Assembly: GCF_039555335.1 (NCBI RefSeq)
Contig: NC_092642.1
Span: forward strand, 35,128,181 to 35,192,180
Direction: 5' to 3'
Source: Amphiura filiformis
Lineage: Eukaryota; Echinodermata; Ophiuroidea; Amphilepidida; Amphiuridae
DNA length: 64,000 nt
Positions within the stretch are counted from its first letter, which is position 1; the number at the start of each line of letters is the position of its first letter. Both the position numbers and the translations under genes were made by a program. This document shows positions 1 to 64,000 of this stretch, piece after piece. Under the pieces are notes generated by a model that was not told the origin of the DNA, made no database searches, and saw nothing but the letters and a program-made list of their open reading frames with translations.

Positions 1-900
1 AGCTCATATTTGAATCCATGGTAATGTTGGAAAATTGCTGTGGGCTGATTGGTGGAAGCCTACAGGCCCCATAGATATTATTCAATGCATAAAACATTGA
101 GATGAGGCACAAACTTGATTTAATAAACAGGTCCATCATGATTGAATACAATTCTATGTTACACCTACGTATGCGTGCTTTTCAAAAGTGAAGCAGATAT
201 AAAAAAATAGTCTACAGAGATTGATGTACACCCAAGTGTAAATGCATACTTATGGGCGATGATGCAAGTTTATAAATTACAAGATATGTCGTGTACAATC
301 TACGAGAGTAGAATTTCATACTATGATTATGAAGTATGATTCCAAATGAAAAATTTGATGTCACTGTCAGCATTTATGGGACACACAAGCATGTTGCGTC
401 ACATGAACCATCATGATTTCAAACTGATGTAACATTTAAATATAATGCCATTCACAGAATTATTCAAGTTTTAGTCCAGCTCCAGTCCAGTTCCAATCAA
501 GCTCAGAGTCAGAGAACAGAGATAAGCTTAACTGAAGTAAGCTTACTGGCTACCAAATTGTGTATCATGAAAGATATTTGTTCCAGCTATAACGATTCCA
601 ATCACAGTTACTTAAATTGAAATAAGGAAAATGTACCGACCTGTATGCGTCCTGTATTGTGTGTAGTAAAATATTTAAACCCCTGTGTGTATACTCATGT
701 ACAATGTACTATACAGTGTGAGTCCCAAAATGGCCGACTGATGTCTCCGAGTTGGCAAAATTCTAATCTGATCAATCTTCAAAAATATGGTATAATCCGC
801 GGTCCAAAAAATCATCCCAGATATGGAAGACTAATTCAACTATCAGATGTTCGAAGATTGAGGATGCCAAAAGCAATTAAGATGAAAAATAATTAGATGA
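1..900. other. non-coding stretch, nothing recognised
   Basis: AT-rich sequence with only short open frames and no domain-like protein, tRNA-like sequence or clear repeat. The short frame at 645-896 has no recognisable motif. The last bases lead into the tail of the reverse-transcriptase fragment on the minus strand. Confidence 0.5.
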
Positions 901-959
901 GAAAATTAATTCTCAGGAGGATGCCAGTAACACATCTGCATAGCACGATAGCGCCCTCT

Positions 960-1717
960 TCAGATATAGCGCCCTCTTCCTCTATAGCCCATCTTGGAAC
1001 CCAAATACTTGAAGTCTGTGACATGGTTGATGGTACTACCATAGACTTCAAGTGCTGGCTGGGCGTTACAGTTTGCAGTCATATATTCTGTCTTAGGTGC
1101 GCTAGATCTGCTGCTGCTGTTGCAGTCCTAGTAAGCTGTGACTGGGCCCGGGCTATAGAAGATTCCAACAGGGCAATATCATCAGCAAAATCCAGGTCAG
1201 TCAGCATCCTAGCAGGATACCTGCTTGACCGACGTGGGTAGGTAACAATTCCAGCATCAATTCCAGAAGTTGATTTCTTCAGGAGGTAGTCTACCAGGAT
1301 AATGAACAGGAATGGTGCCAACACATCACCCTGAAGCACTCCAGTTGTTACTTGGAAAGGCTCTGTGATACTTCCATCTACCATAACGGCACTCTTGGAG
1401 TCCTTGTAGAGCACCTGGATGGCATTGACCACAACCTTTGCTATTCCATAATGCCGCAGCACTGAGAACATGACGGACCTGTTGGAGTCAAAGGCTTTTT
1501 TGAAGTCTACAAAAGTGACTGTCAAGGGAAGTTGGTACTCCTTGAAGCCTTCCATGATCCTCCTCAAAATGTGTATTTGCTGAGCACAGCTTCGACCTGA
1601 TCTAAAGCCAGCCTGGTTGCTTCTCAGTAAAGGATCAATGTGAGGTCGAATCCTGTTCAGAAGGATCTTGTTGTACACTTTTGCGGCAATGGACATAAGC
1701 GAAATACCACGGTAGTT
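960..1717 (-). pseudogene. broken non-LTR retrotransposon reverse transcriptase
   Basis: The minus-strand frame reads a LINE-type reverse transcriptase palm: NYRGISLMS at the start, then NQAGFRSGRSC, motif A VDFKKAFDS, motif B GVLQGDVLAP and the catalytic motif as FADDIALLES. At about 1080 the frame ends in a stop, but another frame at once continues with the RT thumb-like stretch (INHVTDFKYLGSKM) until a stop at 960-962, so a small indel broke the gene. The valine usual after KKAFDS also appears to be missing. The 5' part of the ORF and the endonuclease are absent: upstream lies an unrelated 120-bp tandem repeat. The motif style resembles RTE-like elements. The clade is uncertain; that it is a dead RT is clear. 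Confidence 0.85.
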
Positions 1718-2001
1718 TCTAAATACATTGCTTAAAACAGTTGAAAACACTATTAAGAACGATGCATACACTATGATATTGTGATAGTCATTAATAATAG
1801 TTGTGATTGAAAATATAGTTGAAAACACTTACGTTTTCAAAATAAACATTGTTTAAAACAGTTGAATGCACTGTTAAAGAGCGATGCATACACTTTGATA
1901 TTGTGATAGTCACTGATAATAGTTGATTGAAATCATTGTTGAACACTTAGCTCTTCTAAGTACATTGTTTTGAAATTAAAGTCTGTACAAAAAGTAACTC
2001 A

Positions 2002-2424
2002 GCTGTTATAAATACGCCTATAGATTCAGAACTAATAATTGTTTTCACAATATTTCAACAAAGGATAATTTATTTACGCGCATTTTAATACCCCATTTGT
2101 CCAATTTTGTTCAATATTGACAGTGTTTTGAAAGAAAAATACCCTAATTTAAAAGTTGCAGTTATTTTGTATTGATTTGAAGTAAGCGCGAAGATAATGG
2201 CGGGCTTTACGTGTTACTGTGCTGGCATTATAACCATTGATCGCTGTAAACTGCAACTTTTAAATTCGGGTATTTTTCTGTAAAAGCACTACTGTGTTGT
2301 AAACATTGAACGACATTTGACGAATGGGGTATCAAAATACGTGTAAATAATCATCCTTCTCTCTATGTTGAAATATTGTGAAAACAATTATTAGTTCTGA
2401 ATTTATAGGCGTATTTATAACAGC
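2002..2424. mobile_element. foldback MITE inserted in the 120-bp array
   Basis: The left end GCTGTTATAAATACGCCTAT is mirrored as an inverted copy ending at 2424. Complementarity continues inward through AATAATTGTTTTCACAATAT, TACCCCATTTG and AAAAGTTGCAG, so the whole 423 bp can fold into one long imperfect hairpin. It sits inside a 120-bp repeat unit, proving insertion. No ORF; superfamily not assigned. Confidence 0.75.
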
Positions 2425-2537
2425 ACTGTTAAAGAACGATGCATACACTATAGTATTATTGTGATAGTCATTGATAATAGTTGATTGAAATAATAGTTGA
2501 AAACACATTTTCTAAATAAATATTGTTTAAAAACAGT

Positions 2538-2720
2538 TAACCCTTACAAGGAACATGATGAAGAAAGATTTCACTTCGCACCCCTGGGAATTGACCCTGG
2601 GACCCCTCAGGTACCACGCACACGATCACCGACAGCTACCGACCTCATGCCACGGGGGAGTCGCTTGCCCGGCCAGTGGTTTTTCTTGTAAGATTTTGTA
2701 AGATTATACGTGTTAGGGTT
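2538..2720 (-). mobile_element. SINE-like element with tRNA-type promoter boxes
   Basis: This block interrupts the 120-bp array and begins AACCCTTACAAG and ends with an inverted AGGGTT. Read on the minus strand it holds an A-box-like TAGCTGTCGGTGATCG followed about 30 bp later by GGGTCAATTCCCA, close to the pol III B-box consensus. This suggests a tRNA-derived SINE. The A-box is a weak match and no poly(A) tail is seen, so the class is tentative. Confidence 0.4.
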
Positions 2721-3464
2721 AAAAACACTGTTAAAGAAAGATGCACACACTATGATATTGTGATATTCATTGATAATAGTTGATTGAAATAATTCAAAAC
2801 ACTTTTAACTTTTCTAAATACATTGTTTAAAACAGTTGAAAGCACTGTTAAAGAACGATGCATACACTATGATATTGTTATAGTCATTGATAATGGTTGA
2901 TTGAAATAATTGTTGAACACTTAACTTTTCTAAATACATTGTTTTGAAATAGTTGAGTACACTGTTCAAGAACGATGCATACACTATGATATTGTGATAG
3001 TCATTGATAATAGTTGATTGTAATAATACTTGAAAACAATTAACTTTTCTAAATACATTGCTTAAAAACATGCGGTTGAAAGCACTGTTAAAGATCGACA
3101 CATACACTATGATATTGTTATAGTCATTAATAATAGTTGAAAACACTGAACTTTTCTCAATGTTGTTTGAAACAGCTGAAAGCACTGTTAAAGAACGATG
3201 CATACACTATGATAATTATTGTGATAGTCATTGATAATATATAGTTGATTGAAATAATTGTTGAAAACACTTAGCTTTTCTAAATACATTGTTTTGAAAT
3301 AGTTGAAAACACTATTAAAAACGATGCACTATGATATTGTGATAGTCATTGTTAATAGTTGATTGAAATAATAGTTGAAAACACTTAACTTCTTAACTTT
3401 TCTAAATACATTGTTTAAAAACAGTTAAAAGCACTGTTTAATAAAGATCGAGGCATACACTGTG

Positions 3465-3800
3465 ATATCCAAATTATCTAAAATATCCAAATTATCCTAA
3501 GTAGCCAAAATATTAATATCCAAATTATTCAAAATATCCAATATATATATCCTTAATATGCTTTTTAAAATACTATCCAAATTATCTGAAATATCCGAAT
3601 TATCCTAATTAGCCATAATAATATCCAAATTATCTTAAATATCCAAATATCTGAAATGTAAAAATATCAAATTTATCTGAAATATCTAAAATATCAATAG
3701 GTGCAACTATTATTCAAATTATCCATAATTTCCTTTAATAATATCCAAATATCTTAAATATCTAAATCTATAGCTTCTAATAAGATATTTGTCAGGATAA
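3465..3800. repeat. AT-rich degenerate tandem repeat
   Basis: Repeated variants of ATATCCAAATTATC and AAATATCC fill about 330 bp with drifting period. Low-complexity DNA 3' of the receptor gene; no coding content. Confidence 0.7.
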
Positions 3801-3959
3801 TTTAGATAGTTACAATCCCGCACCTCAGTTGGGTAAAATGACACTTTTACTCAATATGGGTAAATAATGACCCAAAGAATCTGCAGTCTTGTGATTTTGT
3901 CTACCCTGTCTCCGTAATGTTTTACCCTACTTTACTAATTACGTTTGCAATACGCTTTA

Positions 3960-6900
3960 TTAATTGATGCAGTTAGATATATCACGAGCTTGAACATGAC
4001 TGTGCATCTCTTGAGTAGAAGAAATATTTTGCAACTCTGTGTCTTTGATACCAGATGTCTGTTGCCTATTATCAGCTGACGAGTTGTGTTTCTGTTTGCG
4101 ACTATTGCTGATGATGGCCACGATAGTGTACAGATATGGGTTGATCGCAGAATTAATAGGTAGTATGACCGTAACAGACCATGCGAATACTGAAGGGGGC
4201 AAAGTCAGTACACCAGCTTGCACCAGAATCCCTAGCAGAATAATCGGGGCCCAACAAAAGAAGTCCGTGAGGACTATGGCAGCAACTTTGACAGTCATTC
4301 TGATCTGGACTTTCATATCCTTGTTTAAACCTACACGTTTCGCTGACTCGCCAACAAAACGAACCATTTCCACATAGCACAACAGTATGACGAAGTAGCA
4401 GATGCCGTTAAGGCCAAGAAACAAAGCTGTGGCATAATATAAGCCAGGAATATGGCCAAGTGATTGAGATTTTACTAAGTACTTTGCATAACCGTAATTG
4501 GCATTCTCCGGCCTAATCCATTCCGACGATACACTCTTTGAGAACTTTTCGATTTGAGCCAGGGGGAGACCAATGCACACGTGAGAGTTATCATAGAATT
4601 CAAACTTTTTCCCAGCTAAAATAGATGGGACAATTCCCAATGCAAAGGAAATCAACCAAAGTAATATAACTATTGTAGCCGACGATGTCCTTCTTAATTT
4701 GATTTGGGAGTAAGGAAAACGGATGTTCATGAATCTGTCAATACTTATCAGCGTCACGAAGAAAACTGAAGCTTCACTGGATACTATTGAAATTGCTCCA
4801 GCAATTCTGCAGGTAATACCAGATCTCCAAGTTTCAGATTGCATCGGAAAATATTCACCGAAGTAAATATCAGCAGATGCAATAATTAGCATATATATGC
4901 CCATGAATAAATCAGATATTGCCAGGTTCCTAAGTAAAAGGGTTTGAACTGTGTTCTTTTCATCTTTTGTTTTCTTTCTGCTCAAAACAAAGATGTTCCC
5001 ACCTAAAGCATTCAATCCAATAACCCACATCATAACCATCAACACTCGATCTGACAATAATCTGTCGCATGTCAAATACGGTGATCGCACATTTACAGCA
5101 TTACAACTAATATCACTTGGTACATAGCATTCACAGATTTCTGTTTGGTTTACCACTATTTCAGCCTGATTTGGGAGACCAATAAATGTATACTTATCTA
5201 TCATAGTCAATTTATTGTTTAGTAAGCTGAGGTAGGTAAGTTGAGCTAAGTTGTCAATATTTGGAATACTTTTCAACTGGTTGTCAGACAATGACAGTAA
5301 ACGGAGATTTATCGCATCTTTAAATATACGTTCATCTAATGCGCGAAGCTCATTGAATGGTAAGTATAGGAGTTGTAAGTTTCTCAATCCCGAAAATATT
5401 CGGTGATTCAAATTTGATATTTGATTGTAACCCAAATCAAGAACTATCAACGTTTTCAGCTTCCAAAATAAGTCATAACTAATTTTTTCAAACATGTTTA
5501 TGCTCAAAAGGAGTATCTGTAGCCTGGGTAGTTCGTGAAATATTGTACTGTTTAATGCCATCAATTCGTTTTCTGACAGGAATAGATCAGTTAGGTCATG
5601 CAAACCATGAAACAGTTGCTTTGGTAGGTGATGCAACTTGTTATCCTCCAGATCCAATATAGTCAGCTTCCTTGTCTCATTAAACAAATCTCCGTCTAGT
5701 GAATTTATCTGATTTCCACTGAGGTGCAATACTTCAAGATGTGTTAACCCTTTGAACAACTCTCTTGGCAAACCTGTCAGCTCGTTATCTTGTAGATATA
5801 AATTAACCAACTTACGTGTCTCATTGAACAAATCCCCGTCTAGTAAATTTATCTGATTTCCAAAGAGGGACAATGTTTCAAGGTTTATTAACCCTTTGAA
5901 CAACCCTCTTGGCAAACCTGTCAGCTTGTTTTTATATAGATACAGATTAACCAACTTACCTGTCTCATTGAACAAATTCTCACCTAGTGAAGTTATCAGA
6001 TTTCCAAAGAGGGTCAATGTTTTAAGGCTTGACAACCCTTTGAACAACCCACTTTGCAAATTGGCCAGGTTGTTCGTATCCAAACGTACTACACTCAGCT
6101 TAGTTGTCTCATTGAACAAATCATCGGATAATAAAAGTAGATGATTGCCATGAAGATAAAGAATGTTAAGGTTTTCCAACCCACTAAACAAGTCATTCGG
6201 TAAAAGTGACAACTTGTTGTTACTTAGAGACAGTTTAGTCAACTTACTGTTTGCGTTAAACAAATCCTCATCTAGTGAAATGATACGATTTCCATAGAGA
6301 TACAAAGTTTCAAGGTTTGCCAAACCTTTGAACAACATATCTGACAAAATTTTCAACTTGTTATTAGCGAGATGTAAATAACTAAGATAAACTAATTTGT
6401 CAAACACATCGGCATCTAGAGTATCCAACTGATTACCATTCAGGTACATCTTTTGGAGGTTTTGCAAACCTACAAACGCTTGAGAGTGTACTCTAGATAA
6501 TCTACAATCACTGATAACAAGTTGATCTAAACGTTTCAGATTGACAAAGGCATTTTCAGATATCTCTACTATATACTGCTCTGATAGGTCTAATATAATG
6601 ATATCATTGGGATATATTATCAAAGATGTCTGACTTGAAAGAAAATTGTTATTATGACAAATATAGTCTACATATCTGTTACCAAGTGTAATATTACAAT
6701 GAGTTGGAAACTCAAACGAACAGATATTATCAGAGGAGCGATAACAAGATAAAGTATGATTAAATTCATTTTTTGGACAATAGTTTTTCTTGCTTACTTC
6801 TTGGTTGCACTTAGACAGGGTCTGATTTATTACTATATCGCTGATGAGGATACTGGCATTACCTTGCAGAGACAGTTGAAGTTCTGTGTGCGAAAACGCG

Positions 6901-7286
6901 AGGAAGCAAGGTTCATTTGTTGCAATAACTTCATACTTGTTTTCGCATTTCAATAGATCACCTTGTTTTTGCACATAGACAAATATATCAGGAGGCATTT
7001 GTTGAGGTATGTGTATCATAGTTCCTCTTCCGACAGATGTTGTCAATTGTACGTTGCAAATTTCGTCTGGATTACCAGTAAATTTAGTCCAGCTTTGTCC
7101 TTTGATGTTTTCCATGGTGAGCAGGCAGAAGTCAGAGCTGTTTTGAACATGATGAGTAGTAGTAGTAACATTCCAAAGAGGAACAACTTGTAACTCGGCA
7201 TTGGAGTGCAATTTCAGATTGTAGATGATGAGTGCAAATAACAAGAAAGTTATGGAGGGCTTGGCGTGGAACATATTTGTTTTCAT
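3960..7286 (-). CDS. intronless leucine-rich-repeat G protein-coupled receptor
   Basis: An uninterrupted 1108-residue protein. Residues 1-30 look like a signal peptide. Residues 31-225 are a cysteine-containing N-terminal region not assigned to a family. About 20 LRRs of 24 residues run from ~228 to ~710, with consensus LxxLxLxxNxLxxLpxxLFxxL, and are capped by a Cys cluster (CECYVPSDISC). A class A seven-helix domain follows at ~745-1058. The ERY/DRY motif reads DRF (850-852), TM2 has NLAISDLF, TM6 CWAP (1011-1014) and TM7 NPYLY (1049-1053); Cys826 and Cys904 can form the usual TM3-ECL2 disulphide. The order LRR-hinge-7TM matches LGR/relaxin receptors and the snail receptor GRL101. No LDLa module is visible, so it is not a canonical RXFP. 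Likely a plasma-membrane receptor; ligand unknown. Minus strand, with no coding neighbour nearby. Confidence 0.93.
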   Translation of the reverse strand: MKTNMFHAKPSITFLLFALIIYNLKLHSNAELQVVPLWNVTTTTHHVQNSSDFCLLTMENIKGQSWTKFTGNPDEICNVQLTTSVGRGTMIHIPQQMPPDIFVYVQKQGDLLKCENKYEVIATNEPCFLAFSHTELQLSLQGNASILISDIVINQTLSKCNQEVSKKNYCPKNEFNHTLSCYRSSDNICSFEFPTHCNITLGNRYVDYICHNNNFLSSQTSLIIYPNDIIILDLSEQYIVEISENAFVNLKRLDQLVISDCRLSRVHSQAFVGLQNLQKMYLNGNQLDTLDADVFDKLVYLSYLHLANNKLKILSDMLFKGLANLETLYLYGNRIISLDEDLFNANSKLTKLSLSNNKLSLLPNDLFSGLENLNILYLHGNHLLLLSDDLFNETTKLSVVRLDTNNLANLQSGLFKGLSSLKTLTLFGNLITSLGENLFNETGKLVNLYLYKNKLTGLPRGLFKGLINLETLSLFGNQINLLDGDLFNETRKLVNLYLQDNELTGLPRELFKGLTHLEVLHLSGNQINSLDGDLFNETRKLTILDLEDNKLHHLPKQLFHGLHDLTDLFLSENELMALNSTIFHELPRLQILLLSINMFEKISYDLFWKLKTLIVLDLGYNQISNLNHRIFSGLRNLQLLYLPFNELRALDERIFKDAINLRLLSLSDNQLKSIPNIDNLAQLTYLSLLNNKLTMIDKYTFIGLPNQAEIVVNQTEICECYVPSDISCNAVNVRSPYLTCDRLLSDRVLMVMMWVIGLNALGGNIFVLSRKKTKDEKNTVQTLLLRNLAISDLFMGIYMLIIASADIYFGEYFPMQSETWRSGITCRIAGAISIVSSEASVFFVTLISIDRFMNIRFPYSQIKLRRTSSATIVILLWLISFALGIVPSILAGKKFEFYDNSHVCIGLPLAQIEKFSKSVSSEWIRPENANYGYAKYLVKSQSLGHIPGLYYATALFLGLNGICYFVILLCYVEMVRFVGESAKRVGLNKDMKVQIRMTVKVAAIVLTDFFCWAPIILLGILVQAGVLTLPPSVFAWSVTVILPINSAINPYLYTIVAIISNSRKQKHNSSADNRQQTSGIKDTELQNISSTQEMHSHVQARDISNCIN
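5688..6119 (-). repeat. tandem two-LRR (144-bp) duplications inside the receptor
   Basis: Residues ~390-533 are three successive 48-residue blocks, each two LRRs long, starting LFNET and containing LFKGL and GNxI. A partial fourth block follows. The nucleotide sequence also repeats at 144 bp, with blocks at about 5976-5690 closest to each other. This points to recent expansion by unequal exchange within the ligand-binding solenoid. Each block adds an N-glycosylation sequon (NET). Confidence 0.8.
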
Positions 7287-7289
7287 TTT

Positions 7290-9000
7290 TGTTGTCCTTG
7301 AAGGTATTGCAAAAACAATATAAACTGTCGCTCAAACCGCCTCAAAGCGCTGTACAATGTAAGCATAAGAATAATGCATTAACATGCATTACATCATAAA
7401 CTACTGGTACTAACTAAAATTTATATAACACTAGTAAATACAACATACAGAAGACATCATAAAATCAAATCAAACTTATTAAAATAATGCCTAAGGCACA
7501 AAAGAGTGTTAGTAGATGTAATATAGGGGTGGCGTTAAGAAGATAATCAGTCAGTGGTAGTACTGCTTGGAAATGTTAGTTTGCAGTGCTCGTTTGAACT
7601 GCTCAACAGATTCTTTTCTCTTCAGCGTAATCGTATAATAAAGGTGCTATCCGTTAGTTATTCGTAAAATATTGTTAATTCAGATGTTGCGCCATGTTCG
7701 CAGTTACATTGATTTTCCATGGATTCAATACAAAACAGTTTGTTAAGATTTACCTCAAAAAGCTTGTCATCACGGTATGATCACAGAAGGCAACCACCAT
7801 ATGTCTACGAGTCTTCGTCGTGAAAATCCTACTATCGCGCAAAGAACGTCTTGTTATTCAATTGAAGTGAATTATATTTCCATCTAGTTACAAGTTCCGT
7901 TTCTTAACAATTGTTTAACAGCAGTAGTAGATTGAGCTGGATATCAAAGATTTCAACAATTATTTCTCGATGTTGTTCATCAATTCAACAATTGTTTCTC
8001 AAAGCTGTCTTTTACAATCTACTGAAGTATCAGTCAAAATCAATGAATATTGTAATCTGTTATTGTTAAATTGTCATGCCATACAACATTACAAGACCTG
8101 AAACATTTCCATCCGCTCACAAATTGCTATTCTTAAAACTGCGTTTATCAACATCAGAAGATGGATATGAAAGATTTCAACTTCTCTCTATAAAGGTCTG
8201 ATGTTGATGTCCGAGATAAAGCTGTTGAAATACTTTGTTGAAAACAATCACTTTAATATCGTTTATGGTTAAAATATCACGTCGTACAACATCACAGTTG
8301 GAAAAAAATGAAACATTTCCATCTGATTACAAATTGCGTTTCTAAATAACTGATTGACAACTGCAACTCTCCAGCTTTTAATGATCCAATGTTGACTGAA
8401 GAAAATTAAAATAAATCTAAAATACTAAGCGTATTGCAATATAAGAAACGCTACCAGAATCAAGAAATACATTTTGCCACACTAAATCATGGTTATTGTA
8501 GTAACCAGCTAGCTGAGGGGGCGATGAGACCTCGGTGTGACAATCATGACAAGTGATTCACAATCATGTAAGCAATGATGAAATTTCCTGAGTAAAACTA
8601 ATAACAATTTGATTGTAGTATACAAACAAGACTGGGCATATTAAAATTATTGTACACAATGCACAATTGTTAACGTCCTGAAGAGTTTTCTTTATGTTGA
8701 ATAATGTTGTATAACTTGAATGTCATAATTCCTTTCCTGTTTAAAAACTGCTTCTTGAGAGCTGTCATACAAAAAGATTGTGTATTTGTTAATTAAAAAT
8801 GTAGATGTTTTTTAATTTTTTTTCCTTCAAATATTCAACAATAGATTGGCGGCATTGAAAAGTTGAAATTATAAGAATATTATTATCTCATCACCTTGTC
8901 CTTGATTAAAACTTTAATAAAATAATTTTGAGAAAATCAATAAAGTGAAAACTTCACGGTGTTGGGGTCAATACTACTAAAGCGGAATAGATGTTCACAC
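7290..9000. other. 5' flank of the receptor; degenerate ~220-bp repeat
   Basis: No gene recognised. The block ACATTTCCATCTGNTTACAA and following sequence recurs at about 7874, 8103 and 8313, suggesting a degenerate tandem repeat of roughly 210-230 bp. The receptor promoter should lie just upstream of 7286 on the minus strand, but no convincing TATA box is seen. Confidence 0.45.
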
Positions 9001-11085
9001 GTGGACGCTGTACGCGAGTGCGTGATATCAGTTTGATGTTGTTTTTTGCTTAGTTTTTGTTTTTCTGTTTACTGACGCTATTTGCGCCATTATCTACAGC
9101 GGTATGTTGTACCTTCATTAACCATTATTCAATATGGAAATTAGTTTTGAAACTTTATAATCATGGAAGTCCAGTTTTAGAAGAAGGAGGAAACCTGAGA
9201 ACTAATACACATAAAGTCGGCGGAAACGGGTTGACATACCAATCTACTATAGGTTATTCTGTATTGCTAACTATTTTAGGATTTTTTGTTAATTTGGATG
9301 AAGAGCATTTTGACTCATCCTGTACAAAATACAATGACTTTCACAACGTACATCTTTGCATACACCTTTGCGAGACTAACAGTCTGTTTAAAAAACACTG
9401 TTTTTGACAAAATTTGTACACTTTGTGCATTGTAGATTTTAAATTTTTGACAAAATTTGAAATTTGTCGTTTAGCATGTTTAGTGTACACGTGAGATTTG
9501 CAACTATTGCTTTGTGAAGAGCACTTTTAATTCCGAGCTAAACCTGACATTATGTCTGTTATTAATTTTTATACATGTATCAGAGCGACTCGGTATATTA
9601 CATGTTTCACACATTATTAATATTTCAAAACAAAATTAAAAGAAAAGGTGACCATGAAACTCCATGAATCCATGAAACGAGTAAAGACATGTCTTTACAA
9701 AGAGAAAATTAAAGGCCCTTTCAGTGATTTCACAGGAACATTAAAAAAAATGGAAATTTGTCAGAGTTGCTTAGAAATAAAGAATAAGTCTACATAATTT
9801 CATTAAACCACTTTTCCCCTGAATACATCGACAAATTAGTAAAAAACAGAAGTTTTAGAAAGGTTTTCTACTTCAACTCAGATCGACTCGAGAAAATCGA
9901 GATTTTCGTACAGTGCGCCACCAATCGACTGGAAAACTTCCTAGTCCAGTGTTTCTAACACGGGGAAGTAGAGTCTAAATTGATTTAAAACAGACGCTTA
10001 ATTTTTGTAGTAGAAAACAAAATAAGCAATTAAAGGTCACCGAAGCAAACTAACGGTCAATTCAAATATGAAAAAACAGTTAAAATTGTGTATTTTGTTT
10101 AAAATAGTAGCTACTGATGTAATAAGTAGTAGAAACAATACGCAACGCGTGTTGGTACGTGGAGAGTGAGCTTCTTTCGATCTTGAGTCGGACTTTTGTA
10201 CTGTCAGTATCAAAAGTCCAGAATCATCAAATGCTTTATTTTGTCTAAAATACACGGCTTTCGACCGATCCACTAGCAGGCTATGTTAGCACATCTATGC
10301 CAATTACAAAGGTACCAAAATCTGAATTTTGATGATTTTTACGATCGTCCGGATGAGCAAATCACTGAATGAAACTCCTTCAGAAATATTGCTTTTTATT
10401 CGAATGGAACATGAGTCCTTGGACAAGAAAGTAATGAATTCTAACAAAATAGCTTGACCTTGTGAAAATCCCCAATGTTGTCATGCTTAATATATAACTT
10501 GAATGCAATATAATGATTGTAATGCTATAATGTGATGCAGCACGGCAAAGGGGGTGGGGGGGGGGGGTGGGGGACATTGCGGCAAAGTGCTTTTCAAGAT
10601 AAAAATAGACAGATAAAAATAAGGGAAATAAAATAATTTGTGATGCTTTTTAAAATATGAATGCCTTGATCAATTATAGCAAATGAGGTGTAATTTTAAA
10701 GCTTGCAAAATGCTTTCAAAGCAGAAATACTGAACTTAAAATTCAAACGTCTGTCTTGTATGATAATAAATATCAGCTACATCACAGTAGCGTAACAGCA
10801 TGGAGTTGGAGTTATAAAAAAAATGTTTTTTGCTTTGTGTTTCATTCTGTTATTACATGGTTTCAAGGATAAGAAGAGTTACATCAGAGATTAAACAACA
10901 AACAAAAATCCAATCAAAAAAAAAAGAAAAAAAAAAAGAAACAAGAGAAAAACAACCCACATCACACATTTCAAAAACTCATACAAGCCAAGAAAACAAA
11001 AACAAATCAAAAACAACAAACACACATTAAAACAACAAAGGGAAACTTAGCCCGAAATATCACAGCCCTTTCTCCCCTATTATAG
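9000..11085. other. non-coding stretch with homopolymer tracts
   Basis: The longest open frame (9057-9407, 116 codons, hydrophobic start) shows no family motif and I do not call it. There is a G-tract at about 10550-10572 and an A-rich tract at about 10915-10960. One segment (10262-10376) is a dispersed repeat listed separately. Confidence 0.45.
10262..10376. repeat. dispersed repeat, partner at 46337-46446
   Basis: The segment beginning CACTAGCAGGCTATGTTA and ending GGATGAGCAAATCACTGAAT is nearly repeated at 46337-46446, inside the transposon nested in the LTR retrotransposon. Both include GATTTT and ACGATCGTCC. Function unknown; a shared mobile-element fragment is likely. Confidence 0.7.
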
Positions 11086-11094
11086 ATTGTTTCA

Positions 11095-11435
11095 ATAATT
11101 AAGTTAATTAATTAATTAATTACACTAATTAATGAATCAAATTAATTAGTTAAATTAATGTAATTAATTAATTAAGTTAATTAGTCATATTAATGCAGTG
11201 TAATTAATTAATTAATTAATTAATGTATTTAGTTAATTAATTACGTAATAAGTAATTAACATAATTAAGTAATAAATTAATAAAGTAAGTAATTAAGTAA
11301 TTAATATAATTAAATAATTAGTTAATTTATTTGTTGGTTTCCTTATCGCTGATTGATTGATTATTTGAATACTTTGATGTTGGTTGGTTGATTGATTAAT
11401 TGATTGATTGATTGATTGATTGATCGACCGATTGA
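11095..11435. repeat. TTAA/TAAT and GATT microsatellites
   Basis: A long imperfect run of TTAATTAA-type sequence (about 11098-11335) is followed by a (GATT)n run at about 11387-11432. Low-complexity DNA left of the satellite. Confidence 0.85.
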
Positions 11436-12051
11436 TATTTAGTTTCTATGGGACTTCTATTTATTTTGGCACCGTTCGATACATTAATACTGATTTTTTC
11501 AATCAAGCAATGTCAAGGATTATTATCTTCAGAAGATGCAGCAAGAAACATGAAAAATAAAAATAAAAAAAAAAAAAAGCATTGCCTAACACGCATTCTA
11601 GCTGGGCGCGAGCTCAGAAATAAAATAGCCAATAGGCCAAATGCATAGCTATAAAGAAATGCTAAAAAGACGAAGCTAAAACTTTTTTTAAAACGTCACT
11701 TATATAGCCTAGCCGAGATTATCAGGAACGTGATGAAAATAAAGAAACAAAATGCAAAACGTGACATGACTGACTAAATCTTCACCGGAGAATTTCTTTC
11801 GGTAATTGTTTTCTTCATAGGCCCTAAATGCTATCTTCAGAAGATGACTGATCAAAATGCTAAATGTATGAATTATCGTTTGTATTATAAGCCCGCCGTA
11901 ATTGCTATCTTCAGTAGATAGCTAAAAATATCATCAAACATGAAAATGTACCAAAAGCCTTTTAGTCCGCTTCGTATTGAGTAGCCAATAGGCAGAATGC
12001 AAAGCTTAAAGTAATGCTAAAATGACGAAGCTAATAAAATGACTGACTAAT

Positions 12052-12490
12052 TTTTCACCGGAGAATTACCGCCCGGTAAGTCTAACCTGTATTTGCTCAA
12101 AAATCATGGGGCATATCATCTTGTCTCACACTGCAAAACACCTAGCAGGTAACAAAATTATAATAGACCAACAGCATGGTTTTCGGGAAAAGATGTCTTG
12201 CGATAATCAATTTCTCCAAGCTACTCATGACTGGGCCGAGGTGTTGAATCGAGGTGGCCAGACGGGCGTTCCTCATCATAGACTGTCCATCAAACTTGAA
12301 TACTATGGCATCAAAGGGAAGACCCTACAGTGGATACAGGAATTTTTATCCGGACGTGAGCACTGAGTAATATGTAGCAGTCAACGGCACGCACTTCAAG
12401 TGGACGCCAGTAATATCAGGCGTACCACAGGGCTCCGTCTTAGGACCAACCCTTTTCCTACTTTATATTAATGATATTCTGTCCGCAATG
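12052..12490 (+). pseudogene. reverse-transcriptase fragment, satellite unit 1
   Basis: The frame starts upstream of the first Met as NYRPVSLTCICSKI, continues with HGFREKMSCDNQ and ends at SGREH followed by a stop. Another frame resumes with [11 protein letters not shown] (motif B) and LLYINDI. The style is that of CR1/Jockey-type non-LTR elements. A 36-bp in-frame deletion removed motif A, including its catalytic aspartate, and a 7-bp duplication (CACTGAG) causes the later frameshift. The YADD motif is absent. It cannot encode an active enzyme. Confidence 0.85.
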
Positions 12491-13041
12491 GCGTAACTAG
12501 GGTTGGTAGCACCCGGGGCAAGAAACAAAATTGGCGCCCTACCCCCCTAAGGGGCGCCAAATTCGGGGGCGTCAAATCCGGGGCGCCAAATTCGGGGGCG
12601 CCAAATTCGGGACGCAACTCGGGGCTATAATAATTGGCCGATCAAAGTGCTAAATATATGAATAATCTTTTGTATTAAATAAACCCGCCGTAATTACTAT
12701 CTTCAGTAGATAGCATAAAAACCCCACAAAAACACACACACCAAACAATAAACAAACATAAAAAATATACAAAAGCGTTTTCTTTCGGTAGTAATTGTTT
12801 TCTTCATAGGCCCTAAATGCTATCTTCAGAAGATAACCGATCAAAATGCTAAATGTATGAATTATCGTTTGTATTATAAGCCCGCCGTAATTGCTATCTT
12901 CAGTAGATAGCTAAAAATATCATCAAACATGAAAATGTACCAAAAGCCTTTTCGTCCGCTTCGTATTGAGTAGCCAATAGGCAGAATGCAAAGCTTAAAG
13001 TAATGCTAAAATGACGAAGCTAATAAAAATGACTGACTAAT

Positions 13042-13480
13042 TTTTCACCGGAGAATTACCGCCCGGTAAGTCTAACCTGTATTTGCTCAAAAATCATGGG
13101 GCATATCATCTTGTCTCACACTGCAAAACACCTAGCAGGTAACAAAATCATAATAGACCAACAGCATGGTTTTCGGGAAAAGATGTCTTGCGATAATCAA
13201 TTTCTCCAAGCTACTCATGACTGGGCCGAGGTGTTGAATCGAAGTGGCCAGACGGGCGTTCCTCATCATAGACTGTCCATCAAACTTGAATACTATGGCA
13301 TCAAAGGGAAGACCCTACAGTGGATACAGGAATTTTTATCCGGACGTGAGCACTGAGTAATATGTAGCAGTCAACGGCACGCACTTCAAGTGGACACCAG
13401 TAATATCAGGCGTACCACATGGCTCCGTCTTAGGACCAACCCTTTTCCTACTTTATATTAATGATATTCTGTCCGCAATG
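13042..13480 (+). pseudogene. reverse-transcriptase fragment, satellite unit 2
   Basis: Near-identical to unit 1, with the same 36-bp loss of motif A and the same 7-bp duplication. It differs by single substitutions (for example Gly to Ser before QTGV, and GTACCACATGG instead of GTACCACAGGG). Shared defects show it arose by DNA-level duplication rather than new retrotransposition. Confidence 0.85.
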
Positions 13481-14024
13481 GCGTAACTAGGGTTGGTAGC
13501 ACCCGGGGCAAGAAACAAAATTGGCGCCCTACCCCCTAAGGGGCGCCAAATTCGGAGCGTCAAATCCGGGGCGCCAAATTGGGGCGCCAAATTCGGGACG
13601 CAACTCGGGGCTATAATAATTGGCCGATCAAAGTGCTAAATATATGAATAATCTTTTGTATTACATAAACCCGCCGTAATTACTATCTTCAGTAGATAGC
13701 ATAAAAACCCACAAAACACACACACCAAACAATAAACAAACATAAAAATATACAAAAGCGTTTTCTTTCGGTAGTAATTGTTTTCTTCATAGGCCCTAAA
13801 TGCTATCTTCAGAAGATAACCGATCAAAATGCTAAATGTATGAATTATCGTTTGTATTATAAGCCCGCCGTAATTGCTATCTTCAGTAGATAGCTAAAAA
13901 TATCATCAAACATGAAAATGTACCAAAAGCCTTTTCGTCCGCTTCGTATTGAGTAGCCAATAGGCAGAATGCAAAGCTTAAAGTAATGCTAAAATGACGA
14001 AGCTAATAAAAATGACTGACTAAT

Positions 14025-14463
14025 TTTTCACCGGAGAATTACCGCCCGGTAAGTCTAACCTGTATTTGCTCAAAAATCATGGGGCATATCATCTTGTCTC
14101 ACACTGCAAAACACCTAGCAGGTAACAAAATCATAATAGACCAACAGCATGGTTTTCGGGAAAAGATGTCTTGTGATAATCAATTTCTCCAAGCTACTCA
14201 TGACTGGGCCGAGGTGTTGAATCGAAGTGGCCAGACGGGCGTTCCTCATCATAGACTGTCCATCAAACTTGAATACTATGGCATCAAAGGGAAGACCCTA
14301 CAGTGGATACAGGAATTTTTATCCGGACGTGAGCACTGAGTAATATGTAGCAGTCAACGGCACGCACTTCAAGTGGACGCCAGTAATATCAGGCGTACCA
14401 CATGGCTCCGTCTTAGGACCAACCCTTTTCCTACTTTATATTAATGATATTCTGTCCGCAATG
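14025..14463 (+). pseudogene. reverse-transcriptase fragment, satellite unit 3
   Basis: Third copy, closest to unit 2: it shares the Ser variant and the GTACCACATGG change. Same motif A deletion and downstream frameshift. Confidence 0.85.
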
Positions 14464-15010
14464 GCGTAACTAGGGTTGGTAGCACCGGGGCAAGAAACAA
14501 AATTGGCGCCCTACCCCTAAGGGGCGCCAAATTCAGGGCGTCAAATCCGGGGCGCCAAATTCGGGGGCGCCAAATTCGGGACGCAACTCGGGGCTATAAT
14601 AATTGGCCGATCAAAGTGCTAAATATATGAATAATCTTTTGTATTACATAAACCCGCCGTAATTACTATCTTCAGTAGATAGCATAAAAACCCCACAAAA
14701 CCACACACACCAAACAATAAACAAACATAAAAAATATACAAAAGCGTTTTCTTTCGGTAGTAATTGTTTTCTTCATAGGCCCTAAATGCTATCTTCAGAA
14801 GATAACCGATCAAAATGCTAAATGTATGAATTATCGTTTGTATTATAAGCCCGCCATAATTGCTATCTTCAGTAGATAGCTAAAAATATCATCAAACATG
14901 AAAATGTGCCAAAAGCCTTTTCGTCCGCTTCGTATTGAGCAGCCAATAGGCAGAATGCAAAGCTTAAAGTAATGCTAAAATGACGAAGCTAATAAAAATG
15001 ACTGACTAAT

Positions 15011-15489
15011 TTTTCACCGGAGAATTACCGCCCGGTAAGTCTAACCTGTATTTGCTCAAAAATCATGGGGCATATCATCTTGTCTCACACTGCAAAACAC
15101 CTAGCAGGTAACAAAATCATAATAGACCAACAACATGGTTTTCGGGAAAAGATGTCTTGCGATAATCAAGTTCTCCAAGCTACTCATGACTGGGCCGAGG
15201 TATTGAATCGAGGTGGCCGGCCAGACGGGCGTTTTGCTACTAGATTTTAGCAAAGCGTTCGATAAAGTTCCTCATCATAGACTGTCCATCAAACTTGAAT
15301 ACTATGGCATCAAAGGGAAGACCCTACAGTGGATACAGGAATTTTTATCCGGACGTGAGCACTGAGCAATGTGTAGCAGTCAACGGCACGCACTTCAAGT
15401 GGACGCCAGTTACATCAGGCGTACCACAGGGCTCCGTCTTAGGACCAACCCTTTTGCTACTTTATATTAATGATATTCTGTCCGCAATT
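15011..15489 (+). pseudogene. reverse-transcriptase fragment, satellite unit 4 (keeps motif A)
   Basis: Only this unit keeps the 36 bp missing from units 1-3, encoding the motif A stretch LLLDFSKAFDKV with its catalytic Asp. A 4-bp duplication (GGCCGGCC) just before it shifts the frame, and the CACTGAG duplication is also present, so it too is dead. Its intact motif A makes it the unit closest to the ancestral element. The deletion in the others lies between GTT direct repeats. Confidence 0.85.
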
Positions 15490-15534
15490 GCGTAACTAGG
15501 GTTGGTAGCGCCCGGGGCAAGAAACAAAATTGGC

Positions 15535-15720
15535 GCCCTACCCCCCTTAAGGGGCGCCAAATTGGGGCGCCAAATTCGGGGCGCCAAATTCAGGGCGCCA
15601 AATTCAGGGGCGCCAAATTCAGGACGCCAAATTGGGGCGCCAAATTCGGGACGCCAAATTCGGGGGCGCCAAATTCGGGACGCCAAATTCGGGGTCGCCA
15701 AATTCGGGACGCAATTCGGG
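15535..15720. repeat. GC-rich minisatellite GGGGCGCCAAATTC (longest of four)
   Basis: About a dozen copies of a 13-15-bp unit GGGGCGCCAAATTC(G). Shorter runs sit at the same place in the other satellite units (about 12545-12615, 13540-13605 and 14520-14590). The run follows a truncated GGCGTAACTAGGGTTGGTAG sequence that is also the end of the inverted-repeat element at 54979-55175, so the minisatellite probably grew inside that element. Confidence 0.85.
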
Positions 15721-15795
15721 GCTATAATAATTGGCCGATCAAAATGCTAAATATATGAATAATCTTTTGTATTACATAAACCCGCCGTAATTACT

Positions 15796-16158
15796 GTTAT
15801 GGCGATTTCTTTATTTTAGGTACTATTTTATCTTTCCTAATTTGGTATCACTACGCCACCTCCTATATAAGGCCTTTGTTCAGTAATTAGGTCGTAGTCC
15901 TCGCCCATGTGTTACCAGCTCAACACGTATGCAATATTATGTCTGTATCCGTTTTGTTCACTCGCGAGTTTTATTATTATGTGTAATAAATATTCATGCA
16001 AAGTATTTATATGATTCTTCGTGTGATTTACTCGTCTCTCGTTGATGTGTTTCATGAGTTATTCCCCGGGTAACTTGGAGTTTCGTTGTTTAGGAATCAT
16101 CGGTGTATCTTTAGTCGCCATGATTTCTGGGCAGCGAAACCTCGGGTTGCTTCACAAG
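15796..16158 (+). mobile_element. solo-LTR-like insertion in the satellite
   Basis: Relative to the other units, 363 bp interrupt the sequence between CCGTAATTACT and TTCTTCAG. ATTACT is present on both sides (15790-15795 and 16159-16164), consistent with a 5-6-bp target duplication. The insert begins (T)GTTATGG, has a TATA-like CTATATAAGG at about 15863, an AATAAA in TGTAATAAATATTC (about 15981), and ends TTGCTTCACAAG. Size, TATA box, AATAAA and duplication suggest a solo LTR. The end is not a clean CA, so this is tentative. Confidence 0.55.
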
Positions 16159-16580
16159 ATTACTTTCTTCAGTAGATAGCATAAAAACCCACAAAAAACA
16201 CACACACACACCAAACAATAAACAAACATAAAAAATATACAAAGGCGTTTTCTTTCGGTAGTAATTGTTTTCTTCATAGGCCCTAAATGCTATCTTCAGA
16301 AGATAACCGATCAAAATGCTAAATGTATGAATTATCGTTTGTATTATAAGCCCGCCGTAATTGCTATCTTCAGTAGATAGCTAAAAATATCATCAAACAT
16401 GAAAATGTACCAAAAGCCTTTTCGTTCGCTTCGTATTGAGTAGCCAATAGCCAGAATGCAAAGCTTAAAGTAATGCTAAAATGATGAAGCTAATAAAAAT
16501 TTAAAACGGGGCTTATATAGCAGAGATTATCAGGATTAACGTGATAGAAGACAAATAAACAAAATGCAAAACGTATATAC

Positions 16581-17233
16581 TGCGCCAATAAAGTATCCTT
16601 ACACTTGGAAAAATAATCACAATTTCCAAACTGAACAATATTGGAGTAAATTTGTTTTTTTAATAGATGCCCTATTTAATCTTGCACATTATGACACCAC
16701 ATGGAATCCAATGTGACTTCAGGAAGCAAAGTTACAAGCATTTGATTAGACGAATGTCCAGTTTTAAAAGTGACAAACTGGCCTATTCAAAACTCCACAG
16801 ACTAAACATCTGGTTTGAGAGTGGTGAATGGCTAATTTATGCGTTTGGCTTTAATTAAGAACAAAAGGAACAACAGAAAACTGAAACAAAAGAACTGACA
16901 AATAAAACGAAAGTTATGAAAAGTACAAAGAAGCAATTACTGAAATAAAAACTTCTTTAAATAACGCTTCATTGAAGAAACTGTGTTGTCTCTTTGTTTC
17001 GCTTGTTGAAACCTTTTTGCGCCTTGTATAGGCCAGTCTGTCACTTTTTAAACTGTACCTTCGTCTATTCAATTGCTTGTAACTTTACTTCTTGAGGTCA
17101 CATTGGATTCAATGTGGTGTCATAATGTGCAGGATTAGATAGTGCATCTATTAAAAAAACAAGTTTACCCCAATATTGTTCAGTTTTGAAATTATGATTA
17201 TTTTTCCAAGTGTAAGGATACTTTATTGGAGCA
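16581..17233. mobile_element. long-inverted-repeat (foldback) element
   Basis: Left arm 16581-~16795 and right arm ~17028-17233 are inverted copies about 210 bp long. Shared blocks include CCAATAAAGTATCCTTACAC, AATATTGG, TTAATAGATG and the ACATTGGATTC/ATGTGGTGTCATAATG segment. Loop 16796-17027 has no ORF of note. The flanks are TA-rich, so a TA-targeting (Tc1/mariner-like) origin is possible but not proven. Confidence 0.8.
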
Positions 17234-17269
17234 TTATATTAAAAAAAGATGGTGATTCAGTACACAAAA

Positions 17270-17740
17270 ATAATTGGCCGATCAAAATACTAAATGTATG
17301 AATTATCTTTTATAAACCCGCCGTAATTGCTATCTTCAGTAGATAGTAAAGCAAAAAACATGAAATAAAAGTAAAGCTACTGCTGTCTGCAGAGATTATC
17401 AGAAACGTGATTGCTATCTACTGATAGCTGTTCATCCCATTTTAAGGTTAGCAACTATTTTAAACTGTTGCGATTTGGTAGTTCACAGCATCTTGCGAAT
17501 GGTAGTGGCTTTGGCAAAATTGCATTGTAGAAAAATTCAAATATCACAGATATACTTTTGTAGGCCATGTGGTTCTTGAGTTATGTTGTAAAGAGGGCTG
17601 AAACAACAACACTTTTGTAAAAAGTACAAAACTCATCAACAATAAATCAAGCACGTTTTTCAAAGTATATAATTTGTAGAATGAACCTTTGCAAAACATC
17701 ACCGTGTTATTTTTTGCTACTTCGACCAACAATACCGTAT
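17270..17740. other. partial satellite-unit copy and unannotated DNA
   Basis: 17270-17350 repeats the satellite block ATAATTGGCCGATCAAAAT through CTATCTTCAGTAGATAG. The rest (to 17740) has no gene or repeat that I recognise. Confidence 0.5.
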
Positions 17741-18165
17741 CTACCGGGGGGGGGGGCTCAACTTTAGAAGTGACGGGTATGTGCCTTCGGCGTACAAAAC
17801 CTATAGGGTACAAAACGTGGATACAAAACAATGAAAAAGGGGTCATTGGGTATAAGATTTTGAAAAAGGGGGTCATTGAGTATAAGATTTCAAAATAAGG
17901 GGTCATCGGGTAGAAAATTTTGAAAAAATGGAGCAAAAGTCTATTTTCTTATTCCAAATTTCCAATACAAATTTGTTAAAAGAAGAAAATATGAAAGTTT
18001 CGGCATTATTTTGTAGCATTTTGAGGATAAGTAAAAAAAGAGGGTCATTGCGTATAGCAGCAACCAAAAAAGGGATCATTGGGTACCCGCAACTAAAAAA
18101 AAAGGGGGTCATCGGGTATAATAGTCGACTTCAAAAGAGGGGGCATATTGACAGGCACATACCGC
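17740..18165. mobile_element. G-tract-bordered element with ~30-bp internal repeats
   Basis: It starts with a run of G and GACGGGTATGTGCC and ends with the inverted GGCACATACC near 18165. Inside, GGGGTCATTGGGTATAAGAT-type units recur about every 30 bp (17838, 17868, 17898) and more loosely to 18120. Inverted ends plus an internal minisatellite suggest a non-autonomous DNA element, similar in design to the one at 31426-31844. Confidence 0.5.
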
Positions 18166-19245
18166 ACAGTGTCGACACCCTGTATTATAAATATTTTTCC
18201 CCTGCAACTTAATACTCCGCTGGTGAGCGACGGGCGATTGGTATTTCACCGAACGTAAGAAAAGGAGTCCTATCTGATTGGCTAGAAATCGATCGCTAGA
18301 TCGCTCAGTGGTGAAGTATAAACTCAAAATATAGATATGTATTCAATTCTATTTAAATCAATATTCTATTATTGACGCAGATAAAGAAAGTTGCATAGTG
18401 TCTCGATATGTGCATTGTATTCTTGTATTATAGACTTATTATAGACAAAATCGCCATGCGTAGCTTTTGAAAAACGAGAGGATTCCCCGGAGGATTCGCC
18501 GTACTATCACGGCAATTTTTGACACGAAGATATAGGGATGATGATCATCCCTATATCTTCGTGTCAAAAATTGCCGTGATAGTACGGCGAATTTTCAAAA
18601 GCTACGCATGGCGATTTTGTTCGAGATAGGTCGAGCGACTCAGGCAAAGCATACCATTTACACGATATGAGATACCATAGAGCCTGCCGCAGAGTTTCTA
18701 TTCTACGATTTGCGCATGATCAGTACCACATATGGTGTTGCCATTATAAGAAAATTCGATTTGTTGTCAGGTAAAACCCAGGTTTTGTTTCCAATACACT
18801 AACTCGAAATGCAATACACTAATTTAGTAATTAGCGGAGATTGGTGTTTGCTGTGGATACATTTTACTGCATTTTATAAGTAACGATTTTGAAATCAAAA
18901 TTAAAAATGGTGATATATTCAACTGTTTGAGAAATGAATTATATAAAGGAACCCGTGTAAGATACAGGTGCTGTATCTATAATACAATGTACATTATCGA
19001 CACACTTTACCACTTTCTTTATATGCGTCAATAATAGAATATTGATTTCAATCGAATTGAATACATCTCTCCATTTTGAGTTTGTATTCCACCACTGAGC
19101 GATCTAGCGATCGATTTCTAGCCAATCAGATAGGACTCCTTTTCTTGCGTTTGGTGAAATACCAATCGCCCGTCGCTCACCAACGGAGTATTAAGTTTAT
19201 ATTTATAATACTGGGTGTCGACACTGTGCGCCGTGTACCATGTGT
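18153..19245. mobile_element. large nested inverted-repeat element
   Basis: Outer arms at about 18153-18440 and 18975-19245 are inverted copies (shared: CAGTGTCGACACC, TGGTGAGCGACGGGCGATTG, AGGAGTCCTATCTGATTGGC and TCAATATTCTATTATTGACG). Inside sits a separate hairpin at 18447-18618. A related internal segment (GGTCGAGCGACTCAGGC..., ATATCTTCGTGTCA) recurs at 29215-29375. Short ORFs here are reflections of the two arms. No transposase. Confidence 0.75.
18447..18618. repeat. 172-bp near-perfect palindrome
   Basis: 18494-18542 and 18544-18592 are perfectly complementary over 49 bp around a single centre base (18543). After a 20-nt bulge present only on the left (18474-18493), a further ~26 bp pair (AAAATCGCCATGCGTAGCTT with its complement ending at 18618). 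Confidence 0.9.
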
Positions 19246-19274
19246 ACTGTCACTTCCAAAGTTGAGTGCCACTC

Positions 19275-20023
19275 CGGGCATTTACCCTTAAATTGTTTTG
19301 TATGTCGGCTACAGGGTGAGTAAAAAAAAAGTGCAATAGAGCAAAGAATCGATATTTATGTGAGAACCATGCAAGTTGAACTTTCCCATTGTGGAAAGTT
19401 TCTATATTAAAATGTCTTACTCAACTCAATAGTTACCTTTTGTGAAAAAATGAAGTGAATCGCAACCACCGTTCAATTTTTACGAGTCTCTGGTACTTCC
19501 ATGGTTAAACTACCCCTAATTAGCTATTATTACACGGTTTTCAATGGGTAAATGGCCCGGGTGGAATTTGAGTAAACAAGAAAGTTTACAAGTCAGTCTG
19601 AGTCAGTGGACAATTAACCCTGCACTGCCTATCCAGACTGCTAAATGGCAACAGCCGGCTTGAGATTACATAAGAAGCTGATATTAATGTGTAGGCATAG
19701 GCCTATTCATATTTAAATCTGACGTGTCCAGTCACCATATAATGTGTGTATGTCACCAAATAATGTGTGCAGTCACCAAATAATGTGTGCTCAAGGTCGA
19801 TATGCCAATAATAGGCCTATGCCAAGGAAATGCCTATACAGACCACAAACAGTCCCGGCTTTACATCATAGAGCCTGCAGTGCCCAGGGAGGATATCGTG
19901 AATCATTAATCGAAGTTAATTGATCGGCTAAACATTAATAACATAGGCTACAGAAGTACAACGTAACGCGTTACTGAAATATTTTCCTGGGACTACTTAA
20001 GTTATAGGCCCTAGTAGCTTATT
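19275..20023. other. 5' flank of lipase gene 1
   Basis: No gene. A short ~20-bp tandem (GTCACCAAATAATGTGTG, three copies) lies at about 19731-19795. Upstream of the start codon I see no clear TATA box, unlike the second lipase copy. Confidence 0.5.
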
Positions 20024-20263
20024 ATGATTATGGCGGTTCAATACATTTTGTCCATACTCATACTCTCTATTGCCTACACAAATTGCACACTATTTCGTCC
20101 ATATAAGCCGGATCAAAATCTAAGAACATCTGCAGATTTTACGTGGAGAGATACATGGGTTGAATTTGTTAATTCAAGTTTGAAGTTTCACCAGAAGTTA
20201 GGAAAGTTGTGTGATAGTCCGAGAGGAAAACTAACGTATGAACCCGACACCAAATACAACGCA
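20024..20263 (+). CDS. lipase gene 1, exon 1
   Basis: Encodes residues 1-80: signal peptide, then FRPYKPD and KLGKLCDSP, ending KYNA before GTAAGT. Phase 0. The second copy (52295-52516) has the same exon with six fewer codons. Confidence 0.88.
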
Positions 20264-23200
20264 GTAAGTATTTACAACTCAGATTTGGGCTTAAGTTATA
20301 CAGAGTGGGGTTTACTTTTACACAGAATTAGAGTATTATTATAATACTCTAGGCGTGTTTGGGATGAAAAAAGCGTATCTAAGCATCAGCTCTCGAATGA
20401 TCCAAGCCCGGATCCAAATGAAGTAGTAATTCCGATTTCTGAGTTGCGTCAAGAAGTTATAGTTCCAGTATAGGCCTAACTTAGTCACTTTCAGTTTCCC
20501 ACGCGTTTGAACGGGAATTGGATTGCGTACTTTTTCGATGTCTAGTGAGCAAATTTTTCAATATTTTGAGAAAATGACGTCAAATTTTCTATTCTGTATT
20601 GTTTGGTAATAATGTCTTTTGCCAATAGTATGTTTAAAGTTGTAATTTTGTGTTTTTGATCGCAAAGATCGGATATTTTCGTTCCCGATTCGAATTCTGA
20701 ACCCTTCGCAAGGGTGCCGATTTCGGCAGAACTTTGACGATAATTTTGCCTTTTTGAACACTAAAATGCTTTCGATCCTTAATTTTGTTTCAACCGAGTC
20801 TTAAATTAGCAAGCACAATACGGTTGGTACCACTTTTATATACATTGATGAAATTTTAAAGATTTTTTTTCAAGTTTCTAACCGGCGCAAATCGTTAAGT
20901 GTGTATTTCACATTGACATCCAAAATGGCGTAAGCCAGTCCTCAATATACATAGGTAACACTATTAAACAGTTAGGTCTAGCCTAACTGTTTAATAGTGT
21001 TACTCAGTCTCGTTATTTATCATTATGACGTTATTGGATACTGACAGCAGTAGCGGATTTAAGCTGTCAGCAAGTCAGCAAGCGCTGACAAGGCCCCCAG
21101 GGCAAGGCCCCTGTTATTTTGGCCAAAGGTCCCCCCGCTTTTTTTTTTTTTTTTTTTTTTTGCTTTCATTGTTTTCTGCAAGGTTCAAAGGTCCGGTGGG
21201 TATGCCCGTGCGGCATGCAAGAGGACATTCTATTTATGCCTGCATTTATGATTCTTGAAAAGTTTAATTAAATTTTGCCCGTTTTGGCCACAGCAAGAGA
21301 TCAAAAGTCAAGGGCTCTAGCTGCCCAAATTTAATATTTGGGAATACAATTTCTATAGAATCAGGACTACGAATTGGTGCATTACACATTCTCAAAATAC
21401 AAGTAGGTCATCTAGTATGGGTCAAGGGCCCGATATAAGCGTATCATCAAAGCTGGCTCTAAAACTACAAAGGACCCCGTATGTGGACCGTGAAGGTCTT
21501 TCCCCTTAGATACACTCATAGAAATTGTTCGTTGGCATTACTCAGTAAGTTGATGTAAGTCGTTGCGTCAACTTTCCGAGTAATGCCAACGCGTACAATT
21601 TTGAGTAACGCTGACTCGATATCATTATGTTGGTCGCACTCATTTGCACTTACCTTATTGAGTTGTTACAACTCAGAAAATGAAACTAGGTTAGCATAAT
21701 TTTCTAGAGGTGTGCTATAGTATACAAAATTTTGCACTGATTACAAAAATAAATATTTGAATACTGCTAATTGTGCAGAAAATGATCCAATTACGTGAAT
21801 TAAGTAACAAAGTACTAAATTGGAATAACTCAATACAATAAGTACCAGTAACTTAATATGAACGAGTTACATCAACTTACATTTTGAGTTACAATAACTC
21901 AACTAATTGGTTCTTTGAACCTTGTTTATTTTTCTAAGTTCCCTGAACTTGAATTCAGAAGTTGGCATTACTTAAAAAGTTGACGCAACGACTTACATCA
22001 ACTTTTAAGTAATGCCAACAAAGTTGATTAGTTGACGGAACTTTTGAGCTTTTTCAGCATTTAAGTTCGGATAACTAAAATGAATTTTGTTTTGGCAACT
22101 TTTACACTATTTTTGAGTTGTCCAAACTTACCGTCCTTTTGAATTGCGCCAACAAGGCGAACAAGTCATTTCTATGAGTGTATGAATTTTGCCAATTTTG
22201 GCCCGGATACCCAAGATCAAGAGTTCCCGGGGGCCCAAATGTCAAAACAAAGGGCCCGTCGTTTCTCAATAACTATTCATGAGTTCCAAAGGTCAAATAT
22301 TATAGGTCCCCGGGGCCTAAAATGTTTTTCGCCAGCCCATCGGGCTGGTACCTATTTCTGGGATGGTGTTTGTATGCTTAAGAGATTAATTTTTATTAGT
22401 ATTGGAATGACTTTTGTTTAAAACTTTTTGTGGTTGAATTTTTTAAAAATATTTTAATTCGATTTGTAAGGAAAAGTAAGTATGTTTTGCCGTTTCAACG
22501 AACGAAAACGAGTGAGTATTACCAAAGTTATGTTTGAACTAATATTATGACTTTAAAAGTTCTAGGTATAGGCCTAAATGTAACAATAATAGTTAATATA
22601 TAGCATCATATGGTCAGCAGAAGAAAATCTGACATCACCTATGATGTCATATCAGTGTCCTTGACCGGGGTCCTTACTCCTTGACCACTGAACAGCGTGA
22701 TATCATGTTGATAACAGATCTATAGAATCAAAATCTTCATCATATCCCGGATCATATCACAGATTCTCAACAATCTGTGATCATATGGACAATATTGATG
22801 TGAAAGGCATTATCTGTCATCTCCTGTGTCGTTTTATGGATACAAATGACTCAAAATGTTATTGATGAAATGGTTGCTATCATAAACATCAGTTTTGTCT
22901 TTTCAACGGGAAAAATCCGATGCAAAATAAAGTTTTTAGGGCCTAGCTATAATATGGGCATAATTTATGCATGTAGGCCTATAGTATTGAACAATGTACC
23001 CCATTTGACATGCACTTATAGATAAATAAATTGTCTTACTTTATTAATTTAATAACTTCTTTATTATAAATAAAATGACACATAACTAGTTGATTCATAA
23101 AATTACATTCAACAAAATGATTGAAGAGAAAACCCACAAGGCACTAGGCAGACTGTTATAGAATGGAGTAGGTAAGATGCCATGTCCATAGCTTCGCAGG

Positions 23201-26200
23201 AGTTTCCGACTAGCAATCAACATGATCAGCACATTCAGAAAAACACAGTTTAAGAGTGAAGATTGTAGTGAGTAACCAGTCCTTTATAAATGTGCTGGCC
23301 ACTATCTATTATAATATAGTAGGCTTAAACTATACATTGCGAATTAATTAAGTTATTTTAAAATAAAATGTACATGTAAGTTAACTCAAACCGGCAGTGT
23401 ATTTGTGAAGTGGTATATCGAAAGCAGTGAAATCGGACATTCCTAAGCGAAGATATTGAGTTCGTAAGTTCTGGTATTACAAAATTGGAAATTGAGATAT
23501 CGTGGGTAAAAAGCTGAAAAGACAAAAAAAAACCACCACCAACAACAACAACAACAAAACAAAAAAAACCAGACCAGAACAATTTGGAGTAATGAATTAA
23601 AAGAGTTGACATGAGATTAGGAATTAATGTTTTCTGCTGTTTCAGTGTGCATGTTCTCATCGTTGATGGTTTGGTGGACTGTCATGTAGATGTAAGCGTG
23701 ATCCTAAAATGCCTTTCACATTGACCAAAACTAATTACAAGACCTCTTCTACATTGAGGCTGGCTTTCCCTTTTAAAGGGAATTTTTATTGTAATTTAAA
23801 GCAATAACAGTTCATGGTTCAGCACTTGGGCAGTGTATACCTTTACATGAACCTCATAATGTCAAATATTATTGGGTACAGAGCCTAAATGGGCCCAGAC
23901 CCAGGGCCCCCAAAATGTGCCTCCCTCCCAATTGCCCTGTGCACCTTCCTTTTTAGACCTAAAACACCATGTTTGGGCCAAAATAGGGTAAAATTGCATG
24001 ATTCACCTTCATTTTTTCCGTGCTTCACCGCAAATGTCATAGTAAAATCGAAAAGAAAATATGCCCGACTCTCTCTAAATTGTTATGCTTCTGCCGCAAT
24101 CTTATACGTAAATCAAATTAAACTAAGCCACTTGAGTGCATATATGCCTTCTTTACAGTGAGTTTGGGGCCCTCCAAATTTGGCCGGGCCCAGGGCCCCC
24201 CAAAAGGCAAATCCGGCCCTAAGGGGCATAGGCGTAGATCCAGGGGTATGGGGATGGGGATAAATCCCCCTTTTGCACCATATTTTAACAGTTTAGTTTC
24301 AAAATGGCCACATTTGTCGCGCGCTTCGCGCGCATTTGTGTCATAAACTTAATTTGTCGACAAAAGTCCTGGATTTAAGATTTTTTTTCAACTCCATGCC
24401 CCCCTAATGTCAAAATTCACGCGTACCAACATATTGGCTTCGTATTCCTTGAGATCAGATTATGACCATTAATCTGGGATTTTGCTTGCTTCTTGACTAT
24501 CAAGCAAAAATATTCCTTGTTTTTAAGTACCGTTTAAGGCAGCTGTGTACTCTAGACATTGTTTCTTTCGCAAAATTGAGTTTTTTTGATATGTTTGTAC
24601 TTTGTTATGTTTTTTATAAATACAAGGAATGAAAATCCAGATTTGTAAACTCCAACTGCAATATTTTAAGGATTTTATTTCACTATTCCACTCGTGTTTG
24701 AAATTGAAAAGGAAAGAAAATCTTTGTTGTACCAGCCCCAGACAAACGAGAACCTAGACCTATGACTTTGGTTTGCGTAGTGAAGTCAACACTGCTTAGC
24801 AACGATTTTGCCAAGGACGCAACCCGGACGCAAACAAGCAGACATGTTCGCGTCTACAGAACATGTTGCGTTTGACGCGGGCGATAACGGCGCAGCAATC
24901 ACGCAAACGATCGCGTTTTTCGTTCCAGACATGAACGCTTATTTCTCCGCGTCCGACCACCCGACCAAAATCACCTTGGATACGTGGCTTCACCTACTGC
25001 CATGGTTAGGGATGGGCAGTTACAGGTCTATAAGTGGTATGTCTATGGTACCAGCAGGGTACACGCGCGCAACAGCGCATCGCGTTGCGTATCGCGCAAT
25101 TTGTTAACGCACAAATACGCTACGCATACGCGACGCTTATCTGCATGCGCGGCGCATCTTATGGAAACACCACGGAAGCACAAAAACCTAGTGGCCAAAT
25201 GGCTCCGTTTTAGCTGAAAAAATGTGGGTTTTTCCAGTATCTATGGTTTTTCCAAGTTCTTTCCCCCGATTTAAATATCAAGTTATGAATAGATTTCGCT
25301 CAAACTTCTCAAGGGGCCGTGGATTTACCCGATGTTTATGTAATGTAAGGTAGAAAAATAAAAACTGCCGCATTCTCCTGCGAGATTCGATGAAAGTGCA
25401 AAATGTGACCACTTTAAACTTCAACGGCCATTATTTCAATGTTCATTTTCTTGGTAAAATGACGATTTAGGTACACGATAACTCAATAAATACAGTATCT
25501 ATAGGTAAGCAAATATGATCATCGTAAAAAGCATGATCGACTCTAGAAACGGTTTTCTAATTTTTTTATATTTTGGTCTATTTCCGATTTTAGGCATCAT
25601 TTTGTGCAAATAGGCGTTTGTGAATTTTAAGAAGTTCAATTTGATGCCTTATATGGTAAATATCTCAAAAAATAAGGCCAATATCAAAAAAATTAAAAAA
25701 ACGTTTTTGGAATGGAGCCTCAAGATTGAGCTAAAAACAAAATAAAATATTGGAAAGAGTGTTTTCTTGTTATGATGTACCTAACAAATATTGCCAAAAC
25801 TCACTTTTTGTGATTTTCTTCATAATTGTTGTTTTTACCCCAAATCTGTATTTATATTAAGATTTATTGATGTCTTGCCTTCATAAAATGTATACTTTTA
25901 TATGTCTTGCGCGAATAATGACAAAGTTATTGCACTTTTACTACATGCATGTCTGAGAGTACACAGCCTCCTTAAACACTCACAAATCTAATAAACCCTC
26001 GAATTGGGTATAGAATAGTGTGAAATTGCAAATTTTCGCACGCTTCGCGCAAAATTTACCGAAATAATATAGACCTACATCAACTTTTACTTCAAATAGT
26101 ATGAAATGGAATGAATGTTTGCGCACTACGCGCACGTATCTCATAACATTGGGCCGAACTTATGATCACTATCAAATTTTGTTCTTACTCTCCTCCCGAC

Positions 26201-29200
26201 AAAAATTCAGGTAGGGGCCTACGTTCCTGATTTCAACTCTTTACCATTGGGCCCCCAGGATATTTTGCTGACAGGGCCCTTTTCCTTAAATCCGCCTCTG
26301 ACTGACAGGCCAGTAAATGTGGGCTATTCCATTTAAAATCCACACGACCCCTGTGAAAGATTTTGGAAATATCTTTCACCTGGGAGCATAATTTCAAATG
26401 TAATGAACACGTTAGGTACCTCCATTTGAAACTCGCCCTTCCTCTGTGGAAGATTCAGGTTGAATCTTTCTCAGAAGGTGGATGAAAATGGAGCTGCCAA
26501 ATGTGCTCATTCCATTTGAAATTCATACTCCCCTGTGGAAGATATTTCCAAAATCTTCCACATGCTGTCAGTCAGGTCTCTGATTATGTGTAGGCCTACT
26601 ACATTACTCATGTGTTGAAATTCCGTTCTGTTATAAAGTTTGACGATATTTTTGCCGAACGAATGAATCTGGAACTTACTGCAAAATATTTTTTAACAAA
26701 ATGTTATCTAAACGTTCAAATATTTGAATGGGGAAAATTGTTTAAAAAACAAAATTACAAGAACATTTTGACAACATTTTTAAAATGGTGTTGTATTGTG
26801 TTTTCATACAAAACGTTTTCAGAACGGACGGTCTTTATAAAACCCGAGATTTAATATTATTAGAACGTTTTTACCAAAACCAAACCCCAAAATATAGACC
26901 GTTTAAGGTGGAACTATACCCCTGGCAAATTGTGTGCCTATTTTTTGCATTTTTCTCAAAAATTATAGCGCATTGGTGACAAGTAAGATATGTATATTAT
27001 AGGGGCAAGGACTCCAGCTGCTACAGTGGAAATTTTATTTTATTTCAACACAGACAACAGTTGTGGAGTTACAGTCAAAAATGAGGGAAAACCAATATTT
27101 GATCAATAAATCAATAACTACTTGCCTTAAGTTGCTGAATTTCCGAAAAGGGGTATAATCCTTCTTGTCTTCCATGAGCAACCGCGTCACATCGGGTATT
27201 ATCTTCCTTCCAGGAGCAACCACTGTGCATGATTGCCGGGCTATTCCATTGCTCGTAATAGGGTAGTGTATTTTAGCGGGACAATGCTGGACGCGCGTGC
27301 ACGATGTGCAAGGTAGACATGTGGTTGTTGGTGTAGGGATGTGGGGGTGTGTGTGTTGGGGGAGGGGGCGTGTTGTCCGAGATGTTAGGAATTATTTAAT
27401 AATAGTTATTAATATTGGAAGAACGTTTTAAACTTTAATTTAAGGCATCATATACGATTTTATACTATGTTAGATTTTCAATTAATAATAATAATAAAAA
27501 AAATAGCATTTAAAAATTATATTAATAGCCATGGTAACAATAAAAAAATGGCACACTTTCCGATAAAAATTTGGGAAACAAATTAATTTGAAAAAATAAA
27601 AATAAAAACAATCTTTCTTAAACCAAATTTTCATGAAATTGAGGGCCATCAATAAAACAAAATGCACCCCGAATCTGTCGCACATCCCCGTAGTAGTAGG
27701 CCCGTTACCCTGAACTAGACGTGTATCTTAATACTAATTACGGCGTGTCCGTCCTCTGTCCGCGCGCTATCGCGTTCGCGTCCGCGCGGTTCGCGTTCAC
27801 GCGGTGCACTATTGCGTGCTCGCGGTGCGTTATCGCGGAGTATCCACGGGAGTGTGCGCGGAGTACAGTGCGCGCAACGGAAAAGCATTACAGTGTGACT
27901 AACAGGTGCATCTCATCGGACCAATAATTATAGGCCTTATTTTCAACACATAATTATCCGTTGTGGTAAGGCCTATAACCGTTTTTGCGTTCACGTTTCT
28001 CGCGATTGATTTCATTACTTTAGTAACGGCCTATATCCACGTCCAGATACTAATTTCGGTTTCTCTAAATGTGGTAACAGGGCAGGGCTTGGAAGAGGCG
28101 AATGATGGGTTTCCAGATTATGGGTAGGCCTACCGAATTACCGAAGTAAGCATCACACATATAAAACAAACAAGAGTTGATTAAGTTGTGTCAAGTTGGG
28201 TCATTGAGAGACGCATTTCATAGTAGTTTAAAAGGTCACGGTAAGTATATGGGTAACGGGTTTGGGTAATTAGAAATAGGCCTATCACGAGAAGCGCCCG
28301 ACCCGAGAACCGCGAAATCTAGTTAAATATAACCGCCACGAGTATTTTTTTTTACCTGTAGGCAAGCTCACCCCTACAGTCGCAGTAGTTCTAGCCCAGA
28401 TAGTTTTTAACTCACGCCTACTAATAACGTACTTTCATCAAGTGATGGCGCTATAAGGTTTACCACGGAAGCTGTTTGGTTTACCGTGGAAGAAGATTAT
28501 ACCCTATATGGAATTTCCAGTGCAGTAGTTGTAGTCCTTGCCCCTATAGTATGATATACATGTCTATACTTGTCACTAACGCGCTATAATTTTTGAGAAA
28601 AATGCAAAAATAGGTAAAAATTTGCCCAGGGGTGTAGTACCACCTTAAAACGTTTTAAAAACGTTTAGTATCTGCTGGGATGCTTCTTATCATCTGTCTA
28701 ATAAGCGTTTTGTATAATATTACGTAAGACCGGACATGTATATAGGCTACACGGTGTCCCAGAAAAACGGGCCCAACGAATGTGGCGTGCGATATTTTAA
28801 AATGTGTTTTCAACAGTTATTCAATGTACGAAAGCCATATCTTTGACAAGTCGGTTTTATTATCTTGTCTGTAGCTCAATTTGTTTGTTGCGCTTTTTTG
28901 AAGGGACACTGTAGAAAGGCATGCAATAAAACATCTGAATGACTAATTCGGAAATGGATAGTCACATCATGGAGGTAGAGGTCACATCTATCTTCGACTT
29001 GATTTCCCTATTCCTTAATTAATTTGCATGGACTGGCTCCAAACATAGATAGTGAAGAAGTGGGCCTCAATATAGTTAGTTGCATTGGTCACTGCATGCA
29101 CAAGCGTGTACCAACACAATAAGTTGGCCTACTACCCGTTTATATCAGTGACGTGCCCCCTATTACACATTTATGTCAATTAGTTTTTGGGAAATCATGC

Positions 29201-32200
29201 ATACCCTGCACATCATCATCATCATCCTTATATCTTCGTGTCAGAAATTGCCATGATCTAGTAGAGCGGGTCCATAGTTCTTCAACAGTCACGCATGCCG
29301 ATTTCGTTTGCGCTATGGTTCGATAGGCCGAGCGACTCAGGCCAAGCACACCACCTGTTACGATAAAAAAAAACCCCAAATGCGATTCTTTTCCATTACG
29401 AATGCGGCGTTGCCATTCATTATAGCTGAAATGACTCATTTTTACGATCTGCACATGCTCATTACCCCCTTATCAGACGCGTAGCCATTGGTTGATTGGT
29501 TGGATCACCAATCTATTATTGAAAGTGGTGTCTGAGGGGCATGTGCCCCATAAGTATTGGACACTTTTCAAAATGAAGGCCAAATTAAAGCCACTTAATT
29601 GGTATACTTTTTACTCTATTAGTGTGTACAATTTTGTTAGAAAATTTGATTTGGTTAAGTTGCGTTACAACTTAGAGCAGGAATAAATATCAAAGAGTAG
29701 GAAGCTAGCATTATCTTTGAGCAATTTGAACACAAAACCTGAACGCATTCATGGAGCTCATAAAATTCCGAGTTAAATTTTTGATTCGAAATGAATTTAC
29801 TTTAAGTCAAGAGTCGTGGGAAAATTCCCTTATCCAACAAAAGGTTCTCACCAGGGTTGTTCATCACAATAATGAACCAAAATAATGGATAAAGCTGAAA
29901 GTCAAAACGTGTTTACCTGTTCAGACTTCATGTTCATGGTTTATTAATGTTCAAAGCAGAAATAATGCACAAACAAACTGGAAACTAGAATAAGTGTGAT
30001 TTGTGTGGCAACATTTTGTTTGATACAATGTAAGTAGAGACGGAGGGCATATCAGTTTCCTTCAAAAATATTCGAATTTTCTTGAGTTGTACAACTCAAG
30101 AAAATTCGAATATTCGATTTTTTGTCAGTTTTTGCTTTCAGTACACAGGATGGATTTTCAATACGCAGTCTAAAGCTTATCATATTCTTTCAACACATTC
30201 AACTGCAAGTCTTACAAAAGTTTTTAACAAATCTCAAAAATAACGAAATAATATATTCCAGGATTTCAAGCATATCATCAAGTGGCGGTCACTTAAGTTT
30301 TCAATTCTATAGACATGATAGAGAAAGTGTCAATCAAGCTAAATTTGTCCGACATTCAACAATAGGGTATTTTAAAATACAACTCATATCTTAATTTAAT
30401 TACATCGCTGAGCTACAGCGATTAGGTTATTAGCCAATGAGATACCAATACCAATCGAAGCAAAGTATTCTAGCCACTAGAAATAATTCTTTGATCGAAG
30501 CGAGCCGAAAACTTTGTCGAACAGTCGATACCCTACCCTCACCCCAAAAGCACAACCCGGTGACCGTGCGTATCACACAGTTGAAGGATTGGTGGATTCA
30601 GCTACCCCACCCATCCCCATACGCACACTTTTAAAAATACACCATTAAGGGATGGGGTATGAACGTTTGGACAGTATTTATTGTGGGACATTGGAGCACA
30701 TCAGACATATCGAATTGCATTTTGAATACGGAGAATGTCCTAAATTTTTTTTTTTAAATTCACAATGTATTGTAATACACATTTTATGGCAAATGATTAA
30801 AAATTGAAATTTTTGAAGTAAACTTTATAAATCTGATGATTTATACTTAAAGTGTATGTAGGTGGGATGAAAAGCCGACGATCAATTGAAAATTTTGACC
30901 TTTCGTATTGAAGAAAAATCCATATCTTCAATATGAAAGGTCAAAATTTTCAATTGATCGTCGGCTTTTCCTCCCAGAAAGAATGATAGAAAGAAAAAGA
31001 AAGAACAAGAAAAAATAAAATAAAAATAAAAAAGCAAATGTAATATTGGAAAACGGGAACTATAGGGGGAGAAAGGGAGGAAATTTGAGGTAAAATATAA
31101 CAAAAAGGAAGTAAAGTTAAATTCATTTTGTGTGACATTGTTATTATTATTTTGATTTCAGAGTGGGCTAATAAGCAGTAAAGGCTATCCAGTGCAAGAA
31201 TTTGAGGTCCCGACTAAAGATGGCTTCCTTCTTGGTATGCAGAGAATACCACATGGTAAACATGACGGGGATACCACGGGTAAGTTTGTCTTTATTTCTT
31301 TAATTCGTAAGTCTGCATTTTGACTGATAATGGGAAAATAATGCACTGAATAACGAAGAAGTTATTTTCTGAAAATTAACTTTGCCGCGCTTTATTCACC
31401 AACCCCAACATGACCAATGTAAATCCGGGGGGGGAGAGGGCACATCAAAAATTTTGGTGGGTATGTTCCCCCGGAATTTTGAGGTGGTGGGTGGGTCTTT
31501 GGGAGCTGACGGCGCGGCGTACCGGTCACATGGGTAACGGGGGGGGGGGGTCTTTCGGAGCTGCGAACGGGCTGCGAACAAGTAAAATGGGGACTTTCGG
31601 AGCTGCGAACAATCAAATTCAAGGGTCTTTCTTGGCTTTCTGGTTGAAAATCACCTGGAAAAACCCCAGAAATATGAGGAATGGGCAATTTTGGGGTCTT
31701 TTAGAGCTGAAATTATAAAATTCAAGGGTCTTTCGGAGCTCTATTTTGGTCAAATATAGGGGGTCTTTCGGAGCTGCGAAATCCAAAAAGGGGGTCTTTC
31801 CGGGGGAACATACCCGTATGGTCATCTGTGTTAAGTGCCCCCGGTGTAAATCATGATGTTCCAGACACTGTAGTTCCATACGATACTCCACATATGCCCT
31901 ACTCTGCATGGTAAATTTCCATTTAAATACGATACATGTAGAACATTACCTATTTATTTTTCCAAACTCTGTACAGGCCTAAGCCCCGCTATAAGTATAA
32001 GCTCATAAACCATGCATAAACTTGTGAAAGAATTGCCAGTGCACTTTGGAATTTTCTTCCATCCGGGATACTGACTTCTTAGCTCTTTAGCTCAGTGCAA
32101 TTTAGCTGCCCTGTGAACATCTGGCAATTTACACACAGTATATTGTACTCATCTACACACGACAGCTATTGCACTTACCCATTTCTGGCACTGAGCAGTA

Positions 32201-35200
32201 GAAGTATATAGGCCAATGTATAATACATTTAATTATATCCTGCAGATAATCGTAAAATGTTAGAACTAATTTTTTTCTTATGTCAGAACCAAGACCAGCC
32301 GTTCTCTTACAACATGGTTTATTGGGTACTTCAACTCACTGGGTTAACAATCTGGCCAATGAGAGCCTGGCTTTTATCCTCGCTGATGCCGGTTATGATG
32401 TGTGGCTTGGTAACGTACGAGGCAATACCTACAGCAAAAAACATCAGTCTCTGAAACCAAGTCAGAGGGAGTTTTGGTACTGGAGGTAAATAAGGAGACC
32501 TTTTAAATGATTGGCATGTTTCCGTTCCCTCTTTATCTGTCTCTGTACTAGTCCGACGTGTAGGACCTTTTTTTCTTATTTCCCAGACAATATTCACCTC
32601 AGACTATGACCACTATCTCATATCTATGGCGCAAGAAAGACGAATCGCGAAAGTCCAGTGACCATCGCTCGGGCGGCGTGGTCACTGGACTTTCGCGTTC
32701 AATCTTTCTTGAGCAATCAGAGCCTGAGCAGTGATAGTTGGTAACTGAGAAAAAAAACAGGTCCTATTCGTCGGACTACTCTGTACATACTGTTAGAACG
32801 TAGTTCGTACGGGTGGTGATATTTTACAAAGGGGTTGCTCATATGGCACCCAGGAATGGATAAAGTTTTACCTAACCGTTCTGACATGCGTGGCGCTCTG
32901 TCTCTATCTGATTCCCCCCGCCTCTCTCCTTCCCTCGCCTCTCGTATGTCTCTCTCTCCCCCACCTATATGTACAGTACACCTGTCTCTCCGCCTCTGTC
33001 TGCATGTCGCTTTTCCTTTGTCTTCCTCTCTGACAAACAAACAAAAAACATACATCGAAAGATTTTTTATATTTTTCAATTTTTTTAGACTTTGAAATGA
33101 TTTATGAAATCTTCATACATATAAATAAGTTTATTAGAGAACAAGCACCACTTCAAAGTCTTTTTGTGGTACTCTAGGGGGTTTATCCCTCAGAAAAAAA
33201 AAAAAAAAAAAAAAAGGGCCCTCATCGTTTCCTCGAGCACTGTTGGAGAAGACCGAAAACTACTGACAAAGCTAATTTTACATTGGGAAAAAAAAAAAAA
33301 AAAAACACCTCCCTCCCTCATCAATTCATGAAAATCCTCTGGACGAGAACCAAAACATTAATTTTATACGGCCTTATATAGCACAAGCATCTTCTGAGGA
33401 CAGTGCAGTGCTCACCAAACGTTATCTTCTAAAGACAGCGCAACTGTGCAAGCGCTACCTTCCGAAGATACCAAAGATAGTATCATCTGATGACAGCCAA
33501 AATTAGGCTACTATAGATAAAATGCTGTTTAGGCCTACTGAAAATACGCAGGACCACACGCGACAATAATCTTTTGATGATCGCACACATATAATATCCC
33601 GCAGATAACAATGCTTTCTGACGATAACACACGATGTTGTCTACTGAAGATAGCAAACGTGCTTTCAACAGTGTGGTCCAAAAACAACGGTACCATACCC
33701 AATTTAAAGTCCGTGTCTTGATTGTTGTTGTCGCTATTAAAGAACAATACAACTGAAAAATAATTTCAATTTAAAATTGTGGCCTATATATAGTTTTAAG
33801 TCAAAGAATCACAATTCAGTAGTTTGTCCACACGTACGTACGACTATTGGCTGCTGAACATCATGTAAGAATTTTCAAATGGGACGGTAAAAATAAAATA
33901 CACGGAAATTTACGTGACTTGTTAGAAATGAGACAAACAGTTTAAACAAAAGACAGCTAAAAATGCATTATTCAAAATTCAAGACCGCAGAATTAAGAGT
34001 ATAGGCCTATAAAAATCTGTTCGGTTATTTTCGGGAAATGCGCACACGATGTTGGCTCACTCTGCATTTTTTTTAAATTTTTTATATGTTTCAGCATTGC
34101 AAGGTGGTAAAAATATAATTTTTCAGAAAACCCGTTTTTGACATAATTTATGTTATAACCCTATTTTGTTTGTTATTAGCTTATTTCTAAAATAATTAGA
34201 AATTATGCTATTGGTTTTGCTAAAATCATGTAAAATGGTGGCCAAAATTGATTGATTTTGACTGAAATTTTGAAACTATGTTTGCAAAAAATCATCAACT
34301 TTTTGCCAGATATTTTAGGGTTATTTTAGCATCCAGAAAATAAAAAATCCGATCGACCGACCCTACTTGAAAAGTCCGTCCGCCCGTAAAACAGGGTGGG
34401 TTTTTTTCGTTGCCTTATGCACATTTTATGACAAAATGCAGGCATTTTGTTACTGCAAATTTATTTATTTATTTTATTTATTTACATAACTGGCTAAAAT
34501 ACATCAAAAATACACATACAAAGCATGTCAGCTGCACCCAGGGGTGTGACCCCTCCAACCCACCGAGACAAGTGAAATCAAAACATAAATATTGCACATT
34601 TATAATAAATAATACATTACACAAATTTCAACTACAATATCATAAAAATTTAGGAGTCCAGCTCCAGCTCTTGCATAGTCATTCCAATAAAATGTGTTTT
34701 CAGGTGGCTTTACAGTACTGCAACTTTACTTCATATTAAATTAAAATAATGACTGTCACATTCCATATGCTTACATGTGAACAAACTATAGCGTTCACCC
34801 TTTGATATGTGAATCATATTAAATCATATTTCAATTTGAATTTTTCACAAAATACTCTCATATTGACGTTCTTTCAAATTATGCAACATTAATTTGAAAA
34901 TAATAAATTGATAGAATTAAAAACAAAATAGCCTTTGAAATTGAGTACCTGTGTTTTTGGACCATCCTGTATAGCGCCTACGGCAGACACAACTTGCATC
35001 ACTGCGTACATAACATATTTGGAGGATCGCACATTATTATCTACTGAAGATACAGCTCACATGCTTTCTACTGAAGATAGCACAGTAATGTTATCTACTG
35101 AAGATAGCACAAGTGGTTACCGAAATACAACATTCACGAGTTGTGTGAATGAGGGGATGTCTGGTATATAAATGTTTAATTTTAAACCTACGTTCTTATT

Positions 35201-38200
35201 TATCTTATACAGTTGGGATGAAATGGGTAAATATGACCTTCCAGGCATGGTGGATTTCATCCTCAATACAACAGGCCATAAACAGATATCATACATCGGC
35301 CATTCACAAGGCACTACAATGGCATTTGCTGGGTTGTCCATCAGCAAAGACCTGCAGAGTAAAATCAACCTGTTTGTAGGCCTGGGACCTGTCGCTAACA
35401 CCACTTATATGCCCAGCCCTGTGCGTCAAATCGCGTATCCTGATGTGTACATACCCATCGTGGTAAGTAATAGGCCTATGGACAGACTTTATTTCTTTAC
35501 ATTAGGGACCATTCAATATCTACACCAGGGGGAGTGGGAGTTTTGACCAAAAAAAAATTAGTTGATTGTAATGGGCATAAACAAAGTTGCATTGTTATGA
35601 TGTACATTGGCCCACTTTTATCACCACCGCCGTCGATCGTCACCATCATCATCTCCATCTTCATCTTCGTCTCCATCTCCATCTCCATCATCACCATTAC
35701 CATCACCATCACCATCATCATCTTCATCTTCATCTCCATCTTCATCGCCATCTCTATCGATCACTATCTCCATCTCCACATCATCTTCGTCTTCGTCTTT
35801 ATCTTCATCTTCATCACCATTTTCATCTGCATCTGCATCATCATCTTCATCTCCATCCGATGAAGATGAAGACAAGGACGAAGACGATGATGGAGATGAA
35901 GATGGAGATGAAGAAGATGGCGATGGCGATGGAGATGGAGATGAAGACGAAGACAAAGACGATGATGGAGATGAAGATGGAGATGAAGAAGATGGAGATG
36001 GAGATGAAGATAATGATGGATATGAAGATAATGCTGGATATGAAGATGCAGATGAAGATGAAGACGAATATGAAAATGGTGATGATGATGAAGATAAAGA
36101 CGAAGACGAAAAGGATGATGGAGATGGAGATAAGAGATGGAGATGAAGATAAAGATCATCTTCATCTCCATCTCCATCTTCTTCATCTCCATCTTCTTCT
36201 CCATCTTCATCTTCATCTTCATCACCATCGTATTTTATGGTTGTCTCCTGGCTCCTCATCATCATCAGATGCAGCTTTCAGCGTATAACTTGATCATTAT
36301 AATATATAATTGTAACAGGCAATACGAGTAGGCCTACGAGTCGTAGGCCTATTTTTATAACGTTTGATCATGTTTTTTACTTTCATTATAGGAAACTTTG
36401 GACCTACTTCACCTGTATGATTTTATGCCCAATTTTCCTATAATGGCGGATATATTTGCAAACACCGTATGCGACAATGACATCACAGTGACACTTTGTG
36501 AAGATATATTTTATCTTATGGCTGGGTATAGCTGTCAGCATATGAACGCTTCACGAATTCCAGTTTATACTGCGGATGGACTAGGAGGCACGTCCATATG
36601 GACTGTTGAGCACTGGGGTCAGGTAATAGTCGTTATCTTGGTTCTCTTAGATTGGTTCTCTTAGGAAAAAAGGTTCCAAAAGTGTTCTAAAGTGTTCCCC
36701 TGGGAGGACCATCACACTTGAACCCTCAAAAGGTTCATTAAAATGCAAGGATTATCAACAGAGCCATTACAGGTTCTGCGGCCATTTTAGAGAATCACCA
36801 ACATCATGTACAGTTATGAAGATAAAGTGAAGATAAACTTAGTTTATCAAGTGAAAAACACAGTCTTTCAGTTAAACCTAGTTTATCAGGTAAGAAACAT
36901 AGTTTTTCAGTTAAACCTAGTTTATCAAGTGAAAAACATATAGTTTATCACAGACAAACTTAGTTTATCTCAGCTTATTTGATAAACTTAATTTATCTCA
37001 TAAACTTTGTTTTTCTCAGTTAAACTAAGTTTATCTGATATAAACTTATAGTTTTTCATTTGATCAGAAAATAAAAGTTTCAGAAAAACAAAGTTTATCA
37101 GAAAAATCCTGTTTATCTGCCTTGTTTTCTGAAATAAACTTAGTTTATCTAAAAACCTAGTTTATCAGGTAAAAAACATAGTTTTTCAGTTAAACTTAGT
37201 TTATCAAGTGGAAAACATATAGTTTATCACAGACAAACTTAGTTTATCACAGATAAACTTAGCTTATCTCAGATGACTTGATAAACTTAATTTATCTCAT
37301 AAACTGTTTTTCTCAGTTAAACTAAGTTTATCTGATATAAACTTATAGTTTTTCATTTTATCAGAAAATAAAAGTTTCAGAAAAACAAAGTTTATCAGAA
37401 AAATCCTGTTTATCTGCCTTGTTTTCTGTAATAAACTTAGTTTATCTAAAAAAAACCATGATTTTCACTTGATGAACTTTTATCTGAGAAAAATCCCATT
37501 TTTCTGATAAATTAAGTTTATCTCAAGTAAACTGAGTTTATCTAATTACTAAATAAACTCAATCTGAGATAAACTTAGTTTATCAAGTGAAAAACATGGG
37601 GTTTCTCAGAGAAACTATCATAATTTTGATTTCAATGCCAACAAAGAATATCTATAATAAGATGGATAATCACTTTATTTCTTTGTGTTTGTTTTCATGA
37701 TAACAGATGACATATGCTAAGAATTTTGCAATGTTTGACTATGGTCCTCATGGAAATCTAGCACATTACGGACAGGTAAGAAATTACACTATGCATGCAC
37801 ATACCGTAAAGATTCGCCTAATGGCACTACGCTACCTTGACATTGGAACTTTCGGCACAAACTAAAAGTGCCTTCCCGCAGATTTTCCACCAGCAAATAA
37901 GGACATCTTAATTTTTATCGGGACTTTCAGAGGAGGGAGCTCTCTATTTGTACGTGTAATTCAGATGATGGTGGATGCGATATCGCTATTTTGACGTCGC
38001 CATTGGATTAACACATAATCATGAAATCTTCACAAACAATTCTAAATTTGTTATGTGGTGTCAAAGCAAAATTATCTTACTCTAAAACCGTTGGGGTTCT
38101 GCAAAGTACCCCACTGCAAGTATGTTAATTGTCCATTTATAATCGCTAACCGTGTATTGTGAATGGGGCTGTCAGCCCTGTATCTTCGCCAGCCTCGTAC

Positions 38201-38818
38201 GTCCGTGTTGCGTGTCCTATGCCGCCTGTGTAATTTACCCCAATACAAAGGAGTCCATGCACGCCATTACGCATATCTTAACGGTAGGCCATACAGGGAG
38301 TTGTGAGGGAACATGGAGGAAGCTATAACTCGTGGAATACAAGAAGATATAGTCCCACAACAATAAGACATCGGAAAGCAAGACAGGACAGGACATAACA
38401 TGACGCAAACAACGGCAAACCCAGAAATATAGGTAGATCATGTAGATGGGACTGATGGGTCTGAAAAGGAGGAATGCTCTTCGTGTGATACTTAAAATAA
38501 ATGAGTGAAGTAGATCCGAGGCACTTGAAATGGATTTCCTGATTTCTAATAACGATATTTTTTAAATGTCTTTTTCAGATCAAACCACCTGTGTACAATG
38601 TGTCAGAAATCGACACTCCTGTAGCTTTATTCTATGGCAGTGTTGACATCTTAGCAGATCCCGAAGACGTCCAGATCCTGATACCACAGTTGAAGAATCT
38701 CGTCTACCAACATGAGATAGACACATATGGACATCTGGATTTCATTTGGGCCTTTGATGCTGTCGATTATGTCTATAAAGACATCTTAAAACTTTTAAAG
38801 GGAGCAGCAAACGAATGA
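20024..38818 (+). CDS. acid lipase (gastric/lysosomal acid lipase family), 7 exons, complete
   Basis: Joining exons 20024-20263, 31162-31279, 32287-32485, 35213-35462, 36392-36622, 37707-37775 and 38579-38818 keeps one frame with GT-AG introns and gives 448 residues. It starts with a secretion signal (~1-21). Family landmarks are HGLLG (129-133, oxyanion region), [17 protein letters not shown], the nucleophile elbow GHSQGT (Ser217), Asp392 in VDILADP and His421 in GHLDFIW. The Asp-His spacing of 29 equals that of human gastric lipase. The family hydrolyses triacylglycerols and sterol esters, so a secreted digestive or lysosomal lipase is likely. The N-terminal ~60 residues after the signal are longer than in vertebrate relatives. 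Two in-frame ATGs lie at 20024 and 20030; the second aligns with the start of the duplicate gene. Intron 1 is 10.9 kb and filled with transposons. A partial tandem copy starts at 52295. Confidence 0.92.
20955..21003. repeat. 49-bp perfect hairpin
   Basis: GTAACACTATTAAACAGTTA and its exact complement make a 22-bp stem with a 5-nt centre (TCTAG). Lies in intron 1, 45 bp before the hAT-like element. Confidence 0.9.
21513..22180. mobile_element. MITE with CACTCATAGAAAT inverted ends and TA target site
   Basis: Ends CACTCATAGAAAT...ATTTCTATGAGTG, flanked by TA on both sides (21511-21512 and 22181-22182). Two internal hairpins lie at 21532-21591 and 21961-22019. These are related to each other in inverse order and built on GTTGGCATTACT...AGTAATGCCAAC with a GTTGACGCAACGACTTACAT loop. 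TA flanks suggest a Tc1/mariner-type non-autonomous element nested in the hAT-like element. Confidence 0.75.
22450..23030. repeat. ~550-bp dispersed repeat, partner at 61975-62480
   Basis: Shared landmarks in the same order in both copies: GCCGTTTCAACGAA, AAAACGAGTGAG, TCGTTTTATGGATA, ATGACTCAAAATGT, TTTTCAACGGGAAAAAT, ATGGGCATAATTTAT and CATGTAGGCCTAT. One copy lies in intron 1 of lipase 1, the other downstream of exon 3 of lipase 2. Confidence 0.75.
23030..24800. other. interior of the hAT-like element, no gene
   Basis: An adenine-rich CAACAACAAC tract at about 23535-23570 and GGCCC-rich repeats near 23890 and 24180 are present. At 24225 a TAGGCGTAGATCCAGGGG sequence resembles another DNA-transposon end. 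No coherent ORF. Confidence 0.4.
24800..25150. other. CpG-dense segment
   Basis: Many CGCG, ACGC and GCGT words stand out against AT-rich surroundings (for example ACGCGCGCAACAGCGCATCG and TACGCATACGCGACGC). Open frames here have no domain signal. A similar CpG-dense block is at 27720-27905. Possibly a promoter-like island from a transposon or a GC-biased tandem remnant. Confidence 0.5.
26320..26585. mobile_element. small hairpin-rich MITE-like repeat
   Basis: The segment repeats CATTCCATTTGAAAT-type blocks and CTGTGGAAGATTTTGGAAATATCTT-type hairpins in both orientations (near 26355, 26450 and 26540). Mirror-like layout without an ORF suggests a decayed MITE just outside the hAT-like element. 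Confidence 0.45.
26903..28648. mobile_element. 1.75-kb TTAA-flanked inverted-repeat element
   Basis: Starts TTAAGGTGGAACTATACCCC and ends with its inverted form GGGGTGTAGTACCACCTTAA. Complementarity continues inward (TTTTTGCATTTTTCTCAAAA; AGGGGCAAGGACTCCA with TGGACT-like complement) for roughly 130 bp. TTAA at both ends fits piggyBac-type targeting. The same terminus bounds the short element at 38826-39192. No transposase seen; the cargo includes a CpG-dense block. Confidence 0.75.
27720..27905. other. CpG-dense block inside the TTAA element
   Basis: Dense CGCGC, TTCGCG and GCGCG words over about 190 bp in an otherwise AT-rich intron. The open frame (27721-27927) is a by-product of base composition with no motif. 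Confidence 0.5.
29215..29375. repeat. dispersed copy of the 18.5-kb foldback interior
   Basis: CTTATATCTTCGTGTCAGAAATTGCC, the ACGCATGCCGATTTCGTTTG stretch and GGCCGAGCGACTCAGGCCAAGCA match 18551-18645 in order, but only one arm is present and diverged. It shows that family is mobile. Confidence 0.65.
29380..30640. other. intron 1 DNA, no gene; one perfect palindrome
   Basis: No recognisable gene. 30067-30114 is a perfect 48-bp palindrome centred on TTGT|ACAA. Short frames at 29492, 30122 and 30437 show no motif. Confidence 0.45.
30650..30978. mobile_element. half copy of the foldback element seen at 40300-40930
   Basis: Begins GGGATGGGGTATGAACGTTT, then CATATCGAATTGCATT and TAAAGTGTATGTAGGTGGGA, and ends after the central hairpin (GCCGACGATCAATTGAAAAT and complement). 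It has one arm plus the centre; the other arm is missing. Lies in intron 1, about 180 bp before exon 2. Confidence 0.75.
31162..31279 (+). CDS. lipase gene 1, exon 2
   Basis: 118 nt between TTTCAG and GTAAGT; encodes [20 protein letters not shown] and the LGMQRIPHG stretch, and ends in phase 1. Matches exon 2 of the second gene almost base for base. Confidence 0.88.
31426..31844. mobile_element. non-autonomous element with 8-bp TSD and internal minisatellite
   Basis: Flanked by exact TGTAAATC copies (31418-31425 and 31845-31852). Outer inverted ends are G-rich (CGGGGGGGGAGAGGGCAC / CCGGGGGCAC) with a second inverted pair, GGGTATGTTCCCCCGG. The interior repeats GGGTCTTTCGGAGCTGCGAA with variable spacers. 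An 8-bp duplication fits hAT-type transposition. Located in lipase intron 2. Confidence 0.7.
32087..32215. repeat. dispersed inverted-repeat fragment, partner at 39786-39935
   Basis: Both copies contain GTGAACATYTGGCAATTTACACA, TATTGTACTCATCTA and CAGCTATTGCACTTACCCA followed by a TTCTGG inverted end. The second copy has the clearer hairpin (CCAGAAGTGGGTAAGTGCAA and complement). Confidence 0.65.
32287..32485 (+). CDS. lipase gene 1, exon 3
   Basis: 199 nt from TGTCAG to GTAAAT. Encodes [18 protein letters not shown], with the HG oxyanion region, and [19 protein letters not shown]. Phase 1 in, phase 2 out. Exon 3 of copy 2 differs by only a few bases. Confidence 0.9.
32551..32781. mobile_element. 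MITE in lipase intron 3
   Basis: Inverted ends TAGTCCGACGTGTAGGACCT / AGGTCCTATTCGTCGGACTA. A second inner hairpin (GCGAAAGTCCAGTGACCA and complement, with AAGAAAG arms) lies at 32630-32716. Possible TA target site. It begins about 65 bp after exon 3. Confidence 0.75.
32782..35210. other. lipase intron 3 remainder: poly(A) tracts and degenerate motif array
   Basis: A-tracts at 33189-33212 and 33286-33305. Degenerate TATCTTCTGAAGAYAGC-type units recur at 33385-33665 and more clearly at 35033-35113 (ATCTACTGAAGATAGCACA, three copies). No gene recognised; frames at 34410 and 34935 are spurious. Confidence 0.5.
35213..35462 (+). CDS. lipase gene 1, exon 4 (nucleophile serine)
   Basis: 250 nt between TACAG and GTAAGT; phase 2 in, phase 0 out. 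Encodes [16 protein letters not shown], the GHSQGTT nucleophile elbow (Ser217) and LFVGLGPVA. The equivalent exon of the second gene is not found in the window. Confidence 0.92.
35637..36235. repeat. strand-switching CATCTC/GATGAA microsatellite
   Basis: About 220 bp of (CATCWY)n pyrimidine-rich repeat flips at ~35860 to ~290 bp of (GATGRA)n purine-rich repeat, then back at ~36155 to ~77 bp of CATCTCC repeats. Successive blocks are mutually complementary. All long open frames here, on both strands, are translations of the repeat. Located in lipase intron 4. Confidence 0.92.
36392..36622 (+). CDS. lipase gene 1, exon 5
   Basis: 231 nt between TTATAG and GTAATA, phase 0-0. Encodes [14 protein letters not shown] through a Cys-containing stretch to [13 protein letters not shown], matching the family's GTSVxNxxHW segment. 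Confidence 0.9.
36740..37625. repeat. AAACTTAGTTTATC repeat field with ~290-bp duplication
   Basis: AAACTTAGTTTATC and its inverse GATAAACTTAAGTTT-like forms occur dozens of times in both orientations. A block of about 260 bp at 36897-37155 is repeated nearly exactly at 37187-37447 (including GAAAAATCCTGTTTATCTGC). Located in lipase intron 5. Confidence 0.85.
37707..37775 (+). CDS. lipase gene 1, exon 6
   Basis: 69 nt between AACAG and GTAAGA, phase 0-0. Encodes [20 protein letters not shown], matching the short family segment before the catalytic Asp exon. Confidence 0.88.
38579..38818 (+). CDS. lipase gene 1, exon 7 (catalytic Asp and His)
   Basis: Starts after TTTTCAG and ends at TGA (38816-38818). 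Encodes [20 protein letters not shown], then [10 protein letters not shown] (Asp392) and [16 protein letters not shown] (His421). Confidence 0.92.
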   Translation: MKPPVYNVSEIDTPVALFYGSVDILADPEDVQILIPQLKNLVYQHEIDTYGHLDFIWAFDAVDYVYKDILKLLKGAANE

Positions 38819-38825
38819 GAAGGAT

Positions 38826-39192
38826 TTAAGGTGGTACTACACCCCCTGATAAATTTTGTGGCTAATTTTGCATTTTTCTCAAAAATAACTGCATACAGGT
38901 AACAAAAGTTATGTATATTATAGGGGCAAGGAATCCAATTACTTTACTGAAATTTCAGTGATTCAAGACAAGTGGTTCATTATGTATGTTAAGAAATGAG
39001 ATACATTCTAGCGGTACCTCTTTTCTTATCATAAATAACGTACCGCTTGTCTTGAGTCACTGAAATTCTAGTGTAGTAACTGGATTCCTTGCATGCTCCT
39101 ATAATATAACTTTTGTTACCAGCGTGTTATTATTTTTTGAGAAAAATGCAAAAATAGTGACAAATTTATCAAGGGGTGTAGTATCACCTTAA
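38826..39192. mobile_element. TTAA-flanked MITE in the lipase 3' UTR
   Basis: TTAAGGTGGTACTACACCCC at the left, inverted at the right (GGGGTGTAGTATCACCTTAA). The arms stay complementary for over 140 bp (CATTTTTCTCAAAAATAA, AACAAAAGTTATGTATATTA, AATTTCAGTGA). It starts 7 bp after the lipase stop codon, so it should be transcribed. Same family as 26903-28648. Confidence 0.85.
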
Positions 39193-39765
39193 AACAAAAG
39201 GCGGTGCAATAATTATGTGTACCCCGGTGGTGAATTATAAGGGGAGGGGCAAACATTTAAACAGATCGAAAGGGGTGGGCAGGAGATTTTAGGAATATAT
39301 TTCTTGAGCACCATACGATATTACGCCCTGAAAAGGTGCATACAATGTTAACATCACATCTACATAATTAGATAATTAAATTTGGGTTCTCCAAACCTGG
39401 CATGTGTAAAGAAGGGGAGGGGGGAAGGGAAAATTTGTTGGCACGTTGAAAAAGGATGCAAAGATTTGTTGACACGGCCAAAGGGGAGAAGGGCGATTGT
39501 TGGCAGACTATTTTGAGGTACACTAATATTCCACAGACCTTGCCATGTAATCATGGAAATATATTTAACAATTTTCTATTTGTGTTACAAAACTAACTCA
39601 GGGATTTTAACATGTTTAAGTTAGGCGTACCAATTATGATGATGGAAATTTGAGCTATTGACACAGAGCTTGATGGATACAGAGCTGCATGCATTTAGAA
39701 GTTTGTACATTTAAAAAGAAATCATAGTATCAGTGTATAGTATAGTGTTACAGGTTATGTGTCAC

Positions 39766-39771
39766 AATAAA
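39766..39771 (+). promoter_or_regulatory. possible lipase poly(A) signal AATAAA
   Basis: An AATAAA lies 948 bp after the stop codon, past the 3' UTR MITE, followed by further A-rich sequence. Not verified; an earlier variant signal cannot be excluded. Confidence 0.3.
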
Positions 39772-39785
39772 ATACAAATAAAAAA

Positions 39786-39935
39786 CTTCGACTGCTCAGT
39801 GCCAGAAGTGGGTAAGTGCAAGAACTGTCCCGTGAACATTTGGCAATTTACACATAGTATTATATTGTACTCATCTAATACACATGGCAGCTATTGCACT
39901 TACCCACTTCTGGTACCGAACAGTCGACTTGTTCT
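39786..39935. repeat. hairpin repeat, partner of 32087-32215
   Basis: CAGTGCCAGAAGTGGGTAAG near 39796 pairs with CTTACCCACTTCTGGTACCG near 39900. Its interior matches the intron copy. Confidence 0.65.
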
Positions 39936-40299
39936 GTGTAGTGTATGCAGACAATGTAGAACCATAGATTATAGCCTACATACATTTGTCGACCACCATT
40001 TTGCATACATTTATTAACCATTTTTATTTAAACTGTATATAGAGGGCCTACATTAATAATACAAGATGTTGTTATAAATTATGTAAAGCTGTCGACGTGC
40101 AGCTATATATTTGAATACATTATATTAACATGAAAGCTCTATAGTATAGGACCTATAGTTTAGACTTGAATATACCCATTGTAGTGAATAACACCAATAC
40201 ATCAGAGTGCTAAAATTATAACACTTCCCCAGCAAACGCATTTGCAAAAACGTTTAAAAGTCGGATTATATAAAGGGTATAAATCGTTTTTGGATCTGG

Positions 40300-40930
40300 A
40301 ACGAGCGTTTTGAGCGTTTCGACAGTATTTTTGTGGGACATGAGCACATTAGACATATCGAATTGCATTCTGAATACGAAGAATGTCTTTCTGATATCAA
40401 ATAATTTTCATTTTTGAAATTCACGATATAATACAAATTTTATGACAAATTATTAAAATTTGATATTTTTCAAACAGTCCTTGAAGTAAATTTTATAAAT
40501 CTAATGATATATTCTTAAAGTGTATGTAGCTGGGAGGAAAAGCCGACGATCAATTGAAAATTTTAACCTTTCATATTGAAGATATGGGTTTTTCCCCAAA
40601 AAGACCTATTTTTTGGGTGTTTTGGGGAAAAATCCATATCTTCAATACGAAAGGTCAAAATTTTCAATTGATCGTCGGCTTTTTCATCCCACCTACATAC
40701 ACTTTAAGTGAAAATCATCAGATTTATAAAGTTTACTTCGAGTACTGTTAAATATTTAAAATATCAATTTTTAATCATTTGCCATAAAAATGTATTACAT
40801 TGCGAATTTCAAAAAATCTAAATTATTTGATATCAGAAGAACATTCTTCGTATTCATAATGCAATTCGATATGTCTGATGTGCTCTAATGTCCCGCAATA
40901 AATACTGTCCAAACGTTCATACCCCATCCC
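40300..40930. mobile_element. 630-bp foldback element (full copy)
   Basis: Left arm ~40308-40600 and right arm ~40615-40930 are inverted copies. Shared words are GACAGTATTT, CATATCGAATTGCATT, GTGTATGTAGSTGGGA and the central GCCGACGATCAATTGAAAAT. It is downstream of lipase 1; a half copy is in intron 1. Confidence 0.85.
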
Positions 40931-41165
40931 GTAACAACATTAAGCATTTTTGAAAACTTTTGCAAAACATTTTAACATAATGTTATTAAGTGCTGACAAA
41001 ATATTTTGCCAAAATGTTTGCCAAAAACATTTTGCAATAACATATTGACAACATGTTTAAAATGTAGTGTTTTTTATATAAAATTAACGTTAAAAAAATA
41101 TTTTCAAGACCTTTATCTTAAACCCGACATTTTAATGCTATTTAAACGTTTTGACCAAGAGCAAA
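40931..41165. repeat. dispersed repeat related to 26690-26885
   Basis: Both places share an AACATTTT/AAAATGTT-rich stretch followed by GACAACAT(T/G)TTTAAAATG and AAACCCGA(C/G)ATTT. Diverged, no ORF. Probably a decayed element fragment. Confidence 0.4.
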
Positions 41166-41439
41166 TCTTGTATATGTATATGTAACACCATATTGAAGAT
41201 CATGATGCTGCTGAACATGGTAATGGTGTTGATGATAAAGTCTACGACGATGATCTGAAGATGATCATGCTGAACATGATGATAGTGATCATAATGTAGC
41301 AATGTATCAAAATATATTATTGATATAATGAATGAAAAAACGTTCATCTTTTGTTAAATATATCTTTATTTTTTACATATAAAACGTGTCCTGCTTCATA
41401 ACTTGTGTGTCTTAATAGTTGTGAGGTAATACGTTTGCG

Positions 41440-41700
41440 TTGATGACATATTTAGTATGCTATCTGCTGCTGCTGATGGTATGGATGACATACTTGGTAT
41501 GCTATCTACTGGTGATGAGTGTGTGGATGACATACCTGGTCTGCTATCTACTGGTGATGAGGGTGTAGATGACATACCTGGTCTGCTATCTACTGCTGAT
41601 GAGGGTGTGGATGACATACCTGGTATGCAATCTACTGCTGATGAGAGTGTGGATGACATACCTGGTATGCTATTTATTGCTGATGAGGGTGTAAAGTAAG
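41440..41700. repeat. 42-bp minisatellite, left part
   Basis: About six copies of GATGAGGGTGTGGATGACAT-ACCTGGTATG-CTATCTACTGCT. The same repeat resumes at 50745-51850 on the far side of the LTR retrotransposon. Because 42 is a multiple of three, both strands stay open as 14-residue repeats; not a gene. Confidence 0.9.
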
Positions 41701-41718
41701 GTAAAGGAGACGATCCTG

Positions 41719-41860
41719 CGCCAGTTGATTCATAGTTGTGTGCCCTTAAGGTGCACTGAGCCTGGATGGGCTCTCCTCTCTCTGTCTCTGCACTCGTGGA
41801 AGCTACATGTGCCTGGTTGTGATTATCACATTAGATTAATCCCTAATCCTTTTATTGGCG
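41719..41860 (+). repeat. 5' LTR (142 bp)
   Basis: Differs from the 3' LTR only by one base missing there in the CTCTC tract. Ends are CGCCAG and TTGGCG, a short inverted repeat but not the usual TG...CA. Confidence 0.85.
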
Positions 41861-41886
41861 TGGTGGCAGCGGTGGGATTCGAAACC
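41861..41886 (+). other. primer binding site, tRNA-Leu type
   Basis: TGGTGGCAGCGGTGGGATTC begins directly after the LTR. It is complementary to a tRNA 3' end including CCA; from memory the sequence CCCACCGCTGCCA-CCA is a tRNA-Leu (UAG/AAG) end. The position directly after the LTR fixes the LTR boundary. Confidence 0.75.
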
Positions 41887-42069
41887 AGTCATCTCTGAAG
41901 TCTCTCAGCTGACCTTCCTGACGAAATTGGTGGTCATCTTGAACCCTAATTGTGTGATCTTTCACAAGACTGTGAGCGACCAGTAAGCTTAAAACAGTAA
42001 GCTTAAGCCTGCAAGGCTGCATATTAGCTTTTATTCTGGTTCACATACACGAGTGTAAAACAATCAGCA

Positions 42070-43248
42070 ATGGCCACAACACATCGTGCGCCGAAGCAAT
42101 GGCCTCTAACAAAGAACGAAACAATAAACTCATTTGAAAGCTGGAAACATAACCTCCAGTATACACTGTCATTAGACCCAAGCTTTTCTCCCTACTTGGT
42201 TGAAGGAGCGGTATGGGGCAAAAAGTCAAAAACTTCCCCTCTTCGAGGTCTCACTAACGACGGTGAGGACATACAGGAAGCCCAAAGGAAAACGGCAGTC
42301 CAGAAAAATGCTGCATTGGAGCTTATGCTTGGACAAATAGCCAACTATTGTCCAATTATCTCACGAAATACAATACTCAAAAACTGCACCAGCCTGAAAC
42401 AGATATGGCAAGCCATCCGTCTCCATTTTGGCTTCCAAACAACAGGTGGCCACTTCCTAGAGTTCAACAATATTACCCTTGGCCCTGATGAACGGCCAGA
42501 GGACTTGTACCAGCGTCTAGTAGCATTCACCGAAGACAACCTCATGCGTGAAGGAGGCGGCATCAGTCACCATGACCAAGTCATCGATGAAGATGAGGAG
42601 ATTACGCCTACACTCGAAAACTTTGTAGTGTTAACGTGGTTGCGTCTTATAAACCCTGATCTGCCCCGATTAGTAAAGCAGCGGTACGGTACAGAGCTAA
42701 GATCCCGCACCTTGGCTTCTATCAAAGCCGAAATTTCTCAAGCTCTGGATTCGCTCCTGGATGAGCTGAGCTCAAACGATGCTGCTCGCAGCATGCGCAC
42801 TAGTAGTCAGCGTAGACCGATGCCTAAATTGAAAGCTAAGAAATCATTTGGTAAATCCTGCCCTCTGTGTGAGCAAGCTGGTCGGCATGACCATGCGCAT
42901 TTCTTAAGCGAGTGCTCGTACCTCCCTGAAAAGGACAGAAAATACCTGGCCCGCGCTCGTCAGCTTAACATCCTTGATGATTGTGACAGCGACTCAGATT
43001 TAGCATGCGCCTTTGTTGACCAATCTGACCTTAGTGCGCAGCCCAATGTTCAGACAGCGCTGCGAATTCATGTTGATCAGTCTCCTTATGTAGATGCATT
43101 CCACAAGCACCATGCGGTCCGCATCACCATTGACAGTGGATCCACTGGTAATCTCATTCGCGAAAACACTGTCCAACGATTAGGATGCCCCATTCATCAG
43201 AGTTCGCAGTCTGCCCGTCAAGCTGATGGGTCATCCCTCTTAAGGTAG
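42070..43248 (+). CDS. gag: retrotransposon Gag with zinc knuckle and start of protease
   Basis: 392 residues. The N-terminal half is a capsid-like helical region (motifs such as [10 protein letters not shown] and [13 protein letters not shown]). A zinc knuckle-like CPLC...H.H...C lies at 264-282. The retropepsin motif [10 protein letters not shown] (Asp355) is near the C-terminus. Reading stops at 43246, where another frame carries on with the rest of the protease, so this is a frameshift (programmed or mutational). Start is the first ATG about 180 bp after the primer site. Confidence 0.85.
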
Positions 43249-44271
43249 TTGGGGAAACAACCCTCACCTTTACTCGTGACAGACACTCCTTTGTCTTTAA
43301 AGGTCTAGTTGTTAGAGACCTTGACGAAGAAATCCTTGCAGGTATTCCCTTCATGAAATGCAATGATGTCGCAATTCGCCCTGCTAAGAACCAAATCATC
43401 TTGACAGATGGTACAATTATCAGTTATGGCGCCAACAAGAGCCCCAAATCCCAGCACACTGTTCGTCGTGCCCATATACTTCGTGGACCTTCTCAAAACA
43501 CTACCATATGGCCAGGCTCATACGTTGAGGTAAATCTCCCTGCAGACATCGTTGAATCAGATGCTACTTTTGCCATTGAGCCCCGTGTTGATACCCCGCT
43601 CGGTAGGTTCCTACCGCCCAAACAAGCCTGGCCCAAGCCTGATGTAATCACAAGTATTGCAGGCAGGGTTCGCATTCCCAACAATACTGGTGTGCCACTT
43701 GTCATCAGAAAGCATGAACATCTTGGCCAGATACACACTGTTTTTTCACCATCACTAACTTCTAAGCCATCACACACTGCTGCAGCAGCATCAGTCAATG
43801 TCCCAAAGCCCAGTTCACCGGTTAACTACTCAGCTGCTGTTGCCCTTGACCCAGATGGTATACTTGGCACTTGTGAGCAATCCAACTTCCGCAGTCTTCT
43901 CGATGAGTACGATGAGGTTTTTGACCCTAGTTTCCCAGGTTACAATGGTGCTGTCGGCCCTTTCAAATCTGTGGTTAATATGGGACCGGTCCAACCCCCC
44001 CAACGCAAAGGTCGTCTCCCATTGTATGCACAGGATAAACTCCAAGAGTTGCAATCAAAGTTTGATCAGCTTGAAAAAGCAGGCGTCTTTGCTAGACCTG
44101 AAGATGTCGGTGTGTGTGTCGAATACCTTAACCCGTCCTTTCTTGTCAAGAAGCCTAATGGAGGCTTTCGTCTGGTTACTGCATTTGCTGATGTCGGTAG
44201 ATATAGCAAGCCACAACCCTCTCTAATGCCCAATGTGGACTCAACATTGCGTTCAATTGCCAAATGGAAGT
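43240..44271 (+). pseudogene. pol: retrotransposon Pol, 5' part (protease end, RT N-terminus)
   Basis: After the frameshift the frame carries ILAGIPFMKC (protease C-terminal part) and a linker. The start of the RT follows, with SFLVKKPNGGFRLVTAFADV, and stops being RT-like exactly where the nested transposon begins. The last ~60 residues of the open frame to 44459 are encoded by that transposon, not by pol. Confidence 0.85.
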
Positions 44272-44445
44272 ACCGTAAAACCCCGTCTACAAGGATATAC
44301 CTAAGAAACGCCCTCAATAAAATTGGTTGCTTGTTGTATTTGGAGTTTGAGCAAATATATACTGGCACTGGGTGGCTATGCATTCCATCTAAGTATGTTG
44401 TAACACCAATCAATTGTATTGACATAATAACGACTGTTTCGTATA

Positions 44446-44531
44446 TCAGGATCGTATAGCTCAATTGATAGAGCGTCAGACTTTGGAACTGAAGACATGC
44501 TGAAGAGAGCATGGTCCGGGCACCGGTTCCG
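44446..44531 (+). repeat. tRNA-like sequence in left arm
   Basis: CGTATAGCTCAATTGATAGA resembles a tRNA D-arm with A box. CAGACTTTGGAACTG follows as an anticodon-arm-like hairpin whose loop would present TTG. The T-arm/B box region is degraded. It aligns with the inverted copy at 46680-46765, so it is part of the transposon end, not a functional tRNA gene. Confidence 0.6.
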
Positions 44532-45170
44532 TTTTTTCATTCTCGTTTAATTTTAACTCTTTGACATGTTCTTTTTATCTTTCTTCAAATCTACCTTTCT
44601 ACTTTTAATTTTAGGTGTGTTTTTTTTATATTTTTTTTTTTTTTTTTTTTAGTAATTTTGTGGTTTTATAGAAACTAGTAAAAGCATTTATTCTAAATAA
44701 TAGCGAAACCCACGGTTAGACAGATGTGTTGTAACTACTTGTCTGTCCTCGTCTTTGCAATAAAAACCTATGTTGCACCTTTGTGCCATCCCAATTCTTG
44801 AGGAATGGTAGGTAGGGTGCGTTTTTGGCTTAAGCACGATTTTGTTTCTACTTGAAATGAAATCAAAATAAATATTGTTCTGTTGCCACAATTGCAGTTT
44901 TTTCAATAAAAAAAAAATAGATGAGGAATAATAATTATTCCATATTTGAATCTATTGTCCCATCAAGAATAGAGTGTCTTCAAAAACTTCAATCAATTCA
45001 TCTGACAAAGGAAACTATTCTGGTCATTCAATTTTGTTTCGCTTGCACCTGTTATATCACAGGCGTTGGTAGAGAAGGCACGCTTCTCTTGTCTTCACCG
45101 AAGTAGTGATGTAAACACTAACATGATTAATTACCATAGCTAGCAATGGACATACACTATTTTTGTTCCA

Positions 45171-45475
45171 CTTGAACCCATACTATAGGCTATTCGCTGT
45201 CGATGTGACGTAATTAATCGGATTAACTACCATAGCAATTGATGAATACAATTTCGAATATATAGCCCTGCACTTCATCGTTCACGTGGCACCTATGCAT
45301 TAAACCATAGTTGTCAAAGAAATGCTAATCACTCGCCATGTAAGATTAGTATTTATGAAAAGAGTGGTATTCAATCTATGTTTGGTGACATACGCGGGTG
45401 ATTAGTGCAATCTGCTTGATGGTAGTTATTGCGATTATTACGTCACTTCGACAGCGAATTGTAGTATAGACGAAT
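45171..45475. mobile_element. palindromic MITE, family member 1
   Basis: Left ACTATAGGCTATTCGCTGTC and right GACAGCGAATTGTAGTATAG are inverted. Both continue into GACGTAATTAATCG / CGATTATTACGTC and a TAACTACCAT block. Confidence 0.7.
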
Positions 45476-45512
45476 CCAACAAGCCAAGTGATGGTCAGAA
45501 TTTATTCGGTTT

Positions 45513-45812
45513 ATACGCTGGTGAAGTTGCGTAATTAATCGGATTAATTACCATAGCAATAGGTGAAAACAATTTTGAACATATCGCGCTGCGCTACAAG
45601 CAGGTTACACTCATCACCTGTACTGTGTATGTCTGCAATCATAGATTGAATACAATACTGGTCTTTTCAAAGATCTTACAGGTGCAGCATGATATGGTTC
45701 AATGAAGAGGTACCGCCTGAACGTATCAGTGTATAACGCGGTATATTCAAAATTGTTTTCACCTATTGCTATGGTAGTTAATCCGATTATTACGTAACTT
45801 CGCCAGCGTATT
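45513..45812. mobile_element. palindromic MITE, family member 2
   Basis: Arms TACGCTGGTGAAGTTGCGTA and (inverted) TACGCTGGCGAAGTTACGTA extend ~75 bp through GGATTAATTACCATAGCAAT and AGGTGAAAACAATTTTGAA. The AATTAATCGGATTAACTACCAT core is shared with member 1. Confidence 0.75.
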
Positions 45813-45900
45813 GAATAAAACAGGAGGATGTGAGTTCATAAGGGCAATGTCGGGGATTATAGGTCACAATCGATGTGGAGAGATGAGAGGTCCGACCAAC

Positions 45901-46106
45901 AGCCATTCGCTACTTGCACGGTTCCGCCATTATGCACTATGTGCGGGAGAGCCTCGAACTGGCAGCATACATGAAAGGAAGAATTATGTAACCTTACACA
46001 GAACGTTATGACTAGGTCAATTCCCATTCATGTATGCTGCCAGTTCGAGGCTCTCCCCGCACATAGTGCATAATGGCGGAACCGTGCAAGTAGCGAATAG
46101 CGAATG
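45901..46106. repeat. 75-bp-arm hairpin
   Basis: CCATTCGCTACTTGCACGGT...CAGCATACATGAA at 45903-45974 is matched in reverse complement at 46028-46106, separated by about 50 bp. Nearly perfect arms. Confidence 0.85.
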
Positions 46107-46679
46107 GTTCATGTTCAACTAATTCCAGCGGACGGTCTGTGGCTAGTAAGGAATCGTCTTTGACCACATGCGCAGATCTGTCTCGTCAGGAAGATATTTA
46201 ATATCCCGAATTTATAATAGGCCTATGCCTACCAGTTCCATCGTATAACCGATCTGCTAGAGAATATTTGTTACCATGTTTAATAAATTCGTATTTATCG
46301 TATAATAAAATGTAGCCAAATGTATATTATGTGTCACACGGTTTTCTGCTGAACCACTAGCAGGCTATGTTACCACATCTATGACAATGACAAAGGTGAA
46401 TTTTGATGATTTTACGATCGTCCGGATGAGCAAATCACTGAATGGGTCTTTAGTTCCTCCTCTCCTTATCCTGCCAATATTATATGAATCAAAGAAAAAT
46501 AAAGAAAAAATAAAATTAAACAAGAAAAAAAGACAAAGAAAAGAAACAATAAAAGAAAAACAATAGAATAAATTAAACTAAATATGAAAAAAAAATGATC
46601 ACGAAAGGAGTCTTTAGAAAATGCAAGAAAATATAAATGAAAAGTTTGAACAATATTTTGTTTATAAAAGTTTGTGTGA

Positions 46680-46765
46680 CCGTGATGAGGCTCGAACTCA
46701 CCATCTTCCGATCTAAAGAACCAAAGTCTTATGCCTTGCCAAGTGAGCTATGCTCGTGCGATGCG
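46680..46765 (-). repeat. tRNA-like sequence in right arm (better preserved)
   Basis: On the minus strand: CATAGCTCACTTGGCAAGGC (A box/D arm), AAGACTTTGGTTCTT (anticodon-like arm, loop reading TTG) and GGTGAGTTCGAGCCTCAT (T arm, B box GAGTTCGAGCC). The arms are tRNA-like but lack a clean acceptor stem. An inverted partner is at 44446-44531. Confidence 0.65.
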
Positions 46766-46914
46766 AAACAAAGATAAAATAATACATTGTATACCTGCTT
46801 GTGTCGGTAAATGATTTGCTCAAATTCCATAATGATATAATATTGTGGAGGGCGCTAGCGTGAAATATGCTATCATCACAGTCGCTTCTATTCCTTATAG
46901 ACGGGTTTCTACGG

Positions 46915-47268
46915 TATTTGATTGCCACTGACTTGACTAGTGCTTTCTACCAAATCCCTTTATCCCATGAGTCCATGAAATACTGTGGTGTTGCAACTCC
47001 CTTTCGTGGGGTGCGTGTGTATACACGGTGTGCCATGGGTATGCCAGGTTCTGAAACAGCCCTTGAGGAACTGATGTGTCGTGTCCTTGGTGACCTCTTA
47101 GAGAAAGGTGTCGTCGCAAAACTCGCTGATGACTTGTACTGTGGTGGTAATACTGTGGATGAACTTGTTGAGAATTGGCGTCAAGTTTTGCAAGCTTTGT
47201 CTAAGTCTGGGTTACGTCTTTCTGCTTCCAAAACAGTCATTTGCCCCCAAAAGACAGTAATTCTGGGT
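46915..47268 (+). pseudogene. pol: retrotransposon RT domain, part after the nested transposon
   Basis: RT resumes directly after the TA with [12 protein letters not shown] (motif A, catalytic Asp), then GMPGS (motif B position) and the catalytic box as [10 protein letters not shown] stop at ILG marks a one-base frameshift; the expected downstream part continues in another frame to the start of the RNase H region. Confidence 0.87.
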
Positions 47269-47353
47269 TGATTTGGTCAAATGGAACCCTTTGTGCTAGC
47301 CCCATAGCATCGCCACACTTTCCAGCTGCTCGCCTCCAAGCAAAGTTGGTGGC

Positions 47354-48997
47354 ATGCGGTCCTTCATCGGTGCATACAAGGTTCTGGCCCGTGTCATTCA
47401 GAATTGTGCCAGTCTGGTAGCCCCATTAGATGATGCTATTGCAGGGCACCAATCAACTGAAGAGCTTACATGGTCTGATAGTCAGCATACTGCTTTTCAC
47501 AAGGCTCAAGCAGCACTGTCTTCCGCTAGGGCAGTCACACTTCCCCATCCCAATGATCAGCTTTGGATCATTACTGATGGATCCGTGAAGAAACATAGCA
47601 TTGGGTCGACATTGTATATTTCCCGCAATGACAAACTCTTCCTCGCCGGGTTCTTCAGTGCTAAATTGCGTGATCGACAGCCAACATGGTTACCCTGCGA
47701 AATTGAGGCGCTGTCTATTTCTGCCTCCACCAAGCACTTCAGTCCCTATGTTATTCAGTCCAAACACAAGACATGTATCCTCACTGACAGCAAACCTTGT
47801 GTTCAGGCATATGAAAAGCTCTGCCGGGGTGAGTTTTCAGCCAGTCCTCGCGTGTCCACATTCCTCTCCACTGTCAGTCGTTTCCAAGCATCTGTTCGTC
47901 ATCTTGCAGGATCAGCTAACACCCCTCAGACTTTGCTAGTCGTAATGCCCCTGACTGACTGCACTGAGCCCACTTGTCAAATATGCTCCTTTATCAAACG
48001 TGAAGAGGAAGCAACTGTCCTTCGTGTTTCCGCACATGACATTCTGTCCGGGAAAGCTAAGCTCCCCTTTGCCAGCAAAGCAGCCTGGCATGCTATTCAG
48101 CAGGAATGCCCGGATCTGCGACGAACACATGCTCATCTTGTTCAGGGCACTCGCCCTTCAAAGAAAGCTACTTCTGTCAAAGATGTGAAGCGCTATTTGC
48201 AGGTTGCATCTATCGCTAGAGATGGCCTACTTGTTGTTCGTCGTGATCAACCATTGTCCCCAACTCGCGATTGTATTATTGTTCCCAGACAGGTCTTAAA
48301 TGGTCTTCTCACTGCCCTGCACATCCAACTTGACCATCCCTCCAAACATCAGCTCAGTTTGGTGACCCAGCGTTACTTTTATGCTCTTGATATGGACAAG
48401 GCTATTGATCAAGTGACATCAACTTGTCACCAGTGTGCTTCTCTGTCCAATGCCCCTAAGACAGTGATCGAGCAGTCCTCAAGTGACCCTCCCGATGCAG
48501 TTGGCATTTCTTTTGCAGCTGATATCCTGAAGCGTAGCCGCCAGCTAGTCCTTGTGCTGCGCGAAACCTCAACGTCCTACACAGCTTCTTGCATTGTCGA
48601 GAATGAACAACATGGCACGTTGCGTGATGCCCTGATTCAATTGTGCATTGAACTTCGTCCACTTGATGGCCCCCTGCAGTCATTCGTACTGACCCAGCAC
48701 CAGGGTTTGTTCGACTCGCCAATGACAAACTTCTCATACGTTACCATCTATCGGTTGAGATCGGTCGTATTAAATATAATAACAAGAATCCTGTTGCTGA
48801 GAAAGCCATTCGTGAGCTTGAAGATGAGTTGCTCAGACAAGATTCTACAGGTGGTCCGGCTACAGCATTATCACTTGCCATTGCTACTGCAGCCCTTAAT
48901 ACTCGCATCAGATCCCGAGGTCTTTCAGCCCGTGAGATGTGGTTTCAGCGAGACCAGTTTACCAATGAGCAGGTTCCTTTCACTGATTGTCAAATGA
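47354..48997 (+). pseudogene. pol: retrotransposon RNase H and integrase region
   Basis: RT connection ([15 protein letters not shown]) is followed by RNase H with TDGS, EIEALS and LTDSKP acidic residues. Next come an integrase HHCC zinc-binding segment ([10 protein letters not shown]...CHQC) and the start of the integrase core (first Asp in AADILKRS). Between about 47928 and 47955 two compensating shifts garble the RNase H end. Near 48690 the core shifts frame: the second Asp (RTDPAPGF) and the Glu segment are in another frame that joins the next entry. The open frame after ~48690 is out of frame. Confidence 0.83.
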
Positions 48998-49671
48998 TTC
49001 AGGCCCAGCATGCCTTGCGAAAAGCCAACCACCCACACAGTGCTCATTCAAAGGCCCCATTAGCCTCTGCCTCCCCAGCAGCAGAGTTGGAGGTTGGTGA
49101 TCTTGTCCACCTCTACTCAGATCGCAAGAAATCTCATGCTAGAGATCGCTACTTAGTCACTACTATCGAAGGCCCATGGTGCAACATCCGCAAATTTGTG
49201 GGTTCTCAGCTTCGGAATACTTCTTATCGTATCAAGAAATCTGAGTGCTTTAAGGTCCAGTATTATCCTGACCTGGATTCTCGTCCCTTTCCCAAGTCGT
49301 CTCCACCCACCGAGGATTCCGAGTTTGTTGAAGTGGTCCCTGTATGTACTCCTCCAGAGCCTCCTTTCATACCTGGCGAGTTGTCCACACCTGCTACTTG
49401 TGACCCCCTGCCCAGGAATGCTAATCACTCGCACCCCAGTTCTGAGTCAGATCCTCGCGATCCCTTGCGCGATAGCGGTCATAGCTCCAGCAATACCTCC
49501 GGTTTGGTTGCACAGTCTAATCCATGTACCGGTAACAGCAGTGAGGTTAGTGAAAGTATCCCCCAAGCTAGTATGGTTGGCCCTGAGATCATGCCACCAT
49601 TGCTCACACAAAGGCGTTCCACGCGCCCTCACAAACTTCCTGAGCACCTGAAAGACTATGTGTTAAACTAA
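48829..49671 (+). CDS. pol: retrotransposon integrase C-terminal part
   Basis: 280 residues in the frame that completes the integrase: [33 protein letters not shown] and a C-terminal SH3-like segment ([29 protein letters not shown]). A Ser/Pro-rich tail ends [19 protein letters not shown]. The first Met is internal to the domain, not a true start. Confidence 0.8.
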
Positions 49672-50078
49672 ATGGACAGGTCACTGTGTACTATGGCAAT
49701 AATCCATCATCGGTGTCCTCCTATATGGTCACTTCATTGAACTTTGAACTGATTTACGTATGTCATTTGGAATTCTAAAAGAAAACTCTGGAACTGACGT
49801 TTACTTCTTTGAACTTTGAACCATTTTACATTCATGTTGAATGTCAGTTTGTCATTGCAGACAAAAAGACTCTTGAACTGTTGATGTTATTGACTGTTGG
49901 CACATTGCCTATTTTGAGTGTTCTAAACCAACAGTGTCTTCATTCACATAAGCTGTTAGATTGGTTTCTGCAAGTCAGTTGTTAGTAGTAATTGTTTAGT
50001 AGTGTTATCCTCACTTCCTTGTGAGGAAAGTGATCTTTTTTTTTCTTTAAAAGACAAAAAGAGAGAAAGAGGTAGTTA
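49672..50078 (+). other. retrotransposon 3' untranslated region with polypurine tract
   Basis: Non-coding stretch ending in AAAAGACAAAAAGAGAGAAA-GAGG at about 50050-50072, a purine run just before the 3' LTR, where plus-strand priming is expected. Confidence 0.7.
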
Positions 50079-50219
50079 CGCCAGTTGATTCATAGTTGTG
50101 TGCCCTTAAGGTGCACTGAGCCTGGATGGGCTCTCCCTCTCTGTCTCTGCACTCGTGGAAGCTACATGTGCCTGGTTGTGATTATCACATTAGATTAATC
50201 CCTAATCCTTTTATTGGCG
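50079..50219 (+). repeat. 3' LTR (141 bp)
   Basis: Same as the 5' LTR except one missing base. Begins CGCCAG six bases after the purine run and ends TTGGCG. Confidence 0.85.
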
Positions 50220-50289
50220 CTGTATAAACAGTGATCGGAGTGCCCATCTCTCTTTCATTGGCGATTGGGCCAGACTCCTCCATAATGTT

Positions 50290-50545
50290 GCTATAGACCA
50301 CTTGGCATGTGATGTCATTGCCCGGCAGTATGCGCGCGCATTGTGGCAATTTCCATTGTTCTTTGCCCTGCAGTGTGCGTACGCATCGTAGTTTGCTAAG
50401 GACACATGCATTTTAAATCGCCCGCCACATTTCATTTTGTACAAGAAAGCCATTGAACAGTGTAGCGGCTCGTTCAAGCATATCGACAGACGAGTCCCTC
50501 GCCTTTGTTGATAAACAGTGATGTCAAGTGGTCTATAGGGAGATC
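50290..50545. mobile_element. small inverted-repeat element
   Basis: CTATAGACCACTTGGCATGT at the left and, inverted, CTATAGACCACTTGACATCA at the right. The interior is GC-richer (GTGCGTACGCATCG). Weakly supported MITE between the LTR and the SINE. Confidence 0.45.
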
Positions 50546-50559
50546 GCTACACCTCTACA

Positions 50560-50742
50560 GCGAGTCTGTTACCTTCCCAGCATTTAAGAATGCTGGTACC
50601 CATTTAAACACCTGGGTGGAGAGGAGTAATCGAGATAAAGTGTCTTACTCAAGGGCACAACACGATGGCGTCGCCGGGGCTCGAACCCGCAACCTTCCGA
50701 TTATGAGTCAGTGCCTGTTCCGCTAGGCCACCGCGCTCCCGA
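50560..50742 (-). mobile_element. tRNA-derived SINE
   Basis: On the minus strand: GGGAGCGCGGTGGCCTAGCG, an anticodon arm with loop CTCATAA (CAT, Met-like) and GGTTGCGGGTTCGAGCCCCG (textbook B box). The body GTGTTGTGCCCTTGAGTAAG follows, then CACCCAGGTGTTTAAATGGG. A tRNA head plus unrelated body defines a SINE. From memory this body type is widespread in marine invertebrates. Confidence 0.85.
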
Positions 50743-50744
50743 TG

Positions 50745-51850
50745 AGGGTGTGGATGACGTATTTGGTATGCTATCTACTGCTGATGAGGGTGTGGATGGA
50801 ATACCTGGTATGCTATCTACTGCTGATGAGGGTGTGGATGACATACCTGGTATGTTATCTACTGCTGCTGAGGGTATGGATGACATGCATACCTGGTATG
50901 TTATATCTACTGTTAATAAGGGTGTGGATGACATATTTGGTATGCTATCTACTGCTGATGAGGGTATGGATGACATATCTGGTATGCTATCTACTGCTGA
51001 TGAGGGTTGTGGATGACATACTTCGTATGCTATTTATTGCTGATGAGGGTGTTGATGACATTTGGTATGATATCTAACTGCTGATGAGGGTATGGATGAC
51101 ATACCTGGTATGTTATATCTACTGCATGCTGATAAGGGTGTGGATGACATAATTGGTATAATATGTACTGCTGATGAGGGTATGGATGACATATCTGGTA
51201 TGCTATCTACTGATGATGAGGGTGTGGATGACATACCTGGTATGCTATCTACTGCTGATGAGGGTGTGGATGACATACTTGGTATGCTATTTATTTCTGA
51301 TGAGGGTGTGGATGACATTTGGTATGATATCTAACTGCTGATGAGGGTATGGATGACATTCCTGGTATGTTATATCTACTGCTGATAAGGGCGTGGATGA
51401 CATATTTGGTATGATATGTACTGCTGATGAGGGTATGGATGACATATTTGGTATGCTATCTACTGATGATGAGGGTGTGGATGACATACCTGGTACCGGT
51501 ATGCTATCTACTGCTGATGAGGGTGTGGATGACATTTGGTATGATATCTAACTGCTGATGAGGGTATGGATGACATACCTGGTATGTACTACTGCTGATA
51601 AGGGCGTGGATGACATATTTGGTATGATATGTACTGCTGATGAGGGTATGGATGACATATTTGGTATGCTATCTACTGATGATGAGGGTGTGGATGACAT
51701 ACATGGTATGCTATCTACTGCTGATGAGGGTGTGGATGACATACCTGGTATGCTATCTACTGCTGATGATGAGGGTGTAGATGACATACCTTGTCTGCCA
51801 GCTACTGCTGAGTGAGTGTGTGGATGACATACTTGGTATGCTATCATCTA
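50745..51850. repeat. 42-bp minisatellite, right part, with higher-order structure
   Basis: About 26 copies of the same 42-bp unit as 41440-41700. The variant GACATTTGGTATGATATCTA recurs at 51057, 51314 and 51531, so units are also organised in groups of six and five. Open frames on both strands are 14-residue repeat translations. Confidence 0.92.
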
Positions 51851-52226
51851 CTGCTGAGGACATGGATGACACACATGATACTGCACACATGATCTCAGAC
51901 CCGATTATAATTACTTTCAACACCGTTTACGGCTGAATATTTTATTTTATTATTTTATTTGTTGCTTTTTATTTCAAAAATATACCAATGGTGAACTCAA
52001 TATTTGTACAGATCGTGTCATGTACTGCTTGTGCTCGTCCAAATATTAGCCTTGAGCCTATCATTAACAATATGTGTGACTGTGACACATAAGTTTATTG
52101 TGCATACTCCCGATCCCGGCCCCTGGGTGCATTGAAGTGCTGGTGTATGCATGGTCGATTTTGTGCAAAAGGAATTATACACCCAAGGACTTTTCGCCAT
52201 GACGAGTGTATATTAAGCTTGATGTG
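51850..52226. other. 5' flank of lipase gene 2
   Basis: Non-coding; no repeat recognised beyond the end of the minisatellite. Confidence 0.4.
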
Positions 52227-52234
52227 TATATAAG
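52227..52234 (+). promoter_or_regulatory. TATA box of lipase gene 2
   Basis: TATATAAG lies 61 bp upstream of the ATG at 52295, leaving room for a short 5' UTR. Nothing equally good is seen at the first copy. Confidence 0.5.
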
Positions 52235-52294
52235 CCTACATTATGTTATAGAACATCCATCAGTTATACTAGTACATGCATAAGGAATATTAAT

Positions 52295-52516
52295 ATGGCA
52301 ACTAAAGATATTTTACCTATACTCATACTATCTATTGCGTGCACAAGTTGCACACCATTTCGTCCGTATAAGCCGGATCCAAAACTAAGAACACCTGCAG
52401 ATATCCCATTGAGAAAATTTGTTAATTCAACTTTAAAGTTTCACCAGAAGTTAGGCAAGTTGTGTGATAGTCCGGGAGGAAAACTAACGTATGATCCTGA
52501 CACTAAATACAACGCG
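52295..52516 (+). CDS. lipase gene 2, exon 1
   Basis: 74 codons, signal peptide then [20 protein letters not shown]; ends KYNA before GTAAGT, phase 0. Six codons shorter than copy 1. Confidence 0.85.
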
Positions 52517-55500
52517 GTAAGTACTCTTTTTGCGACTTGATAAGACACCCCGGGGACAAACTTAAAAGGCGCGCCTACATGTTATTGTAGACACATGTCC
52601 CCCTTCTCTCTGTCTCTCCGAGTCCCTCTGCCAGTCTCTCTCTTCCTCTCCTCCTCCTCTAGCTTCCTCTCTCTTCCTACCCTATCTAGATATGTCTCAC
52701 ACATGCATCCTCATACACGTATATTCCTCATGCAGACCAGGATTTTTGTAGATCACGCAAGTTGCAAGTAAAGATGTCCGCCTGATACAATTAAATTATT
52801 TAAATAATTTTAAGAAATATATAACGTCACATAGGGATGAAAATTACATAGTTCTCTGGGTTGATAGGATGAACAAATTTTAATCTTTACCAGAACAGCC
52901 AGCGCACATAAACGGTTTTTTTTACAACGTTTATGTGCGCTGGCTGCTCTGGATAAAGATTAAAATTTGTTCACCAGAAATTGACAAATACAGCAGTTTT
53001 CACGTATAATTTACATTGCCAGCAGTTTTCAGCATCTGCCTAGACTACCCCGTAGTCCACTTGCCCATTGTGCATATCTGGATATTGTATTTTTAAATAC
53101 AATATCCAGAGTAAGCTTAAAAGCTTAAAACTCTGATTTAATTAATGTGTGCACAAGTGATAGATTTTCACATCTGATCATTTCAGTCACCCTACTCCCT
53201 CTGTTTGTTAGCTTCCATTTTTAACCTGGAATTTCGCGATTAATAAACTGGCAGATTCTAAAATCAGAATTGTTCAGTATTGCCAATACAATTATGACAT
53301 TATGATATGTTGCATTCAATAATATAAGCCTACGTACACTTTACTTTAACCGTCACTAATATAATTATACAAACTTTTTCATAACAATTTTATACTAGTA
53401 ATAGTATTTTGATGTAATAAATATCAGTATAATTTCGAGTTCAACTGAATGCTTTCATCATGATTAACATTAATAACATGCTTTTATTTATCAAAAATCG
53501 AATATGGCATAGTCTAGCATCTGCCAGGAAAACGATGAGGCCCATTTATTTAAAAATAAAAGATTATGAGGGATTAGATCCATTAAGATTTCCACAAAGC
53601 ACTACTTGGAAACTTGTACGTGATTCATGTTGACTAAACTTGTTTATTAACATTTTACTTGAATATTAAAAATCTTAAGATTTAATATGAAAATTAGTAT
53701 ATATAATATCCCAAAAAGTGAGGAGGGAGGTGGGCGCGAAACGATTTAATTTTTTATTTGGCCTAAATATCAAAAAGAATGAAAAAAAGAAAAAGAAAGA
53801 AAAAAAAAAACAAGCAAAAAAAAAAAAAAAAGTAAAGAGACATAAATGAAGGAAAGGCAGAAACTTTAAGACAAAAACTAACAAAATGAAACAGAGGTGA
53901 AATCGCAGATGGATAAATCAGGATTAAGGACAGGAAAGAAAGGAAGGGATTACAAAAACATGAAAGCATAAACACATTGCAAAAATGAAAAGAAAGGAAA
54001 ATAAAGTTCAGTAAAAATTGTAAAAAAAGGAGAATGATTATATTAATCCTTCATAACATTTAGGCTAATTGTTATGATTTCAGAGTGGTTTGATCAGCAG
54101 TAAAGGCTATCCAGTGCAAGATTTTGAAGTCCCGACTAAAGATGGCTTTCTTCTTGGTATGCAGAGAATACCACATGGTAAACATGACGGGGATCTCACG
54201 GGTAAGCTTATACTTTGATCAGCTCGTAATCGCGGCGGGAATTGTTAGGCTTTTATCACTACGCCGAAAAGTAGATCCACTTTAAGAGTGATATAGTTAT
54301 AGTTGTCCTGTCTGGTCTAGTCTATAATGTGCTTGTTTAACATGAAGACTAAGTATGGGACTTCAATTAATAATTTGTGATGCTTCCGACGTGTTGCCAC
54401 AGGGCAATTCTCAAAATAGAACATATTGATATTAATCCGCGATGTTAATTCTATATTATTGCGATTGGTTATCATTACAAGTTTTATCTGTTAAAACAGA
54501 GTATGTGAGCAAGGGTGCTGTATATTTATTTTCATCAATTGGTTCCGATGGTGTGTTTATTTTATTAAAAAAGACTGATTTCAATACAATTTTAGCCTGT
54601 TTAGGGGTAAGGTGGATCGGTGGTGGGGGCATACAATTTTTGTTGCCGAAATGGGGGGGGCACAATTTTATTGACGCCGACTATTGGAAAATTTGGGACC
54701 CCCCTTTCGAAGAAAATGATAGCCCCCTGCCCTAAGTTACCCGGCCATACACTGCCAAAACGTGGGTTAAAATTTTTAACCAACAGGATTACCAGGTGAA
54801 ACACACAAATATTGGTTAAAATTTTAACCAACAAGTTTAAACTTTTTAACCCATGTCATCAGAAGTTTAAACTTGTTGGTTAAAAATTTTAACCAACAAT
54901 TATGTGGTTCACCTGGTAATCCTGTTGGTTAAAAAATTTAACCCACGTTTTGGCAGTGTATATACACAGGTGAGGAGGCAGTGGCGTAACTAGGGTTGGT
55001 AACGCCCGGGGCAAGAAACGAAATTGGCGCCTACGCGCCACCCCCCACCCCCACCGAGAATATCTTAGACGCGGGTGTGGGGGAATGGCATCGGCATTAT
55101 GATTTGGCGATTTGGCGCCCCCCTAGTGGTAGCCCCGGGGCACGTTGCCACCCCTTGCGCCCAGTTACGTCACTGAGTAGAGAACAGTGCTTAAGCTACA
55201 GTTGCAGCCTGGTTGCAAGGGGTTTGATGAAATTTCATATTATTCTTAAACATGTCCTCTTATTATCATGATAATGCATAGTGGCATTTAGTTTAGAGAG
55301 GAAGGGAATAATACAAAATCCTGACTATCTGAAATTGTTTTAAGCCATTTGTTTCATTATCAGAACCAAGACCAGCAGTTCTCTTACAACATGGTTTATT
55401 GGGTACTTCAACCAACTGGCTTGTCAATCTGGCCAATGAGAGCCTGGCTTTTATCCTCGCTGATGCCGGTTATGATGTGTGGCTTGGTAACGTACGAGGC

Positions 55501-55562
55501 AATACCTACAGCCAAAAACATCAGTCTCTGAAACCAAGTCAGAGGGAGTTTTGGTACTGGAG
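52295..55562 (+). CDS. acid lipase gene 2, exons 1-3 (partial at window edge)
   Basis: Exons 52295-52516, 54084-54201 and 55364-55562 have the same lengths (except exon 1), phases and splice sites as lipase 1. They encode a signal peptide ([19 protein letters not shown]), [44 protein letters not shown] and [19 protein letters not shown]. Exon 3 is nearly identical to that of copy 1 while introns are unrelated except for a purine-rich tract before exon 2. No exon 4-7 sequence occurs up to 64000, so the Ser/Asp/His exons are beyond the window or lost. The reading frame is intact as far as seen. Confidence 0.85.
52871..52972. repeat. 44-bp-arm hairpin in lipase 2 intron 1
   Basis: GAACAAATTTTAATCTTTAC...CAGCGCACATAAACG is followed, after a T-rich 13-nt loop, by its near-exact reverse complement. 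Another perfect palindrome (TCTGGATATTGTATT and complement) lies at 53077-53111. Confidence 0.85.
54084..54201 (+). CDS. lipase gene 2, exon 2
   Basis: 118 nt, TTTCAG to GTAAGC, phase 0 to 1. Encodes [20 protein letters not shown] and [14 protein letters not shown]. Confidence 0.88.
54748..54960. mobile_element. 213-bp MITE, TA target site
   Basis: TACACTGCCAAAACGTGGGT at the left and its inverse ACCCACGTTTTGGCAGTGTA at the right. The arms stay complementary almost to the centre (GGTTAAAATTTTTAACCAAC, AGGATTACCAGGTGAA). Located in lipase 2 intron 2. Confidence 0.9.
54979..55175. mobile_element. 197-bp element with CAGTGGCGTAACT inverted ends
   Basis: CAGTGGCGTAACT at the left, AGTTACGTCACTG at the right, and GCCCGGGGCAAG / CCCCGGGGCACGTTG inside. 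No target duplication is recognisable. Its left end is the sequence truncated in every unit of the satellite at 11.5-16.5 kb. The terminus is hAT-like. Confidence 0.65.
55364..55562 (+). CDS. lipase gene 2, exon 3
   Basis: 199 nt, TTATCAG to GTAAAT, phase 1 to 2. Encodes [20 protein letters not shown]; differs from copy 1 by a handful of bases (His-Trp to Asn-Trp, Lys to Gln after NTYS). Confidence 0.9.
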
Positions 55563-55765
55563 GTAAATAATGAGAACTTTACATGACATGTTTCCTCTAT
55601 CTTTCATGTATGTCTTTTCCCCCTGTCCGAACCTCTAGTCTCCACCTATCTGTCTCGTCTTTGAGTCTCGTCTCGTCTCTCTCTCTCCTTATCTGTCTCT
55701 GAACATCTCAAACTTTTCCACATTATTATACAGCCGAGAACCGCCAAATACGGGTAACCGCCTAG

Positions 55766-56806
55766 TCTATATAATAATACTGGTAGTCTGTGACTCTGTC
55801 TGTGCCTCTGTCTGTGACTCTGTCTGTCCGCCTATTTTCTCGGAGACTAGGGGTCGCACGTTCCTCAAACTTGGTGGGTGGGTGCAGCTTGACCCCACAC
55901 AGAACAAGTTTGTATTGGTTAGTGGGTCAAGGTCACCCAAGGTCACCCAAGGTCATCCAGGGGTCAAATTAGTAAAAACTGTTTTTCTCAGGGACTGGGG
56001 GTCGCACGTTCCTCAAACCTGACGGGTGGGTGCGTCTTGACCCGGGACAGAACAAGTTTGTATTGGTTAGTGGGTCAAGGTCACCAGAGGTCATCTAAGG
56101 GTCAAATTAGTAAAAACTGTCATATGGGCATGCAACTTGGTGGGTAGGAGCATCTTGACCTAAGACGGAACAAGTTTGTATTGGTTAGTGGGTCAAGGTC
56201 ACCCAGGGGTAATCTGAGGTCAAATTAGTAAAAACTGTTTTCCGCCTATTTTCTCGGAGACTAGGGGTCGCACGTTCCTCAAACTTGGTGGGTGAGTGCA
56301 TCTGGACCTCAGACAGAACAAGTTTGTTTCGGATAATGGGCCAAGATCACCCGAGGTCATTTAGGGGTCATCTGAGGTCAAATTAGTAAAAACTGTCGTA
56401 TGAGTATGAAACTTGGTGGGTACAGTCAACTTTTATAGTCAAATTTTTGGAAGGTAATTTTGGGGTCATCCGGGGTCACGCAGGGGTCATCTGAGGTCAA
56501 ATGAGGAAAAATGTCGTATGGGCATGAAACTTGGTGGGTATAGTCAACTTTTAGAGTCAAATTTTTGGAAGGTCATTTTGGGGTCATCCAAGGTCAAATT
56601 ACTAAAAACTGTCATATGGGCATGAAACGTGATGGCACAGTCAACATTTAAAGCCAAATTTTGGAAGGTCATTTCCAGGTCACAAGGGGTCATCTGAGGT
56701 CAAATTTTTAAAAACTGTCCTATGGGCATAAAACTTGGTGAGTAAAGTCACCATCAGCCAGGTAATCGCGACAGCCGAGAACCGCCAAATACGGGTAACC
56801 GCCTAG
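55766..56806 (+). mobile_element. Helitron-like non-autonomous element, unit 1
   Basis: The sequence GAACCGCCAAATACGGGTAA-CCGCCTAG occurs at 55738-55765, 56779-56806 and 57740-57767. The first two are followed directly by TC, the third by T. Helitrons start with TC and end in CTRR followed by host T, so 55766-56806 reads as one element joined head-to-tail to the next, with the 3' end of a third copy before it. The body repeats CGCACGTTCCTCAAACTTGG and many AGGTCA half-sites. The terminal hairpin is weak, and no Rep/helicase is present. Confidence 0.5.
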
Positions 56807-57767
56807 TCTTACTATAATTCACCAGAATCTGTCCATCTGTCTGTTTGTTTGTCTGTCTGTCCGCCTCTTTTCTCGGAGAATGGGGGTCGCACGTTCCTCA
56901 AACTTGGTGGGTGGGTGTATCTTGACCCCAGGCAGAACGAGTTTATATTGGTTAGTGGGTCAAGGTCACCCAAGGTCATCCAGGGGTCAAATTAGTAAAA
57001 ACTGTTTTTCTCTGAGACGGGGGGCGCACATTCCTTCAACTTGGTGGGTGGGTGTATCTTGACCCCAGGCAGAACGAGTTTATATTGGTTAGTGGGTCAA
57101 GGTCACCCAAGGTCATCCAGGGGTCAAATTAGTAAAAACTGTTTTTCTCAGAGACTGGGGGTAGCACGTTCCTCAAACTTGACGGGTGGGTGCGTCTTGA
57201 CCCGGGACAGAACACGTTTGTATTGGTTAGTGGGTCAAGGTCACCAGAGGTCATCTAGGGGTCAAATTAGTAAAAACTGTCATATGAAACTTGGAGGGTA
57301 GGTACATCTTGACCTAGGACAGAACAAGTTTGTATTGATTAGTGGGTCAAGGTCACCCAAGGTCATCCAGGGTCAAATTAGTAAAAACTGTTTTCCGCCT
57401 ATTTTCTCGGAGACAGGGGTCGCACGTTCCTCAAACTTGGTGGGTGGGTGCAACAGTAGTAAAAACTGTTGTATGGGCATGAAACTTGGTAGGTACAGTC
57501 AACTTTTATAGTCAAATTTTTGGAAGGTCATTTTGGGGTCATCCAAGGTCAAATTACTAAAACTGTCATATGGGCATGAAACGTGGTGGGTACAGTCAAC
57601 ATTTAGAGCCAAATTTTGGAAGGTCATTTTGAGGTCACAAGGGGTCATCTGAGGTCAAATTAGTAAAAACGGTCCTATGGGCATAAAACTTGGTGAGCAG
57701 GCCTACAGTCACCATCAGCCAGGTAATCGCGACAGCCGAGAACCGCCAAATACGGGTAACCGCCTAG
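56807..57767 (+). mobile_element. Helitron-like non-autonomous element, unit 2
   Basis: Second unit, starting TCTTACTATAATTCACCAGA and ending CCGCCTAG before host T. Its body parallels unit 1 but with an internal duplication of ~150 bp (two GTATCTTGACCCCAGGCAGA blocks). Confidence 0.5.
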
Positions 57768-57849
57768 TGTTCTATAATGTCTCTCTCTTTCTCTCATAGC
57801 ACAAACACCATTATACTAAAGATATAGTATACTGCACAATGCTTTCTTC

Positions 57850-58025
57850 TGAATATTACACATAGTAAAACTGTTATTTTCTGACGACTGCTCAAATGTT
57901 ATCATCTGAAGATTGCACAAACGGTATCTCCAGAAGAGTTCACAAATGTTATCTTCTGAAGATTTGCACAAATGCTATATCGTCTGAAGATGTCACAAAT
58001 TCTATAATATCTTCTGAAGAAAGCA
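57850..58025. repeat. degenerate ~27-bp TTATCTTCTGAAGATTGCAC array
   Basis: Six or so units of NTATCTTCTGAAGATNNCACAAATG. Related units occur at 33385-33665, 35033-35113 and 60478-60540. Confidence 0.7.
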
Positions 58026-58123
58026 AGCATATACAAGAGCAGGTATTCCTTTGTTGGAAACAGTATTGTTTTCCCTGTATGAACACATTTTCACTTTTCC
58101 TTGACCCTTGGTAATTGTTTCTT

Positions 58124-59113
58124 TACACAGCCGTGACGCTAGTCACGGCTGTGTCTTTTTCCTTATTACACAGCCGTGACGCTAGTCACGGCTGTGTCTT
58201 TTTTCTTACAGGTTCTTTCTGCCGACCACTACATTTGCTCTAGCACTCACATGCTTACACCGATTTGGACCTAACTTGGTCACAACCATCATTGACCATG
58301 CCCCTACATGTCACATGAAACTCGTGGGGTCAAAGGTCACGCTGGGGTCATAGGGGTCAAAAACGTGATTTCAACTCAAAATGCTTCTTCTCCTACAGAT
58401 TACGTATGACGGTGACCCCACTTGCACACATGCATTGCTATTACCCAGTGTCTATGGGGTCCTCACAGATTTGGGGTCAAAGGTCATTAAGGGGTCACTT
58501 CCGGTATAAAACGAAAAACCTTCAAAAATTTTTATTTGCTAAGAAAAACATAGGACAGTAACGGAATTTTCACACATAAATTGTAGTTACCCTGTGTATA
58601 TGTGGTATTTTTTTATTTAGGGTCGAAGGTCATTAAGGGCTACTTCCGGTATAAAACGAAATACCTTTAAAATGCTTCTTCTCCCACAAATTACGTAGGA
58701 CAGTGACAACACTTGCACACATGCATTGCTATTACCCAGTGTCTATGTGGTCCTCACAGATTTGGGGTCAAAGGTTATTAAGGGGTCACTTCCGGTATAA
58801 AACGAAAAACCTTCAAAAATTTTTATTTGCTAAGAAAAACATAGGAGAGTAACGGTATGTTCACACATGAATTGTGGTTACCCAATTCATATGTGGTATT
58901 TTTATTTGGGGTCAAAGGTCATTAAGGGGTCACTTCCGGTCTGAGACGAAAAATGCCCTTCTGTCACAAATAACATAGCAAAGTGGTGCCACGTGCACCC
59001 ATATATTGACATTAGCAAATGTCTATGGGCGTTTTCATATATTTTGGGGTCAAAGGTCATTAAGGGGTTACAACACGGCTGTGTTCGTGGTCTTAGACCA
59101 CAGCTAAGTCTAG
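58124..59113 (+). mobile_element. Helitron-like element, second family, copy A
   Basis: Starts with the palindrome ACACAGCCGTGACGCTAGTC-ACGGCTGTGT (present twice). It ends ACACGGCTGTGTTCG, then the hairpin GTGGTCTTAGACCAC, 8 nt, CTAG and host T. A hairpin shortly before CTAG|T is the classical Helitron 3' end, and the start and end share inverted ACACAGCCGT. The interior has ~290-bp tandem sub-repeats with GGGGTCAAAGGTCA and CACTTCCGGTATAAAACGAA. Confidence 0.55.
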
Positions 59114-59114
59114 T

Positions 59115-60391
59115 TACACAGCCGTGACGTTAGTCACGGCTGTGTCTTTTTTTCTTACAGGTTCTTTCTTCTTTCTTTCTTCTTTCTTCTTCTTTCTGCC
59201 GACCACTTCATTTGCTCTAGCACTTACATGCTTACACCGATTTTGACCTAACTTGGTCATAACCATCATTGACCATGCCCCTACATGTCATATGAAACTC
59301 GTGGGGTCAAAGGTCACGCAGGGGTCATAGGGGTCAAAAACGTGATTTCAACTCAAAATGCTTCTTCTCTCACAGATTACATAGGACGGTGACACCACTT
59401 GCACACATGAATTGTTATTATCCCGTGTCTATGGGGTCCTCACAGATTTGGGGTCAAAGGTCATTAAAGGGTCACTTCCGGTATAAAACGAAAAATCTTC
59501 AAAAATTTTTATTTGCTAAGAAAAACATAGGACAGTAACGGTATGTTCACACATAAATTGTAGTTACCCTGTGTATATGTGGTATTTTTTTATTTAGGGT
59601 CAAAGGTCATTAAGGGCCACTTCCGGTATAAAACGAAATACCTTTAAAATGCTTCTTCTCCGACAAATTACGTAGGACAGTGACAGCACTTGCACACATG
59701 CATTGTTATTACCCAGTGTCTATGGGGTCCTCACAGATTTGGGGTCAAAGGTCATTAAGGGGTCACTTCCGGTATAAAACGAAAAACCTTCAAAATTTTT
59801 TATTTGCTAAGAAAAACATAGGACAGTAACGGTATGTTCACACATACATTGTAGTTACCCTGTGTATATGTGGTATTTTTTATTAAGTGTCAAAGGTCAT
59901 TAAGGGGCCACTTCCGGTACAAAACGAAATACCTTTTAAATGCTTCTTCTCCCACAAATTACGTAGGACAGTAACACCACTTGCATACATGCATTGTTAT
60001 TACCCAGTGTCTATGGGGTCCTCACAGATTTGGGGTCAAAGGTCATTAAGGGGTCACTTCCGGTATAAAACGAAAAACCTTCAATTTTTTTTTATTTGCT
60101 AAGAAAAACATAGGACAGTAACGGTATGTTCACACATGAATTATGGGTACCCAATTCATATGTGGTATTTTTTATTTGGGGTCAAATGTCATTAAGGGGT
60201 CACTTCCGGTCTGAGACGAAAAACCTTCAAAATGCCCCTTCTGCCACAAGTAACATAGCAAAGTGGTGCCACATGCACCCATGCATTGACATTAGCCAAT
60301 GTCTTTGGCCGTTTTCATATATTTTGTGGTCAAAGGTCATTAGGGGTAACAACACGGCTGTGTTCGTGGGTTAGACCACAGCTTAGTCTAG
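59115..60391 (+). mobile_element. Helitron-like element, second family, copy B
   Basis: Directly follows copy A after a single T. Same head palindrome (with one base changed) and same tail (GTGGGTTAGACCACAGCTTAG-TCTAG, hairpin mutated). It has one more internal ~290-bp sub-repeat than copy A. Confidence 0.55.
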
Positions 60392-60399
60392 TTACTGTT

Positions 60400-61970
60400 T
60401 GTTATTGTATTAGACATGTATATTTTAATGCATTAAGGAATATGAAGAAAGTCTGTCTGCATGCAGATAAGATATCATGCCATCCTCTGAAAATAACACA
60501 CATGCTTCTGAAGATAGCACAAATCATCTGAATATATCACGCTGGCGTATCATCATGATCATTGTATATAGGCCTATATACAGGGTGTCCCATAAAAAAT
60601 TACCGAGTGAATAAAATTGAACGTAAGTTGAGAAGTAGACATCAGAATAAAAAAATTCAAAATGACAGGAAATTAAACAGGGAATCCAAAAATGATATTA
60701 GTTTCCCAGTAGGAAGATGGTTAGGGAGGTAGTGGACTTTGAATAGCAACATTTTTCATAAAAAATGTTTGATCTTCAGTGATATATATTTTTACATATT
60801 ACACGCTATGCTGAAAAGAACATCATATTTGAGTTCCTTGGCTCAAGAGCTTTAAAAAATGTATACTTTTATTGTGATACCTGCAACAGGTTTCGCTGTG
60901 TGCGAACATATTTGAAACACACGTTTGAGGCATTCCGAATAGGGATTTACACACAAACAGTGCAATTTAAGGCATTATCTGTAATCAAGGGATTTGCACT
61001 AGAAATTCACTAAACTTAAAGACAGAGTAACCTTTTTTAGTTTCTAAATGATTGTTCTTAAGTCTTTACAACATAAAACCAATTAAAAGAAGCAAATATA
61101 TCAATATACCCCCATTTTTTTGAAATTTTTAGTTAAATTTACATATCAATCCTCCATATCAATCCTCGGCTCCACCCTGTCATGTTTTCATTAAAATCAA
61201 AATAACTTAAGAATGCTTTATGCTACATAAATTGTTATGGTATCAATACAAAGGTCTCATCAAAATGCAGCGCATAGCCTATTTTGTTGTTCATGACATA
61301 CGAAAATTGTATTTGATTCGGTTGACTGGTTCCGGAGAAAGGAACGATTGAATAATGCGTGCATCAATGCAGTTCATTCCAAGTTTGATCAACAGGCGCT
61401 TTTTGGGCGAGAAATGCGGAGCATTTCTCGCCCTTTGCGCTGGGTTTTGACATACATATTGGTCACAGCGTTGCAGAAAATATTCGTGCTGTCTATATAC
61501 TCGGGAAATTACAGAGGCGAGAGTGTTCATGAAAATTTGTAATTATTACTTCATTTTGATATCTAATCAGTGCTATAAAGTCATTTTAGGCAGCAATGTG
61601 TTTGTATTAAAAGAGATAATAAAACATGTTGTTGTAGAACTAGAATTACTTTTATGCAAATCCGAAAGTTGCAACAGATTATTTTCATTTCTTTGTTTGT
61701 CAAGCATGATTGCCAGTTTTTACGTAACATTGGGCGCAAGGTACCACTAGGGCGTAAATAGATTAATTTACCGCGCCTACTGATAGTCGGTCACCGAATC
61801 AACTATTCACACACCGGATTTATTTGTCAACCTCACTGAGTCAATTAATTTATGTCAACATGTCCAGATAAGAGCTGGCTATCTAATTCGGAGATCGTCT
61901 TTGTTTACTAAAGAGATTACTGGGTACTAGCATTGGTTTGAATTACTTTGCGGAACTTTTTACGGTGAAA
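60400..61970. other. non-coding stretch with transposon-like fragments
   Basis: At 60582 CAGGGTGTCCCATAAAAAAT resembles a mariner-type end; a similar ACGGTGTCCCAGAAAAACGG is at 28750. 61406-61434 is a perfect 13-bp-stem hairpin (GGGCGAGAAATGC-GGA-complement). No gene; lipase exons 4-7 were looked for and not seen. Confidence 0.45.
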
Positions 61971-61974
61971 ATAT

Positions 61975-62480
61975 ATTCGATTTGTAAGAAAACGAGAGTA
62001 TGTTTGGCCGTTTCAACGAATGAAAACGAGTGAGAATTTCAAAAGTTATGGTTTGAAGAAAATATGACATTAAAAGTTATATGCCAGGCCTATAATTGTT
62101 TCCACAGCATATCAACGAATAAAATCTATGGTTATAATCAGGCGTTCATACATTTGCAGACCTCCTGGAGACCAGCACAGCATGAGATGCGAGTGTATTG
62201 ATATTACATGATTAAAACATATAGACCCTATTTCCAGGGTCTATGATTAAAACCTTTATGGACGTAAAAGTCAAAGTAACAATATCCTATATCCTGTATC
62301 GTTTTATGGATAAAAATGACTCAAAATGTCATTAATGAAATAATTGATTTCTTAAACATCAGTTTTGTTTTTTCAACGGGAAAAATTCGATGCAATTTCA
62401 GGGCCTATCTATGATATGGGCATAATTTATACATGTAGGCCTATTGAACAATATACCCCCATTTGACATGTATTAAAAAT
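61975..62480. repeat. dispersed repeat, partner of 22450-23030
   Basis: Collinear with the intron 1 copy of lipase 1: GCCGTTTCAACGAATGAAAA, TCGTTTTATGGATAAAAATG, TTTTCAACGGGAAAAATTCG and GGGCATAATTTATACATG. Diverged by roughly a few bases per line. Confidence 0.75.
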
Positions 62481-62489
62481 AGGAGAAAG

Positions 62490-63560
62490 GCGCTATAACT
62501 GATAATAGCGATATTAGCGCTCTTTTTTTATACTAGACGCAATTGCGCTATTTTGTCATTCGTTTCTACACATAATTGCGATAATAGCACTGCTATTATC
62601 AAAAAGTGCTAATTTCGCTATTATCAGTGTATTTTTTAGACTTAGAAGAAAATCAGTTTGGTGAAAATGGCTCTTAGACAAAATTGCGCAATTATGCAAT
62701 TTTCACTTTACCCCACCACTCAAGTGATAATAGCGCTATTTCGCTATTTTCAAAATGGCCTTTAGACAAAATTGCGCAATTTTGCAATTTTCACTTTACC
62801 CCACCACTCAAGTGATAATAGCGCTATTTCGCTATTTTCAAAAATGGCCTTTAGACAAAATTGCGCAATTTTGCAATTTTCACTTTACCCCAGCACTCAA
62901 GTGATAATAGCGCTATTTCGCTATTTTCAAAATGGCCTTTAGACAAAATTGCGCAATTATGCAATTTTCACTTTACCCCACCACTCAAGTGATAATAGCG
63001 CTATTTCGCTATTTTCAAAATGGCCTTTAGACAAAATTGCGCAATTATGCAATTTTCACTTTACCCCACCACTCGAGTGATAATGGCGCTATGTCGCTGT
63101 TGTCAAGAATGGCCTTTAAACAAAATTGCGCAATTATGCAATTTTCACTTTACCCCACCACTCAAGTGATAATAGCGCTATTTCGCTATTTTCAAAATGG
63201 CCTTTAGACAAAATTGCGCAATTTTGCAATTTTCACTTTACCCCACCACTCAAGTGATAATAGCGCTATTTCGCTATTTTCAAAAATGGCCTTTAGACAA
63301 AATTGCGCAATTTTGCAATTTTCACTTTACCCCACCACTCAAGTGATAATAGCGCTATTTCGCTATTTTCAAAATGGCCTTTAGACAAAATTGCGCAATT
63401 TTGCAATTTTCACTTTACCCCACCACTCAAGTGATAATAGCGCTATTTCGCTATTTTCAAAATGGCCTTTAGACAAAATTGCGCAATTATGCAATTTTCA
63501 CTTTACCCCACCACGCAAGTGATAATAGCGCTATTTTGCTATTTTCAAAAATGGCCTTCA
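62490..63560. repeat. 88-bp tandem array (ten copies)
   Basis: CCCCACCACTCAAGTGATAA recurs at 62711, 62799, 62888, 62976, 63064, 63153, 63241, 63330, 63418 and 63506. Each unit holds TAGCGCTATTTCGCTATTTTC and AAAATTGCGCAATTTTGCAA, both with dyad symmetry. Sequence at 62490-62640 is a degenerate AGCGCTA/ATTGCG-rich precursor-like stretch. Sub-units differ mainly by ATTATGC versus ATTTTGC. Confidence 0.92.
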
Positions 63561-63689
63561 AAAATGAGTGGTATTTTTTGTTTTGAAAAAATTGACTTTC
63601 AACTGAAAGGCCCTGTACAAAGCATTAGGGATTTTGCAATGTCCCCTTTCAGAACCGTGACAAGTGGGTAAATGCAATAGATGGAAAAA

Positions 63690-64000
63690 CCCGTTCGGCT
63701 GCTGCATGTATGTTATTAAGAAAAATAGAAACACATTTTGGCCGTAAATCCCCAGATGTGAAGGAAATGCGTAACCATCAGACCTAACACGTCAGACCTA
63801 AGAGTTCACACTTTCTTACTTGCCCTGCGGGGCTCTTCCGTTTTGGTCCCACTTGGAGCACGTTCTCGAAACGTTTCCGCTGCTGCGTGTATGTTATTAA
63901 AGAAATGAGCAGTTCAGTTTCTTTCTTACCCTGCGGGGCTCTTCCGTTCTGGTCCCACTGGGAGTATGTTCTCGAAACGTTTGGGCTGCTGCGTGTATGC
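63690..64000. repeat. ~106-bp repeat running off the window
   Basis: CCCTGCGGGGCTCTTCCGTT begins at 63823 and 63929, and a partial CGGCTGCTGCATGTATGTTA at 63693. The array probably continues beyond 64000. No gene. Confidence 0.7.

Follow-up and report, generated by a model that had tools for sequence, protein, structure and literature searches.

The segment 44273–46914 of the 64-kb window (the whole stretch of Amphiura filiformis DNA that was analysed) is a 2,642-bp insertion that interrupts the reverse-transcriptase frame of an LTR retroelement. Both ends of the insertion are inverted arms, and each arm carries an inward-pointing tRNA-like module. The reading that we favor, with a probability of roughly 0.58, is that the insertion is a non-autonomous cut-and-paste transposon with a TA target, Tc1/mariner-like solely by its TA and its tips, that captured a single tRNA-derived segment and subsequently underwent inverted duplication of the end that held it. 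All inferences on the element are drawn from this single copy.

Insertion site and termini

The insertion is bordered by a TA target duplication (44271–44272 and 46915–46916) and is bounded by 23-bp inverted tips, CCGTAAAACCCCGTCTACAAGGA at 44273–44295 (+ strand; pattern match with 0 mismatches) and CCGTAGAAACCCGTCTATAAGGA at 46892–46914 (− strand; pattern match), with 20 of 23 bases identical between the left tip and the inverted right tip. The tip pattern CCGTARAANCCCGTCTAYAAGGA, searched with up to three mismatches, has exactly two matches in the 64-kb window compared with 0.00 expected. In an empty site reconstructed from 30 + 42 bases of flanking sequence, a single frame of the three is open and contains a 17-residue peptide, and the flank to the right of the insertion matches Pfam RVT_1. 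The preliminary description had reported these boundaries, with a TA duplication and inverted termini, and had stated that removal of the insert restores the RT frame; both statements are confirmed. The letters of the tips resemble, as we take it, those of pogo/Tigger tips.

No second copy of the element was found in the 64-kb window by repeat and tip-pattern searches. The tip pattern gave 0 stretches in the viral_contigs and genome_contigs collections (viral and prokaryotic DNA), as did a pattern combining the A box with GACTTTGG (0 stretches in each). These collection searches say little about copy number, since a eukaryotic element is not expected in viral and prokaryotic DNA.

Target retroelement and timing of the insertion

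The target retroelement lies on the + strand (41719–50219). It has end repeats (41719–41860 and 50079–50219), which are labelled as LTRs by position, and Pfam domains above cut-off (RVT_1, RT_RNaseH_2, RT_RNaseH and zf-H2C2). The end repeats are identical at 141 of 142 columns, the sole difference being a one-base gap, with no substitution in 141 bases. The coding part is broken across several frames independently of the transposon insertion; this retroelement copy is therefore probably not intact. A search of viral_contigs with the right-hand RT fragment, the query for which starts with transposon-derived residues, found 10 stretches with the peptide pattern, none of which was confirmed as a relative. 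A 42-bp minisatellite with the same repeat unit flanks the retroelement on both sides (41442–41692 and 50741–51871), a layout that would result from insertion of the retroelement into a minisatellite array.

The inverted arms of the transposon carry many substitutions and gaps and are far more diverged than the end repeats of the retroelement. The near-identity of the end repeats, set against the divergence of the arms, implies that this divergence predates the last jump. The exception would be a retroelement that had acquired the insert first and then spread together with it, which could have happened and would loosen the age argument.

Relationship between the two arms

When the right arm is reverse-complemented and aligned with the left, the local score is 356, compared with 187 ± 18.5 for 500 shuffles, none of which scored as high, and an arm alignment score of 345 was reached by 0 of 2,000 window segments drawn at random from outside the element. 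The similarity is concentrated in blocks. For the tips and for the tRNA-like modules compared left with right, 0 of 2,000 random window segments align as well, and the stretch from tip to A box is equaled by six of 2,000 random segments and one of 1,000 shuffles. Most of the similarity in this last stretch is carried by an inner block, TGGARTTTGAGCAAAT, that is identical at 15 of 16 positions between the arms. The left copy, TGGAGTTTGAGCAAAT (44341–44356, + strand), contains the dyad TTTG-AG-CAAA, and the right copy, TGGAATTTGAGCAAAT, is at 46814–46829 on the − strand; these are the only exact matches to the inner-block pattern in the window, with six looser matches elsewhere. The inner dyad block and the tips are probably transposase sites, and their conservation fits a transposase that would act from elsewhere by binding them. 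The spacer from the inner block to the A box is not significantly alike in the two arms (330 of 2,000 random segments are as good). Thus, the earlier proposal that the arms stay related inward for ∼240 bp stands in outline, with the relationship confined to patches (tip, inner block and module).

Behind each module the arm continues into a tract that is T-rich by sequence composition, at 44530–44668 on the + strand (left, with T runs of 4–20) and at 46495–46669 on the − strand (right; A-rich on the + strand). The T content of the best 130 bases is 0.65 and 0.69, with both tracts on the same strand of their arm. On the + strand outside the element, a T content of 0.55 is attained by no window of 130 bases, and an A content of 0.65 by 0.1% of them. 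The tracts extend the symmetry of the plan to about 400–420 bp from each tip. Their likeness is one of composition, which inflates the raw alignment identity, and this alignment is therefore not counted as support. Homology of the arms inward of the T-rich tracts was also considered and was rejected, as 253 of 500 controls were as good.

The tRNA-like modules

The left module (44450–44517, + strand) matches the Rfam tRNA model RF00005 with 25.0 bits and the right module (46685–46750, − strand), which has an insert in the variable region, matches it locally with 14.4 bits. Both point inward, as had been described. The gathering cut-off of the Rfam model is 29 bits and both modules fall below it; the claim of a tRNA-like module in each arm thus holds in that both match the model, with a subthreshold score on the left and a considerably lower one on the right. 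In the Rfam search of the whole window the left module has an E value of 0.78 over 4,227 families, and the right module is missing among the matches at E up to 10. When 161 bases were searched, the right match had an E value of 1.6 over 4,227 families and covered model positions 8–63 of 71, including the T arm.

The A boxes, TAGCTCAATTGA on the left (44457–44468, + strand) and TAGCTCACTTGG on the right (46739–46750, − strand), each agree with the consensus at eight of nine letters and are located 184 and 164 bases, respectively, from the element ends. A right B box, AGTTCGAGCCT (46688–46698, − strand), agrees at seven of ten letters and is 52 bases from the A box; nothing above six of ten was found in the left arm. 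The GACTTTGG block occurs three times in the window, with one occurrence in each module. The boxes that had been noted are thus present in both arms (A) and in fair form on the right (B), with the qualification that the A-box stretch alone is no rarer than chance (two matches in the window with up to three mismatches, compared with 1.33 expected). The window contains 40 pairs of A and B boxes with at least seven matching letters in each box (20 on each strand, that of the right arm among them), and box matches alone therefore mean little.

Neither module was called by ARAGORN and neither folds better than its shuffles (z scores of −0.86 and +0.67, with +0.49 and +1.09 for two shorter cuts). 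A complete tRNA gene was therefore rejected for both arms, given also the Rfam scores. Of the 171 pairs that 19 human tRNAs form, 45 score at least as high as the two modules do with each other (55.5); against tRNA-Lys-TTT the left module scores 57.5 and the right 54.5. The right module also contains, at 46700–46712 (− strand), AGATCGGAAGA, which is the start of a common sequencing adapter and which we take to be a coincidence.

Features expected of a SINE were sought around both modules. As a tRNA-like head, the arms offer A boxes on both sides and a fair B box on the right only. An A-rich 3′ tail is absent after both modules, and a T-rich tract is found in its place. The flanks of the left module share no 6-mer, and the 7-mers shared by the flanks of the right module fall towards the bottom of the range given by 500 shuffles, such that a separate SINE target duplication around each tRNA-like block, the pattern that two independent SINE insertions had been expected to leave, was found for neither beyond chance. 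The common orientation, the similar A-box distance, the GACTTTGG block, the T-rich tracts and this lack of duplications together make a capture that preceded the formation of the arms the better supported course. The original suggestion that a SINE was captured before the inverted arms formed is thus favored as regards a tRNA-derived capture, and not as regards its identity as a SINE, for which the A-rich tail is lacking.

A SINE-like copy is present elsewhere in the window, between the right end repeat of the retroelement and the 42-bp minisatellite. Its tRNA-Met-like head (50666–50737, − strand; the copy possibly continues to about 50601) was called by ARAGORN and appears among the whole-window Rfam tRNA matches with 23 bits. 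In our reading this copy is a SINE.

Interior and coding capacity

The middle of the element is largely occupied by nested repeats, which contribute part of its length: a foldback at 45191–45461 (inverted repeats I8 and I18), a second foldback related to it at 45511–45813 (repeats I1, I9, D2 and D3), a palindrome at 45895–46108 (I2, 92%; I4, 97%) and a fragment of a second MITE-like repeat at 46317–46452, which matches a relative at 116 of 144 columns. The relatives of this fragment are located at 9710–9730 and 10228–10371 and share a tip, TAAAGGCCCTTTCAGTGATTT, that has two matches compared with 0.01 expected; they are probably both ends of one MITE-like repeat.

The element contains 29 reading frames of at least 40 amino acids. 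The 27 that were scanned against Pfam (the other two are host reverse-transcriptase frames) gave no transposase, with 0 of 27 reaching a curated cut-off; the best subthreshold match was to Med14_C (17.1 bits, cut-off 28). A transposase concealed in the interior was thus rejected for frames of at least 40 amino acids, although shorter broken frames could still hold one. As far as tested, the element is non-autonomous.

Origin of the arms and alternative explanations

In the favored scenario, one end of an ancestral transposon would have held a tRNA-derived segment (a tRNA gene fragment or a SINE head) followed by a T-rich tract. Inverted duplication of that end, as in the formation of foldback elements and MITEs, would have produced the two long arms. 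The arms would then have diverged, with the tip and the inner dyad block kept alike, probably as transposase sites, and the transposase of another element, acting in trans, would have moved the transposon as DNA into the young retroelement. The tRNA-like modules would have been passengers, unnecessary for movement, of which the right may still recruit TFIIIC and pol III and the left probably does not. A single capture is not proved, because the modules resemble each other no more closely than different tRNAs do and the spacer is not demonstrably related.

These same two observations are in line with a rival course, in which independent captures brought a tRNA-derived piece (a SINE head or a tRNA fragment) into each arm and the two came to face inward at similar distances by coincidence. 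Each module is about as close to tRNA-Lys as it is to the other, and a tRNA-headed repeat is present in the window in the form of the SINE-like copy at 50666–50737, whose alignment with the right module outscores the shuffled controls. Two captures would nevertheless leave the shared orientation, distance, GACTTTGG block and T-rich tract of the arms to coincidence, and neither flanking duplications beyond chance nor a SINE tail accompanies either module; we regard this explanation as unlikely. More improbable still is a right arm that resembles a tRNA by chance, with a real module in the left arm only. The low score of the right module (14.4 bits, E value of 1.6) and its absence from the whole-window matches are compatible with such an accident, but its alignment runs across model positions 8–63 with the T arm, and none of the 2,000 random window segments matched the module-to-module score.

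A different possibility is that the modules serve the element, as inward pol III promoters or TFIIIC sites that aid transcription, the opening of chromatin or the pairing of the ends. The A boxes in both arms, the right B box at 52 bases from its A box and the T runs just inside both modules, which could terminate pol III transcripts, are in keeping with such a role. For Helenus, Kojima reads sequence conservation as a sign of a working pol III promoter, without reaching a conclusion in the absence of experiment (PMC10886601). Against this, the left B box is at best six of ten, box pairs are common in the window, neither module folds better than its shuffles and a DNA transposon has no need of an RNA copy. 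Moreover, if the arms diverged before the last jump, the left promoter seems to have been in poor condition when the element moved, and this speaks against any requirement for a working pol III promoter in both arms. The idea in the preliminary description that the element is mobilized with its own pol III promoters is accordingly not borne out, and working modules in general appear to us doubtful.

Comparison with known elements

MITEs are typically under about 800 bp. At 2,642 bp, nested repeats included, the present element exceeds this length, and it resembles MITEs in having no coding capacity among the frames scanned. The closest precedents appear to be MER6 and Helenus. MER6/MER6A is a mammalian Tc1/mariner MITE of 865 bp with a captured V-SINE minus its head (PMC6887750). 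It shares with the present element a TA target, a non-coding nature and retroposon-derived sequence within a mariner-type element, and has 24-bp inverted tips (PMC6887750). Unlike MER6, in which the SINE is headless, it is the tRNA-like part itself that is found here, inward-pointing and in both arms (PMC6887750). Helenus/TRIMp3 has a tRNA-like sequence in its LTRs, which Kojima explains through SINE capture (PMC10886601), and resembles our element in that it is non-autonomous and each of its terminal repeats carries such a sequence (PMC10886601). Helenus has direct LTRs, a PBS, a PPT and 4–5 bp duplications and moves by RNA, whereas here the arms are inverted and the duplication is TA (PMC10886601).

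Tigger/pogo elements likewise have a TA target and tips of ∼20 bp, with a total length of around 2.8 kb (PMC9219625); they differ from the present element in that no transposase was found here among the scanned frames and in that its arms are ∼240 bp or more, although Tigger TIRs of up to 741 bp are listed in sponges (PMC9219625). The coral MITEs termed CMITE are also non-coding and have a conserved internal region of obscure origin, but they have a TTAA target and a length of about 100 bp, and the word tRNA is absent from the main text that describes them (PMC2872659). The element thus appears to combine features of MER6, Helenus and Tigger and, by this comparison, to fit no named family among those compared. 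Among the titles and abstract openings listed, in a search that left most subscription journals outside its scope, no paper described a DNA transposon whose two inverted ends each contain tRNA-like sequence.

Other features of the window

Several features of the window lie apart from the element and its target. A long open frame on the − strand (3960–7331) encodes leucine-rich repeats and a rhodopsin-type 7TM domain, as in an LRR receptor. Three strong hairpins (18496–18590, 40545–40676 and 54778–54930) have subthreshold matches to microRNA families, which for two of them occur on both strands, and are more likely to be palindromic repeats than microRNAs. An 88-bp satellite with 10 copies and 96% matches is found at 62664–63558, and two stretches of a 291-bp tandem array at 58378–60347.

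Implications

tRNA-derived promoters are known from SINEs and some LTR elements. A TIR element carrying such a promoter in both arms would mean that DNA transposons share this device, or at least this accident, with them. In its boldest form, to which we give little credence, the element would represent a class II counterpart of TRIMp3/Helenus: a TA-target family whose inverted ends derive from a tRNA gene or SINE head, whose inward pol III/TFIIIC sites would be helpful (in end pairing, open chromatin or insulation) and which would spread tRNA-like sequence by cut-and-paste. TIR elements with a tRNA-derived promoter in both arms would also add to the erroneous tRNA predictions in annotated genomes, and copies that keep both boxes, if found, would directly test the importance of TFIIIC sites at transposon ends.
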